From: Aldrovandia affinis | Taxonomy: Eukaryota > Chordata > Actinopteri > Notacanthiformes > Halosauridae | Direction of reading: 5' to 3' | Assembly (NCBI GenBank): GCA_029706075.1 | Contig: JAINUG010000037.1 | Coordinates: forward strand, 5,646,166-5,710,165 | Length of the DNA: 64,000 nucleotides | In this document: one piece after another, positions 1 to 64,000 of the stretch | Position numbering within the stretch: the stretch's first letter is position 1 | Layout of the letters: each line of letters begins with the position of its first letter | Made by a program: the position numbers and the translations under genes | The notes under the pieces: generated by a model | Databases searched by the model: none | What the model saw: only the letters and a program-made list of their open reading frames with translations | What the model was told of the DNA's origin: nothing

Positions 1-52
1 TGCTATTCACTCTGTAAGGTGTACATTTGAACTCTTTGTGTCTCTATCACAG

Positions 53-137
53 GCTACACCAATCAGAGGAGAAGTTTAAAGTGCATGGCTGCATCAACAG
101 TAGCAAGTTTCTGGTGGATGCTGGGTACAGAGTGAAG
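53..137 (+). CDS. mlkl: MLKL exon a (catalytic-loop equivalent)
   Basis: The acceptor is tctatcacag at 43-52 and the donor is GTACGAG at 138. The exon starts with the last base of a split codon and ends in phase 0. It encodes LHQSEEKFKVHGCINSS followed by KFLVDAGYRVK. The HRD-equivalent is HGC and the Asn position carries Lys. Confidence 0.92.
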
Positions 138-3100
138 GTACGAGTGCTGGCTCACAAAACACACACCCCAGAGAGGCCTGAGCTGTGGGATGCACGACAG
201 CTTTTTATCTCCTCCTGGTCTCTCATGCTGTCTCATGGCCACATTATGAATTAATTCCCCCTGATAAAGCATAATTGCCTGTGACAAGACCAGGGGTGAG
301 GCACTAGCTTGCCTCGTATTGTACAATAAAATGATGTGAATCAACACAAATAATCTTGGTAACAAAGATGTTTTTATTTTGTTTGGAAGCAAATAAATGC
401 AAAATAAAAATAACAGAATTAATTCTATAAATATAAATAAATTCTGAACTGAAAAAAATAATACATTCTGTTTCAGGTTCCCTCTGTATAACTGGTTGGC
501 AAAGCCAGTTACCAGCACAAAGGGGTAGTTGACACCAACAGGGAGGTCTTTCCAAAACAGTTGTCACCAAAATTACTTCCAAAGAACTGCTCACCTAATC
601 TCTGCTTGCTTTTTGCGCACTGGTACTTCTGTTTTGTGTGTGCAGCTTGGGTGCTTGGAGCTGGCGAAAACAGAGACTTCCCTGAGGAGAAATAAAAACA
701 GAAACAACAGCTCCTTACACTATTGCTCCCCTCAGCAGCTTAAAAGCGTCAACTGCTCTTACAATAAAGAATGTGAGATGTACAGGTTGGTCCAGATTCA
801 TACTCAACACATTGCCAGGTGTCTGTGTACATTGTGTCTATTGGATAAAGGATATGATTGAAATGGTCATTTCTGAACTATATCATAATTCAAAGAGTTA
901 AACAAGACATCATTCCCTGCATGATAATCTTTTTTTTTGTTTTTGGCAATTAGCAGACGCTCTTATCCAGAGCGACTTACACAGTTTACATTTATTTTAC
1001 ATACAATCCATTTATTATACCGTATAGGTTGAACTACTAATGTTATTAAAGTAACCTCTGAAATGGGAATATGTGCCTATGGTGAATGTGTATGTTGTGT
1101 TCTCTGTAGTTTTGGCATTGTCTTGTGGGAGATTGCTACTCGGCAGATTCCCTTCAAAGGTACGTATTGTCAGTAACACGTAACATTATGTGATCAAACA
1201 TTTACACCATGCTTTCTGTGACAGTACAACAATCTCTGGTCACAGCTCCCGAATTAAAAAGTAAGATTCAAAAGAGATTTAACTCTTTATTAAAGAGTAT
1301 GCTAATTGTTATATAAGTATACGTGTCTATGATAAGCAATAGAATCTTGTCGGATTTTAAAATATATTTTCAATTTTTCAAATCCTTCTTAATTTGTTAT
1401 GCTTGCTCTGCCAGTTTAAAGGATTTACAGTGTGTCCAAAAATAAAAACAAACAATGTCTTATCTCACAAATAGATTACCATTATGTTGCCATTTACCTA
1501 TTTGAACAAATCCCCTTATCCATGTTTACATTGGTATAAGCATGCCTCCAAACAAGAAGCAACTAATATTTGTCCTATCTCTGTCTGTTGAAACATTGGC
1601 TCCTCATAAGACATCCCAGAAAAAGAAATGTTTAAGAAAGTCTTTGAAGAGAAGTTCATAGAGCCGCTCCCTGCTGACTGCCCCAAACACCTAGCAAATT
1701 TGATCAACGCCTGCCGCTCATATGAGTCTTTCCACAGGCCAACAGCAGGAGGTACGTTGACATTGATGCACCTTGTGTTGAAATGCACATATTGACATCT
1801 TGGCTCTCACTGTCAATACATTTGGATCCTTTGATTGTCTCTGATTAAAAACACATTTTTCATTACATTGTACTCTCAAGCTGCATGCAGCGGTTTTCCT
1901 TATCTAAATGTGTTTATATTTTTGCAGTGGTCTCATACCTTTTCCAGTAGCCAGAATTGTGAATTCCCTCCAAGCACTGCTTACGCACTTACATTTCCAG
2001 GTCTCCCTTGAAAAATAGATTGTATCTCAATGGGCTTTTTCCTGGTTAAATAAAGGTTAAATAAATACTTCAAAGCAATAAGTTCTGCCTGCTCCCTGTG
2101 AATGTATGAGCTATTCCCACTTGCCTGAGAATTGTTGAAATATGACCTAATTAAAATAAGAAGAGGGAGTCGCACACTCTGGCCCTTTTCTTATTTTAAT
2201 GTTTATTCTCCATTAGCCGGCACCTTAATAACATTTTGGTGTGCTTCCTCTTTTGTAATATGATGTAATAAAAACAAAAATGTCACCTTGATGGCCTATA
2301 TTTTCTGACACTCTTATTGGTTGTGAATCAGGAAGCCTCAACAGCATGCATGTATGTACTCTCGAGGGGAATCCCAGAGGCACAAGGCTTGTATGTCATA
2401 CCTCACAAAAATGTTTGTTGTGGCAAGAAAATTGTGCATAATGACTGTATCACTCCATTTATACTCGCACTGTAGCTGGGCAGATATCTCCTGCCCCTAA
2501 ATTGAAATAAAGTGACATATGAAATACAAGTTATTTCCGAGAAACAGGCAAATAGTATTAGCTCAATGACCTGTGATGCAAAGCACTTGAGCATGTGACC
2601 TCAAACCACCTCCACTAGATCTCATGACAATCATATTCAAAGCAGGGTAAAGAGGGCCCTTGTGGTGACAATATGGTGCATGTTGGAGCTTCATACTGTG
2701 ATTTTATTCCATAGGATTAAGCCTGTCTTCATTTCGATAAAGGAATCTCAGAACATATTGATTACTTTTACATGTTGATTGACTTATGTGACACTGAGAA
2801 TCACACTATGACATTAGTTGCCTATGAGACACACACACCAAAGTCAAACCAAAGAATTGGATAGCAAGAACAGAAGTTTTTTTCTCCAAATGGTAAACAG
2901 GCATTTACCATAACTTTTTAAGACCAGCAACAGCTGTTAACATTAGCAAAATAATATATATATATTGCACCAAGATAGAAATAAACAAGATATAAATATT
3001 ATATTAATATATAAATAATATAACAAATATTTTTTTACCCAGACAAAATTGCATTTCTGGCAATTGTCTGCCCTCATTGCACAAAACTATTTACAGCGTC

Positions 3101-4347
3101 TGTTAATGTTCTTTAGTCAGGCAACACAGGAAAAGCTATAGGTTATTTAGGTTGTGCCAGTCATTGAAGCAGTTCCTCTTTGCTACAAATCACAAGGGCA
3201 GGTTACAGGACATCAGTATTTTCTGGTGGCAGAGCCGTCACCGGTCATAAACAGGATCTTGTGCCATCGAACCGGGTCTTCTGTGGGGCTTTTGGCATTG
3301 TAAAACCAAATAATAAATCCAAATAAGCAAAGAGAAAAGTATAGAGTTTTCCAAAACTCTGAAGTGCGTGCACATCCTGAATAGCACCACAATGTGCACA
3401 AAGCTCATTCATGATAGTAAATGCAAACCAAAGGAAACCTTATATCGTTGTAAAGGGTATCCCATTGGCTAGAACCCTAGACCAATTTCAGCATACATTA
3501 TATGGAGGGAAATAGTATCGATTCTACCATTGGGTCATGTCACATGATCAAATTACTAGTGGTGCTGGTTGGACATTCTGGCTGTTTGGCCAATACCAAT
3601 CAGAGAATGATGTGAGCGAACTTACTTTGTAGCAATGATTCACCATCACAAGTATACAAAACTTTCCAATCTCGTAGACCCTTCTTTGCTGTTGTTGGTG
3701 ATACAAAGTGCAAAGTAAACATTAGAACTCTCTCAATTTGGCTTGCTCTTGTGACAAAACAGGTTCACTACTTTTGATCAGTAGACCCTTACAGTGATCA
3801 GGATGCCCACATTACAAATTATATTTGGGGACTTCTAGACTTCACTGAAGGTAAGGAGCAGTAGAGTACTCTGCCTGGAATCCGGACAGGATTTTTTGCA
3901 ACATCCAGGTTGACATACACTGCTGATGAGTTGAGATTCCACCCAATCTGTGCATATAACACATGTTCATATTTTCAGTACATATAACCATGATATTTAA
4001 AGAAGAGCGTGTTATATGATTTAGCCAGCCCAGTGTTGACAGTTAAGAGGTTTTAAAGGAGTCATATCTCCTAGAAGCTTTAAAAATATGAATTGCATCA
4101 CTTGCTGGTCAGATTATGACATGCTAAAGAAAATGAAAGATTCTATTTTACACTCTGTTTCATTTGTGAATGTTTTGGTTGGTTATTCAATAAGCCAACA
4201 TCAACAGTCCAAAAATCATTCTGTGCATCAGGGAAACCAAGTGAAAACTGGTTTATTTTGTGCCCATGCCTTGACTGACTGTTGAATTGCTCCACAGCGT
4301 TGGTGGACAAGCTGAGGAATGTGGTACAGGAGCTAGAAGAAGACTGA
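53..4347 (+). CDS. mlkl: MLKL, mixed lineage kinase domain-like pseudokinase (3' part; 5' end outside window)
   Basis: Five exons join as 53-137, 646-785, 1110-1159, 1611-1751 and 4298-4347, giving 154 residues and a TGA stop; all junction phases agree. The product matches the pseudokinase C-lobe of vertebrate MLKL: the region equivalent to the catalytic loop reads HGCINSSKFLV, the DFG region reads KLGCLEL, and the helix-F stretch reads FGIVLWEIATRQIPF. The catalytic Asp is absent, the usual Asn is Lys, and DFG is lost, so phosphotransfer is not expected. In mammals RIPK3 phosphorylates MLKL, which then oligomerises and permeabilises the plasma membrane during necroptosis. The membrane-acting four-helix bundle and the N-lobe must lie upstream of base 1. 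The next gene, RFWD3, is also the MLKL neighbour in mammals. RIPK-family kinases were considered, but the degenerate motifs and the synteny favour MLKL. Confidence 0.93.
138..645 (+). other. MLKL intron
   Basis: Non-coding and AT-rich, especially 330-470. It ends in a good pyrimidine stretch and the TGTGTGCAG acceptor. ORFs here are short, on both strands, and unlike any family I know. Confidence 0.8.
646..785 (+). CDS. mlkl: MLKL exon b (activation-loop region)
   Basis: The acceptor is TGTGTGCAG and the donor is GTTGGT at 786. It encodes LGCLELAKTETSLRRNK and, further on, SPQQLKSVNCSYNKECEMY. The first residues replace the DFG motif; the SPQQL stretch corresponds to the APE region (SPQEL in human). 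Ser and Thr are present in the activation-loop segment, but I cannot tell whether they are RIPK3 sites. It ends with two bases of a Ser codon. Confidence 0.92.
942..1025 (-). repeat. LINE-2/UnaL2-type 3' tail, truncated copy
   Basis: Read on the minus strand, it carries the stem-loop GCTCTGGATAAGAGC followed by GTCTGCTAATTG. This is the hallmark 3' tail shared by L2-clade LINEs and their partner SINEs in fish. Only the tail and part of the body are present, inside an MLKL intron. Confidence 0.75.
1110..1159 (+). CDS. mlkl: MLKL exon c (helix F region)
   Basis: The acceptor is TTCTCTGTAG and the donor is GTACGT at 1160. Joined to exon b it reads SFGIVLWEIATRQIPFK, the most diagnostic stretch for MLKL. 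It starts with one base and ends with one base of a split codon. Confidence 0.94.
1160..1610 (+). other. MLKL intron
   Basis: AT-rich intron with no recognisable gene or repeat. The acceptor TCCTCATAAG is unusual in having AAG before the exon, but it is the only site that keeps the reading frame (K-D-I-P-E-K-E-M). Confidence 0.75.
1611..1751 (+). CDS. mlkl: MLKL exon d (C-lobe helices)
   Basis: It encodes DIPEKEMFKKVFEEKFIEPL and then ADCPKHLANLINACRSYES followed by FHRPTAG. The ACRSYESFHRPT stretch corresponds to the conserved Arg-containing helix I motif of kinase C-lobes (RPSV in human MLKL). The donor is GTACGT at 1752. Confidence 0.93.
1752..4297 (+). other. MLKL last intron (2.5 kb)
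   Basis: A long AT-rich intron. It holds a retroposon-like 3' end near 1995-2075 and an unexplained short minus-strand ORF at 3213-3401. Otherwise I see only low-complexity AT runs such as 2950-3030. Confidence 0.75.
1993..2075 (+). repeat. Retroposon 3'-end-like segment
   Basis: The run GATTGTATCTCAATGGGC, then CCTGGTTAAATAAAGG repeated as GGTTAAATAAATA, resembles the A-rich simple-repeat end of a fish non-LTR element. The family is not identified. Confidence 0.4.
4298..4347 (+). CDS. mlkl: MLKL terminal coding exon
   Basis: The acceptor is ttgctccacag. It encodes ALVDKLRNVVQELEED and a TGA stop at 4345-4347. The acidic C-terminal helix fits the end of the pseudokinase domain, so the protein has no extra C-terminal extension. 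Confidence 0.9.
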
Positions 4348-4940
4348 TGGGGTCATGGGTGTCACTTTGTCCTGGAAGGAACAGGATTGAGCCAGCAGTT
4401 CAGAAACAGACATGGAACATTCTGAAACAGGACCCCACTGCCCAAAGACTTTTAGAGGGTAGACTAATCTTGCCTGGAGTTCACCCTAACACTTCGCCCA
4501 TCCTAAAGATGATATTCCAGTTATGTTTCAAGTTGTTTTGGGTTTTTCTCTAATTCAGACACGTGTATTAGTTTCATTACATTTGTACAGTGTATTCTGT
4601 TTTTCATTTCAAACAGCGTTACTCCCAAAACTGTGTTATCTATGTCCATCTGATGTCTCTGAATACATTTGGTATACCTTTGATAAACCTCCATAGCTAT
4701 GGTGAATATTCTCAAATAAAATAAAATAAAATACAGAAATTATTGTCTGTAATGTGAAGCATAGTGATGAGTTTTTGAAGCAATATTGCAGTGTCCTGAA
4801 ATGTTTCAAATATACCAACAAAAGTGAATTGTTTTAAGCGGTGCAACACAGAACTGGTTTTAACAACAAAAAATATTTGGTGATACATTATAGTATGTGC
4901 AAGGACGTTTATGCATAGGTTTACATCAATAAACCTCCTT
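4348..4940 (+). other. MLKL 3' UTR (approximate end)
   Basis: AT-rich sequence after the stop. Candidate polyadenylation signals are overlapping AATAAA copies beginning at 4715 and another at 4928-4933. The exact cleavage site cannot be read from the sequence. Confidence 0.6.
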
Positions 4941-5043
4941 GGTGTTGATAGGTTTGAGGTATGAAATTTAGAATTAGTATAACCCTCATTGATTGTTTTA
5001 TTCTAATTCAATGTTTTTTGTTTTACCTTCGTTCCTAGTACAC

Positions 5044-5075
<32 letters not shown>

Positions 5076-6330
5076 TCCACAGCAGCCCTCACATTGTTAG
5101 GGACAAATGGTCACATCAATTAAATTGTTACTTGTAAGGATATGTAAAAGCAGTATACCAAATGGGTGCCTCCAGGATGTCTGGGTGCAATGTGCACGCT
5201 TGCCATCTGTGACACCTCGGACAGGGGTACTTAAACCGTCACTTACAGCTACTGAGATGAGATTTGCTGGATACATGCTGTTGCAGCGCCTTCCTGAATC
5301 TCTCTTTGCGCATTGTAAAATTGGAAAGTGGTCACCAGTATGTTACTTCGCCAGTCCCGACTTGGTTCCACAAAGGGAGAAGATTCCCAACAGTGTGCAC
5401 TGAACATCTACATTTATAGTAAGTTACAATTACTTTTTTCATGACGATGAAGTCATTTTTCTCTATGGGCCTGTGTGAAATTTGGCTTGGCGGGTAAACC
5501 GAGTTACGGGTTGGTGAGTCATACCTATACGTGAGTTTGACAAATTTTCAGGGTTTCCATAAATAACTGCAATTCCCCAAAACTCTCAGTACTTAGAAAC
5601 CTGTACCAGAGATTTTAAATAATAGTAGAGATGGTCCACTCCCGTGTTGTAACAATGAAAGTTTGTGCCCTGTTGTTTCGAACATTGAGTATTCAGAGCA
5701 GGGCCAGCTCTACACATTTTGGAGCCCTAGGCGAGATTGGCATTTGGGTGTCCCTGCTAAAACTTGTCATAAGCGCCACTTGTCATGTGTCTGTTGTGAT
5801 CAATACGCATTTTTAAAGTATTAAGTTGTAACTAACCCAGAGCAGCTTGAATATATAATGATGCATTTTCTGCATTTAAGTCATTAGAGTTAACCATAAT
5901 GCAACGCGATCAGAAGACCGAACAAGGCAGGAGAGCACAATTTATAGCCTACTATTATTTACAATCTCTGCCTGTACCGTGTGACAGTAGGTAAACACAC
6001 AGAATTTCGATGCAACTTAGACCAACCATACAATAAACCCCAAAACGTGTGTTATTTTATGTTTCTTCTTTATCTTATTCACCCTCTCCTGCTTTCCTTC
6101 TTAATCTACTTGCCGATTACATTTTGTGTTCAAAACGTTGATATGCAAAATAATCAACTGAAATGTTCAGGTTGATGACCAAGCCTGTGTTAAGCAACGG
6201 ATTCTGTTTTTTGACAGACTAAACTAAATGCCAGACCAAGTACTATTACAATATAAAGCAAGTGTGATTGCCATTTGTTTGTACCCAATAGAAAAACGAA
6301 AGAGGAATAGGGCGGGCTAATATTTTGTCT
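4941..6330. other. MLKL-RFWD3 intergenic spacer
   Basis: No gene recognised. It contains an (AC)n run at 5049-5075. A stretch at about 5695-5790 (CAGGGCCAGCTCTACAC, then CCCTAGGCGAGATTGG) looks like an interspersed repeat that I cannot name. Confidence 0.6.
5049..5075. repeat. (AC)n microsatellite
   Basis: About 13 uninterrupted AC dinucleotides. Confidence 0.95.
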
Positions 6331-6506
6331 GGCGGGGAGATTCGATCCTTTCGTAATGATGAAAGCTACAGTGATGGAACGAGAAAATTATAATCAAACC
6401 ATAACAACATTGCACTATATCATGTTTAGCCAACTTATCTAACCCCTCTAACAGCTAGCTTGACAACAGAAAGGATCTTTTGTCAAGCTATGTATTACGT
6501 TTGAAG
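6300..6506 (+). promoter_or_regulatory. Possible RFWD3 promoter and 5' non-coding exon
   Basis: A GC box (AGGGCGGGCT near 6309) is followed about 190 bases later by a strong donor, TTGAAG|GTAAGT, at 6507. The stretch before this donor has no long ORF. A matching acceptor (GCTACCAG at 7562-7569) lies before the first coding exon. TSS and exon are inferred from position only. Confidence 0.35.
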
Positions 6507-7569
6507 GTAAGTTATTGGTGCATTCATAAAATCATTAGATTGGTAGCCAAGTTGGCTATACTAGCTAGTTGGCTGGCTAATTTGACTAAGCTATCCTATT
6601 ACGCGTATGTAACTTGGCTAGCTAACGTTATGCAATTTTGTAATACATCGTTGTCTGGTGTTTGTGTGGCCGGGTCGTTGGCACTACTAACGAAATGATT
6701 TAGCTCACGGTATCTAGCAGGCAATGGTCTCGTTGAGCTGTTTATTCAAGAGGGGCCTGTGCTGTGGTCTTGTGATCCCCAGGCTCAAGTTGATAAAGTG
6801 TTCGAAAACAAGACGTGCTCCGCCTGGAACTTGCGGAAGACAAGTAAAACATGTCGTAGTTAGCTAGCTAGTTATAAATGGTAGTTAACTTCAGTAAGTT
6901 GTTGCCACGACAAGCAGCAAATGCGAAACTAAGTTGGCTAACGTTGAATAATATTAGGTAGCTAACTAACGTTGGATAATGTTCGATATGCTATTGATTT
7001 AACTGACCGTACTAGCTGGTTATACTGATAGCGACATGATATTTCGCTAACGTTAGCTAACTGGAGACGTTCGCTACATATATTATTTTAATATTGTTAT
7101 AATCGAGCTAGCTGACGTTATGTAAAATACATTTTTATAGCACTTGAACTGTGTACTTTACAGAATTAGCTAGCACCAAGTTAAGAAGCCATTTTGCTAA
7201 CTTGGGTAACTTCCTTTCCTATACGGCACACTTAAATAACAAGGGAAGGGGCTAACCAACCATACTGTAACCATACCAAGCTTTTTTGAAGACCCCAGCT
7301 CAAAAACAAATATTAGCTGTAGGCTAGCTTTGCGCTACAGATATATTTGTGACAGTATTTGGTAAGCTAAGTTAATATTCTCTTCGCTGTATGCCGCTAG
7401 CTAGACTTGCTGATTGTCTGTTTGGGCACTTGAAGTTGGCACCATTTATGGTTGCTGCATTTGACTTACAACAGGTAGTTATCTACAGTTGCTAGCTAGT
7501 TACCCATCTGTGTTTTAATGAGTTTACTCCTTTTGCTTTTGCTATCTACTTGGCTAACGTAGCTACCAG
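6507..7569 (+). other. Putative RFWD3 5' intron, rich in GCTAGC and TAACGTT motifs
   Basis: Many copies of AGCTAGCT and of CTAACGTT occur (around 6621, 6938, 6965, 7046, 7109 and 7553). There are no coding signals. A similar cluster lies just downstream of GLG1 exon 1. Confidence 0.5.
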
Positions 7570-7644
7570 CAGTTCGGAGACCCCCAACTTCTGACTGGCT
7601 TAGCTACTATTCCAGCGGCTGTATCCCCGCTCAAAAGAGAACCA

Positions 7645-7901
7645 ATGGAGGAGATGGAGGTGGACGTGCTTCTGAGGGGCACAGAGAGAGTGACGAGGCA
7701 GGAGGCTGCCCAGCTGCCCATCTTGATGCCTGACTCTGGGAGCAGTACCGACGTGGATGAAAATGTTGAGGCAGAGATAGAGCGCCCTGACCCTCCACGG
7801 CTCCTGATGAGTGCCTGGGCCTTCAGCCAGGGAGTGGAAGCAGGCCCCAGGACCGCACCAGCACCCTCAGCGACGCGGATCATCTGGAGACGGGCCACAA
7901 G
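7645..7901 (+). CDS. rfwd3: RFWD3 coding exon 1
   Basis: It encodes [12 protein letters not shown] at the N-terminus and ends ...IIWRRAT plus two bases (AG); the donor is GTATGA at 7902. The sequence is acidic and disordered, with [16 protein letters not shown] and FSQGVEAG. The start codon is uncertain, because the frame is open upstream to a TAA near 7552 and begins inside the probable exon. Confidence 0.8.
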
Positions 7902-10900
7902 GTATGACAGGGACAGGCCAGATCTAGCTGTCACTGCTGTAACACATGAATGCAATATATATATTAATAACAGTGCATATACATTCATGCAAGATATTGT
8001 GTGTGGGGGATTCTTGAGGTGGCAAAGTGCTCTACCCTCTCCTTCGACTGAGTGCAATCCTGCGCTCGAGCCCACATGAAAACATCTCATTTTTGACACC
8101 GTTGTGGTGTCAAAGAGCTTACTTGCTGGATTTGAACAAACCCTGGCCTCCCACTCTGCAGTATCACTGCCTTATTGCCAAAAGTAAAGGCCCTGTGGTG
8201 AGGTATAATGTAAAGCTACAATAACAGCTTCCTAGCGATGTTACCATGCCTGACTGCTACACTATTATATGCAAAGTAGATTGAGTCATCGTGTTATTTA
8301 CTCCTGTGACTACACGGTTTGTTTTCTTGAAATGGGCTTGCTGCTCTGGTTAATCTCAAGGAAAATGGGGAATGAGGTTGGTCATGTTTTTAGGCGTGAT
8401 AATGACTCGGCAGGTCTGGCCCTCGTCATCACTCGTCCACCCAGCGCCCCCTCTCCCACAGCCGGCCGCTAGATTTCCTGCTGCGGGTGCCAGCAGCCAC
8501 CGCCGCGGAGCCTGGCTCTGGAAGCACCACTGACGTGAGTGGGTCTGAAGATGAGGATGAAACTCCAGTGACAGGAAGCCCTCTCATCCCTGCTTCCCTG
8601 CCTCATGTTGGTCCAAACGCTCCAGCAGTCCCTACACCACTCCGGAACTCTGCTGTTTCATGTGAGCCCTTCTCCATATCCATTGTTGCACATGTAAGAT
8701 GCATGACCATGGGTTCATGGTATGAAGCGTATTCTATCTGTGAATTGTGTATTGTGCGCAATTGATATTAATGTTACGAAGCTAATGAGCGTGGCAAATT
8801 TGATGGCGCATTCACACCTAGTTGATTTGCATACAAGTATAATGGGATTTCATCATCTTACATCTTCCATACATGACATTTCAATATATTTGCTAGAAAC
8901 AAACCTCTAAATTCATCTTTACACATTCAGAAAGAGGTGCTGTAGGTCTTGGAACAGTGAGGTAAAATGGTACTCATACTATAGCAATTTACTAGACCTG
9001 CTGTTATCATGCTGATTCTTTATAAAATCACAATTTTGACCTTTTGACTTGTCTTTTGACAGCGCTCTGTTTGTTCGCTCAATTTCCCTTTTATTCGGAT
9101 CCTTAGGGCTTTGACTCAGTCTTACAGAAAGCTTTTAGCACTTTGCGGAGTAATATGGCCACTTTTGGATAATTATAGTTAAGTTGCACGTACATTTGTG
9201 AAGCTTTGTTGAGAATAAGTAACTTATTTGTGCAGGTACTATGTTCATGGGGCTTAAAAGAACACCTCAGATGGTCACAACTTTCACTATACAAAACTGC
9301 CTCACGATACACAAACATGTTGGCATTTTTGCTATACGTGCTGGCTATGTTAAATGTATAAATATATTACACTTGTCAGTAGTTTCCTTGTGTTATTTTG
9401 TTGTTAAAAAAAGACACGAGAATCAGCAGGTTTAATATTGGATGAAGATAATTAAATTGAAAAAACAGTTTAACCATCAACCGTGGTTATAATTATGATA
9501 ATTATAACCATCAACCAAAATGTTATGACCGCGATAGCCCTAGTTATTTGAGAATCACAGTGGTTATCTGTAGTCTCGTTTTTGCATTTGAGATTGATAG
9601 GCCTATATCTGTCAGGTAGACTTTTATTTTTCATCTGCTGAATTGTCTGCCTTGTTCTCATCCATTGTGCATGGCCCTGAATGTGCTGTTCTCTGAAAGA
9701 TGGTGGGATCTTATTGTTTTTGTAATGCACAGATGCCGACTTTGCTGGGGAGACCGAGAGGACATCACCCGCAATTCCAAAACAGCCTGAGGTACCAAAG
9801 CTGACCCTGCCAGTAGAAACATCAAACTCATCTTTTAATTCAAATTGAACTGTATTTTCCATACATTATTATTTTCATACTCATTCTAGCTTCAGTTCTT
9901 TTCTATTTTGAGAGAGAGGAAGCTATATCCTTGTGTGTGAAGACATGACATCTGTTGAAAAAGTAAGAAATAATTGTATCATTGTTTGCTTGGCCTGGGG
10001 TCAAACTATTTTCTAAAGAAAATGACTCCTGTTGTAGTAGTTGCTGTGTGTATCTACTAGTAGGAGGAGGGTGTTTGGCCTACTGTCACCAGCTGGAGGC
10101 TTAAACATAACAGCGTAATGTTGCTGAAAGCAGAATTGACTCAGATTGTATTGCTTTAATGAGTCATGTCAAGGATCAGCAACTGCAGTCTCTTATTCAT
10201 TTAAAAAAAATTGTATCATTGACTGAGCACATTGTGTTACAAATTATGGTTTTAACAGCATTCTTTCATGAAACCTACATTTAGATTGGCTTATCTCAAC
10301 ATAAGTGTGTGTGCAATATGTCTGAAGAGCTGCTCCCGTGAATGTTCAGTTACTTAACAGTGTTTTTTTTTAACAGTTTTGTTTGAATTAAGACCCATAT
10401 AATATAACTCTACACAGTTTTGATGCTGTAACTACAATCTTTCCCTTTCCTTAGGCTGCGCTGGTCCAAGTTTCTCCCAGTGCCCCACGTGTTTGTCCTG
10501 CTCGTGAAGAGGAGGGTGAGGGGGAGACTTGCTCCATCTGCTTTGAGTCCTGGACTACGGCTGGGGAGCACAGACTGGCCACCCTGCGCTGTGGCCACCT
10601 CTTCGGCTTCACCTGCATCGACCGCTGGCTACGGGGCCAGGGCGCCAGGTGTCCGCAGGTCAGCAGTGCCCCCTCTCTACCTGACACTGCCTGGTCCCCA
10701 CACCTCTTCAAAACACTTTTTAAAAAAGCTTACCAAGGCAGGGACAGGGGTCAAGATATTCCCACTTTAAAATGTAAACCTTTCCATATCGAGGCTAGTG
10801 ACTATAGGCTGCAAGACGGCCAGTTCAGCACTCTCTTCCACTGGAACACATCCTATAAGCTCTATACGTGTACAACTTCTTGCAGTCTCCCGTACACAAT

Positions 10901-13900
10901 CACCATCAAATCCTATAATTTCAGAATGTACCACTTTGGTATGCAGTACAAAATAAATGGGGAAAAAAACAAATGAATGGGCTGATTACAATACAGCTAG
11001 GGTGCATTCCAAAGGCAGTATGCCACAGATTATTTCACAAAGAGACTGATGGGGAGTGTAGTCCAGAGCTGTACAATGATAAGAAATGAAAGACCACACT
11101 TGTGGGTGCATGCTTCATATTAACATTTAATCATTAAGCGAAGTTTACTTGGTCTGTTTTCTAGGTCTCGATCTGACCACTAATGAAAAGATCTTAAACC
11201 AGAATTGTCTGGTTGTGAGGAATAGGAACCAGTTAGATTTGCAGTGTGCGTCCAATTGACTTCCTGTAGACAAAATAGCGATTATGAATTCTTAGTCCTC
11301 TCGTGTACTGTGGAGATGCAGGGCATGCTGAAACAGTGCAGGTCTTTGACGACGCTGTATGTTCCACACTGCTTGTCCATTATTGACGTTGTGTCTGTGT
11401 GTGTCTGCAGTGCAACAAAAAGGCTAAGCGCTCAGACATTGTCATGCTGTACGCACGCAAGCTGCGGGCGGTGGACAACAGCGAGCAGGAGAGCATGAAG
11501 AGGTAGGAGGCCAAGCCCACACTGTCACACATATATATATATATATATTATATAAAGGATTTGAAGATGCACATCTAATGCACATCTTGTAAGTTGCTCT
11601 GGATAAGAGCGTCTGCTAAATGCTTAAAATGTCAAATGAAGATTGCAAGAGGAAGATTAATCTCCTCTACGGACACGGTAAATAGTTTCCTTTAGTCTGA
11701 CTGAAAATATTATGTTCCAGGGCTGTTGCTTTCCCTTCGCTGGGCTCGTTGGTGTGAGTAACCATTGGGACCTCATGTTGTGAGTGCAGTCAGCAGCTGA
11801 GGCGGTTCTGTGTGTGCGTGTGTCTGCGCAGGTCGCTGGAGCAGGAGCAGTCACTGCGCAGGAGGGCCGAGTTGGAGTCGGCGCAGTGCAGGCTGCAGCT
11901 GCAGGTCCTGACAGACGAGTGTGGGAAACTGCGCAGACAGTTGCAGGCATGTAGACGTTATGCACTGCTCGCATCGCCTTCCTGAGAAACATCGTGAGCA
12001 GCGAGAGATCGGCGAATTCAGTTCATCTGAATTATTTGTAATTAACTGTCCAATTTTGAAAGCTGCAAAACGCTTACTAAAATGCTCACTGTTTCAATGG
12101 TAAACGATGAACGGCCCTAGTTAATCATGGGAGATGCTGGTCGTTCCTCCACTGTCACCATAACGGGCCAGTGTGCTCAGGCTTCTCTCTGTCCCCAGGA
12201 GCTGAAGACGCTGATGGCCCAGACTAGCTCTCAGCCCTCAGGAGCTGCCCCCCTCAGCCTCTCCCAGCGGCAGGACGCTGCTCAGGGGGGCCACTACGTG
12301 TTTGCGAAAGCCGTGCTGGTGTCCCAGCCGGGCGGGTGCAGGGTGCTGTCCTACTGCGAGCCCCTCAGCTGCTTGCTGGCCTCCCAGCCCTCCCCGCAGT
12401 CCACCCTCGTACCTGGTGAGGCCCACAAAACGCATTCAATTTATGAACGGCTATGATGAGAAACAATACTATTTTGTTTTTTTACATTCTTACGAGGTTA
12501 GTGTATTAATATATACCTGTAGGGCACTGTAATTGGGAGTATAATATGTGGTGTAATATAACAATTATATGATCATTGTTTCTTGAAGGGAGGTGGGGTG
12601 TATTAATAATATTGTTAATAGTAATAATAATAATGATAAGCAGTTATAATGAATAATATGGGATTGCATGTATATGGGCTGAACAGGGTGTAGTGTCACC
12701 GATGAAACCCGCATCTCTGTCCCTCTGGCAGGCTGTGGGGTGAAGAAGATCAGCGCGGCGAACCTGAAAGCATGTCAGTACGTGCCCATACACGCCAAAC
12801 AGATCCGAGGCCTGGCCTTCAGCAAGCAGGCAGACAGCCTCCTGCTCTCTGCAGCGCTGGACAGCACAGTCAAACTGACCAGGTACGCTGCCTCCTCCTC
12901 CTCACTGGGGGATTCATGAGCAAACTTTAAAATATCATACTTTTAGGCACATGGATAAGGGCGGGGTCATGGTTCACTGTTAATAATAAAGACATTATAT
13001 GTGTAGATGGGAGCTGCACAGGAGCTATGCTGTCAGGAGGTTGATGTTGCTGCTCAACACCGGGAAGCTGTGGCCAAACGGAGCGTAGTACCTGCTATTA
13101 TTGAAGGGGAAATCGGGTGGACTTAGGGCATCATTATTTTTTGTTGTAAATATGCAGAATCACCTGCAAAATGTTCCATTCTTTTTTGCGACCACAAAAA
13201 GCAGGTGTTATTTATAATGCCGCATCATTCTTTATAATGAAGTTCTCCTTGCAGGTGTGGTCACCTAAATATGGCAGGGAACTAAAAACATGAGTAATAT
13301 TATATATAATATGCTAGCAGGTTACATTACCTTGGCTGTGTTCAAACAACAGAAAACCATCTAAAATAATGTTGCCCCTGGAAACCTTAAGCAAAAGGAG
13401 CAGGTCTTCTCTTACACCAATTACTGATGGAGAAAACCACGCTGTATTTCAGTGCCAGTTTACCATCGGAGCAGAAGGGATGCAACATGTTTTATGTTTC
13501 TCGAAAGATAATAATGACCAGTTTGTGCAATCTGTTTATACAGCTTGCTTTCTGGCTAAATAGGTAGTTATCTACAAACCAATGTGTTGTGTTCGCTGGT
13601 TAGCGTGGATATTGTATTGTAGAGCTGTTTAGCCGCAAAGATGTAATGAGCTGGCTAAGCTTGTGAATTTCTTTTTAAATGACTACAGATTTACTTGTGG
13701 CAAATGATTATGTTGCTCTACTCGGCCTGCTGACTGCACCTTTGGATATCGTTATGTACTTTACACACATTTTTGCACTGAACTGTATGCAGTAAGACAA
13801 GAGCCTTAGCAGCTCATCTAGGTAGAACAATTTGCTAACTAGCTATGTTACCTCCTGCCTGTGGATAAATCTAGCTAGAAAGCCAGAATGCTAGATCGCG

Positions 13901-16900
13901 GAACAAGCCAAATCAGCAGTGCCAGATGTAGTGTCTAATCATTGATAATGATAATACTGGAAAACCAACTCAACTAGCAACACATTCCAACACCAACAAA
14001 CACGTTGGAGTGACTAAGACAAGCTGCAGTGCCTCCTCAACGTGTTGAGGTAGCTAGTTACTGTAGCTGGTGATTACAGTAGTTCAGTATAAAAAATTTT
14101 GTGTCCTGATCTGAGATTGTGGGAGGAGGGGCTTTGTGCAAGTTTAATAGCTACAAACACACTGTACAAAACAGCTGTCAACATGAAGAAAGCTTTCCTA
14201 AAGCATCAGTTCTTCACACGTTTTTTCCCCTATTTATTTTGACATATTTATTAATATCTCGTGTGCTTGGACTATGTGCTATATTTATTCATCACGCTCA
14301 AACTAAATTCAAGGCTTTCCGGGTGATCAAATGGAAATTATTTCTCACAACCAGCAGGGAATGGTATTTCTCCTTCTCTTTGCTTGTATTGGTTTATCTC
14401 TGAGCAGAGCTGTGGTTTTGGAGTAAATCTCTGGATGTGCCATGCTGTTTGCCTCCAGCGTTGAGGGGTTTATTTGTTACTGATGTCGTGTCGGAAAGGT
14501 CAATATTAAAAGAAGAGAGCAGGAAAGCTAGCACTACCAAACACTGGAATAACCCTGCTCACTGTGGTAAACAACCCCCATTTAGTACTGTTCCTTGTAG
14601 CTTTCGCCTTGAATAAACTTACTGCTTATATAAAATCTGCCCACACTAAACTGAACTCAAGTGAAGACAACAGTGTTGAACATTATGATGTGTAGTTGTC
14701 TGTGCAACTGAGATGTTTGGCTCAGTTCATCCATGTCATCTGCAGCTTGCTGACCAACACAGTGGTGCAGACGTACAACGCAGGCCGGCCCGTGTGGAGC
14801 TGCTGCTGGTGCCTGGACAACAACAACTATGTGTACGCGGGCCTGAATAATGGCTCAGTCCTGGTGTATGACACCAGGGACACCAGCACCCACATCCAGG
14901 AGCTTGTCCCTCTGGGATCCAGGTAAGTGCATGTGGTGTGTTCTTATATGTGTCCTGTGTTAACCAGCTTAGCAGGCTTGGTCCTTGCTAAAGCTAAAGT
15001 GTGAGAAAACGTCAAGCTCCGCCAATTTGCGTGGTGGGTTCCTTTGTGCTGAGATTTACTTGTGATTGTGATGCTTCCTGTGGCCTGAACAGGCCTGTAC
15101 AGACTGATTGTGAATGTCACTTTTCTTACCTGGAGGAAAGAACACAGGTGGAGGGTAGAACATGTTTGTCATCTAAGTAATTGTTCTGTACTTGTACATA
15201 TGCGTGGTTTCTCTGCATGCTATACTTGTCCTCTACATTATACTTGCACAGATGCAGGTTTTTTTTCCATTGTCCATGAATGAGCCCGCCGTCTGTAAGT
15301 GTGGAACTGTTGGGCCTTACAGATTTATGGGTAAAGGGAAATATTTGTCGTGTATTGACGGTAGTTCTCGCATTGCACCCCTGGGTCACGTAGAGAATGT
15401 GAAGCTGATCCTGCCCCTCTACAGGAAATGCATGAGGAATTAATAGAGAGGAGAAGAGATGCATGTTACCTTTGACCCGTGTCTCAGGTGTCCAGTGGCC
15501 TCCCTGTCCTACATCCCCCGCGCTGCCTCCAGCTCCTTCCCCTGCGGCGGCCTCATCGCGGGCTCCCTGGACGGCGGCTGCTTCTGGGAGCAGGTGGACG
15601 AGGCGTCGTACAGGCCTCACGTCCTGCCGCTGGAGACGGGGGGCTGCACTGACATCCAGGTGGAGCCGGAAAGCCGCCACTGCCTGGTGACGTACAGGCC
15701 AGGTAATCCAGCCTTGTGCCCGTCTCCCTTCAGGCATTCTCGCCTGCCTTCTGGGACAGATTTGTTTTCAATTGAATCAGTTTCATTCCCTTAATTGTTT
15801 CAAGCAGGGAGGATAGGGTAACAGATTATTCTCATCCACTGTGTTCCCAGTTATAGCTCTGTTCTACAGTGTGTATCCACCGTACTTCAGGACGTGCTCA
15901 AATATATTTAAGCTAATTAATGACAGAGGTCTCTGCAGTGTCTAGGATTTTGGGAAGACATGAAGACAGGGAAGAAGAGAGCTTTCTGAAATACACTTTA
16001 TTTGTGTGTTTATATGTTGCACACTAAAATACCAACAATGAATTGTGTTTCACTGATTGATGGACCAATTGAGTGCTACTTGTGGGTGGGTTAAATGAGG
16101 TAGATTGAAAGGTGTTTGCTTGATTGCTTTGGTCTAGAAATAAGTTAATTAAGCTTTATTTTGATGGCCAGACAAATACTTTTTGTTAAACTTTCAGAAT
16201 TTATTTTTCTAAATTCAAAAGGAACCAAGAAGCATGCTAGCTAACTTGGCTATGATGTTCTTGCTGTCAAGTACTGAAAGTTAAAGAAATCCCTTGTAAG
16301 GAATAAGCTCTCTCAATATTTCTGCCTGGGATGTCAGAACAAGTAACAAGTAAATATGGCTAACAGGCACAGAGCTATATTTGCAAATAAAATGAAGTAT
16401 TTTGTGATTGTAATGTTTGCTAGATGGCTCAACCTGGATACAATCATATATCATGTGGCTACCCATATAAAACCAATATGAACTAACAAAGCAATGTCCA
16501 ATGGAATGCACAGCCAGCCAGCTAGGTCCGTTTGAGATTAGTGCCTGCTTCATAGTAAGCTTGCTAGCAAGTTAATGCTATATTAATAGATTTCAGAAAT
16601 CATTATGACCACTTAATATTGCATGAAAAACATCAACAAGACTTTGTTTCAGCAATTTATGGAAAATTTGAGTTCTGCTTAGGTGTGTTATAAACTAGAT
16701 GCATAGGCCTACTCACTGCAAGCCGATTTAGCGAACTACAGCTACAAATTTCAATGCACGCAAATATTTTGCCTTTCACATGTAATTATTTGTAGAAGTG
16801 AGACTTGCTGAAACCAGTTTTTTCCTCTTCTGTCTTCATGTTGATATTGTGTTCATCTCAATTATCACTAATAATCTTGTTCAAGTTTGGGAACAGGGTG

Positions 16901-19029
16901 GGCTGGACTTCAATGAACTCCTCTGAACTCCAACCAGGCCACAAGTGGATTGTACCAGGGAAATACAGGGCCAATGAATGATGACCGAATATGTCTTCTG
17001 TAGTGTATTGTGTAATTTTAACAGCCAGTGGCTGTTTTTAAAGCCTGCTGGTGCCCCTGTCCCGGCCCCTAACTCCACTCTGCACAGCCCAGGGAAACAT
17101 GTTTTTTTAAGGGGTCTCAAATGGAAATGGCCCTACTGGTGATAAGGAGTTGGTTTGAAGACTGGAGAGCTGAGGAGAGGGGGATAGCTGCTCCTCAGTG
17201 GTGGTTAAAATGACCTGCTTCATCCCTTGTCCTTGGTCTAGAGTCTGGAGCTGTTTATTTTGGTCCTTGAAAGCCAGGGCTCTTCAACACTGGTTTAGAT
17301 AATAAACGATGAATTACTATCAAGGAGAGTAGTGCTGGGCGGCGGATAGCGTAGCGGTCTAGCGCGCAGTATTTTGGCTGGTCCGATACGGTGTGCGCTG
17401 CCTGTCAGGGACGCAGTTCGAAACCTGTCTCTACCAGCCCGGCCCTGGTCGTTAGCCCCAATCGGGGGCGGCATTTGGCTGTCCGCCCCAGGGGGAGGGG
17501 CGGAGGGGGGGTGGGTGAGCTGCCTTCAGTTCGCCGTGAAGCACGTAAGGCTGTCCAGAACATGGGTGGGCGAATTCCGTCTCTAAGGAGAATTAGCTTG
17601 CCTCGCAGAGCGAGCGGCAGACTCGTGTGGGGAGGGTAAATGAAGTGCTCCTCCATAAAGTGTTTGAGGACTCACTAAACAAGGCCTCTTTGGAGGGGGA
17701 GAGGAGAGATGACAGATGACTGTACATGCCCCTGCCCCCCCAGGTCGTTCCAACCCGTCCCTGCGCTGCGTTCTCATGGCGCTGAGCCGCGCCCCCCAGC
17801 AGGACACCGCCGACCAGCCCGCCTGCTCCTGCTACCCTGTGCAGACCTTCAGCGCTGGCTCCTCCTGCAAGCTGCTGACCAAGAACGCTGTGTTTCGCAG
17901 CCCGGCGCGGGAGGACTGCATGCTGGTGTGCGCCGGGGACGAGGCCTCCAACTCCACCATGGTGAGCGCCGACCAGGCGGGTGGGGGACTGGGCTTTGAG
18001 CCGCAGCGGCGGAGGGCAGCCCTGGTCTTCATTGCTCAGACAGAAAGGAGCTGAGGCCATTGGGAAGGGGAACTGCCGAGACAGCGGACCCATTGTGTGG
18101 AGATGAGAGGTGGGAAGGTAACAAGATTAGATCAGACTGTGTGTCTGTGTGCACAGCTGTTAGAGTCAGAAAATAGGAACTTGGAGACCAGGGGCCGTAT
18201 GTACAAAGATTCTAAGAGTAGGAGTGCTGATCTAGGATCAGGTTTCCCCTGTCCATATCCTAACCATATCCATTATGAGCTAAACGGATAAACTGCTCCT
18301 AGATCAGCACTCCTACTCTTAGAGTCTTTGTACATACGGGCCTGGATTCTGTCGCTGGGACTGTAAGGCCCGCACCGTGGCAAAAGGAACGCCGTAAGTA
18401 ATGGGAAACAGCATGTCAGGCTGATTGGAGGAGGCCGCTGCGCAGGGGAGTCAGGAAGGCAGACGAAACTGCTGCATAGAGGTTAGTGGAGCAGAAGCGG
18501 GTGGGAGGTGCTTCGAACTTCTCGTTACTCTGAGTTTAATGTGTGGGATGCAGGGGATCATTCTGCTCACAGCTTTTGCTGCAAGCAAGATTGTGGTTAT
18601 GAGATGAGATTGAAAGGCTGAGCATAACCTATATGATGATGAGTGCAACAAACAAGTGACTTCTTGTAGTGAACTGTTTTAGCATTTCCCTGTTTAGGAC
18701 TGTAAGACTGCTCTTCAGTCAGGGGATCGCAACGTGGAAATGAAGAATTTAACACCCAAACCCCACTGCGTGATAAGGGCATACTGGTTGGAGATTGAAA
18801 TGATGCAGCGTGACAAGCATTGGGTCCTGACTCTGCTCTCACGCTGTCCTCGTCCCCTCTTACTCACTCTGTCGCCTCTCTCTAGGTGTGGGACGCGAGC
18901 AGCGGGGCTCTAATCCAGAAGCTGCCTGCCGACCTCCCGGTGTTGGACATCTGCCCCTTTGAGGTGAACCAGGGCAGCTACCTGGCCTCTCTGACGGAGA
19001 AGATGCTGAAGATCTATAAGTGGGAGTGA
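7645..19029 (+). CDS. rfwd3: RFWD3, RING finger and WD40 E3 ubiquitin ligase (complete)
   Basis: Twelve coding exons: 7645-7901, 8462-8661, 9733-9791, 10455-10658, 11411-11502, 11832-11946, 12199-12415, 12732-12882, 14746-14922, 15488-15702, 17744-17961 and 18886-19029. They give 682 residues plus stop, somewhat shorter than the mammalian protein because the low-complexity N-terminus is shorter. The RING finger is at about residues 198-241, a Glu/Gln/Leu-rich coiled coil at about 255-325, and the WD40 domain at about 390-682, ending IYKWE. The family member ubiquitinates RPA and RAD51 at stalled forks and crosslinks (FANCW in the Fanconi anaemia pathway) and stabilises p53 with MDM2. The N-terminal acidic Ser-rich region contains one SQG motif. 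The start is the first ATG after an in-frame stop; a second ATG three codons later has the better -3 base. Confidence 0.96.
7902..8461 (+). other. RFWD3 intron 1
   Basis: No gene or clear repeat. It ends in CCCTCTCCCACAG. Confidence 0.8.
8462..8661 (+). CDS. rfwd3: RFWD3 coding exon 2
   Basis: The acceptor CTCCCACAG at 8453-8461 was chosen because the nearer GCTAG site at 8472 breaks the phase. It encodes [20 protein letters not shown] and an acidic Ser-rich stretch, [25 protein letters not shown] corresponds to a conserved PLDAYFQV-like segment in human RFWD3. The donor is GTGAGC at 8662. Confidence 0.85.
9466..9546. mobile_element. Transposon end fragment (unclassified DNA element), copy 1
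   Basis: The stretch AACCATCAACC...CAACCAAAATGTTATGACC...AGCCCTAG recurs near 47260-47329 with few changes. The minus-strand start CTAGGGCTGTCGCGGTC resembles hAT-type terminal sequences. Upstream similarity (GCATTTTTG, then ATACGTGCTG, and CAGTAGT) extends back to about 9320, suggesting a copy of 200 bases or more. Confidence 0.5.
9484..9510. repeat. Perfect 13-bp-arm palindrome
   Basis: TGGTTATAATTAT and its exact reverse complement are separated by a single G, within the transposon-like segment. Confidence 0.9.
9733..9791 (+). CDS. rfwd3: RFWD3 coding exon 3 (small)
   Basis: The acceptor is AATGCACAG and the donor is GTACCA at 9792. It encodes [23 protein letters not shown] also occurs before the RING in human RFWD3. 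It is the only small exon in this gap that joins exon 2 (phase 1) to exon 4 (phase 0). Confidence 0.75.
9792..10454 (+). other. RFWD3 intron 3
   Basis: No gene or strong repeat. The acceptor CTTTCCTTAG is clear. Confidence 0.8.
10455..10658 (+). CDS. rfwd3: RFWD3 coding exon 4 (RING finger)
   Basis: It encodes an acidic lead-in EEEGEGE, then [24 protein letters not shown] and CPQ. Metal-ligand candidates are Cys198, Cys201, the Cys and His of RCGH, Cys of FTC, Cys238 and, in the next exon, Cys241. The position where a canonical C3HC4 RING has its fifth ligand is Gly. The donor is GTCAGC at 10659. Confidence 0.95.
10659..11410 (+). other. RFWD3 intron 4
   Basis: No recognisable gene or mobile element. 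It ends in a GTGTCTGTGTGTGTCTGCAG acceptor rich in TG. Confidence 0.8.
11411..11502 (+). CDS. rfwd3: RFWD3 coding exon 5
   Basis: It encodes [20 protein letters not shown] and then [10 protein letters not shown]; it completes the RING and starts the helical linker. It ends with AG of a split Arg codon; the donor is GTAGGA at 11503. Confidence 0.95.
11586..11640 (+). repeat. LINE-2/UnaL2-type 3' tail
   Basis: GCTCTGGATAAGAGCGTCTG followed by CTAAATGCTTAAAATGTC. The GGATAA loop on an inverted GCTCT/AGAGC stem is intact. It follows an (AT)n run at 11530-11550. Only the tail is clear. Confidence 0.75.
11832..11946 (+). CDS. rfwd3: RFWD3 coding exon 6 (coiled coil)
   Basis: It encodes [20 protein letters not shown] and then [18 protein letters not shown], a Leu-rich coiled coil as in mammals. 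The exon ends in phase 0 at TTGCAG and is followed by GC, not GT, at 11947. No nearby GT restores the frame to exon 7, so this is read as a GC-AG intron. Confidence 0.9.
11947..12198 (+). other. RFWD3 intron 6, GC-AG type
   Basis: The donor is TTGCAG|GCATGTAG and the acceptor CTGTCCCCAG. The intron is 252 bases and otherwise unremarkable. Confidence 0.75.
12199..12415 (+). CDS. rfwd3: RFWD3 coding exon 7
   Basis: It encodes [20 protein letters not shown] at the end of the coiled coil, then [20 protein letters not shown] and [11 protein letters not shown] at the entry to the WD40 domain. The donor is GTGAGG at 12416 (phase 1). Confidence 0.95.
12732..12882 (+). CDS. rfwd3: RFWD3 coding exon 8 (WD40)
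   Basis: It encodes [20 protein letters not shown] and [20 protein letters not shown], nearly identical to vertebrate RFWD3. The donor is GTACGC at 12883. Confidence 0.96.
12883..14745 (+). other. RFWD3 intron 8 (1.9 kb)
   Basis: No gene recognised. AGCTAG- and GTTAGC-like motifs recur around 13590-13890. Short ORFs here do not resemble known proteins. Confidence 0.75.
14746..14922 (+). CDS. rfwd3: RFWD3 coding exon 9 (WD40)
   Basis: It encodes [20 protein letters not shown] and [18 protein letters not shown], highly diagnostic of RFWD3. The donor is GTAAGT at 14923. Confidence 0.97.
14923..15487 (+). other. RFWD3 intron 9
   Basis: Nothing recognisable apart from splice signals. Confidence 0.8.
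15488..15702 (+). CDS. rfwd3: RFWD3 coding exon 10 (WD40)
   Basis: It encodes [20 protein letters not shown], then [20 protein letters not shown] and [10 protein letters not shown]. It is GC-rich with third-position G/C bias, as are the other WD40 exons. The donor is GTAATC at 15703. Confidence 0.97.
15703..17743 (+). other. RFWD3 intron 10 (2.0 kb)
   Basis: It contains a tRNA-derived SINE at 17334-17640. The remainder is AT-rich with no gene. Confidence 0.8.
17334..17640 (+). mobile_element. tRNA-derived SINE (family A), + orientation
   Basis: The head has a box A (TAGCGTAGCGG) and a box B (GTTCGAAACC), followed by a body with GGCATTTGGCTGTCCGCCCC. The same body occurs at 20160-20540 and 39706-40090. 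The copy seems to lack the AT-rich tail seen in the other two. Confidence 0.8.
17744..17961 (+). CDS. rfwd3: RFWD3 coding exon 11 (WD40)
   Basis: It encodes [17 protein letters not shown], then [20 protein letters not shown] and [13 protein letters not shown]. The donor is GTGAGC at 17962, phase 0. Confidence 0.97.
17962..18885 (+). other. RFWD3 intron 11
   Basis: It contains a palindromic MITE-like element at 18188-18345. Otherwise no feature is seen. Confidence 0.8.
18188..18345. mobile_element. MITE-like palindromic element (158 bp)
   Basis: Inverted arms of about 53 bases begin CCAGGGGCCGTATGTACA on the left and, read on the minus strand, CCAGGCCCGTATGTACA on the right. Both continue through GAGTAGGAGTGCTGATC. 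A spacer of about 50 bases separates them. This structure fits a non-autonomous DNA transposon. No coding capacity. Confidence 0.8.
18886..19029 (+). CDS. rfwd3: RFWD3 terminal coding exon 12
   Basis: It encodes [20 protein letters not shown], then [20 protein letters not shown] and LKIYKWE, stop TGA at 19027-19029. The ending matches the vertebrate family, so the protein is complete. Confidence 0.97.
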
Positions 19030-19710
19030 TCGGGGCGCCAGGGTGACCCTGGGGGACAGACTGCAGGCGGTTCCGCACAGGAGGGCCGCACCTCTTGTTT
19101 TATTCACGTCTGCGCCGGGCGCAGTGAAGGGCAAGCGAGACGAACGGGGCCTCCCATGATCATGAAGGGTCTCTGTGTACATTGTGTTTCGGGTGTGGGT
19201 CAAAAATCTGCTGTGAAGGGAACCAAGTGCGTGCACATCCAGTAAAATTCCACAGGTGCTGTGGGTATAAAGTAGCCTGGCGTTGGGAGGGAATCACCCA
19301 CACCTGGTGTTAAATGCTCCCGAACAGGTTTAGTAGTGCAAACAACTTGTGACCTTTGTTAGTACAAACAACTTTTGACTTGTGCAGGTCTTTGTGAGAT
19401 AGATTTTAATAGAGAAACGTTGTTTACTCTATTAAACCTGTTTAGGAGCATTTAATACAGTGTGCGGGTAATTCTCTCTCTTCACCCGATGTCTTACAAA
19501 GTAGTATCCAAATAATGTGGAGATGCCTGTGCACCTTGTCTGGAGCGAGTCTCTTCTTTTTCCATCAGGAGCTCTGTGATTTGTGTGAGGAGTTGCTCTT
19601 TCTCCAGTGTGCTTGCCTCCAAAGGGCCAAACCAGACCTGTCCGTTTTTAATGTGAGACAGTGTCCATCTCTGTTGCTTGGTAAACATGACATTGTCTTG
19701 AATTAAACAA
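19030..19710 (+). other. RFWD3 3' UTR (approximate)
   Basis: It contains a 200-base inverted-repeat element (19286-19484). ATTAAA at 19702-19707 is a possible polyadenylation signal; an AATAAA at 21310-21315 is a more distant alternative. Confidence 0.5.
19286..19484. mobile_element. MITE-like inverted-repeat element in the RFWD3 3' UTR
   Basis: Arms of about 55-60 bases pair: the left has GTTAAATGCTCCCGAACAGG and the right, on the minus strand, has ATTAAATGCTCCTAAACAGG; both are flanked by GGAATCACCC/GAATTACCCG and by CAAACAAC/TAAACAAC. The central part repeats AGTACAAACAACTT-like units. Confidence 0.7.
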
Positions 19711-22700
19711 CAGACCGAATACAAAGACAGGTGAGACGTGTGAATTAGGCCTGGCACTCAGAACAATCCATCTCCCCCTGTAGGTTTGCAGCAGTGGTCC
19801 TGAGTGTTGCGTTTCAGTGTTTTCAGTGGGGCTGACGCTGCGCATGATCACGTGACATTTAAGAGGACGGAACGGTGCTGGTGCCTGGTGAGGATTTACG
19901 ATGACCTGGTCCTACTGCTGTCTCGCCAGTGTCGGGAATGTTCTGAAGCAGGTCGTTGGACCGCAGCATTTAGCAAGAGCATAACCACATAAAGACCATA
20001 CTCAGCCAAACAGTATTTTATTAGCCAACATTCTGCCTCAAATGCATGGATTCGTGGTGACACTACAATGACCTTGTTGCTGAATTTGCCAGTTTGACCT
20101 GACCGGTACCTTACGTGACAGGCTCGGCTTTAGGATGTGTGTGGGACTGATTTCACTTTGTTAAATTTATTTCTGATTTTTCCCCCGTTTTTCTCCCAAT
20201 TTAGTAGCCAATTATACCCTCTATTTTATTTTCAATTCCCCACCCTCACGAGTCCGCCGCCTGTCCTCCGGGAACGAGATTCGTATTCCTGGACCTATTT
20301 CCCCGCCTTCTTTCGAGACGGAGATCTTCCACGGACTCCATTAACCTTCTCCTCGGCTGACTCATGCCGGCTCTCCCTCCCCCCTTCCCCGGAGGCGGAC
20401 AGCCAAATGCCGCCTCCGATCGGGCTGACGACCAGGGCCGGTCTGGTAGAAACGCGGGTTTCGATCCGCGTCTCTGACGGGCAGCGCACACCGCTCCAAA
20501 GCGCGGTGCACTAGACCGCTGGGCCATCCGCCAGCCCTGATTTCACTTTGGTGTTAATCAAGCAGTCATTGTTCAGCTGTGATCTCTCCTACAGGATATT
20601 TCCCAAGGTTTGAAAAGTAGGTTATCCGTCTTCAGATGTGAATCAGCAGGTCCGTAAATTATGAGGTGACCTGGAATCCTCACCTGAGCAGTTGAGCACT
20701 CTTCATCCAGGATATTTATATAAGTGCACATTGCAGAAATATCACCATTAATATATTTGTTGTTTGTTTGTTTTTTGTCACAGTGGACCAACTCAAGGAG
20801 GGGTATTCTGTAATTTTATCAAGCTGCTTTTTGGAGGGATTGCATTGTGATGATTCATTCACCAAGGTAGAGCTTGACAGTTCACAACAGTATGGAGTAA
20901 AATGCATCACTGAATGACTAAGATGTATCTATTTGAGGAAATGTTGAGCACACACCAATGGCAAAACCTGGTTCCCCATTGTCCATGTCTTTACAGCAAC
21001 TGTAGGTGACCGAATACAAAAACAGTGGTTACTCTTCCCTTTTTATTCAGAATAATTCTGCATCTCTTGATTTACATTTTGTCATGCTAATTTAATGAGT
21101 CATTAACCAAAAACAAACAGGAAACCTTATGTATTGTGTGACAGAGTGAGTAATTTGGGGGAATTAGAAAACACATTTTGATCTATAAGCGAAGTTCAAA
21201 ATGGGTACAAGCTTTTACTTTTTCAGAGAATGTCTAAAATGTTATCAATCATATTGTACATGTATGTATATGTATTTTGATACCATTGTTTTGTGTACAT
21301 TTGTTTTATAATAAAATACATAGGACACTACTTGTCCTGTCTCACAGTCATATTTGCAGTAAATGTTTATGAATTAACTTTACTGGCATTCCCAAGACTT
21401 CACTCTATCAACAATCCCAAGGACTACCTGATAACAGAAAGAACACACATGCTGTATTTTATTTTACATGAATGCATATTCAACAACATTCTCAGTTATG
21501 TAGTTTCCTGTATTTTTATACATTTGGTGGTAAGAAAATGTTGGTGACTTGTTCAGGTAAAACACTGTTTCTTTGTGTAATGAGCTCCATGGTCATATCA
21601 AATCCTAACCAAGCCACTGGCGAACATGGCCGGCAGCTCTGAAGGATGGTGCATAATTGGCGTCAGTGTCAGTCAGGGAAGGAGAGTGTCACTTAGCAGA
21701 GCATTCCCTGTCTCCTCTGGTCTGGTGATCACCTCCAGTCTGCCGATACCAGTTGAACATGAATTGTACTCCGACAACACAATGACTGATAAACTGCAGA
21801 GTGAAAAGAGGCGGAAGCTGTCTGTACACACCGGATTAGAACACTCACTTGTTTGCACTACAAAATTGACTGAGGGTGTGTCAGTGCTGAGCTTGGGGTA
21901 TCACTATGATTGGCCATTCCGAATTGGAAATAAAGAGAAATGGGGGATAAATATTGGGTTTAATAAAATTAAGGCCTTTTTGTGTTTTAGATCCACTTGG
22001 AAACCATGGGTGAAATGTTGATATTTATCTAAATCAGCCTTGAAAAAGGAACAGAAGTCTTCCATGCTTCAAATATGTATTGTCTATGGGACGTTTTATG
22101 TCCGTGTACTTGTGTCAGAGTACGTGTGTGTGTGTGTTTGTTTATTTCCCGTCAACATTGCTGCCTAACTTCATTTATTTTCATTTTATATCTTTCAAAA
22201 ACGGACATTTTCTAAATGTACTAGAGTTTGAAGATAACGTTATGTTCAAATTAATTTATCCTTTTGTATTTTCACATTCTAAGGCCTCTAACTATTAAAG
22301 CTATATCAGTAAGTGTTTCACAAAGTATTGGAGGCTTAAGTTCTTGGTTCTATAACGTAATACGTTGTGTGGTGCCTAGTCTTGTATTTCTTCCAAAGAT
22401 TATAATCGTCTTGTCCGGGATCTACTGTTTTTCCTCTGTTTAAGCACCTCTGTGAGCCTTGGTCTCAGTCTAAGGACAGGGTGTAAAACTTCACCTTGTT
22501 ACCTTCAGGTTGATGATGAAACATGTTTGCAGCTGGGAAACCAAGGGCTGCCATTGTGATTTGCTAAATATATAGTGATTCTACTCTGATCTCCTGGGGT
22601 CCATTAGTAATTCATGTTTGACTTTAAAATTATTGCAAAAGCACCACCAATGCAATACTTTGTTAGTCCTTTGTCACATTTTTTTGATGCTGGGGAATAA

Positions 22701-23600
22701 GCCAATGAAAAAAAGTAATATCTTTTTTACAATCTGTGTGTATGTGTGAGTGCGTGCGTGAGCTAGACAGAGTTACAAGGTATTGTGTCTACAGACAAAC
22801 TCAGTGTCTGTCTCCTGTGGAGGTTGATGATCTCAGGAAGTGGCAGTCAGGTTAGGATGACTTCTTGTCCCAGATAAAATTCCTGCTATCAAAATGAACC
22901 AGTGAATTTGACCTTGGCCTGTTTAACCACCCAGCTTTTAATGAGCCTGAATGATAAAAATCCAATAAAATGACAACCAGAGCAACTTCTTCCATGTCAG
23001 AACATTAATTCTGTTGAAAACATATTTTGTGGAAATGACCAACTACATTTGAATGATATTCTGCACATTTTTTATTTTTCATCTCTTAAAAATGTAGAAA
23101 TGGCAGTAATGATTAACTTATTTCAATGTCTTGGGGACGGGTTATACCAGAACGGCCACATGAAACACAAACAAGAATGCAATTTAATGCTTGCAAGATG
23201 AATTGACAGAAAATAATGAGAAGACGAAAAAATTATTTGATATTTGCATCTTTTTGTACAGTGCCAAATAGTTTTAGGTTGTGGCAGGCAATCTCGATGA
23301 TCGCACGAAGAAGAAAGGGGAGGCAGAATGTAGATATAGAATTTTAAGATCGTACGTTCTGTCTGGTGTATAATTCTACTGCTCTGTGGTGTCGGGGATG
23401 CATGCACAGGGAACCTGGTATTACGGAGCCCCGATGAAAGCGCTGATTTTGTGTAAATATGTGTGTTATAGAGCTCTGGTCACGCGTATGCCTCCTGATT
23501 GGATCCCCTGGTAATGTCTTACTTCATCTGTTTTTGTTCCCACAGAAACATACAGCCTTCACACTAGATTTAATATGCATTTCTGGCTAACATGGCCGTC
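19711..23600. other. RFWD3-GLG1 intergenic spacer
   Basis: AT-rich, with one minus-strand SINE (20155-20540), a short (TG)n at 22121-22140 and no gene that I can recognise. Several ORFs of 60-130 codons are present but show no family features. Confidence 0.7.
20155..20540 (-). mobile_element. tRNA-derived SINE (family A), full length
   Basis: Read on the minus strand: the head GGCCCAGCGGTCTAG (box A region), box B GATCGAAACC, the body GGCATTTGGCTGTCCGCC, and the 3' tail TATAATTGGCTACTAAATTG then GGGAGAAAAACGGG. Head, body and tail are all present, making it the reference copy in this window. Confidence 0.85.
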
Positions 23601-23743
23601 CATATCGAAGACATTATAGTACCCGATGGGCGTGTTCGATCTAGTCGGTGTATATCTACGAGTCGGGACTGCCTACAACACGCACGCTGACGTTTTAAGC
23701 TAGAGTGGCGTACTGCCGTCCTGCTGTAGCAATTTCCCCGAAG
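23600..23743 (+). promoter_or_regulatory. GLG1 promoter/5' UTR with YY1-like site at the start codon
   Basis: CpG-containing sequence directly upstream of the start codon. A CRE-like TGACGTTT is at 23690-23697. The start context CGAAGATGGCGGCG matches the YY1 consensus AAnATGGCGGC over the ATG. The TSS is not determined. Confidence 0.5.
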
Positions 23744-24067
23744 ATGGCGGCGTGTAGACGTGTTCAGCTGCTCCTACTGTTGATGTCCGTCTCGATCTAC
23801 GTATGTCCCATTCGGGGGCTTAGAGCGGCAGGCAATGGCAACCTTAACGTTAATGCTCCTGCTAACAATGGGAGCCCTCAATTTCCACCTGCAGTGATAC
23901 CTGCGGGAAATAATGTTCCCGCAGCCGGGGCCTCGCAACCCCGCCGGGCGACCAGCTGGAAGCTGGCCGAAGAGGAGGCCTGTCGAGAGGACTTGACCCG
24001 GCTTTGCCCGAAGCACACCTGGAACAATAACTTGGCCGTTTTGGAGTGTCTGCAGGATCGGAAAGAG
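23744..24067 (+). CDS. glg1: GLG1 exon 1 (signal peptide, first Cys-rich repeat)
   Basis: It starts MAACRRVQLLLLLMSVSIYV, a signal peptide with an MAAC start shared with mammals. Residues about 30-80 are Asn-, Gly- and Pro-rich where human GLG1 has a Gln-rich run. It then reads WKLAEEEACREDLTRLCPKH and NNLAVLECLQDRKE. The donor is GTGAGG at 24068, phase 0. Confidence 0.96.
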
Positions 24068-26560
24068 GTGAGGTTGGAAAAGGGCGATTGAGTGATAGAA
24101 GAAAAACCTTGGGTGTGCCTGCGGTTGGTGATCGAACAAGGCTGAGATGGATGGATGGATGGATGATGGAGGGAGGGGGTCTGTGTGGTCTGCATCAATT
24201 GCTTGCGGTATCGATGCGACGGTGAATGGACTGCGCTCCCTCCACTCCGCAGTGGGTCTCCACTCCAATTTGGCAGGGCATCCGGGAGATTACTGCCAGG
24301 GCTCCAGACATGCAGCACAGTTTTCTAAATATAAGCCAAGGAAGGGCCCATTTTGTAATGACACAGCTAACGTTTTAATGTGCGCCTGAAGAAGAAATAA
24401 GTATAGCTAACGTTCGCTCGCTGCGGCTGAGTGGCAGTTGATACTCGCGTTAGCTACATTGTTAGCTAGCTAAATGTTCTCGATAACGTTCGCTCGTTTA
24501 CGAGGTACGCTAACGAATCACGAAAACGTTACTTAAGTTACTATATGGGGCTGTTGCTAGCCTGCACATAGCTAGTAAGAGTTAACGTTATCGAACTAGC
24601 TCGCTCGCTGGAATCACTAACGTTGAATAGGTTACGGTACCGACAGTGCTGTAGCTTCAGAAATTCCACTCGAGGCTGGTTTGTTTTAAAGTTCGTTGTT
24701 ATAGTGCTAGCTATCGTGTTGTAAGACTATATTTCCTCTTTATTTTAAGGTAAAGCTGGCTAGCTAACGCAAGAGACAAGAATTTGGCCGTTGGTGCGTT
24801 GTGTAACTGTTTAGCTAGCTGCCTTGTAAGGCTATGCATTACCTAGATAAGGACGTCAACAGATAATTAGCCATCGCCTCGTTGCTTCGCACAAGTGATT
24901 ACGTGTGAAAATTGAACAAAAAATATTTACAGTACGTTCTTATTATGTATTTTTAGACGACGTGAAACAAAAAAAGTCTGACAATAATGACCACATTTTT
25001 TTAACGTTGTCATTGCTTTGTGACTACAGTCGTTCTTTGTGAGATGCGATTTCAAACAATGACAATTTTTCCCCCAATTGGTTTTAAAGCTGTTAAGACG
25101 TTTTTTGGGGTTCAATGCCATACACGGTGACCCATGACCCTCTCTACAGGGAGAGAAAATTCTGTGTTTGTACTTTATGAAAGCAGCTAGGCCTTACCAT
25201 AGTGACAGGACATTCCGTGAACATAAAACGAGTGAGCAGTTCGCATATCCCTGCTATTCTGTCCTGATGTTCTTAGGGGGGAAAAAACATTAGCAACTCT
25301 ACACCTTCATTAAACATTTGTTGCTGTTTTTAGATTGGCGGAAGTAATCCTTAACAGTGAAAATCTACTTTCTTGTAATAATCGAGATCTGTCCGTTTAA
25401 CCTGCAAGTTTTAATTTTATGAGAGGACCTGTTCTACAACAATAAAAATGTTTATTTTTATATATATATATATAATGTTGGAATGGCAAATTGGGCGTGA
25501 GTTTAAAAAATAAATAAATCAAGACTCCTTGTAATGCAAAGGTTTGGAAACCAGATCTGTCATTCTCCTTCCTTAAATGTGCGCAGTGCTGGAATTCAGG
25601 CTGGTGGAATAAGTGACAACGGAGGAGGTTGACGGCCCTGTCCTTTATTGTGACGCTGATGTAATGTGCCGTTAGGTTCAAACACTCCTCCCCTTCCCAT
25701 GGGTCTATACCTGCAGCCTATGACCTCCTAGGCCTCCAGCCTAAGAAGTGGAAGGTTGCCTTTGTCTCCACGAGTGATAAAAGGCATGGACCTGAGGATT
25801 ATTTCGGGCAGCGCAATAACAGGGTGGTTGTATGACACCTCCGGGGTGGTTGTATGACACCTCCCTTGTGTCGTCCTCTGCCGCAGAAGCACCTTCCTTA
25901 TTTGCACGCTCGGTGTGCAGAAGGAGTGGAGAAAGTTTGGCGTGCATCTCAACGGATGGTCTGTGCTGAGCCTGCCGCAGGCTGAACTGGCTCCAGCCCA
26001 TACCCTCTGGTGCCAGTGCTTGGACAGCCGGATCTTTGCTAGCCACAACGTGCATAGAAGGAAGTAGGGGTTTTCCTCCAGTTGCTCATTTTGTAACCTT
26101 AAATTTGCTTAAGTCACTTCTGGATCCTCCTCCACTCCCTCACTCACTCACTCAGCTGCCAGTGCAGTCACAAGGACAAAGGATCATTTGCCAAAAGGAA
26201 TGGAGCCATTTAGCTGGGAAGGCTGCTCAAACAGGAGTTTAACTGTGCAAGGCTATTTGTGCTTTTCATTGAAGAGTCACACTGACACTGATGTGAATAT
26301 AAGCTCCTCTGTGCCCTGTCCCCGTGATCACATGTTCAACCCATGTGACGTCTTTCCTCAGTCCTTTCTTGGTTTGGGCAACACTAAAATGTCCTTTCTC
26401 TCTTGTTGTATAATTTGGTGGCTCAGCTCTCTCATTAACAGAATAAGAAGCAACGCTTGACTGCTTGGTACATCATCCGTGCTGGCCACTCTTTTAAAAA
26501 AAAGTTTTGTTTATTAATATATATATGTATGTATATATATATATGTATCTATGTATATTA

Positions 26561-26598
<38 letters not shown>

Positions 26599-29500
26599 CA
26601 TGCATATATATATAGGCTCATCGAGCCAAAGTTCTCTTTAGAGGGGGCTGTTATGTGTGTTCAAAGGCCTTGAAGCGTGTATAGATTCTGTAAATCCAAA
26701 TTCCTTTTCGCCTAGCAATGAGTCCAATTTCCCTTTTCTTACACCCCCCACAATCCCTTTTGTAGTCACAAGGCTTTTCTCATGTCTTTAAAAATATCAT
26801 TCTTTACCTTCCCATGGCAGTGATTATACTTGAATGAGATGTCAGGTTAAGTATCCCTGATTTGAGGGTAACTGATATCATTAATTGGAATGTTCTCTCC
26901 AGTATTCAGGACCCAATTTCCAAACCAGCCATTAAACTGTCAGGCAATTGGATTGCTGTTTATATTGAAGCACTGATTGAGACATGGTAATCTTTAGCAG
27001 AAACTCCATTCCACAGATGGCTACAAGTGAATTTTCATTGGCAGTTAGTTAGTTGGTATTGGCATCTTCCAGGAAATAATCATCAGAATTTACAACCATA
27101 CAAGTGATATGTAGGTTGTTTTAACTGTTACACAGTTTACACCCATTCCTGTAAGTTGGCATTGGTTTTTAGTGTTTAATTAGAAAATTGACCAAGGTAG
27201 TCATTCCATTGTCATTCCTTTCTCACTTTGTGATCGGAGTGTAATTTGGTCGATTTTTGCACAGGGATGTGTATTCCTGTAGCCTTGCATGTCCTGCAAA
27301 TAAGCGACATTCTGTCCTGCAACAGCCTTTCCAAATAGTGTGGGTAATTAGGACTGTATGCAGACGCCTTATTTTGTGGTTTCAAGTTGTCACGGTAGGA
27401 TCGTATTTGCTACACTACTTTTCTGTCCTGGTGCAGCTGAAGACTTGATGCAAACCCATACTGTAGCTTTCAGTCCTCTTTCACTGGGGCTTGGTTGACC
27501 CTTTTATTGCACATCAAAATTGGCACTTCGTCCACTAGAACCATCTTACTCAAAGTGGCTGTTTGCAGTAGATGCGCACACATTTATTTAAGCTTTAAAC
27601 CTCAACAACCGTCTCCAGGGCAGACGTCCACTAGGTTTTCAGGCCAGTTGACCAGTTGTTAAATTGTTTACAGATCTTTAAAAATTTATAATTTAACTGA
27701 AACAATCTAGCAGCTGTAGCTGTCTGTGGCTGAAAATGAACATCAATTGTGTGGTTCCCTGGGGGCAGGATCCTTAGAGCGTCAGGGCCAGCGTAGGCCC
27801 GCCACTGTCCACCCATCTCCCCACGCACTACAGGCGCGCAGAGGCGCGGTGCTGGAGTTTGCCATCAGGCCCCTGTGCTTTAATTAAACTCTTCGCTGCT
27901 TCCTTTTATGTGCCTGCGATCATGGCAGTAACAAAACGCTGACATGACTGATGTGGCACCTAGTCACTTCTGAGAGACCAAAAAAATGGACAATATGCAC
28001 CGTCTCACCTGTGATTCACTGCATTGTGGGTGTGAAAAATGCTGGGTCTGTGGGTGAAATGCCCTGTAGCCTTTAGTCTGAAGTCTTAAGATGTGTGTGT
28101 GTGGGGGAGGTGGGGGGTGCTCCAGCAGATGAGGACGGCCTGGGAGCTTTAATCAGAGCTCTTTGATGTCAGTGGCATAGCTATCAACGACTCCGTTCAA
28201 GTGTGACAGCCCGGTTATTCCTCCAAATCGTGTTTCTTCAGTAGCGTCGCCGTGCCATTTTAATGAGGTAAAGATGGTGCGTGACAGAACCTGTGCTACC
28301 TTGAGCTCCGTACAGTGACAGCGTCATGCTGGAGCCGGTGTGAGAGCTCCATTAAGCGGCTGGCCACAGGATGTGACACGTCATCATCAGCCAATCAGGA
28401 CCCGCTGTCTATTGGGTAATTGCTTTGAGAAGGCACCGAGTAGATGGGCTACAATGATTTTGGAGGGATTGCGACTCGATGGCCTAGGCGATGTTACAGC
28501 TCAATCTGCGGCTACGCAATATGTTGTAAAAATATGCGCCAGAGGGTGCCTTGAAAAGGCAGCAACCAGTATCAGGCGAAAGGCCTGTTTTTACTGGATG
28601 AAGTGGAGTATTTCGCAGTTCCCCTGGGGTGACTGGCTCTATAAAAAGCCCCAGTGTGAACGTCAATCTGCTTCCGTGAAACTCCAGTGTGAGCTGCTGT
28701 TCTTTTGGTGTGGGTGGGCTCGCAGGCTCATGCCAGTCTTTATTCTTCTTCCCTCCATCATCTGGCTGTCCTTTAGCAGCCTGGTGTTTCTTTACTTGGC
28801 GTAGGACACAGATTTGTGATTCTTGGGAAAGTGCTGTCCAGGGTTCGGCTCCTATTACGTGTCACACTACCAAACATTAAAAAAATCTAAAATATGCATC
28901 TTAACTGTTTTAACTTAACTTAATCTGTATCTTGAAATATTTATTTGACACCATGCACTGAAAAGTTGTTTAGCCTGTTTTATGGAAATGTTTTTATTTT
29001 TTTTGTCAGTCTTGACTTTTGCCATAAAGATGTAACTTGTTTTCCAGTGCCTTCATTTAGCTTTGTACTTTGGAAAATAAACTGTAAACTCAACATAATA
29101 AACCTAAGATGGTTGTGAATGATTTATAAATGTTGTGCACTGTGAATTCCACCTTTCTCTTCACTAACTAACCCATGTGACAGTGTGGCCTTGCAGTCTA
29201 ATGGTGCTAGCAGTGCGAATTGAAATCCTCATTCTGCAAGGACTAGAGATCATCTGCCACAATGCATCTTGGGATGGCATTTCCACTGGTGTTGATAAAA
29301 CCTTAGATTATCATGTTTACTGTAACTGAAAAAGTAAGAAGTGTAAATATAGCCGTGGGACTCAGTCATAGACATTTACATGGTCACAGGCTGTCTGAAA
29401 GTCTGCATGGGAGTTGAAAGTCTTGTGGGATGAGGTCAGAGCAGGTTCTGTGGTCTGTGTGATTGGATTTTAGGTTTTCTTTTTTCAGCAACATTTCCAC

Positions 29501-32500
29501 GCTCACCGAGATTCGCTTTTGAATGTGTGATGCAGTGCGCACTCTTCCTTTGTCTCCCTCTTTATCTGAGGAAGAGAAGTGGAGCTCTTTATCTGTGTGC
29601 GTGGAGTTGGGTGGAGCTGGCTGGGTGTGTAGCTGGCTGGGTGGGTGTGTGTGTCTGCGTGTGCGTGGAGTTGGGTAGGTGGGTGGGTAGCTGGCTGGGT
29701 GGGTGTGTGTCTGCGTGCGTGGCTGGCTGGCTGGGTGGGTGGGTGTGTGTGTGTGTCTGTGTGTGGAGCTGGCTGTGTGTGTGTGTGTGTCTGCGTCCGT
29801 GGAGCTGACTGGGTGGGTGAGTGTGTCCACGTGCCCACAGCTGGTCAAACGGACACAGGCCATTGCAGTTTACTCAGATGCAGAGATCCTCCCGACTCCA
29901 ATTTCAGTCTGTTGTCAGATGACTCCGTTGGTCTGGAAATGGATAGCAGATGTAAGAGGTAATCTGTTGTCCTTAAAGGTTGTCTTAGGAAAGAAAGCAT
30001 CGATTATCAGAGAACACTGCCAGGGAGTATTGGCTCAATTCTGTGCAGATCTTATTCAAATGAGTTTTAGGATACCTGTGCTCCACCCCTGCATTTATCA
30101 CTGTTTGTTGTTGTCTGCCTTGAGGTTCGGCAGCCTGATTAATCTGTCCTTAGACGATCCATAAGCAATACTAATTCATCTTGATTGCTTTGTGTTGGCG
30201 TTTTTATTAAATTCTTTGATCAAAATAAGCTTTTAATGTCATACAATGGCATAAAAAAATTCTAATACTCAGTTTGACAAGTTATGTGTTTGTGTGCTTG
30301 GATAAAATTGATTTGTGTTGTTGTCAAGCCAAAAAAACGTATTGGTCTGCAGGGGTACGCTTTAGGGTGGTTGTTTTGGCCCATTAGAGGCTGCTGTAAT
30401 GTGCAGCAGTACGGGTTTGGAAAAACTTGGGTTATGTGTGGTTGTGTGAGCGTGTGTGTGAGCATCTGTGCGTGCGTGCGTGCGTGTGTGTGTTTCTGCC
30501 TTGTAATCAACAAGCACAACATATCACTATTTCAAAAGTAGCACAATGGGAACTGAAGCTGCTCCTTAGGGGGAAGAAAGTGGCGCTGTGGAATGTTTTC
30601 GTAAGCTCGAAATATACTCAAGTTTATTCAGAGTTCAGACCACACCACCAACCGATGAAATATCTTGCCGCACATTGGAATAAACGATACGGTTTCATAA
30701 TACACAATGGGCTTAGACCTCTGGCCGTGCCATTTCACTTAATAAACGTGTTTTTTTGCACATGAACCCACAATCCACAGTAATTATCTACAGAGCAAAG
30801 GGGAATGTGAGAATGAACTTTGATGGATTTCTTTGCATTGTGATTTACATGCAGGGCAGGATGAGCTCCGCCATAGGGCATTCATATTTGCCTTTTGTTT
30901 GCTGGCCTGTTGCCGGGGTGTGAAAATGTATTTAGTTTCACACTGGTTAAAAACTCTACCTTTACTGCTCGAGAGAAACCTGCTGTTATATAATTGTAAT
31001 CACATTTAAGGTCACAAGCCTGGGGGAAATGGGGGAATTCACAGCACAAGAATTTATGGCCAGCTGCTGAACTGTGGAGAACTCTAAGGTGTTTTCTCAG
31101 TGTATTTCTTGCTGTGGTGAAACTACGGCCAGGTAGGCCTGCCCTTATGGAAAAGTTTGCCTGTATGCCTGGAAACGTACATTGGGATACACAGGATTGT
31201 ACTCCCCCAAGCTCTTTTCCAAGGAGAACCTCTGTTCCTAAGTCGAAAAATCTAGGAGCACAAGTATATTTTCATTCTTGTGTTGTTTCATGTTCTTTAT
31301 TGCATATTTAAGTATTGCACATTTCACTGCTTCCATGGACTTGAATTGTATTTATAACTCAATGAGTCTTTATGCGGGAGACTGTTTCAGTGGCAAAGTA
31401 CTCTGTTGAGATTAGAATGGACTGGTGAGATGATGAAAGTGCGCTCATTTTGGTACTCTTTGTGTTAATAAGACTGCTTTCAACAAGGCAGGCAACACGG
31501 TACAGTGTTCTCCCCCCCCCCCATCCTGCCAGATCAGCTGTTTCGCTCAGGTCCCTCCTCCTTGTATCCTCTCAGTTGATCAATGGATTGATTGGTTTGA
31601 TTGGATGAAAGTGTTGGGGCAGGAATAGTTCGTTATTTTAGATTGGACAGTTTTCAATGGGAGGGATTACTGGAAAAATGTTTTGTTTTCTGTCGTCGCC
31701 CCCCCTCCAGAGTTGCCAGTTGTATACCCGAGAGGCCCTCTTTGCAGGGTTCGCTGGTTAGGTATATCACTTTGAGAATTTAGCATTAGGAAAGTGAGTC
31801 CCATTGTATTCCCTGTTATTTTAGACTTTTGTACGAAAGTTGGGAATCGACATCGAATAGTTTTCGCATTAAAATGCTGTTTTCCATTTTTCCCTCCATC
31901 TGCCAAGCTGAAAGAAGTGGAGTTTATTTACATAATTTCCTGTACAGTGTGCTGCTCCCAGTACCCGACACTATGCCAGCGCTCCAAATGCTGGTTGAGT
32001 CCGCGCGGCTGCTGCTGAAAGTGTCAAAATGTCATTAAAATGCGCTCTATTTAAATTTTTCAATTGATGGTTTTTGAGGGAAAATGTGCCCCTCGCACCA
32101 ATGCTCCTAAATCATATTACGTACTCGCACTTTTAAAATTCTACGAGCAAATCGCTCGCACTGTAGAACCCTGCCCGGAACAGTGAGTAATATCAGTTTT
32201 ATTGAACATTTGTCATGAACTAATTGAACAACTAACAGGGAAAACACTTTGGTAATTTGTTTCCATTTGATTTAAATGGAAATGTAGGAATTCAAGCAAC
32301 TCAATGATAATTTGAATCAATACATACAATGTCAGAACTGAAACAACAGTCCCAAGGCGTTAAATAAAAAAAATAAAAAATGGACACTAATCTGATCAGT
32401 TTCTTTGATGTAATTAATTGAATGTGATTTTTTTTCCATGTGTATTTAATGTAAACCATGTCTTGTGGCCTTTCCTGAAAATGAGTGCAGATTACTTTCT

Positions 32501-35500
32501 ACCTCGTCTGTATTTACAACCTTTTTTTTTTTTTCTTTTTCTAAATGGACAATCATTTTTTTCTCATTATTTTCACCGCACTTAAACATAAATAAAAGAT
32601 TTTATCTTCTTAAAAAAAGTTTTTACCCACATTTTTATTTATTCCCTGACATTTAATGGCCAATCACAATTTTAAAGACCATACCATCACTGCAAAGGAA
32701 CTCTGGGCATTTGGTTGGGCACAGATGCGCGTCTTCTGAAGTGAAGCCAGGCCCCGCTTCCTGCCTGCAGTCACCCAGCTGAGCCACGTGGCTCTTGGTC
32801 CGGAGTACTGCGCGGCCTGCGCGGCGGGTGCAGGCTGGCCCTGGAAGCCCGATTGGCCGGCGGAGCTGCTGTTCTGCAGTTTGGCAAAGAATGCCCCACA
32901 GGATCGTCCCGCGCAAGGCTGGGCTAATGTGCGGAGTTGCCAAAAAATATTTGTGTGCTGAAATTCCAGCCCAGAAAGTAATCAAACACTGAATTCCAGG
33001 GCAGACAAAGTCAAACTGTCTACGAAGCAGCCCGGCTACTTCTTCCCACTTCTCTCATGTCGCTTTGTCATGGTACAGTAGTCGTCTGCGTGGATCAAAT
33101 AAAGCCCATTCTCTTATCACAGCTCAATGTATTCCTCATCTTTCTGCTTCTGTGCAGCGTGCCTTCCTGGCTTGTTGCTCACATCTGTAACCATTGTATC
33201 ACGCTCCTTGCTTTGTTGTAGTTCCACAGTAACCCGCTGCTTCTTATTGCCAAATTTATGTTGTTGAATGGTTGTTTTTCATTCACTGTTGGCAGTCCCT
33301 CAAGGCCTGTGAAAACTGATGCTGAAAAATAACTTCTTTGCAAGCTTGCTAATTGCAAGAGCAGTTACTGACCCTTGTAGGCCCCGATGCACTACTTGAT
33401 CGAAGATCTTATGGGTTAAACTGAAACTGGACCGCGTGCAGGCACCAGATTTCAACAAGAAATTGCAAACTTCTAACCGCTCTGAAAAGAACAGTTGAAA
33501 TTGTAGTCTGTGCTCTGTGTATTAGGCTTAAGGGCATTGCAATGCACATCACACTGACCAAATGAAAATGGAAGAGATACTCTTGAAGGGTGCAAGTCAA
33601 GGTGACACATCTTGCGGTGTCAGGATGTTGGTTTTAGAAAGGTAGAGGGTTCCGTTTTACACAGAGGGTGATGCAGTGTTCTCTTTGGGCAAGGTTTTAA
33701 GATGTGCTTTCTTATCTTCTAGACCAAGAATAAACTACTTTACCTGCACAGAAAACCCTTGTGGCATTGTCCCCTGTGGAGATAACACAAAGCCAAACAA
33801 GTCTCACATTTTGATGTCCTGTATGCCACATTACACTAACATGAGCACACGTCAGTTCAAGCTATTTTTGTCCTTTCCAAAATATGTATATACGATTGAT
33901 AATTTTTGGAGGGGGCTTAGGCCATTGCATTATCGCATAAGGACAGAACGAAAAATGGTGCAGAATAGGCGTGATTTCATTGTGATTCTTGAAAATTGCA
34001 ACGCAATATACTGCAAATAAACCTGACTCTCATTACAAACCATTTTTGTCAATGTATTGTGCTTCCATTGTTGTGATGGGTGTCAGAGAATGGATTGTAT
34101 GGAAACCATTAATACTCCACGGCTCAATACATTCCTTAACATCTGCATCTGGCCAGTGCGTGTTGTCTTTGGCTCTCATGTCTTCAGCCATTGCCCATTC
34201 ATCCATCTTGCTGCTTTACTGTCCTACAGGAAACTGTTTACAGAAAATGTCTGTCTTGTTGGCACATTAGATGGTGAATTCTTATTTATCATTTGCCGTT
34301 GGCAGTCCTTCAGTTTGTGAAACCAAATGCTTAACGGTAATCTGTGAAAAGTACTAGCTTGTAGGCAAAATCTAATTGCCATTGCCTCCAGACACCAGAC
34401 ACTGCACTTCATCCCAGGTGTTAAACCCAGCTGCTTGTTCGCAGGCATCGGTTTAGAGCAGGCGATGTGCACATCCACTGGTCTCTATGGATACGTGTGT
34501 CTGCCTGAAAGCGTGTTCAACATCAGCCTGAAAGCGTGTTCAACATCAGCCCATCCAGATGACATGAGGGCCAGGTGCTCTGCACTGCCCTGTGCTGAAA
34601 GCTCGTGAACAAGCAGCAGACCCCGCTTGAGTGTGCATGCCTGAATTTCAGCAAGCATTGCAGCATCTCGTAATGGGCCGATGAAGGTAAATTGGGGATG
34701 AAATCGTAAAGTGTGCGATTCGTTAGGAGCTATCGTTCACTTGTGTTCCTGCTGTATCTACCTATAAACCCCTTTCCGGGGTGTAATAATAAGAGTAAAT
34801 AGATTTACAGAGAGATGCCCTGTACATAGTTCATACTCCATTTCCTGGAAGAGCGCATGACATGATGGCAGAGAGCTGAGGGACGAGAGAGCTGAGAGGT
34901 TTCGGGAGGGCCGCGGCCCCGCTTCGTGCCGGTGACTCAGTCTGATCTGCGTTATCTCCTGGCAGCAGCGCCCGACTCTCTCACGCTGAAGGATGGCCGC
35001 TATGGCGCATGTCATCCCGTTCGACCCACTCAATTCACCCGTGTGGAATCCATCTCAATTCCGGTAAAGGCCAAAAATGATGGATCGGGCTGGGGGAAGA
35101 GGCGGCAGGCGCCAGCGACAACAGTTCCTAGGATCTATTGCATTAAAGGAAAAAAAGAAAAAAGAAAAAGAAAAGCGCAACTCTGTCTTTTTCCATTACA
35201 CGGGCGCGGGGGTGTGGGGAGAAAAGCTGTCTGGCCCGTAGTGCTGTAATGGTGACGTTTATGGGGCAGGATGGATCGGCTAGGTGCCGCGATCCGAATG
35301 GGAATAAAGGCTGGCCCTGCGACTCCCCTCCGGGTCACCAGGGAGTCAGAGGAGGAAGAACTGATGTCTTGCTCGTTTTCAGCATCTGCGCTGTATTAAT
35401 GAAGTCTCCGCAGGACTCTGGGCCCTTCGTGCGCTGTGGTCCACGTGAGGATGCGAGCACCTGCGTGCGCCGATGCTTATGAGCGTAGACCTGCCTGCGT

Positions 35501-38500
35501 TTCTGTTCCCGGCCCTGGAGAGTTCCGTGGAAAGCGGGCAGCAGCAGCAGCGGATGTTCATTTGTTAGTTTGGCGGGTGCGGCTACTGCCCGCGACGCCA
35601 GAGGAGATGTCCATCCTCTCAGGCTAGGAATCTGCCTCAGATGGACACGTCGAACGCCCCCGCGGAGACGATCGTGTGCACGGTGCTTTCTGGCCTGCCA
35701 GAAGTGTTCATGACGCCGCTGTAGAAGAATCCCTTCCCCGAAGCCACACTCTTCCCCCTCCTTGTGGATGATTGTATTTTACATAATTGCCTTTTACATT
35801 TACGTTACATTTTAGGCATTTAGCAGACGCTCTTATCCAGAGCGACAGTTTACAGTTCTTTACATACAATCCATTTATACAGCTGGATATTTTACTGAAG
35901 CAATTCAGGTTAAGTAGAGTTCTGTACAACAGCAGTGCCCCACCTGGGAATTCAACCTGCAACCTCTGAGTTACAAGCCCAGCTCCCTAACCCTTACACT
36001 ACACTGCCAGCCCAATTGCTGGTTGCAGCCACATGGCCACAATTTGAGAAAGTCTGTACTATTGCTATTTTACTCTTCTCGCCAGTCTTCAACCTGTTTT
36101 CTTCTTCCAGTTTTAACACGAGCTACAAAACGAGCAGTTTGAGGAGTTTGTTCAGACAGTCCCATATCAGTTCAATCTGAATTTTCCATTTCAGATGAGA
36201 GTTTTGGACTGTGCACGTCAGTTCTCCCCTCTGCCATGTGACCCTCTCACATGCAGCGATCTCTAATTCTGTAGATGCCCACTTTGAGCCCATGTTTTGC
36301 TTCCTTGAGCAGAACTACAGTGTGCTGTCTGACTTTAGTTGACTATGTAGGTGGGATTTGTGTTGCTGTTGCTGGTCTTAGGAGCGAGAGACCGCATGAA
36401 ATGATCACTGCATGTTGTTTATTTCCATGAAATGTCTCAAAGCAGGTGCACTGTAGATTAACGGATGAGGGCTGTCCGCACTGTTACATGTACAGCACAT
36501 TGTGCATCCATTATTTGGGAATCGGGTGCAGGTTGCTAAGAGCATCCAGGTGTGCTGTACTGGTGCCTGGGCGTCAGGAAGCGACAGCTTGTAATAACTA
36601 CTTCTTTACGCCGTCTGTAAAGCGGTATAAGAGCTAGAGCATTTGGAAACACACACATTGTGTGTGCGCGCATGTTTGCGTGTGCGAGAGCGCGTGTGTG
36701 TGAATGTGTGCTTGCGAGCGTTTGTGTGCGAGCGTTTGTGTGTGAGCATCTGTGTGTGTGTGAGCATTTGTGTGTGTGTGAGCATTTGTGTGTGTGTGAG
36801 CGTTTGTGTGTGACTTGATCCAGACACGCCTTTCCTAATGAAAGAATTCCTGGCTCTGGTTCAGAGTGAGGAGGGGATGGCTGCTGTTTGGTGCCAGGAT
36901 ATGAGTCACAGAGCAAACCTGCTGAGTGTAATTAACAATGTGAAAGAGGAAAAGAAGGGGATGGGGACAGCCAATGGAATGGGCTCCTGTATACCTCCAG
37001 GCCCAGCCTGGAGAGATCCCTCCGGCCCCTCTGCTGGGAGAAAAACAGCGGAGGACAGAGAGCGGCTCTTTTTGGTCGTGCGGTTAAATGGTCGAGCAGC
37101 TGGCCGCGACTGACCTTAGAGAATAACCTTATGCTCTCAGTGGACACGGGAGCAGAATGCAGGAGTCGGACACCAGGAGGAGAAGAACCCCTCTCCCCCC
37201 GGAACCGGCCGACTGGCCAACGTCCTGTGCTCACCTCCAGCCGTGCCAAGCACTGATCTGCATGCAAGAAAATCCTCCTTTCTGAAGAATCCCGCGGGGC
37301 GCTCGAGGCGTGTCTACCCAATCCCCGTTCTGGCGTGGAGAGGGACCCCGGCTGGCCGCTGGCACCGGGGCTGCGGAACAAAGGCAGATGGTCACGTCTC
37401 AGCCTCTTTGAGACGGGGAGGGATGAGATTCCTCCTTTGGAAAATGTTGTGCTTTTGTCTTTCACCCAAAGCCGGCTCAACGGGCCAGGATGAGCTCCTA
37501 TCATCGGCAGGATCACACGGCTCCTTTATCTGCTCAGCGGCTGATTCAGCAGCAGAGTCGCACCGGAAATTGAATGACCTTTTTTTAAAGAAACAAAAAT
37601 AAAAAAGCTTATTTCCTGTGCTCTCGTTTGTGGTTATTACCGAGAACGCCGAAGCAGATCATTTTCTGCAAACGATTGAGCGAAAATGTCCCATATGCCC
37701 CCGCGAACAGAAGAACACGTAATTGGTCTCCGGCGTGCCTCGCCTTCGCGGCCTTAAAGACCTGTCTGCTTCTCCCACGTTTCATTTCATCGTCGTTCCG
37801 TGTTTTACGAACGTGACCCTGCGTCCCCTCCTCTGGCCAGGAGCAGCTGTGTGCGGGGTTCCTCGTTCGGGCTGTAAATGGGGCCGCCGGGGCTCGATGT
37901 TGAGAGAGTGAGCTGAACCTGGCCGTAGTCCCTCTGAAAGAGGCCTGTTCCTCTGACCTGCCCGCGCACTGTGCATGCCCTTCTCACGGCGGATTGCATT
38001 TCAGAGCGTGTTTTCTCTTCCCGCTGGGGAGTTGTTGTTTTTTTGCCTCGCCTTCTGCTTTTTGGAGGTTCAGGCCCGGCGCTTTCTTTTTATACCTTCC
38101 GTTTTCTGTGCAGCGTCTTTGTGACAGTTCTCTTTAAAAAGCGCAACACAAATAAAATGGAATTGAGTCGAGCGGAGGTTGATGGTCTTGCATGAGTCAC
38201 CTCGCCTTTTCCTCTAGCGTCGCTTTCCTTTTGTGGAAAATCTCTCGGGTTGAACCGTTATCAACCGCCTCGTGAACGTTGCTCAGTAGGTTGTGATAAA
38301 ACTGAAAGGTTTCCCAGAATTGAGACCGCAATAAGACCGCTGTGGTGAAAGAAGCTGATACGCAGGTCCCGGACGTGACGTTAAAGCGCTTATTTTTTGT
38401 CCTGAACTCTCAGTACTGAACAAGGCCAGGAGTGAGCACTGACATATTTTCTTGCTAGAGAAACACCTCCACCTGCTCGACTCGCCCTGCTCCGGGGAAA

Positions 38501-41500
38501 CCGGTCATCTTATCTTGGGTTGGCAAACGCAGCGTCCGCGCGGGCCCTTTATTTATGTATTTTCTGCGGGAAGCGATGCGGCTCTCCAGCTTGCCTCGGG
38601 TAAAGCAGACTTACAGCGAAGGTGTATCCGTACAAATGCAGCTCTAATGGCCAGAATCTCTATCCTGCACAGTTAGGGCTTTTTAAATTGGTTTTTATCC
38701 AGGCTATTACTGGACTGTCTGCCCAAGTGCTTCTAGCAAATTGGAACCCATTTCCCCTGCCTGTCTGCGCGCGCCGGTCCACCCGCTCGTGCGTCTTGTT
38801 TCTGGTTGCTGACTGATCCAGGAACGGCTTATCGATCCCTAATCGTAACGTCGGCCATTCTGTAAAAACTTCAGTTCTGATCCAGGATCAGTGTTTGGGG
38901 GCAGAATCCTATCTGTACCCGCTGAACCCACACCGTCTATGCGTCTGGGCTTGTTGATGTTCAATTGCATTAGCAAACAAGTGCAGTAAATATTCCATTC
39001 ATTTCCCTGTCAGACTTCTACAGCCCTCTGGCACTTCCCTTGGAGAAGTCCTTTCGCCACAATGGTTCATCTGCTCGCTCTGAAACCAGCTTGCATATAG
39101 TATATCAGAGTGAAGGGGTTTCTTCCAGCAGGGTAAAATGGCAGCATGATGTATTTGGGTGAAGCAAAAGAGAGGGCGCCCTTCCTCTACCTGCTCTGTG
39201 AACAATGCTGTTTTACTTCTGTTCAGACCATTAATGACAAGTAATGATTAACTGGGCATTGTATCGCCAACACTGGACTAGTGGGGAAAGCACAGGCTTG
39301 GCACCTTAGTTCCAGATGGCTGAATCATGAAGTTGATACAGCACCATGGCTATTAAAAGCAAGAGACGTTATTTCAAGATCTTTATGCCAGTCAGGAGAC
39401 GCCAGTGTTTTTCATACGCGGTAAACCTGTAGGACATGCAGCTGTTTGGACTTGGTGTCGTGCACGCTGTGCACATTTCCTTTCGTCAGTGTTGCTCTGG
39501 TTGAGCACTGTATTGGTAATCGTCAAGGAGACACTTTAGATTATTCTTTGGTCCATCTTTGTTCGTCTTTGCCAACGTGAGTTTGAGGGTTCAATAAGTG
39601 GCATGTGCCTTAATTTAGCCAGTGACTGTGATTTTGGGATGATGTGTCAGGTATAAAATATGGTGGTTAGCGCAGTAAATGTTTCAGTTCAAGTTAACGC
39701 AGTGCCGGGCCTCCCGTGTGGTCTAGTGGTTTCAACGGCCCATGCTGGCCACGGCGACTGGGGTTCGATTCCCTGTCGCGCCAGAGTCTGCTGTGGCCGG
39801 GAGTGCCACCGGGGGTGGCAATTGGCTGTCCACCCCAGGGAGAGGAGAGGGAAGCCGACAAGACGTTCGCTGCACACAGGAGTGGCTCTGGGGTGCTGGA
39901 GTTACGGTCTTCGGCTTGGCGAGTGCCGTCTCCGCGGAGGATACTTCGCCTTTGTCACTGCCAGTCACAGGGCTACGGCAGCGAACGATAAGGGAGGGAT
40001 TGACCTGAAAGTAGCGGGTGTAATTGGCTTCCAAATTGGGTGAAAATGGGTTGAAATCAGAAACAAAATAAAAAGAAATGTATATTAAAAAAATGTACAT
40101 AGTTCCAAAAAGGCACAGCAGTTGTCATAATCCTGGAACATTAAAGACTTGTTAATGGTTAAGGTTTGCAACTAGTAGCATACTATTCCATATGGGGCCA
40201 GCTCTTCTAAGAGGCTACCATGCTCTCTGTGTTCAGTGTTGTGCTGAGAGTCTCAGTCGTAGTAAATATGCTTTGAAGTACATTTGCCTCTCCGTCAAAC
40301 TATTATTTTTATTTAGTTTCTACTGGTGATGGTAACAGCACTGGTCAGTTTTCTGTCTCGGCAGGTGAATGAAATGGTGAAGCACGAGGAATGGGAATAT
40401 ACACGAGTGAACGTCACGACGAATCGTAAGGAGGGGGCGTTCTCAGTCTATTAAAATGAGCAATCTCGTGAGGTGAACACATTGCACAGACAAGGCAATA
40501 AAAATCCACCATAGAGGCATGGTCCGGTTTCTTTTGTCGACGGTCACTTTTTCCCTAAAACACGGCTTTGGAGCAGATGTGTTGTTGGCTCACAAAGGCG
40601 GCCTGCGGTGAGAAGCGGAGCGCAGGGGCGATGTTATGGGCCTGGCCCTTCTGCCTCTTTGTGCCGTTTTTGGAGAAAGGCCTTGATTTAATGAGCGACA
40701 TCTGGAGGGGCTTCCCAAATGGGGGCGGGGCTTGGCCAGAGGGAAGAGGGGTGGGGGCAACCTGCGTTTCCTGTCAGGGCTCCATTTTCTGTGTAAGAAA
40801 ATTGAGAGGTTTTGAGGCTTTTAATCTTGGCCAGGTCTGCTTTATCTCAGACACCATCGACCTCAAAGATTCCATTTCAGTAGTGGCCACTGTAGAAGTT
40901 TGTTTTGTTAGGCTGTTTGTTTTTTGTCCTGTCAGGCTGGCTGGGCCAGTTTATTCTCCATCCCTAGCTCTTTCCCGTTGGAATTTACCCGTGGTATCTT
41001 CCTACCGCAAGTGAAATCATCTGAAGTTGAGTGTAAAACCAACATTTCTTCCCAATACGTGAAAGTTTTCGCTCGAGGCATACGCTATTAAATTTACATG
41101 CTACTGAGAAAGGCTATCAAAAGCAGGTGGTCTCTGTTCTATGTGGCATTTATTTGCTGTTCTGTGTTTTATTAAGACGATCCTGAAATGGGACCAGCTC
41201 CCCAGAGGGTTGAGCCATTTGTTTTTCTTACGTACCGCTTCAAACACAGCTCCCCTGCTGTGATATGCTGCTTTCAACATTTTACGCTATTGATATATAT
41301 TTCAATATTGTAAGGATATTTTTTCAATCCTTACAATATTTTTAAAAGATTGCCGTCAGTTGAAGCATTAAACAGTTGTGCTCTCTGCGGAGCATCAGAA
41401 CGCGCCGTCGAATCTTCAGACAGATGGACGCGGAAGCAAGCGAGTGCTTTGCATGATGGAAATCCGCCAAGCTGCAGTGAGCCGGCTCGCCCTTCTCCGT

Positions 41501-44500
41501 GTTTCCGTGCCGCTGGACTCCTGGTCTCCCGCACACCGTCGGCCTGCTGAGCCAGCGCTCGGTCATGGGAGGTGTGCAAAGAGGCGCTGACCCACTGTGA
41601 TACGCACACACACATGCATGAACACATGTAGTCCTACACGTGCGAATACATGCATGCATATACATGTACACACACACTGCACACACTGTCTGTGTTTAAT
41701 ACTGTATGTCATATACAATCACACACCGCTATACAAATGCATAATCAGTCCAATGTGGTCATACTATATAAATGCAAATGCAAGTAAGCACGCGCAGGTC
41801 AACGCACTTTTTCATACGCGGGCAGATATTTAGTTCACACGCACATACATGGACGCGCACAAACACGCACGCACATACATAGACACGCACAAACACACAC
41901 GCATACATAGACACACTGAAACGCACTCATTCAGTTGCTGCTTTGTGGCCCCAGTGGCGTGTGGTGCGTCGCCACCGTCCCTTACAGCCGAGCAGAGGGC
42001 TGCGAGCTGCGGTGTTTGTGCTGAAGTGCGTTAATGTGACACAGTCTCTCCTGAGGCAGGAGTGGTCTGAGGACACCAGGCCTGCACCAGCTGTGCCAGG
42101 CTGAGCCACCACAGAGGCCTGGGTGGGGCTGCTCATCCAGGAAACAGGCAGGCTGCCAGCCTCCCGACTTATTTTCGGAGGGAGGAGGGGGCAGTCAGTC
42201 CAGGGCTGTGGCCTCTCATGTTTCCTCATGCCTTATTGGAAGATTCTATTATGCTATTAAATATTTGTATAATATAATAAGAAGGGGTTTTCACGGCGAC
42301 GCAGGACACGCACAAGTCATGTGCGCGCATGCACACACACATTGCACCACCCAAACCTAACCAGTCACCTCCTCACCCCAACAGCTAGGAGCTCATTAAT
42401 GCAGAAATAAAATCATAGCAGCAGTCTGTTTTAACTCACAGTTGAATGTGTGAAAGTGAAATAAACAAATATTTAGCTAAAGCCAACTAACGAAATCCTT
42501 ATTTTAACCATTCATTATATTTCATACACAAGTATGTTCATGTTTGTATCCAGTTTTGAGGTATGCAGTTCAAAAAAATATGAATTCTATTTTTGAACAT
42601 AATTCCTACTGTGTCAAAGGTGTATTTGCTATGAAAAGATATTTTCAATCAGGAGCTGAGGCCCAAAGGTGCTCTGTGGCCTTTAATATCTGTCTCCGCA
42701 TCGGAAATGTCATCTGAGGCTCTGGGCTCCTCACTCTTTGACTCCACAGCTTTCCTTCCTTTAGTTTCAGTCTGTGTCCTTTCTTATCTACGATCCTAAA
42801 CAAGCCGAAGGATCACATTACGCCAGATGACACCAAAATGCAGTAAATGCGATCCGGTGGAACACCCGTATCAAGTGAGGGGGGACCAGACTGGCACCCA
42901 CTGGAGACCACTCCTGGGATCTGCCACAGCCTGCCAAGTAATGCATTAGCATTCCTATAACAAGTCTGTCCCATGCTTTCATCCTACACCGATTTTATCA
43001 AAAATCAATATTTAAAAAAGCACACAATGCTGTCAGTCATTCTGTGCTCTGCTAGGTATGGATGCGTTTCTCTGTGCGTTTCAAAGGGAATTGATTGTCG
43101 TCGCCACTGGATTTGGAGGAGATTACTCCGGTCTCCCTAATGCGGACGTTGATGAACTTGCCTTTTGCGACGGTCACAACAGCTCATAAACCAGGACGGA
43201 ACGGGTTGAGTGTGGGGACCCTGTGTCCTGTGGGCGGTTCGCTGAGGAAGAGGAAGTGCCTTTTGTCTGAAGTGTGAAGGTTAATCTCCTGGAACACCTT
43301 GAGGAGCGCAGGCCCTCGCCGAACGCTCTGCTCTCCGCTGGCAGACGATTCATTTATTTGCCCGCGATTCATTAGAAGATGTGTTTGTTTTGATGGAAAA
43401 AGAAACTGGGCTGAGACCCAGAGCTGAACTGTTGATAACATTATCTCTTTAGCTGGCTTATATGAAATTCCTTTTGTGTGCGAGTGTGTGTGTGTGTGTG
43501 TGCGCGTGTATGTGTTATTGTGTGTGTGTGTGTTATTGTGTTTTGTGAGTGTGCGTGTGTTATTGTATTTGTGTGTGTGTGCGTGTTATTGTGTTTGTGT
43601 GAGTGTGTGTGTTATTGCTTGCCTTTTCCCATGCAGGACCACATCATATCTGCTTATCGATTGAGTTTTGTGAAAAGCCCTGCAGACACTCTTGTGGAGC
43701 GGCCGCTGAAATGAGATCAGTGAAACTCCCAAGATGATTGTCTTCCAGCTCTGGCAGGAAGGCGGCCTGCGTCACGGCGGGTTGCGTCAGCCCCGTCTCC
43801 GCGCTCCCTCCTGGCTGAAACCAGCGTGCAGGGTGGGGGTGAGGGAAACGCACCTCTCGTATTGGACAATAGGAGCGGGTTTGATGCCCTTCGGCAGCAG
43901 CGAACGGGTGTGTGATGATGTGGTTCTGCTGGCTCGAGGGGAAGCATACAAGCCCTGGTGTCCTGTATCCTGCGTCTGGCAGGGAGTGCAGGATTCTGGC
44001 GCTCTGTGTGGACTCCATCACTGAGGAGGGGGAGGGCAGGGCCCAGAGAATGGCTCACACAGGGGATTACTGTATTGCCTCAATCGGCAGGTAGTGATCG
44101 ATCGATCGTAAAAGCTGAGGTGTTGTTTTATTTCCCCTCGGCCTGCCTGGATGACTGCTTTGTTGGCAGAAGGCTGAAGCGCTTCCCCCGTATCCTCCGT
44201 ATCTCTCCCCCTCCTGTGGCCGCCTCCTCCTATCGATGAGTCATCGTGCGGTTGCGTAATGACCGTGTGATGATGAAACCTTGCCGATCGCTCTGCCCCT
44301 CTCCCCTCTGGTTGCGGACGGTGAAGGTGGGGTCATCGCCGTGAGTGCCCGTAATGAGGCTCGGGCCGGCGTGTGAGCCCGGGCCCTGTGCGTGAGCCGC
44401 ACGGGGTCAGAGAGGACGGTGACTGTGTCCCCGCCCCCAACACACGGCCGCCTTTGTGGGGGTCGCTCCGCTTTCTGCCCCGCTTGCTGCCGTCAGCTGT

Positions 44501-47500
44501 TTGAGGCGCATGAAGGTCGGCCGTGAGCCCCGCGGGAATAGACAGCGTAGCGCTGTTGGGAATGGGGGGGTTGGGGGTGCTGTTTAATGGGGGGTTTCAG
44601 CTCTCAATGGAGCGCGGCGCATGTACAAAAGCAAAAACTGCTGATGTTGGGTTGGGATGGGGGGCGAGACGGGGCGGCTGATCATTTGTACTTGTTCTTT
44701 TTGGCGCCTGTGCATTCGCTGGCCCACATGTGGCGTTGGAGCAAATATTTACCACCTCCCGTAACCTGCCAAAGATTTCAGCGTTCCAAAGCGTACCCAG
44801 TTCTGTCCCGCGGGTCAGAGCGCACTGCTCTCCTCCCTGGCGCTTGGCTGCTTTATTTCCCCTCACAATAAGACCTGTTGGCATGGAGTTATTTATAACG
44901 TCATCTGTGTAACCCTAAACGCACAAACGGGTCACGTCATTGGAAGGGTGAGGAAAGTGAGAGGATGAGGACCGCGCGCTGGAAGCCTTGCGGAGCGCTG
45001 CGCGTTTCAGGGCAGAGCTGAGGATTACAGGACGGGATTGGGTGTCGCGGCGGTAGGAAGCGGTGTCTGGAATTGGTATTGATGTCACTTGACTGGCAGC
45101 AGTGACCGTGACATCCTGCCGTTTGATTGCCCGTGTCCCGCGATTGAGCCCAAAGGGATGTTCGCTTCGCCCGTTCGTTTTCTCATCTTCCTCCTGGCCT
45201 TGTCTGTAATCTTGGAAAAGGGTCCACAGACCCAAACTGTCCCCCCCTCCCTTCCCCTTCCCTCCCCTCGCCCCCCTCCACAAAAAATGAACCTCTGGCT
45301 GTTCCACAGCATCTGTTCCGTCCTTAAAAGGGGACTGAAATGTTTAAGCTCTGTGACGAACAGTGCCTGACTTTTCTCTTTTTCTTTCCTTACAGGAATC
45401 CGAGATTGCTGCCGACTGCAACCATGTAAGTGTTCAAGTTCCCTTCCCTCCCTCTAAGTTTCAGTGCATTAGCTCCGCCCCTCCCATGGCTCTCAGAGCT
45501 CGCCATCATGGTGTTGGGGTAGCATGTATTGTCACTGCTTTGTCGTGTTCAAATATATACTTCTTATGAATCACAGATCCTCCCTTGTTCCTTGACCACC
45601 CTTATGGTCGGGGCAAGTCGCCTTGTTTGCAGTTTCTGTAAAAAACCCTTTCTCTTGAGGTCCCTACGTTTCACAAACAGCTCCGCAAGGTGCTGTTTTC
45701 CAGTAGAAAACCTTCAATCGGTCGACTGAACTGCTGGTCACCCATGACCAATTTGGAGTACTTCCTTTGCGCTCAGATCTCTGGTCTCAAACGTCGTCGC
45801 AGTGTAAGAGGCTGTGATAAAGACTGGTGTGGCTCATTCGATGGTCCCTGCCCGGGAATAAGGTGGCAGATGTGCTCTTTCCTCAGCTGCCCTGCACTGG
45901 GGTTCATATGAATTTGTGGGTGTGGGATGTTAAGCTGTGGTCTGATTAGCAGTGTCCTTGAACAATGAGGAATGACCGCTGATTGCAGGTGTAGCACACC
46001 ATTAGTCTCTCCTGTGCCCACCGTTTGTTCTCACTGTTTATGAAAGTGGTCGGTAACCAGACCTAGCCGCCCCGGCGCTGTAATCTTCGGTGATCTTCAC
46101 CCTCCACATCCCAGCTCTTAGATTGTCTTCTCTCCCTCCTAATTCCCTCGCCCAGTGTTATAAAACAATAAGTCTACTTCTGATGTATCCACCGCACACC
46201 TCTGCCTGGGTTGTCGTCCCTTTTGGCGCGTTACAGACGGCCCTCGCTGGCTTGTAAACTTCATCACGCTCCCATAAAACGCTGTGACTGTGTGACGGCC
46301 TTGTTTTGCGCCTTTACGACCCGGACCGGTATCGTCAAACTACTAAGGGAGTTCTGTCATCAGCCACTTCCAGTGGAGGGAACGGGGTAGGGGTCATGTT
46401 TGGCTGAACCCACCCCCTTCTCTTTACCACAACCCTATATTGACTGGGTGTGGCTGTGGCACTGTCCCTGTTTTTGGAATGTGGTGCTGTTTAACCTCAA
46501 AAACCGGCAGGGCTAAACATTTAAAAGTGACAAATCGCTGAAATATTACTATTATATTGGTAGTTCACCTTACAAACCTAATTTAAAATAACTGTAAGGA
46601 CACAATTATAATTATTTTGTAGGTAGCAAGGTAGCTAACCAATAGCCTAACCAATGGCCATTGTTTTTACCTCCATATTTATTTTTGAGCGATTAACTCC
46701 GTCAACACCTAGGTTCCACCCATGGCACCATTAGGGGGAAACTATGGTGAGATTGAAATCATAGCCATGTCAAACATGCTTCTTGACAGATATATCATGC
46801 ATCGTTATAAATCTAGAAAGCTGGGCTTTGTGATGGTCAAAATTATTCCTGTTAGCATTTTTGATATACGTGCTGTCTATATTAACGTATGAATATATGA
46901 AACTTGACAGTAGTATGCTAGTGTTTTCCCTATTTTGGCCATATTCTGGTGTATGGTCTTAGAGATATCTGCTCCTGTACACGATGTGAGCTTCCAGAAA
47001 GCCACGGATGTTGTGAGCACTTTGTCATGATTTTCGAACCAACCACAAGTTTCCACCAAATGGAATAATTATCTGATTCAACTTTATATTCAAGTCTCAC
47101 CAAGGACGTGAATCATTGTTCGTCGGAGACAGGATGACAAAAAGTTTACAATTTGGTGAAGACCCTGGGTACGCACTCCTCTCGAATGTAAAATAGCATT
47201 CATTTAAAAATGATTGGCTAAGAGCAATACATTTTTTATTTATTAATAAATGAAAATTGGCCAGTTTAACCGTCAACCAATTATCACTTAACTGTCAACC
47301 AAAATGTTATGACCGCGACAGCCCTAGATGTAGCAGGCACACACAAGCCAATGTCCTCAAACAGCAAACTCTCTCAACCAACCCAGCTCTGTCCCTTTAT
47401 TCTCTGCTAAATCAACACCTAGTTGCGTTGCAGTGTTGCTGCTGGTTGCTGACCGTTAGACCCACTGTTCAGGGGGAAGTCACAGACCGGTCTCCACGGC

Positions 47501-50500
47501 GAGACCCGACCAGTCCTTCATCCGCCACGTTCATTACACCAGGGCTGCATTGTGATTGGGATGTATCCAACTCGCTGAGCTTGAAGCGTCTCAATGGAAT
47601 TCCCTCACATCCTTGTTTAGGTTTGCCTCGTTCCTTTCCAGCGTTATCTGCAGTCGGCACAAGGCCGAGGTCAGAGGGAACAGGCCGCACGCTCCTATCG
47701 GCGGTTCTGTCCGCAGTCTGACACCATTAGGAGGCCTGCTTCCTGTCTGCTTTGGCCGAGGTTCTAATGTTTTTCTCGTGCTCCCTCCCTCTCTTTCAGC
47801 TGCTGTGGAACTACAAGTTCAACCTAACGACCGACCCGAAGTTTGAGACGGTGGCCGGGGAAGTGTGTAAGAGCACCATCGCAGAGGTGAGCCGGACTCG
47901 TCCCCACTCAGGGCGTTCTCTGTACAACTGCGCAATGCTCAATTAATCACAGGGGTGACCTAGCCTGGAGGGCCCTTCCCTGCCCTGCCTGGTCCTCCTT
48001 TGGAATGGTGTCCAACTCCAGAATCGTTGGTTAAATTTAGAGTCTCTTTAATTGGCTCCGTTAAGTTGTTCGGTTCGATAGTCTGTTTACTCGAGCGCTT
48101 AAGCGCACAAAAGGAATGGACACCGCCGACCTTAAAGAGTAGGGTCTGTCACCCCGGACGGAGCTCGATTGCACGACGTTAGTCAGGCGACAGAAGCCTC
48201 GCTCCGCCTCACACCGGGGGCTTAACGCCGCATGACATCTCTGAGAAATGGAGGCGCACCAAAAGCCCTGCGCATGGACGGTAATATTGATAAGAAATGA
48301 GAGCTGTCTTCTCCCATCCCTCAGCCCCACTATCGAAGGTGCAACGCTTGCTGGCTGCAGAACTGGCAATAGTTTCGTCAGGCCTTTCAGCTGTGAGCTT
48401 TGTGTGCATGCGCGTGTCTCAGCGGCCGTTTTTCTCCAACACGGTGTGGTATCTCACTCATCTGACCTGCAGCTCCTTCAGCCAGGATCTAGGGAAAGGC
48501 CTAGTGCTAATTGATTCCCCCGAGGCGTTCCCAACAGGGGGGCCAAAGCGAGAATTACAAGAATGGCTGTGATAAGCACAGTGTCTGAAGAGTACATGAG
48601 GACAGCGGAAGCAGTGCTGAGACGTTGTGTAACGTCGTGTAACGTCTCTGTGGGCAAACCGACAGTGGGGTCTTTAAAAAAAACTAAAACATGAAGCTGT
48701 CAGGCACACAGTCGTTCCTCTCTAGTGTTTTGACATTTGCCACCAAATGGAGATTGTTCTGTTTAAGATGGGCCATAAAGGAGGGTGAGGAATGGCGTGT
48801 ACGAGCAAGCCGAGAGAGAGACTGTTTTCTGTTTTATTAGAAACTGTATTAGTTGGTTTGTGGAACCCCTTGATCATTACATTGCAGGCATTTAGCAGAT
48901 GCTCTTATCCGGAGCGACTACAATTTTTACATTTCTTTACATAAAATCAATTTATACGGCTGGATATTTGCTGAAGCAATTCAGGCCTTGCTCAAGGGTA
49001 CAACGGCAGTACCCCACCTGGGGATCGAACCAACAACCTTTCCGTTACAAGCCCAGTTCCTTGACCATTACACTACACTGCCACCTGATCATCACAACTT
49101 AAATTCTCCATGTTAGTTCTCACCTCCTCATTGGCTGAGCCTGTCATTGCTTAACCTCTGACCTTTGCCCCTTGTGCTCCTCTCAGATAAAAGAGTGTGA
49201 GGAGGAGACGCGAGGGAAGGGGTACCTGGTGTCCTGCCTGGTGGACCACCGTGGGAACATCACCGAGTACCAGTGCCACCAGTACATCACCAAGATGACC
49301 ACCATCATCTTCAGCGACTACCGGCTCATCTGTGGCTTCATGGACAAGTGCCGCGAGGACATTAACGTCCTGCACTGCGGAAGCATCAGCCCTGGGGAAA
49401 AGGTCAGGTCCTCTCCCCTCCTACCGGCCACCTCCGTGTCACCTCTCCCCATATTGTCCCTTCTTCCTCCCTCTCTCTCTGTCTGTCTGTCTGTTCTTAA
49501 GCCCACTCAGTGTTCTCAAAGCACTGTTAATCTCAGACAGGGTTAAGAGGTGTGTGTCGTTGTGAGGTTGTGTGTGTGTGTGTGTGTTTTCAAGATTAAA
49601 TGCTGGACTGCTTCTAATCTTGTTTGTTCAGGTGCAGTCTTCTGCCATTGGTGTTTTGTGCAGGCAGATACCAGGGCACCCCTTATGTGGTTTGTATGCA
49701 GTGTTCGAAGAGGGATAGTGATTTCTGTGCTGGAGCTGTAAGGACCGTTTTGGCTTGAGCTTTTGATGCAAGCCTGTTTGGTGCTTGTTGTTTGGGGGGG
49801 GGGGGGAGGTTGGGTTGTGACTTCGCTGTGCAGCGTGGGAGGAGCTTGTTGTTGTGGGTTTCTCACTATTGCTCTCAGCTCGTCTTCATTCTTCTCCACT
49901 TGTCTTCCCTCGCAATAACCACAAGCAAAAGTAAAATGGCTTCCTGTCTATTGTTTGTTTAGATTTGAATTGTCTGAAACAATTGCCTGTGGCCGCTTTG
50001 TGGAGTAGTAATTCACACACACAAAACGTATTTTGAGTTTGGGCCAAAGGAGGAAAGGCCTCACTCGGAACGTTCCCTTTCTCTTCCATCTGGTGTTTAC
50101 AGAAATATTGTGAAGTCTGCAGGAGCACGTCTCGGAGCTTAAGCCCAGAGATGTGGCAGTTTGGTGGGCTCGCTGCGGCCATCTTCCGTCTCCTCTGGCG
50201 GCGGGCAAGGCCTGGCGCTCCCTGGCTCTCCCCTCCCAGGCCCGTGGGCGGGAGTGCATTTTCTTTTCCCTCTGTTTAGTGTGTTCTGGCCACGCCGATG
50301 TTACGAGCTTATTTCTGTATACGGAGGATGTCGTGGGCGGGTAGCGCTTCAGTAGCTATTGTCTGACATAACCCGTCCTTGCTTCACCCTCGCTTACCCG
50401 ATGTTGGGAAAAGGGCTCACAGCATGTACTAGGAAAAGGGAAGGCATACGAGACCAAACCTATGCAATACGATGAGTGATACGAACATAAAATTGCCTTG

Positions 50501-53500
50501 TGGTGGTGGAGAGTCCTATTCTGTGAGAAGATTTGTTTTTGACAAAAATCCTTACATGTGCAAGTATGAGTGATGGTTTTAATACTGTACATGGACAGAA
50601 GAGCAATGACTCATTTGATTCCAGTCACTCTTGACAGTTACCAGCGGTATTCTGGTAAAAGTGCAGAATCATCCTGAAACATTGTCATCGGAGCTTCACT
50701 CCATTTTACCCGCATCACATAATTCTGAGCGTTAAAATCCGCTTTTCTGCACAACGTGTAACTGCAATGTATGCGAAGAATTCCTAATCTCCACTCCGCA
50801 TCTCCCTGACCTGTTTGAACAGCCGCAAACCAAATACTCATTTGGCGTTTTAGGAGCAGCTAGTTTGCCGATTGCGGACATACAAGGCTTTGAGTCATGG
50901 GGCTTTGTTTGCCCGTCATTCGGAAACCCTGTTCCCCTTTTCCCTGCATGTACCACAAGTGACATCTTGATCATAACAAAATTGTCTGCCTGCGGTCCTT
51001 GCAGGTCCCTTCCCTGTGAATAGGAGACATTGTCCATCCCCTCCCCTCTGCAGGCTCCTCTGTTTCCATCTTTCTTTTTTTTTTTTTTTTTTGTCTTGGC
51101 TGACTGTCAACATGGTCCTGCCTCTGGAGAGTTTGTCCAATAATGGCAGGGGCCCAGACCTCTGCGAACCCGAATCCGTCAGTCTGATAACGCAGCCCTC
51201 TCTGCAAATTGCAGGGCTGCCAGCAAAAGCTCTACCTTTGTGTTGAGCTCAGACAAGACTCTACCCGCGGGCACAGGGGGAGCAGCTTGTCTGAGGTGGC
51301 CAGACGCTCGGAGCGTGTGTAAGTGTGGGGTGGCCCTGCCCGGTTCCTCCCGGGAGTGTTTTCGGCGCTGTTTGAGGGTGCTTCAGCTGCGAGAAGATGT
51401 GAGAATATAATGGCTGCTGCTTAGGTTTTTATCACCGAGTGAGTGTAATTATAAGTCCATGATTACAGCTGCAGTCCAAGGCGAGGAGGTGAACTCGGTC
51501 TGAGGGGTTTTAAAGTCCGTGTGCTGTGGGGGGGAGAGTCGGGGGAGGTGAAAAGGAGGGAGATTGTAATTGCGGTTTTGGCGTTTCTGTCTTTCTTTCT
51601 TTGGTGTTACTTCCTTCCTTTTTTTTTGCCACCTTTGAACAGCCCCATTGTTTCCTTCTTGACTCTTAAGATTGACTCTCATCCAACTGAAGCATTTTTA
51701 ATTAGGCTCATAAAGGTTTTGTTTGACTGGTCGTGTGCCTATTTAGATCCTTGGTGTAGGCCAGACCTACTTCCTGCACGTCCCCTATCTAGTCCGGGAG
51801 TGGCTGGAGCCCCCAGCACCTATCCGAGGCCTTTCTGGGCCCTTATGTGAAACCGTTCTTTCCAACTTGCCTATAACCGATATACTGCAACAACATTCAA
51901 AACTGTAGTCCGTAAGCTACGGCTAGTGGGAAAGCCAGCTTCAGTCTGCGCACAGTTTCCACAGAAAAAAACAAGCATGGGTATTTACCCTTACTTTTCA
52001 AAAGCTGTGACCTATCTTGCACGCAAGTAGGCATCAGGGAAAGTCTTGAGTCTTAAAGCCCAGCTCTCCTTCAGTTCTTTTTTCCCCACTCTCATCTCAG
52101 TCCCTCTTTCCCTCTCTCTCTGCTTGGAACAGGTTGTTCTCACGACTCCCTCTTTCTGCCTGTAATCTCTCTCTCTCCCTCTCCCTCTCCCTCTCTCCCT
52201 CTCTCCTTGTAGCAGGCTGCCCTCAGGACTGACATTCTCTCTCTGTCCCTCCCTCTCAGGACGTTCACTCCCAGGGCGAGGTCATTTCCTGTCTAGAGAA
52301 AGGTCTGGTGAAGGAGGCCGAGGAGCAGGACGGGAGACACATCATCAAGGAGGACTGCAAGAAGGCCATCATGCGCGTGGCCGAGCTCTCCTCCGACGAC
52401 TTCCACCTGGACCGCTACCTGTACTTCTCCTGCCGGGACGACCGCGAGCGCTTCTGTGAAAACGTGAGCCCCCTGCCCCCTCCTTCTCTCTCCGTCCACT
52501 GTGTCCAGTGCAGTGACCGATGGAGCCGTCGGCAGTGTGTGTCACGGATATACACCAGGGTGTGAGGCTGTGCCATGTCCGTTTGTGCGAGAATGTGTGG
52601 CCTGTTTGTGCTGCCAGGTTTTTGGTGGTCTCTGTCACTACCCTCTCCTTAATTGGCATACAGCAGAGAATGATTTGGATGACGATTTTTCACACCGGCA
52701 CTTCCACACCTCTGGACGGGCAGTAGTATTTCCCCAAATTGAACATCGCAATTGTGATATCTGTCTGTATAAACAAAGTCAGTGTAGATCATGATTGTTC
52801 TGTTTTTTGTTTTGTCTTGCAGGTCCTCGCTGGGGAGGGCAAGGTCTACAAGTGTCTCTTTAACCACAAGTTTGAGGAGTCCATGTCTGAGAAGGTTAAT
52901 GAACAGAATGACCTCTTCTTACAATCTTCCCAGTTACCTTTTTGGCACATACAAATGAGCATTTGAGCTGATATGCTTAGAGAAAAACGCAGGCATTTTA
53001 ATACCTTTTTGAATCTGGTTTGTCTCAGTGGGTCCTGCAGAAGCGATTCTGAGATTGTTCTTGCAGGGAAAATGGCACATCACATAAAGCACAGCTGCAG
53101 CTGCTTGGATGACCTGTAATTATGTGCTTTGAAATAACACTCCTGTCTCTCTCAGTGCCGAGACGCTCTGACCACCAGACAGAAGCTTATTGCCCAGGAC
53201 TACAAGGTCAGTTACTCCCTGGCCAAGGCCTGCAAGGTGGACCTGCGCAAGTACCGCTGCAATGTGGACACCAACCTGCCCCGAGCCCGGGAGGCCCGTC
53301 TCTCCTACTTACTGTTGTGTCTGGAGTCAGCCGTGCACAGAGGTGTGTGTGTGTGTGTGTGTCTGCGTGTGTGTGTGTCTGCGTGTGTGTGTCTGGAGTC
53401 AGCCGTGCACAGAGCTGTGTCTCTGTGTGTCTCTGTGTGTCTCTGTGTGTCTCTGTGTGTCTGGACTCAGCCGTGCACAGCGGTGTGTGTGTGTGAGCAA

Positions 53501-53577
53501 AACTTAACCCTTCAAATAGATTTTTGGCCACAATGTTAATGGATTGTTTCACTTCATTGCACCTGCGTGTGTGTGTG

Positions 53578-53660
<83 letters not shown>

Positions 53661-56600
53661 GCACCAGGTCGTACGGTGAGCGGGGAGTGCCAGGGCGAGA
53701 TGCTTGACTACCGGCGCATGCTGATGGAGGACTTCTCCCTGAGCCCCGAGATTGTGCTGCACTGCCGGGGAGAGATCGAGACCCACTGCTCCGGCCTGCA
53801 CCGCAAAGGGCGCACCCTGCACTGCCTCATGAGGGTGGGCCGGGGAGACAAGGGGAGCGTGGAGAACCTCTGCCAGCAAGCGGTTAGTCCACGCGCAGCC
53901 TCCCACCACCAACTCACTGCCCACTGGAGAGTCTTCTGCTCGACACGCCGTGGGGATTCAGGGCCTGGGTTGGGCACCACTGATTGGAGAGTTCCACTTT
54001 CCTTAAAATCCCCTTGGTTGCCAGATGTGATATAAGTAATTCTTACGTCTTTACATCTTTTAATAGAGGTCTTACACAGAGCTCTCATGCTTATAGGGGA
54101 ACAATGAGAGGACTGTACTCGTCCTATTGGGTTAGCATTCCCTCCCAGCCCTGCTTGTTCTCTGTCTCCCAACACAGAGGCACACACATGCGCACACACA
54201 CACACACACACACAATGTGAGTATTGATGGCAGTGATGAAATCCTGTTTGTCTCCTTGCAGCTCCAGACCCTGATCCAGGAGGCGGATCCAGGGGCAGAC
54301 TACCGCATCGACCGGGCCCTGAACGAGGCCTGCGAGTCCGTCATCCTGACCGCCTGCAAACACATCCGCAACGGGGACCCCATGTGAGTGTCCACTGCCC
54401 CCGACCCGCTGAGCCTGTCCACTGCTGCACCAGTCACTCCCCCATTAACATGTACACACACGCGCGCGCACGCACACACGCGCAGGCACATCTGCTCTCA
54501 CACACACACACACATGCGCACGCACATCTGCTCACACGCGCGCAGGCACATCTGTTCACACGTACACACATACACACGCACGTGCGCGCACACACACACA
54601 CACACACACATCTACTCACACGTACACACACGCGCACGCACATCTGCTCTCACACACCCACACACGCATATGTTGATCCTGCAAAGTTGCTTTGTGACAA
54701 TGTCCTCGTACTTGAGTGCTATACATATAAACTGAATAGAATAGATACACGTGCACATCCGTTCACGCACAGTCAGTGACATACAAACAGGAGCAAAGAA
54801 ACATGTGACCGTCTGTTCCGTTTCATTGTTCTGTTAATGTTATTCTCTCTGACTCGTGGGGGACCGGTGCATCTCCATGTTTAGGTTAATACAAAAATAA
54901 TAATTACTAACCTTTTCCTTCCCAGTGTTACAGGTATGGTACGCAGCTGCCTGCAATGATGTCTATCACTGTATTACTGCACTGATCTCTTGCTCGAACT
55001 ATGATTGTTCCTACCATGTATTTATGCTTATCTTGTATGTCGCTCTGGATAAGCGCGTCTGCTAAATGCTTAAAATGTAAAATGTAATATGTCTATGTTC
55101 GTGACACATGGAACACACGGACAGGGGAACGGCGAAGTGTAGGCCCACATCAATCGAGCAGGGCCGCTTGAAGCACTTCAGCAATGTTACTTTAAATAGC
55201 ATCGCGCTCATCGCCGAACACGTCAGTGTCTGGCCGGAGAACAAACACATGACTGGACCATTCATTAGTCTGCGGACCTGGGCTCCGATGCTGCCCATAT
55301 CATCATTGCTTTATTGAATGTCCCATTTCGAGAAATGCATCTGGAAGAGTGGGAAACAAACAAACCAAAAAATCAGACCAGAAAATGTGGTGGCAGACAA
55401 TTATGCATTTTTGAGACTCAATTTTCCACGCTTTCCGTTTCCTTTTCCCCTTTTTCTTTTTTCCACCGGAGGTTTTCTTTTAATTGATTTTAATGATCTG
55501 GGCCCACAGCAGAGGGGAAGTACCGAATTGGCGAGATGTCAGAGAAAGCCATTGTTCCTGAAGCAGCTTTCGGGTGCTGTATCCATTAGGCAGAGCTGCA
55601 CTGTGTGCTGGTAGCGGCGCGCTGAAGTGCGGATAATGAGCAGACGCCTCTTTGCGCGTGGGCCGACCTTTTCTGGGGTGTCGGCGATAAAGAGCTGCTT
55701 TTACTCCGGAACGGCTGCCTGTCAGCCGCCCCTCTGCCTTAATGAGCCAGGCACCACGCGCCGGAGAGCAGGGGAACCGGTGTGAGACTTTTTATTGATC
55801 ATAATCGCCTCACCCGAGCAGAAGTTTGGCGATGCTACCGTGCTCGGGCCCGGAGGGAAAATGGCTGCGCACCCCTCGCACTCTTGCCCGTGGGTCAGGA
55901 CAGGAGCCCTGCGGGAGGGAGGTGTCATGATCACTGCACTGAGGCAGAGGGGATGGAGACGCGGTGGGGCCACAGGGACAGGGAATGGCGATCCTCTGAT
56001 CTTCTGCCTGCGGTCGGATGTAATTAGTATCGTGTTTGATGTCGATCAGAGCGAGAGTATGCCTTTTGTATGAAAGGTTTATGACGTACTGCGCATTGCA
56101 AGAATGGGTCTCCTGTTTCTGTGCGTGTAGGAGAGCGTGTGTCTGTTCTGTGACTTTGGTACAGGGCATTGATCTATATTCTGTTTGTGTGTCTGTGTGT
56201 GCAGGATCCTCTCCTGTCTCATGGAACACCTCTACACGGAGAAGATGGTGGAGGATTGTGAGCATCGCCTCCTGGAGCTGCAGTACTTCATCTCCAGAGA
56301 CTGGAAGTGAGCGTTTCACCCCATCGCTCCCAATCCAAACACGCCACAGTCTTGCACATATACCAACAAGTTTCGAATACTAGAAAACTACAATGTTTAG
56401 TAGACTGGGAAGTATGCGTGTGTATTCAAACATGAGATCGTGGGATAATACAAGACACGTTACAAGATGCATTACGACTTTGAATTTATCGCCACCATTG
56501 TGCAGCCTATGTACCAGTTTCAAAATACCTCTCTGTACTTCATGGCCTCATTCACCACCCTTTCTTTCTACTTTTCCTTTATTTTTGTATCCCCATTTTA

Positions 56601-59600
56601 AATCTTTGATAGTAATATGCATGTGATGTTTTTGTCCATGTGGGCCTCAGGCCCCCGGCAATGCTGTGGCCCATTCTCACATCCCTGTGCTTTTCAGATT
56701 GGACCCCGTCCTGTACAGGAAGTGCCAGGGCGACGCGTCCCGACTGTGCCACACCCACGGCTGGAACGAGACCAGCGAAATGATGCCCCCGGGCGCCATC
56801 TTCTCCTGCCTGTACCGCCACGCTTACCGCACAGAGGAGCAGGGCAGAAGGGTAGGGCGGCATTCCTTGAGCCAGGGCCAGCAGCGAGGCACAATGCCGA
56901 ACAAGCTGCTGCTTTGTCACTCTGTAGCCACTGTCATCAAATTCAATAGCTGAAGTAATAATTGTGAGAGCATCAAAGAATGATTAAATTCCCTTTTTCC
57001 ACTTCAAATACTTTGCAAACCAGTCTGGGTACTTTGGAAAGACAATGCCTTTAGGCATTAAACTGAAAATCCAGTGATCTTTGAATCTTTGATCTTTGAA
57101 GTGCAAGTAGATTAATGCACTCTGTGCCATTTCTTTCGGTTAAGCTGTGTATAGTGTTACAGCCCAGACCAATGGCTGTAGTAAATATGTATTTGACATG
57201 ATTGAAAATTTTCTATAATTGATTCAGATGAACATGTTTAAGAAAAGCTTTCGAAACTTTCAAGTAGCACTTGACTGACTTCTGGATCAGTCTCACCTAA
57301 TAATCTGTCCTCTGAATACTTTATTTTTTATTTTTTGTGTGCAAGAATGAACAATTGACCATGTATTCTATTGTGTAAACATATTATACAACGTAAATCC
57401 ATATGGATTAATAGTCAAATGACAGTGAAATTAGCCGTAGGATGATTAAGATTACATTTAAATTGGTTAACAAACTCTTCTGAATTTAACAGCCTCATTC
57501 AGCGGAATCCGTAAATGTGTATGTAAGTAATCACTCAGTTTATGAACTTAGATAATTATGGTGGATGATGATGATGATGATGGTCAAAATAAATATTGAA
57601 TTGATCATGTCTAAATTGGGAAAAAATGGATATCCAAGACAATTTTGCCAACTAATTGAATTTCATGATTTGCCAATATTTGCCAAGAATATTCCTGAAA
57701 TGTATCCACAAATAAATCATGGTCAGATAAAGCTTAATAGTTAAATCCCTTCCTCTGCTAATCAAGGAAATTTGTAAACGGAGTATAATTAAAATGACGT
57801 TGACATGATTCTTTAATTGCTCAATTGATGGGGTTGTTATGGAGACTCGAAGCCATAGGAGAGATATGCATGTGTTTGTCTGTCTCTGCACGCCTCCTCC
57901 TCCGCCGCCGCCTCCTCCTCCTCCTCCTCCTGCATGCTGACGGGCGTCTTCCCCCTGGTCTGTCCTCAGTTGTCCCGGGACTGTAAAGTGGAGGTCCAGA
58001 GGATCCTGCACCAGAGGGCCCTGGATGTCAAACTGGACCCTGAGCTGCAGAAGCGCTGCATGACGGACCTGGGCAAGTGGTGCAGCGAGAAGACCGAGAC
58101 GGGACAGGTGGGTGTCAGAGCGGCCCAACACTGCTCCTCTGTGCGAACGGTCCTTTGCACAGCATTACTCTTCTCTGCTGTGTAACATACCCGAAATATG
58201 AGGAACTTGCCTCTTCTCACCTTGAAAGGCTACCGATCCAGCGATCTTAATCAATCTTATTGGAGTCTAGTTTCCCACCAACTGGTGTGATGTTCTGTCT
58301 AACTTGTGTGATGTCTAACTGGTGTGATGTTCTGTTTGTCCACCAGGAGCTGGAGTGTCTGCAGGACCACCTGGAGGACCTGGTATCAGACTGCAGGGAT
58401 GTTGTTGGAAACCTGACAGAGTTGGAGTCTGAGGTATGGAGGGATAGGGCTCACTTCACACTGAATGGAGGGATAGGGCTCACTTCACACTGAGTATGGG
58501 GGGATAGGGCTCACTTCACACTGAGTATGGGGGGATAGGGCTCACTTCACACTGAGTATGGGGGATAGGGCTCACTTCACACTGAGTATGGGGGGATAGG
58601 GCTCACTTCACACAGAGAATGGAGGAATAGGGCTCACTTCACACAGAGAATGGTTTACTCTTTCCATTCAAGCACATGATTGAGAGGTTGTGAAACATTC
58701 AGTGCCTTGAGTTTTGATCTTTTGTCTGGTGCAGACATTGTAGACTGTGTAACATTGTTTTCTGTCAATTGAATTGTGTGATTGTAAGGGCTGGAGTAGT
58801 ATTCTGTACAGCTCAGATACTGTGCTTTCAGATTGGCCTTATTTCTTTATTTTATTCCCCCACAATCGTTCTTTTAGGTTATGACCATTTAAGCTGTTCT
58901 ACATTAGTTCCTCTCCTTTCAACAGGACATCCAGATCGAGGCTCTGCTGATGAGAGCTTGTGAACCAGTGATCCAGTCGCACTGTCACGTGAGTCTCACT
59001 GTGACCTGAAACACCCCTTTCACTGAACTTTACACCATACAGCCCGCCCTGGAGCGCTTTCATTGGCTCCTTCTGTTTCCAGCCTGCCCCGGAGCTCTTT
59101 CATTGGCTCCCTCTCTTTTTCCAGTCTGACCTGTAGCTCTCTCCCTGACCTGGTGCACTTGTTGGCTCCTGTTCACAGCTCCTTCCCTAACCCATAACTC
59201 TATGCTCTGAGGCACACACAGTTCATTTTGGATACATGGGAATGCCCAAATTCCTCAGACCTTTCACTTTAGCCACAACCAATTTAGACATCATAAATAT
59301 AGCCTCTTTTATATCATGCATTAGTGGACCTTGTGCCATGGGCTGCTGGCTGCTTTTGCAGACTGTGGGAATGTTTCCATGGTAGGCTGAAATCCTCATG
59401 CGCATGTCTCCCTGGCATGATTTTTCTCCAGAATTGAGCCTTGGATGGGAAACTGGCCTGGAAGCCCTGTGATTGTGGCACACAATTTTAGATGTAATCT
59501 CCTGCATGCTATTTACAACTCCATGTTAACACTGGTAAATCCTTCTGTAGGGTTATAGCATTTTAATAATGGCACCTTTGAGCTCATGGTCTTTATTTCA

Positions 59601-59878
59601 TTTAAACAGCAACAAAAAGCAGCTGATGTTTTGCTAATGTGTTGAGTTGCTTGGAGGTCATAAAGAGATTGTTGACAGATTAAATGATCAAATGTAGATT
59701 GCTTCATGACGAGGACACACAATAAACAGACTGGACGTCCAGTGAGATAAATGTATTTTAGAAGCATCTAATGGGAGCCTTTTCTGTCTAACATCTCTAT
59801 TCCCATCTCTCTCTATCCCAATCTTTCTATCTCCCAATCTCTCTCACACATTCTCTCTCTCACACTCTCTCTCTCACG

Positions 59879-59915
<37 letters not shown>

Positions 59916-60265
59916 GTTCTCCTCTCTCTCTCTCTCTCACGCGTTCTCCTCTCTCTCTCTCGCCTTCTCTCTCTCTCTCTCTCTCTCTCATGCGTTCTCC
60001 TCTCTCTCTCTCATGCGTTCTCTCTCTCTCTCACCCGTTCTCCTCTCTCTCTCTCACGCGCTCTCCTCTCTCTCTCACGTTCTCTCTCTCACGCGTTCTC
60101 TCTCTCACGCGTTCTCTCTCTCACGCGTTCTCTCTCTCTCACGCGTTCTCTCTCTCACGCGTTCTCTCTCTCACGCGTTCTCTCTCTCACGCGTTCTCCT
60201 CTCTCTCACGCATTCTCTCTCACGCGCTCTCCTCTCTCTCACGCACTCTCCCTCTCTCTCTCTCA

Positions 60266-60315
<50 letters not shown>

Positions 60316-63300
60316 GGAGGTTGCTGATAATCAGATTGATACGGGTGACCTGATGGAGTGCCTGGTGCAGAACAAGCACCAGAAAGAGATGAATGACAAG
60401 TGTTCTGTTGGGGTCACCCACTTCCAGCTGGTAAGAAGCCTGGGGTTTGCCATGCACTAGGTGTGCATTACAAACTTTTATCAACCCTGTAGGCTTTTCA
60501 GCTATGCTGGGTGAGTTGGTAAACAGTGGGTCTTTGCCCACTTTGCCTGGGGTGCTGTGGGCAGGTTGTAAGACTGACTGCACCCCCCTGTAGATTGATG
60601 TGGGTCAGGTTGACCTAATCCCATGTGATGTGTTGTGTTGGATGCCTGTGGGCATAGGCCTACTGTTTGACTTCAGTGCAGCTGTGGGCTAGCACTGCAC
60701 TGCTCTTAAGGGGGCAGTGCTTTTGAGCTCTCCTCAGAGTGTTTGGAGGGTCTCCCAGGTGGAGAATCTTTGGCGAGGTGGTGTGTTTGCCCGCCCGTCT
60801 ACTCACTCGTGACTCACTGCTCTCACCCTCTTCCTCTTCACGCACCAGATCCAGATGAAGGACTTCCGCTTCTCCTACAAGTTCAAGATGGCCTGCAAGG
60901 AGGATGTGCTCAAACTGTGCCCCAACATCAAGAAGAAGTGAGTGGGGAGGGGGGGGTCAGCAGGGGTCAGATATTGAAGCAGACTCCAGGGCATGGCCAA
61001 GCTCACAATTCTGGGTTAGACTGTCTTATTCTGAACAGCTGTTGGACGAACCAGGATATTTGGTCTGTGTGTAACAACGTATAGTACTTTTTGTATAGCT
61101 CCTGCAGGTTTGAGCTGTGAAAAAGAAGCCATCATTTGGGGTTTAGAGACACTGTTTGAGAATGCAGTGTATCCCAGTTTTGTGGATATAGTTGTATCCC
61201 AGTGCTGTTTACAGTTGCCTTCAAAATGCAGCCTGTGTGTCAGGAGCCTTAATGGATAGAACCTCTTGTCATAGCCTACCTGTGTGCTTCCTCCTCCTCT
61301 CTCTCTCTCTCTCTCCCTCTCTCCATCTCTGACATGGCGCTCTGTTCAGGGTGGATGTGGTGATTTGCCTGAGCACCACGGTGAGGAACGACACCCTGCA
61401 GGATGCGAAGGAGCAGCGCGTCTCTGTCAAGTGCCGCAAGCAGCTGCGCGTGGAGGAGCTGGAGATGGTGCGTCCCTGAGCGCTGACCAACCCGTAGCTT
61501 TGGTTACTCAGTTAGGGTCGCTTCACAGCTTCTATTTGAGGGCCGGAGACACAGTCCACGAGGTATTTCAACTCCCTTTAAACGGCCACCTCTCAGAACA
61601 GGGGAGGGAGGTGAAATCGTTGCACTCAGGGCAATGATTAGTTGACTGAAGTGGTTCAGTGCCTGGCTGGTGCAGGAGCTTGCTGAAACTGCAGCCCTCC
61701 AGAACCGGGGATAAGTAGCCCCTCCCTCCGACGTGACTGGCTGTTCTCACACTGTAGCTTTTCCTTAGTCTCTACCCCTGCCTTGGACAGCTCAAGCTGC
61801 TGTTTGCTGAATGACTCAACTGATTCCTTGAAGTGAAAACACCGGTACATTATTGAAAAAGGATCTGACGTGTTTTAGGTGTTTTGCAAGGTTAATTCCT
61901 AATTCTGCACTGTATTGCTGAGACTACAGAAAGCAGCATAATTTACCTGATTTATGTATGTTCTTTGAAGTCATTATTGATTAATTTAATCTGGGTGATG
62001 TTTAATATTCCTACTGTGAGATTTTCAGACTGCTGAAAGAATCTGTCGATTCCGATATCGACTTATTTTGTGAAGGAAGCCAACAGTGTAGAGTAGCCCC
62101 TAAATCTGGTGCATCTCAAACCATGGAGTTTTCTCTAATGCCTTTCATTACAGTCATGTGCACAAATAATCATCCTCCAGTATAATTCCAAGCTTTTTAA
62201 ATGACTGTCTTTGCTATTGTTTTGATTTAGGGTTTTATGCTCTTAAATGTCCTTCTATTTTGGACAGGACAGGTTTAATTTCTGCTGATATTGGGGGCAG
62301 GAATGTCTCATTGACCCGGCTGTTCCATGAGGCCTTGTTTTACCGCCAAGGGAATCAATGCTTTTCAATATGGCCTCCGCTGTCATTGATCCAACTTCAC
62401 CCCCTCGCCCTGCAGTCAGAAGATATCCGCCTGGAGCCGGACCTGTTCGACTCGTGCAAGCAGGACATCGGCAGGCTGTGCCCCAATGTGGCTTTCGGAA
62501 ATGCCCAGGTGAGACGCTGCCCACCAGCCAGAATACACCTGCACGACCTAAACCTGCGCGTCTGTTCTGAACAAACCTCGTTGGTGTTTAAATTTGTCCA
62601 CGGTTGTGAGCGAAGTCACGCGTGAGGTTAGACGTGTGGCTAGAGCACAAAGCCATGCGTGGGGTTTGACGTGCGACTGCAGCGCAGCAGAAGGTCTCTT
62701 ATCACACACAAGCAGAGCGCTCTCGCTCTCTGCATGCCATGTGTGCACGGAAAGGGAACGTGAGCCTGCCTCCGTCGGCTCCCTGCTCACCGCCTCCCTC
62801 CCTCCGTCCCACCCTTCCTGCAGGTGATCGAATGCCTGAAGGAGAACAAGAAGCAGCTGACGCAGCGCTGCCACCAGAGGGTCTTCAAACTGCAGGAGGT
62901 GGAGATGATGGACCCGGAGCTGGACTACCAGCTCATGAGGGTGTGCAAGCAGATGATAAAGGTGAGCAGGCAGTTGGCGCTTGATCGGGCTGCGGCCAGA
63001 GACCCGAGGCCTGGATTCAATCGATATCTCATTAAATCTGTCCATAACTTTGACTTGTAAATAAATAAATAAAATGTTCTTTTTTGTTTGTCAAACAGTT
63101 TGTGGGGTTCATTTTGGTTATTGCTGAACTTGCCACAGTGTGTGTGAAGAGAAAAAAAATCAATACACGCATTTCATTGTCATTCAGTTAAGGAAAAATG
63201 TACAAGGAGCCATCCACAGTACCTCTTCTTTCTCCAAGTGTGTCACTGCAGTGTACCTTATGCAAATCTCTTGTGGTGGTGTATTTTCTCATAGAATAAC

Positions 63301-64000
63301 ATGCAAGTCTAACTGGCACATGTGTATGGGCCACACCCTCTGCCGTCCTCTCTGTGATAATGTCTTGTCTTGTCTAAATTCCTGTTTCAGCGTTTCTGCT
63401 CCGATGCCGATGCCAGGAACATGCTGCTGTGTCTAAAACAGAACAAGAACAGCGAGCTAATGGACCCCAAGTGCAAACAAATGATCACCAAGAGACAGAT
63501 CACTCAGAACACAGGTACTTTACTGAGCCACTGACAGATCTCTCAGAACACAGGTTCTTTACTGAGCCACTGACAGATCTCTCAGAACACAGGTAATTTA
63601 CTGAGCCACTGACAGATCTCTCAGAACACAGGTTCTTTACTGAGCCACTGAACAAACACTCAGAACACAGGCTCTTTACTGAGCCACTGACAGATCGATC
63701 TCTCAGAACACAGGCTCTTTACTGAGCCACTGACAGATCGATCACTCAGTACCTACAGTGAAGTCGCATCGCAGAAACCAGCATCATGTGTCTACTGTAG
63801 CAGCGAGTGATTGTGGCCCCATCTCCAGATGGATACTGATTTGATTACTAGTGTCTACTCTTATCTACCTCATGTTTAAAAACATGAATTATAATGAAGG
63901 GCTCCTTAGTCATTTTTCAAAAATGGATTTAAAGAGGCTAATTTTCTTTCCCCCAGACTACAGACTGAATCCTGTGTTACGAAAGGCATGCAAGGCGGAC
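23744..64000 (+). CDS. glg1: GLG1, Golgi glycoprotein 1 / ESL-1 / cysteine-rich FGF receptor (3' end outside window)
   Basis: Twenty-one exons: 23744-24067, 45396-45425, 47800-47886, 49187-49402, 52260-52463, 52823-52894, 53156-53342, 53668-53882, 54262-54383, 56205-56306, 56698-56851, 57970-58107, 58347-58433, 58926-58988, 60317-60430, 60849-60937, 61350-61467, 62416-62508, 62824-62961, 63391-63514 and 63957-64000. They give 907 codons with no frame break. The product has a signal peptide, a low-complexity Asn/Pro-rich segment, then tandem Cys-rich GLG1 repeats (Pfam cysteine-rich repeat family). Five N-glycosylation sequons (NLT, NIT, NET, NLT, NDT) match the human protein by recall. GLG1 is a type I sialoglycoprotein of the medial Golgi that binds FGFs, retains TGF-beta precursor and serves as an E-selectin ligand. 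About 270 C-terminal residues, including the membrane segment, are outside the window. Confidence 0.97.
24130..24178. repeat. (GGAT)n short tandem repeat
   Basis: Short GATG/GGAT tetranucleotide run. Confidence 0.7.
24366..24780. repeat. TAACGTT/GCTAGC motif cluster downstream of GLG1 exon 1
   Basis: At least six AACGTT copies (around 24366, 24406, 24483, 24525, 24581, 24617) are mixed with GCTAGCTA and TTCGCTCG repeats. It looks like the cluster at the RFWD3 5' end. Confidence 0.6.
26513..26612. repeat. (TA)n/(TG)n compound microsatellite
   Basis: Alternating TATATG and TATA runs surround an uninterrupted TG run at about 26560-26582. Confidence 0.9.
29590..29850. repeat. G/T-rich tandem repeat (GGCTGGGTGGGTGTGTG type)
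   Basis: Imperfect units of about 40-50 bases, built from GCTGGCTGGGTGGGTGTGTG and CTGCGTGCGTGG. Several GGGTGGGT pairs could form G-quadruplexes on the + (transcribed RNA-like) strand. Confidence 0.85.
35790..36020 (-). mobile_element. tRNA-headed SINE with UnaL2/L2-type tail (family B)
   Basis: Read on the minus strand: the head GGCAGTGTAGTGTAAGGGTT, a decayed box B (GGTTGAATTCC), a body containing GAATTGCTTCAG, and the tail GCTCTGGATAAGAGCGTCTG then CTAAATGCC. Nearly full length. Confidence 0.8.
36650..36815. repeat. GT-rich minisatellite
   Basis: Units of about 20-24 bases, TGTGTGTGTGAGCATTTG, several copies grading into TGCGAGCGTTTGTGTG. This accounts for the His/Thr-rich ORFs on the minus strand. 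Confidence 0.85.
39706..40090 (+). mobile_element. tRNA-derived SINE (family A), + orientation
   Basis: The head is GTGTGGTCTAGTGGTTTC, box B GGGTTCGATTCCC, the body GGCAATTGGCTGTCCACCCC, and the tail TGTAATTGGCTTCCAAATTG followed by GGGTGAAAATGGG. The tail matches the minus-strand copy at 20155-20540. Box B is canonical. Confidence 0.85.
41304..41340. repeat. 14-bp perfect hairpin
   Basis: AATATTGTAAGGAT is followed by a 9-base T-rich loop and its exact reverse complement. Too short for a typical microRNA precursor. Confidence 0.85.
41590..41925. repeat. CA/ACGC-rich repeat tract
   Basis: Interrupted ACACACGC, CATGCATAC and ACATACATAGACACGCAC units. Low-complexity, non-coding. Confidence 0.8.
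43480..43620. repeat. GT-rich minisatellite (GTGTGTGTGTTATT units)
   Basis: Repeated GTGTGTTATTGTGTTTGTG-like units. Confidence 0.85.
45396..45425 (+). CDS. glg1: GLG1 exon 2 (30-base microexon)
   Basis: The acceptor is TTTCTTTCCTTACAG and the donor is GTAAGT at 45426. It encodes ESEIAADCNH, which matches ENEISSDCNH in human. Phase 0 at both ends, so skipping would remove ten residues including one Cys of a repeat. Confidence 0.93.
45426..47799 (+). other. GLG1 intron 2
   Basis: It contains a transposon-like segment (about 46780-47330) related to that in RFWD3 intron 2. No gene. Confidence 0.75.
46850..47330. mobile_element. Transposon-like element, copy 2
   Basis: It ends AACTGTCAACCAAAATGTTA then GACCGCGACAGCCCTAG, as at 9506-9545. 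It shares GCATTTTTGATATACGTGCT with about 9334-9354. Internal sequence differs, so either two related non-autonomous elements or decayed copies are present. Confidence 0.5.
47800..47886 (+). CDS. glg1: GLG1 exon 3
   Basis: It encodes LLWNYKFNLTTDPKFETVAG and EVCKSTIAE. NLT is a conserved N-glycosylation sequon. The donor is GTGAGC at 47887, phase 0. Confidence 0.97.
47887..49186 (+). other. GLG1 intron 3
   Basis: It contains a full-length family B SINE at 48880-49085. Nothing else recognised. Confidence 0.8.
48880..49085 (-). mobile_element. tRNA-headed SINE with UnaL2/L2-type tail (family B), full length
   Basis: Read on the minus strand: GGTGGCAGTGTAGTGTAATG (box A TAGTGTAATGG), box B GGTTCGATCCC, a body with GAATTGCTTCAGC, then GTCGCTCCGGATAAGAGCAT and CTGCTAAATGCC. 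Box A and box B are canonical; the stem-loop has one change (CCGGATAAGAG). Confidence 0.88.
49187..49402 (+). CDS. glg1: GLG1 exon 4
   Basis: It encodes IKECEEETRGKGYLVSCLVD, then HRGNITEYQCHQYITKMTT and IIFSDYRLICGFMDKCREDI. It contains the conserved NIT sequon and spaced cysteines. The donor is GTCAGG at 49403. Confidence 0.98.
49403..52259 (+). other. GLG1 intron 4 (2.9 kb)
   Basis: It contains a GT run (49567-49588), a G13 run (49794-49806), a T18 run (51075-51092) and a C/T-rich tract (52080-52210) before the acceptor. No gene. Confidence 0.8.
52260..52463 (+). CDS. glg1: GLG1 exon 5
   Basis: It encodes DVHSQGEVISCLEKGLVKEA, then MRVAELSSDDFHLDRYLYFS and CRDDRERFCEN. The donor is GTGAGC at 52464. 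Confidence 0.98.
52464..52822 (+). other. GLG1 intron 5
   Basis: Nothing recognised apart from splice signals. Confidence 0.8.
52823..52894 (+). CDS. glg1: GLG1 exon 6
   Basis: It encodes VLAGEGKVYKCLFNHKFEES and MSEK (24 codons). The donor GTTAAT at 52895 departs from consensus at +3 to +5. Confidence 0.95.
53156..53342 (+). CDS. glg1: GLG1 exon 7
   Basis: It encodes CRDALTTRQKLIAQDYKVSY, then SLAKACKVDLRKYRCNVDTN and LSYLLLCLESAVHR. It ends with G of a split Gly codon. The donor lies at the start of a GT array (GTGTGTGT), and the last 24 bases of the exon are copied twice in the intron. Confidence 0.96.
53319..53490 (+). repeat. Tandem copies of the GLG1 exon 7 3' end
   Basis: The exon end GTCTGGAGTCAGCCGTGCAC plus AGAG (53319-53342) recurs at 53391-53414 and, with two changes, at 53459-53482. 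The spacing is 72 and 68 bases, and GT/CT-rich filler separates the copies. Copy 2 is followed by CTGTGT and copy 3 by GTGTGT. Confidence 0.93.
53565..53660 (+). repeat. (GT)n microsatellite abutting the exon 8 acceptor
   Basis: About 45 GT/GC-interrupted dinucleotides end only a few bases before GCACCAG|exon 8. No ordinary pyrimidine tract is present. Confidence 0.95.
53668..53882 (+). CDS. glg1: GLG1 exon 8
   Basis: It encodes RTVSGECQGEMLDYRRMLME, then DFSLSPEIVLHCRGEIETHC and GLHRKGRTLHCLMRVGRGDK. The donor is GTTAGT at 53883. The acceptor is preceded by UG repeats. Confidence 0.97.
53883..54261 (+). other. GLG1 intron 8
   Basis: It contains an (AC)n run at 54179-54214, about 50 bases before the acceptor. 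No other feature. Confidence 0.8.
54262..54383 (+). CDS. glg1: GLG1 exon 9
   Basis: It encodes LQTLIQEADPGADYRIDRAL, then NEACESVILTACKHIRNGDP, and ends in phase 2. The donor is GTGAGT at 54384. Confidence 0.98.
54453..54668. repeat. (CA)n/(CGCA)n minisatellite
   Basis: Units CACATCTGCTCACACGCGCG and ACACACACACACATCTACTC recur; the array begins about 70 bases after the exon 9 donor. Confidence 0.9.
54920..55090 (+). repeat. L2-clade LINE 3' end
   Basis: The 3' UTR-like segment ends GTCGCTCTGGATAAGCGCGT then CTGCTAAATGCTTAAAATGT and a short TGTAA-type repeat. It is 5' truncated and has no RT coding region. Confidence 0.75.
56205..56306 (+). CDS. glg1: GLG1 exon 10
   Basis: It encodes ILSCLMEHLYTEKMVEDCEH and RLLELQYFISRDW, starting with the last base of a Met codon. 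The donor is GTGAGC at 56307, phase 2. Confidence 0.98.
56307..56697 (+). other. GLG1 intron 10
   Basis: No gene or repeat recognised. Confidence 0.8.
56698..56851 (+). CDS. glg1: GLG1 exon 11
   Basis: It encodes LDPVLYRKCQGDASRLCHTH, then GWNETSEMMPPGAIFSCLYR and HAYRTEEQGRR. NET is a conserved sequon. The donor is GTAGGG at 56852. Confidence 0.98.
56852..57969 (+). other. GLG1 intron 11
   Basis: AT-rich, with a (GAT)n run near 57560 and a CCT/CCG triplet array at 57892-57931 just before the acceptor. Confidence 0.8.
57892..57931 (+). repeat. (CCT)n/(CCG)n triplet repeat upstream of exon 12
   Basis: CCTCCTCCTCCGCCGCCGCC then CTCCTCCTCCTCCTCC, ending about 38 bases before exon 12. Confidence 0.9.
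57970..58107 (+). CDS. glg1: GLG1 exon 12
   Basis: It encodes LSRDCKVEVQRILHQRALDV, then KLDPELQKRCMTDLGKWCSE and KTETGQ. The donor is GTGGGT at 58108. Confidence 0.98.
58347..58433 (+). CDS. glg1: GLG1 exon 13
   Basis: It encodes ELECLQDHLEDLVSDCRDVV and GNLTELESE; NLT is a conserved sequon. The donor GAG|GTATGG at 58434 is the first unit of a minisatellite. Confidence 0.97.
58431..58655 (+). repeat. Minisatellite starting at the GLG1 exon 13 donor
   Basis: About seven units of 29-32 bases, GAGTATGGGGGGATAGGG followed by CTCACTTCACACT. The first unit begins with the last codon of exon 13 and its GTATGG donor. Later units keep GAGTATGG or GAGAATGG. Confidence 0.93.
58656..58925 (+). other. 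Rest of GLG1 intron 13
   Basis: Ordinary AT-rich intron sequence ending CCTTTCAACAG. Confidence 0.8.
58926..58988 (+). CDS. glg1: GLG1 exon 14
   Basis: It encodes DIQIEALLMRACEPVIQSHC and H (21 codons). The donor is GTGAGT at 58989, phase 0. Confidence 0.97.
58989..60316 (+). other. GLG1 intron 14
   Basis: The last 520 bases are an almost pure C/T array; the first part is ordinary sequence containing two imperfect copies of an AGCxCTTTCATTGGCTCC motif (59051-59115). Confidence 0.8.
59793..60316 (+). repeat. 520-base CT-rich array joined to the exon 15 acceptor
   Basis: (CT)n interrupted by TCTCTCACGCGTTC units at near-regular intervals, running straight into TCTCACAG|exon 15. It explains the Ser/Leu/Arg repeat ORFs in this stretch. 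Confidence 0.95.
60317..60430 (+). CDS. glg1: GLG1 exon 15
   Basis: It encodes EVADNQIDTGDLMECLVQNK, then HQKEMNDKCSVGVTHFQL. The donor is GTAAGA at 60431. Confidence 0.98.
60431..60848 (+). other. GLG1 intron 15
   Basis: No gene or repeat recognised. Confidence 0.8.
60849..60937 (+). CDS. glg1: GLG1 exon 16
   Basis: It encodes IQMKDFRFSYKFKMACKEDV and LKLCPNIKK, ending with two bases of a Lys codon. The donor is GTGAGT at 60938. Confidence 0.98.
60938..61349 (+). other. GLG1 intron 16
   Basis: A short (CT)n at 61299-61325 precedes the acceptor; otherwise nothing recognised. Confidence 0.8.
61350..61467 (+). CDS. glg1: GLG1 exon 17
   Basis: It encodes VDVVICLSTTVRNDTLQDAK, then EQRVSVKCRKQLRVEELEM. 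NDT is a conserved sequon. The donor GTGCGT at 61468 is unusual at +3/+4. Confidence 0.97.
61468..62415 (+). other. GLG1 intron 17
   Basis: No gene or repeat recognised. Confidence 0.8.
62416..62508 (+). CDS. glg1: GLG1 exon 18
   Basis: It encodes SEDIRLEPDLFDSCKQDIGR and LCPNVAFGNAQ. The donor is GTGAGA at 62509. Confidence 0.98.
62509..62823 (+). other. GLG1 intron 18
   Basis: Nothing recognised apart from the CCTTCCTGCAG acceptor. Confidence 0.8.
62824..62961 (+). CDS. glg1: GLG1 exon 19
   Basis: It encodes VIECLKENKKQLTQRCHQRV, then FKLQEVEMMDPELDYQLMRV and CKQMIK. The donor is GTGAGC at 62962. Confidence 0.98.
62962..63390 (+). other. GLG1 intron 19
   Basis: AT-rich; no gene or repeat recognised. 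Confidence 0.8.
63391..63514 (+). CDS. glg1: GLG1 exon 20
   Basis: It encodes RFCSDADARNMLLCLKQNKN, then SELMDPKCKQMITKRQITQN and T, ending with G of an Asp codon. The donor is GTACTT at 63515, which heads a tandem array of exon-end copies. Confidence 0.97.
63496..63758 (+). repeat. Tandem array of the GLG1 exon 20 end plus donor
   Basis: The exon end CAGATCACTCAGAACACAG is followed by about six units of 39-45 bases (TTTACTGAGCCACTGACAGA then TCTCTCAGAACACAG). Most units end in ACACAG followed by GT or GC: GTACTT, GTTCTT, GTAATT, GTTCTT, GCTCTT, GCTCTT. Confidence 0.95.
63957..64000 (+). CDS. glg1: GLG1 exon 21 (cut by window edge)
   Basis: The acceptor is TTTCTTTCCCCCAG. It encodes DYRLNPVLRKACKAD with the first base of Asp from exon 20, and runs off the window. 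Confidence 0.95.

Follow-up and report, generated by a model that had tools for sequence, protein, structure and literature searches.

The end of exon 20 of a gene that looks like fish GLG1 is tandemly copied, together with its donor splice site, into intron 20, and the donor copy at 63593 outscores the authentic site at 63515. We consider it somewhat probable that the array is a mirage-type minisatellite which is mostly tolerated, and that 63593 is one live competitor giving a minor, stop-containing isoform. The exon 20 array is thus an additional example of a repeat type that has seldom been described, not a new kind of system.

The window, i.e. the whole stretch of 64,000 nucleotides of Aldrovandia affinis DNA that was analysed, contains GLG1 exons 2-21, which join into a single open frame; its 799 residues include 13 Cys_rich_FGFR stretches. 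Exon 20 is numbered after human GLG1, and this fits the exon count in the window; exon 21 lies 3' of exon 20 and intron 20, and is presumably followed by further exons. A search with the 112 aa protein of exons 18-21 gave 4 pattern-matched stretches in viral_contigs and 22 in genome_contigs, none of them confirmed; both collections are non-vertebrate, so this null result is uninformative on conservation. The 56 aa peptide of exons 20-21 had no match among solved structures at E values up to 1. The features of the exon 20 region are as follows (the slash marks the junction or its copy).

63391..63514, + strand: GLG1 exon 20, 124 nt, with phase-consistent joins to exons 19 and 21.
63494..63532, + strand: unit 1, the authentic exon end (63494-63514) followed by the beginning of intron 20, whose real donor CAG/GTACTT lies at 63515.
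63532..63534, + strand: in-frame TGA reached when exon 20 is translated past its donor.
63533..63571, + strand: unit 2, donor copy CAG/GTTCTT at 63554 with a low matrix score and a GU that is predicted to be paired.
63572..63610, + strand: unit 3, donor copy CAG/GTAATT at 63593, outscores the real donor and is predicted to be accessible.
63611..63649, + strand: unit 4, donor copy CAG/GTTCTT at 63632; all 39 nt are the same as in unit 2.
63650..63688, + strand: unit 5, changed in its left part, with the donor copy CAG/GCTCTT at 63671.
63689..63731, + strand: unit 6, longer by four bases (43 nt), with the donor copy CAG/GCTCTT at 63714.
63732..63749, + strand: incomplete unit 7, which has just the exon-derived left end and lacks a donor copy.

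Tandem copying of the exon end and its donor, already proposed in the first-pass annotation, was borne out both by TRF (63494-63739, period 39, 6.2 copies, 89% matches, score 384) and by the self-match of the region, which was 0.79 at offset 39, whereas the best value in 500 mononucleotide shuffles did not exceed 0.395 at any offset between 15 and 99. The exon-derived part had been given as 18-19 bases and is in fact longer, the 39-nt unit consisting of the final 21 bases of exon 20 and the initial 18 bases of intron 20; in copy 5 the uninterrupted exon match covers the last 14 bases only. The array makes up 225 nt of the 442 nt of the intron. Its donor positions (63515, 63554, 63593, 63632, 63671 and 63714) are spaced by 39, 39, 39, 39 and 43 nt, and the six hexamers that begin at them are those listed originally. 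An AG precedes the donor position in 6/6 units and GT is retained in 4/6, the junction reading AGGT in 4/6 and AGGC in 2/6. Read-through from exon 20 yields, as had been stated, G-T-L-L-S-H and then the TGA at 63532. The claim that use of a downstream copy adds a premature stop also stands, every extension past 63515 taking in this codon.

It must be noted that the donor matrix and the U1 sequence are background assumptions, and the scores are not of the MaxEnt type. With the first matrix the real donor scored 5.2 bits, 63593 8.54 bits, and the other four copies 1.17, 1.17, -5.46 and -5.46 bits; with a matrix built from GLG1's own donors the values were 2.46 for the real donor, 5.64 for 63593, and 1.43, 1.43 and -3.64 for the others. 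By both matrices 63515 is the second weakest of the 20 GLG1 donors, and by U1 pairing it falls in the middle of the range (10th weakest of 20). The calculated U1 pairing energies were -7.1 kcal/mol for the real donor, -8.1 kcal/mol for 63593, an advantage of 1 kcal/mol only, and -5.6, -5.6, -4.5 and -4.5 kcal/mol for the other copies, all within what functional GLG1 donors span (-4.1 to -13.3 kcal/mol). The first-pass annotation regarded the copies as decoy 5' splice sites, a view that the scores narrow: 63593 stands above the real donor by all measures used, and the other four intronic copies, which are below it by matrix and by U1 pairing, look like weak decoys. A pseudo-donor that beats the real donor within 300 nt was found in only 2 of the 20 GLG1 introns; in intron 15 pseudo-donor and real donor are tied (8.76 to 8.78). 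The expected number of pseudo-donors of at least 8.5 bits is 0.09 per 199 nt of intron, at a rate that counts 63593 itself.

In the predicted RNA folds, the probability that the GU is unpaired was 0.80 at the real donor and 0.81 at 63593, and 0.00-0.04 at copies 2, 4, 5 and 6. Silencing of the copies by folding looked convincing at first, but was weakened by the finding that functional GLG1 donors can be buried as well (unpaired probability not above 0.04 in 3/20, below 0.20 in 9/20). As three of the twenty functional donors are equally buried, predicted burial is a weak argument and no proof of silence.

The same gene contains two sister arrays.

53316..53495, + strand: exon 7 array, the last 27 exon bases and the donor (GAG/GTGTGT at 53343), with two copies in intron 7.
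58429..58653, + strand: exon 13 array, 31 nt x 7.3, beginning 5 exon bases upstream of the junction and including the donor GAG/GTATGG at 58434.

In the exon 7 array one copy (53415, GAG/CTGTGT) has lost its GT and the other (53483, GCG/GTGTGT) is weaker. Four of the exon 13 intronic copies read TGA/GTATGG and three lack GT. The exon 13 array is plain in itself (TRF scores 364-375), and at its junction the alignment score had a p of 0.04, uncorrected over 20 donors, the ungapped test giving an unremarkable 12/24 matches; with only five exon bases included, it is the weakest of the three cases. When the three arrays are pooled, 10 of the 11 scored intronic donor copies are weaker than their own authentic donor, and the three further copies without GT belong to exon 13.

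The exon 20 array probably arose, by slippage or unequal exchange, when a 39-nt segment over the exon 20/intron 20 junction was duplicated in tandem into the intron and then expanded. The authentic site would still yield most of the mRNA, because the exon-adjacent donor is favoured among equals, the stronger one dominating where two donors are unequal (PMC6783452), and because four of the five copies score lower; the preference for this donor and the decay of most copies would let the array be mostly tolerated. Site 63593 would compete and give a minor isoform in which exon 20 is extended by 78 nt with the in-frame TGA, and which nonsense-mediated decay would eliminate: the stop of the predicted extended form lies upstream of later exon junctions. 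If the strong third copy is used, expression could change heritably in a simple way, through variation of the repeat number.

It is possible, though we give it distinctly less credence than the reading with one live competitor, that the array is neutral filler in the intron and that all splicing proceeds from 63515. This inert minisatellite would agree with the low scores of four of the five copies, with the average standing of the real donor in GLG1 by U1 pairing, and with the rule that, where tandem donors are equally strong, position gives the first one the advantage (PMC6783452). It would also agree with the report that amphioxus mirages do not interfere with splicing (PMC3087553). What speaks against it is 63593, which scores higher than the real donor with both matrices as well as in U1 pairing and is predicted to be as open. 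At the other extreme, copy number or splicing factors could set the level of productive GLG1 mRNA through decoys and nonsense-mediated decay. The in-frame stop in each extension to a downstream copy, and the presence of one strong, open copy next to a real donor that the matrices score low, would suit such a regulated switch, but the one assembly analysed gives no sign of conservation of the copies or of selection for them, and the pooled record of weaker and GT-less copies resembles decay or silencing rather than maintenance. We regard a regulatory switch at the exon 20 array as conceivable, but unsupported and improbable.

Two further explanations seem to us very unlikely. CAG/GT units could serve as both acceptor and donor, so that new introns would be starting to form within the array, and duplication of AGGT-containing segments is a described route to new introns (PMC4974935, PMC2891723). 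The AG and AGGT counts given above are in line with this, but the TGA of unit 1 blocks coding use, and the pyrimidine fraction ahead of the array region's 17 CAGs is 0.35-0.59, compared with a median of 0.82 (0.53-0.94) for the 20 real acceptors, three of which overlap with the array values. Least likely of all is that the units were collapsed, expanded or misjoined during assembly. Short tandem arrays are prone to misassembly and the copy number comes from one assembly; however, point changes and indels distinguish the units, the array is just 246 bp long, and two sister arrays with different units exist.

It is instructive to compare the array with known systems. Mirages are tandem repeats across exon-intron boundaries in amphioxus, seen in Adh3 and in the globins BflGb6 and BflGb9 (PMC3087553, citing Canestro et al. 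2002); their units are 10-160 bp long, many but not all units carry AG/GT signals, haplotypes are unstable in repeat length, and RT-PCR suggested normal splicing despite their presence (PMC3087553). Like them, the GLG1 array is a boundary-spanning tandem repeat beside an intact exon, and its unit of 39 nt with GT in 4/6 and AG in 6/6 copies falls within that description. Unlike them, it is in a vertebrate-type gene, with three cases in one gene and one copy scoring above the authentic site; all three are on the donor side, whereas in amphioxus BflGb6 is an acceptor-side and BflGb9 a donor-side case (PMC3087553). In the literature surveyed, where 'mirage' was not itself a query, such repeats are described from amphioxus only, and among the matches listed there was neither a vertebrate mirage nor a GLG1 array. 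With intron gain by tandem duplication (Rogers model, ATP2A1, potato RdRp; PMC4974935, PMC2891723) the array shares a duplicated segment with AG/GT, and the potato RdRp duplication also crosses an intron-exon boundary (PMC4974935, PMC2891723). The GLG1 copies differ in being inside the existing intron 20, mostly without good acceptors: AGGT is present in the unit, but no usable acceptor, and with it no new intron position, is predicted, the pyrimidine tracts being poorer than those of 17/20 real acceptors.

Repeated blocks in fish introns are known from the polymorphic repeats of sea bream MSTN-2 intron 1 and GH introns 1 and 3, and in MSTN-2 an extra acceptor was predicted to score slightly above the real one (PMC3045353); copies of an exon-donor junction, as in GLG1, are not described in the sections available. 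Tandem alternative donors (GYNGYN, TASS; PMC1779574, PMC2878309, PMC8055015) are likewise serial donors competing for one exon, but TASS sites are 2-12 nt apart (PMC2878309), whereas the GLG1 donors are 39-199 nt apart with a stop between them. Inclusion would bring a premature stop as in NMD-coupled poison exons such as Scn1a exon 20N, which is a separate exon (PMC7790302), while the GLG1 case would be a predicted exon extension.

Tandem arrays start at 3 of the 20 GLG1 donors (exons 7, 13 and 20). The probability of so many starts at donors was 0.002 (3/7 arrays), or 0.023 with exon 20 set aside (2/6); both values are post hoc, and the entropy filter retained 3260 of the 6234 sampled positions, simple repeats being dropped. 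At none of the 20 GLG1 acceptors did an upstream copy of the junction exceed shuffles (lowest p 0.109). A donor-side copy at exon 10 (p 0.035) was taken as chance, as its 9-base match does not run across the junction. One might speculate, and we think it a long shot, that donor junctions seed minisatellites in this lineage more than other sites do, that these survive since the donor next to the exon wins by its place, that the GLG1 arrays represent three stages, and that at exon 20, where a single decoy would have regained strength while the rest were silenced, the number of copies varies and sets the amount of productive GLG1 splicing. Clustering of the differences in the donor 9-mers was marginal: in post hoc counts made by hand, variable columns were 8/27 in the donor 9-mers and 10/77 elsewhere over the three arrays (Fisher p 0.051), and 3/9 and 5/30 in the exon 20 array alone (Fisher p 0.26).

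The gene, which we take to be GLG1 (Golgi glycoprotein 1) on the + strand, with exon numbers likewise assumed, was located from the 3' end of exon 1 through complete exons 2-20 to the first part of exon 21. When joined, exons 2-21 form a stop-free frame of 799 residues, and the product contains 13 stretches of Pfam Cys_rich_FGFR (PF00839; E 8e-173). The first-pass annotation had described the end of exon 20 and its donor as tandemly copied into the intron, and this array is real and was described correctly: a 39-nt unit is present in 6.2 copies at 63494-63739, unit 1 consisting of the authentic terminal 21 nt of exon 20 and the 18 intron nucleotides that follow. The six donor positions (63515, 63554, 63593, 63632, 63671 and 63714) are spaced by 39, 39, 39, 39 and 43 nt, and a partial seventh unit follows unit 6. 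Intron 20 is 442 nt long, and the array makes up 225 nt of it. Its self-match at offset 39 was 0.79, the best value obtained from 500 shuffles (offsets 15-99) being 0.395. Because the exon part encodes protein that is presumably conserved, exon 20 was probably the source of the repeat and intron 20 the recipient. Read-through from exon 20 gives, as also claimed before, GTLLSH and then an in-frame TGA (63532). The minus strand of the array holds at 63500-63718 a single open frame, 72 codons of the repeated unit, an apparent side effect of a repeat period of 39 nt, equal to 13 codons.

Boundary copying occurred in GLG1 in more than one event, the ends of exons 7 and 13 also being copied:

53316-53495, + strand: exon 7 array, 27 exon bases plus donor, the end copied twice into intron 7
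58429-58653, + strand: exon 13 array, 31-nt unit that begins five bases within the exon and carries the donor

From -27 to +6 the first intronic copy of the exon 7 array (53415) differs from the authentic site solely at donor position +1. In the exon 13 array four intronic copies have GTATGG after TGA, and GT is lost in three. When all GLG1 junctions were tested uniformly, the donors of exons 7 and 20 exceeded all 200 dinucleotide shuffles, the exon 13 donor gave p 0.04, and exon 10 gave p 0.035 with a match that does not span the junction; none of the 20 acceptors stood out in this test for acceptor-side copies. Non-simple tandem similarity between 45 and 63.7 kb formed eight runs, or seven arrays after merging two at exon 7. 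The chance of at least three of the seven starting no more than 40 nt upstream of a donor was 0.002, and with the flagged exon 20 array set aside 0.023 for two of six, both calculated post hoc. Ten of the 11 scored copies in the three arrays are weaker than their own authentic donor, and three more lack GT. A 40-nt array of 2.5 copies (59040-59140) begins about 50 nt past the exon 14 donor and excludes the exon.

Donors were scored with a human donor matrix, with a second matrix built from GLG1's own donors, and by U1 pairing energy. By the human matrix the 20 GLG1 donors range from 4.61 to 11.04, and the authentic exon 20 donor (CAG/GTACTT) is second lowest at 5.2. The copies score 1.17 at 63554 and at 63632, 8.54 at 63593 (copy 3, CAG/GTAATT), and -5.46 at each of the GC copies, 63671 and 63714. 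The suggestion that decoy donors and nonsense-mediated decay tune GLG1 output is thereby narrowed to a single candidate competitor, 63593, the other four copies scoring lower than the authentic site. With the own-donor matrix the authentic site is again second lowest (2.46) and 63593 is higher (5.64). Pairing with U1 gives -7.1 at the authentic site and -5.6, -8.1, -5.6, -4.5 and -4.5 at the copies in order. On this scale the authentic donor stands in the middle of the 20 as the 10th weakest, and the energies of the weak copies fall inside the range of functional GLG1 donors (-4.1 to -13.3), a ranking that speaks against calling the authentic site weak or the copies dead. As a control, a pseudo-donor within 300 nt beat the intron's own donor in two of the 20 introns, 4 (by 1.4 bits) and 20 (by 3.3 bits), and nearly tied with it in intron 15 (8.76 to 8.78). 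The intron 4 site is GAG/GTGTGT at 49550 (8.62; exon 4's own donor, 7.21).

The donors of copies 2 and 4 (GGTTC) and 5 and 6 (GGCTC) are predicted to pair with the unit's GAGCC. In a -60 to +60 context the predicted probability of an unpaired GU is 0.00-0.04 for these four, 0.80 for the authentic site and 0.81 for copy 3 (0.62 and 0.61 for the latter two in the whole exon-intron fold). Among the 20 functional GLG1 donors nine are below 0.20 and three at or below 0.04, therefore predicted burial is no proof of silence.

Tandem duplications of exon-intron boundaries were named mirages in amphioxus; they lie on both sides of exons, were not the same in the two haplotypes compared for one globin gene, and by RT-PCR seemed to leave splicing undisturbed (PMC3087553). 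It has been suggested that new introns can arise from mirages, as from other AGGT tandem duplications (PMC4974935, PMC2891723). The kind of array is thus already known and its place is unusual. The three GLG1 arrays are all at donors, and none of 20 acceptors has one. A literature search, which did not use the word 'mirage', listed no vertebrate mirage. What is added here is the case itself, its recurrence within a single gene of vertebrate type, and the strength of copy 3.

In designed libraries the first of two consensus tandem donors was predominantly chosen, the stronger dominated when they were unequal, and acceptors showed no order preference (PMC6783452). Applied to GLG1, these donor rules suggest that duplications 3' of a donor would be nearly harmless so long as no copy is stronger than the original donor; the weaker copies in the three arrays and the lack of arrays at acceptors agree with this. 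In exon 20, copy 3 would be the exception and should compete with the authentic donor; its use would extend exon 20 by 78 nt containing the stop. SRSF1 and hnRNP A1 are reported to alter which of several competing donors is used (PMC5585400).

Intron 1 contains perfect two-copy tandem duplications at 25822-25864 and 34503-34551 (units of 22 and 23 nt), which are apparently recent. A TC-rich repeat of about 500 nt (59806-60312) reaches nearly to the exon 15 acceptor (exon start 60317). Three UnaL2-type LINE 3' ends (Rfam RF00436) were found, which, with the gene's resemblance to vertebrate GLG1, suggest that the DNA is from a ray-finned fish:

940-993, - strand: UnaL2-type LINE 3' end
11577-11629, + strand: UnaL2-type LINE 3' end
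35810-35866, - strand: UnaL2-type LINE 3' end
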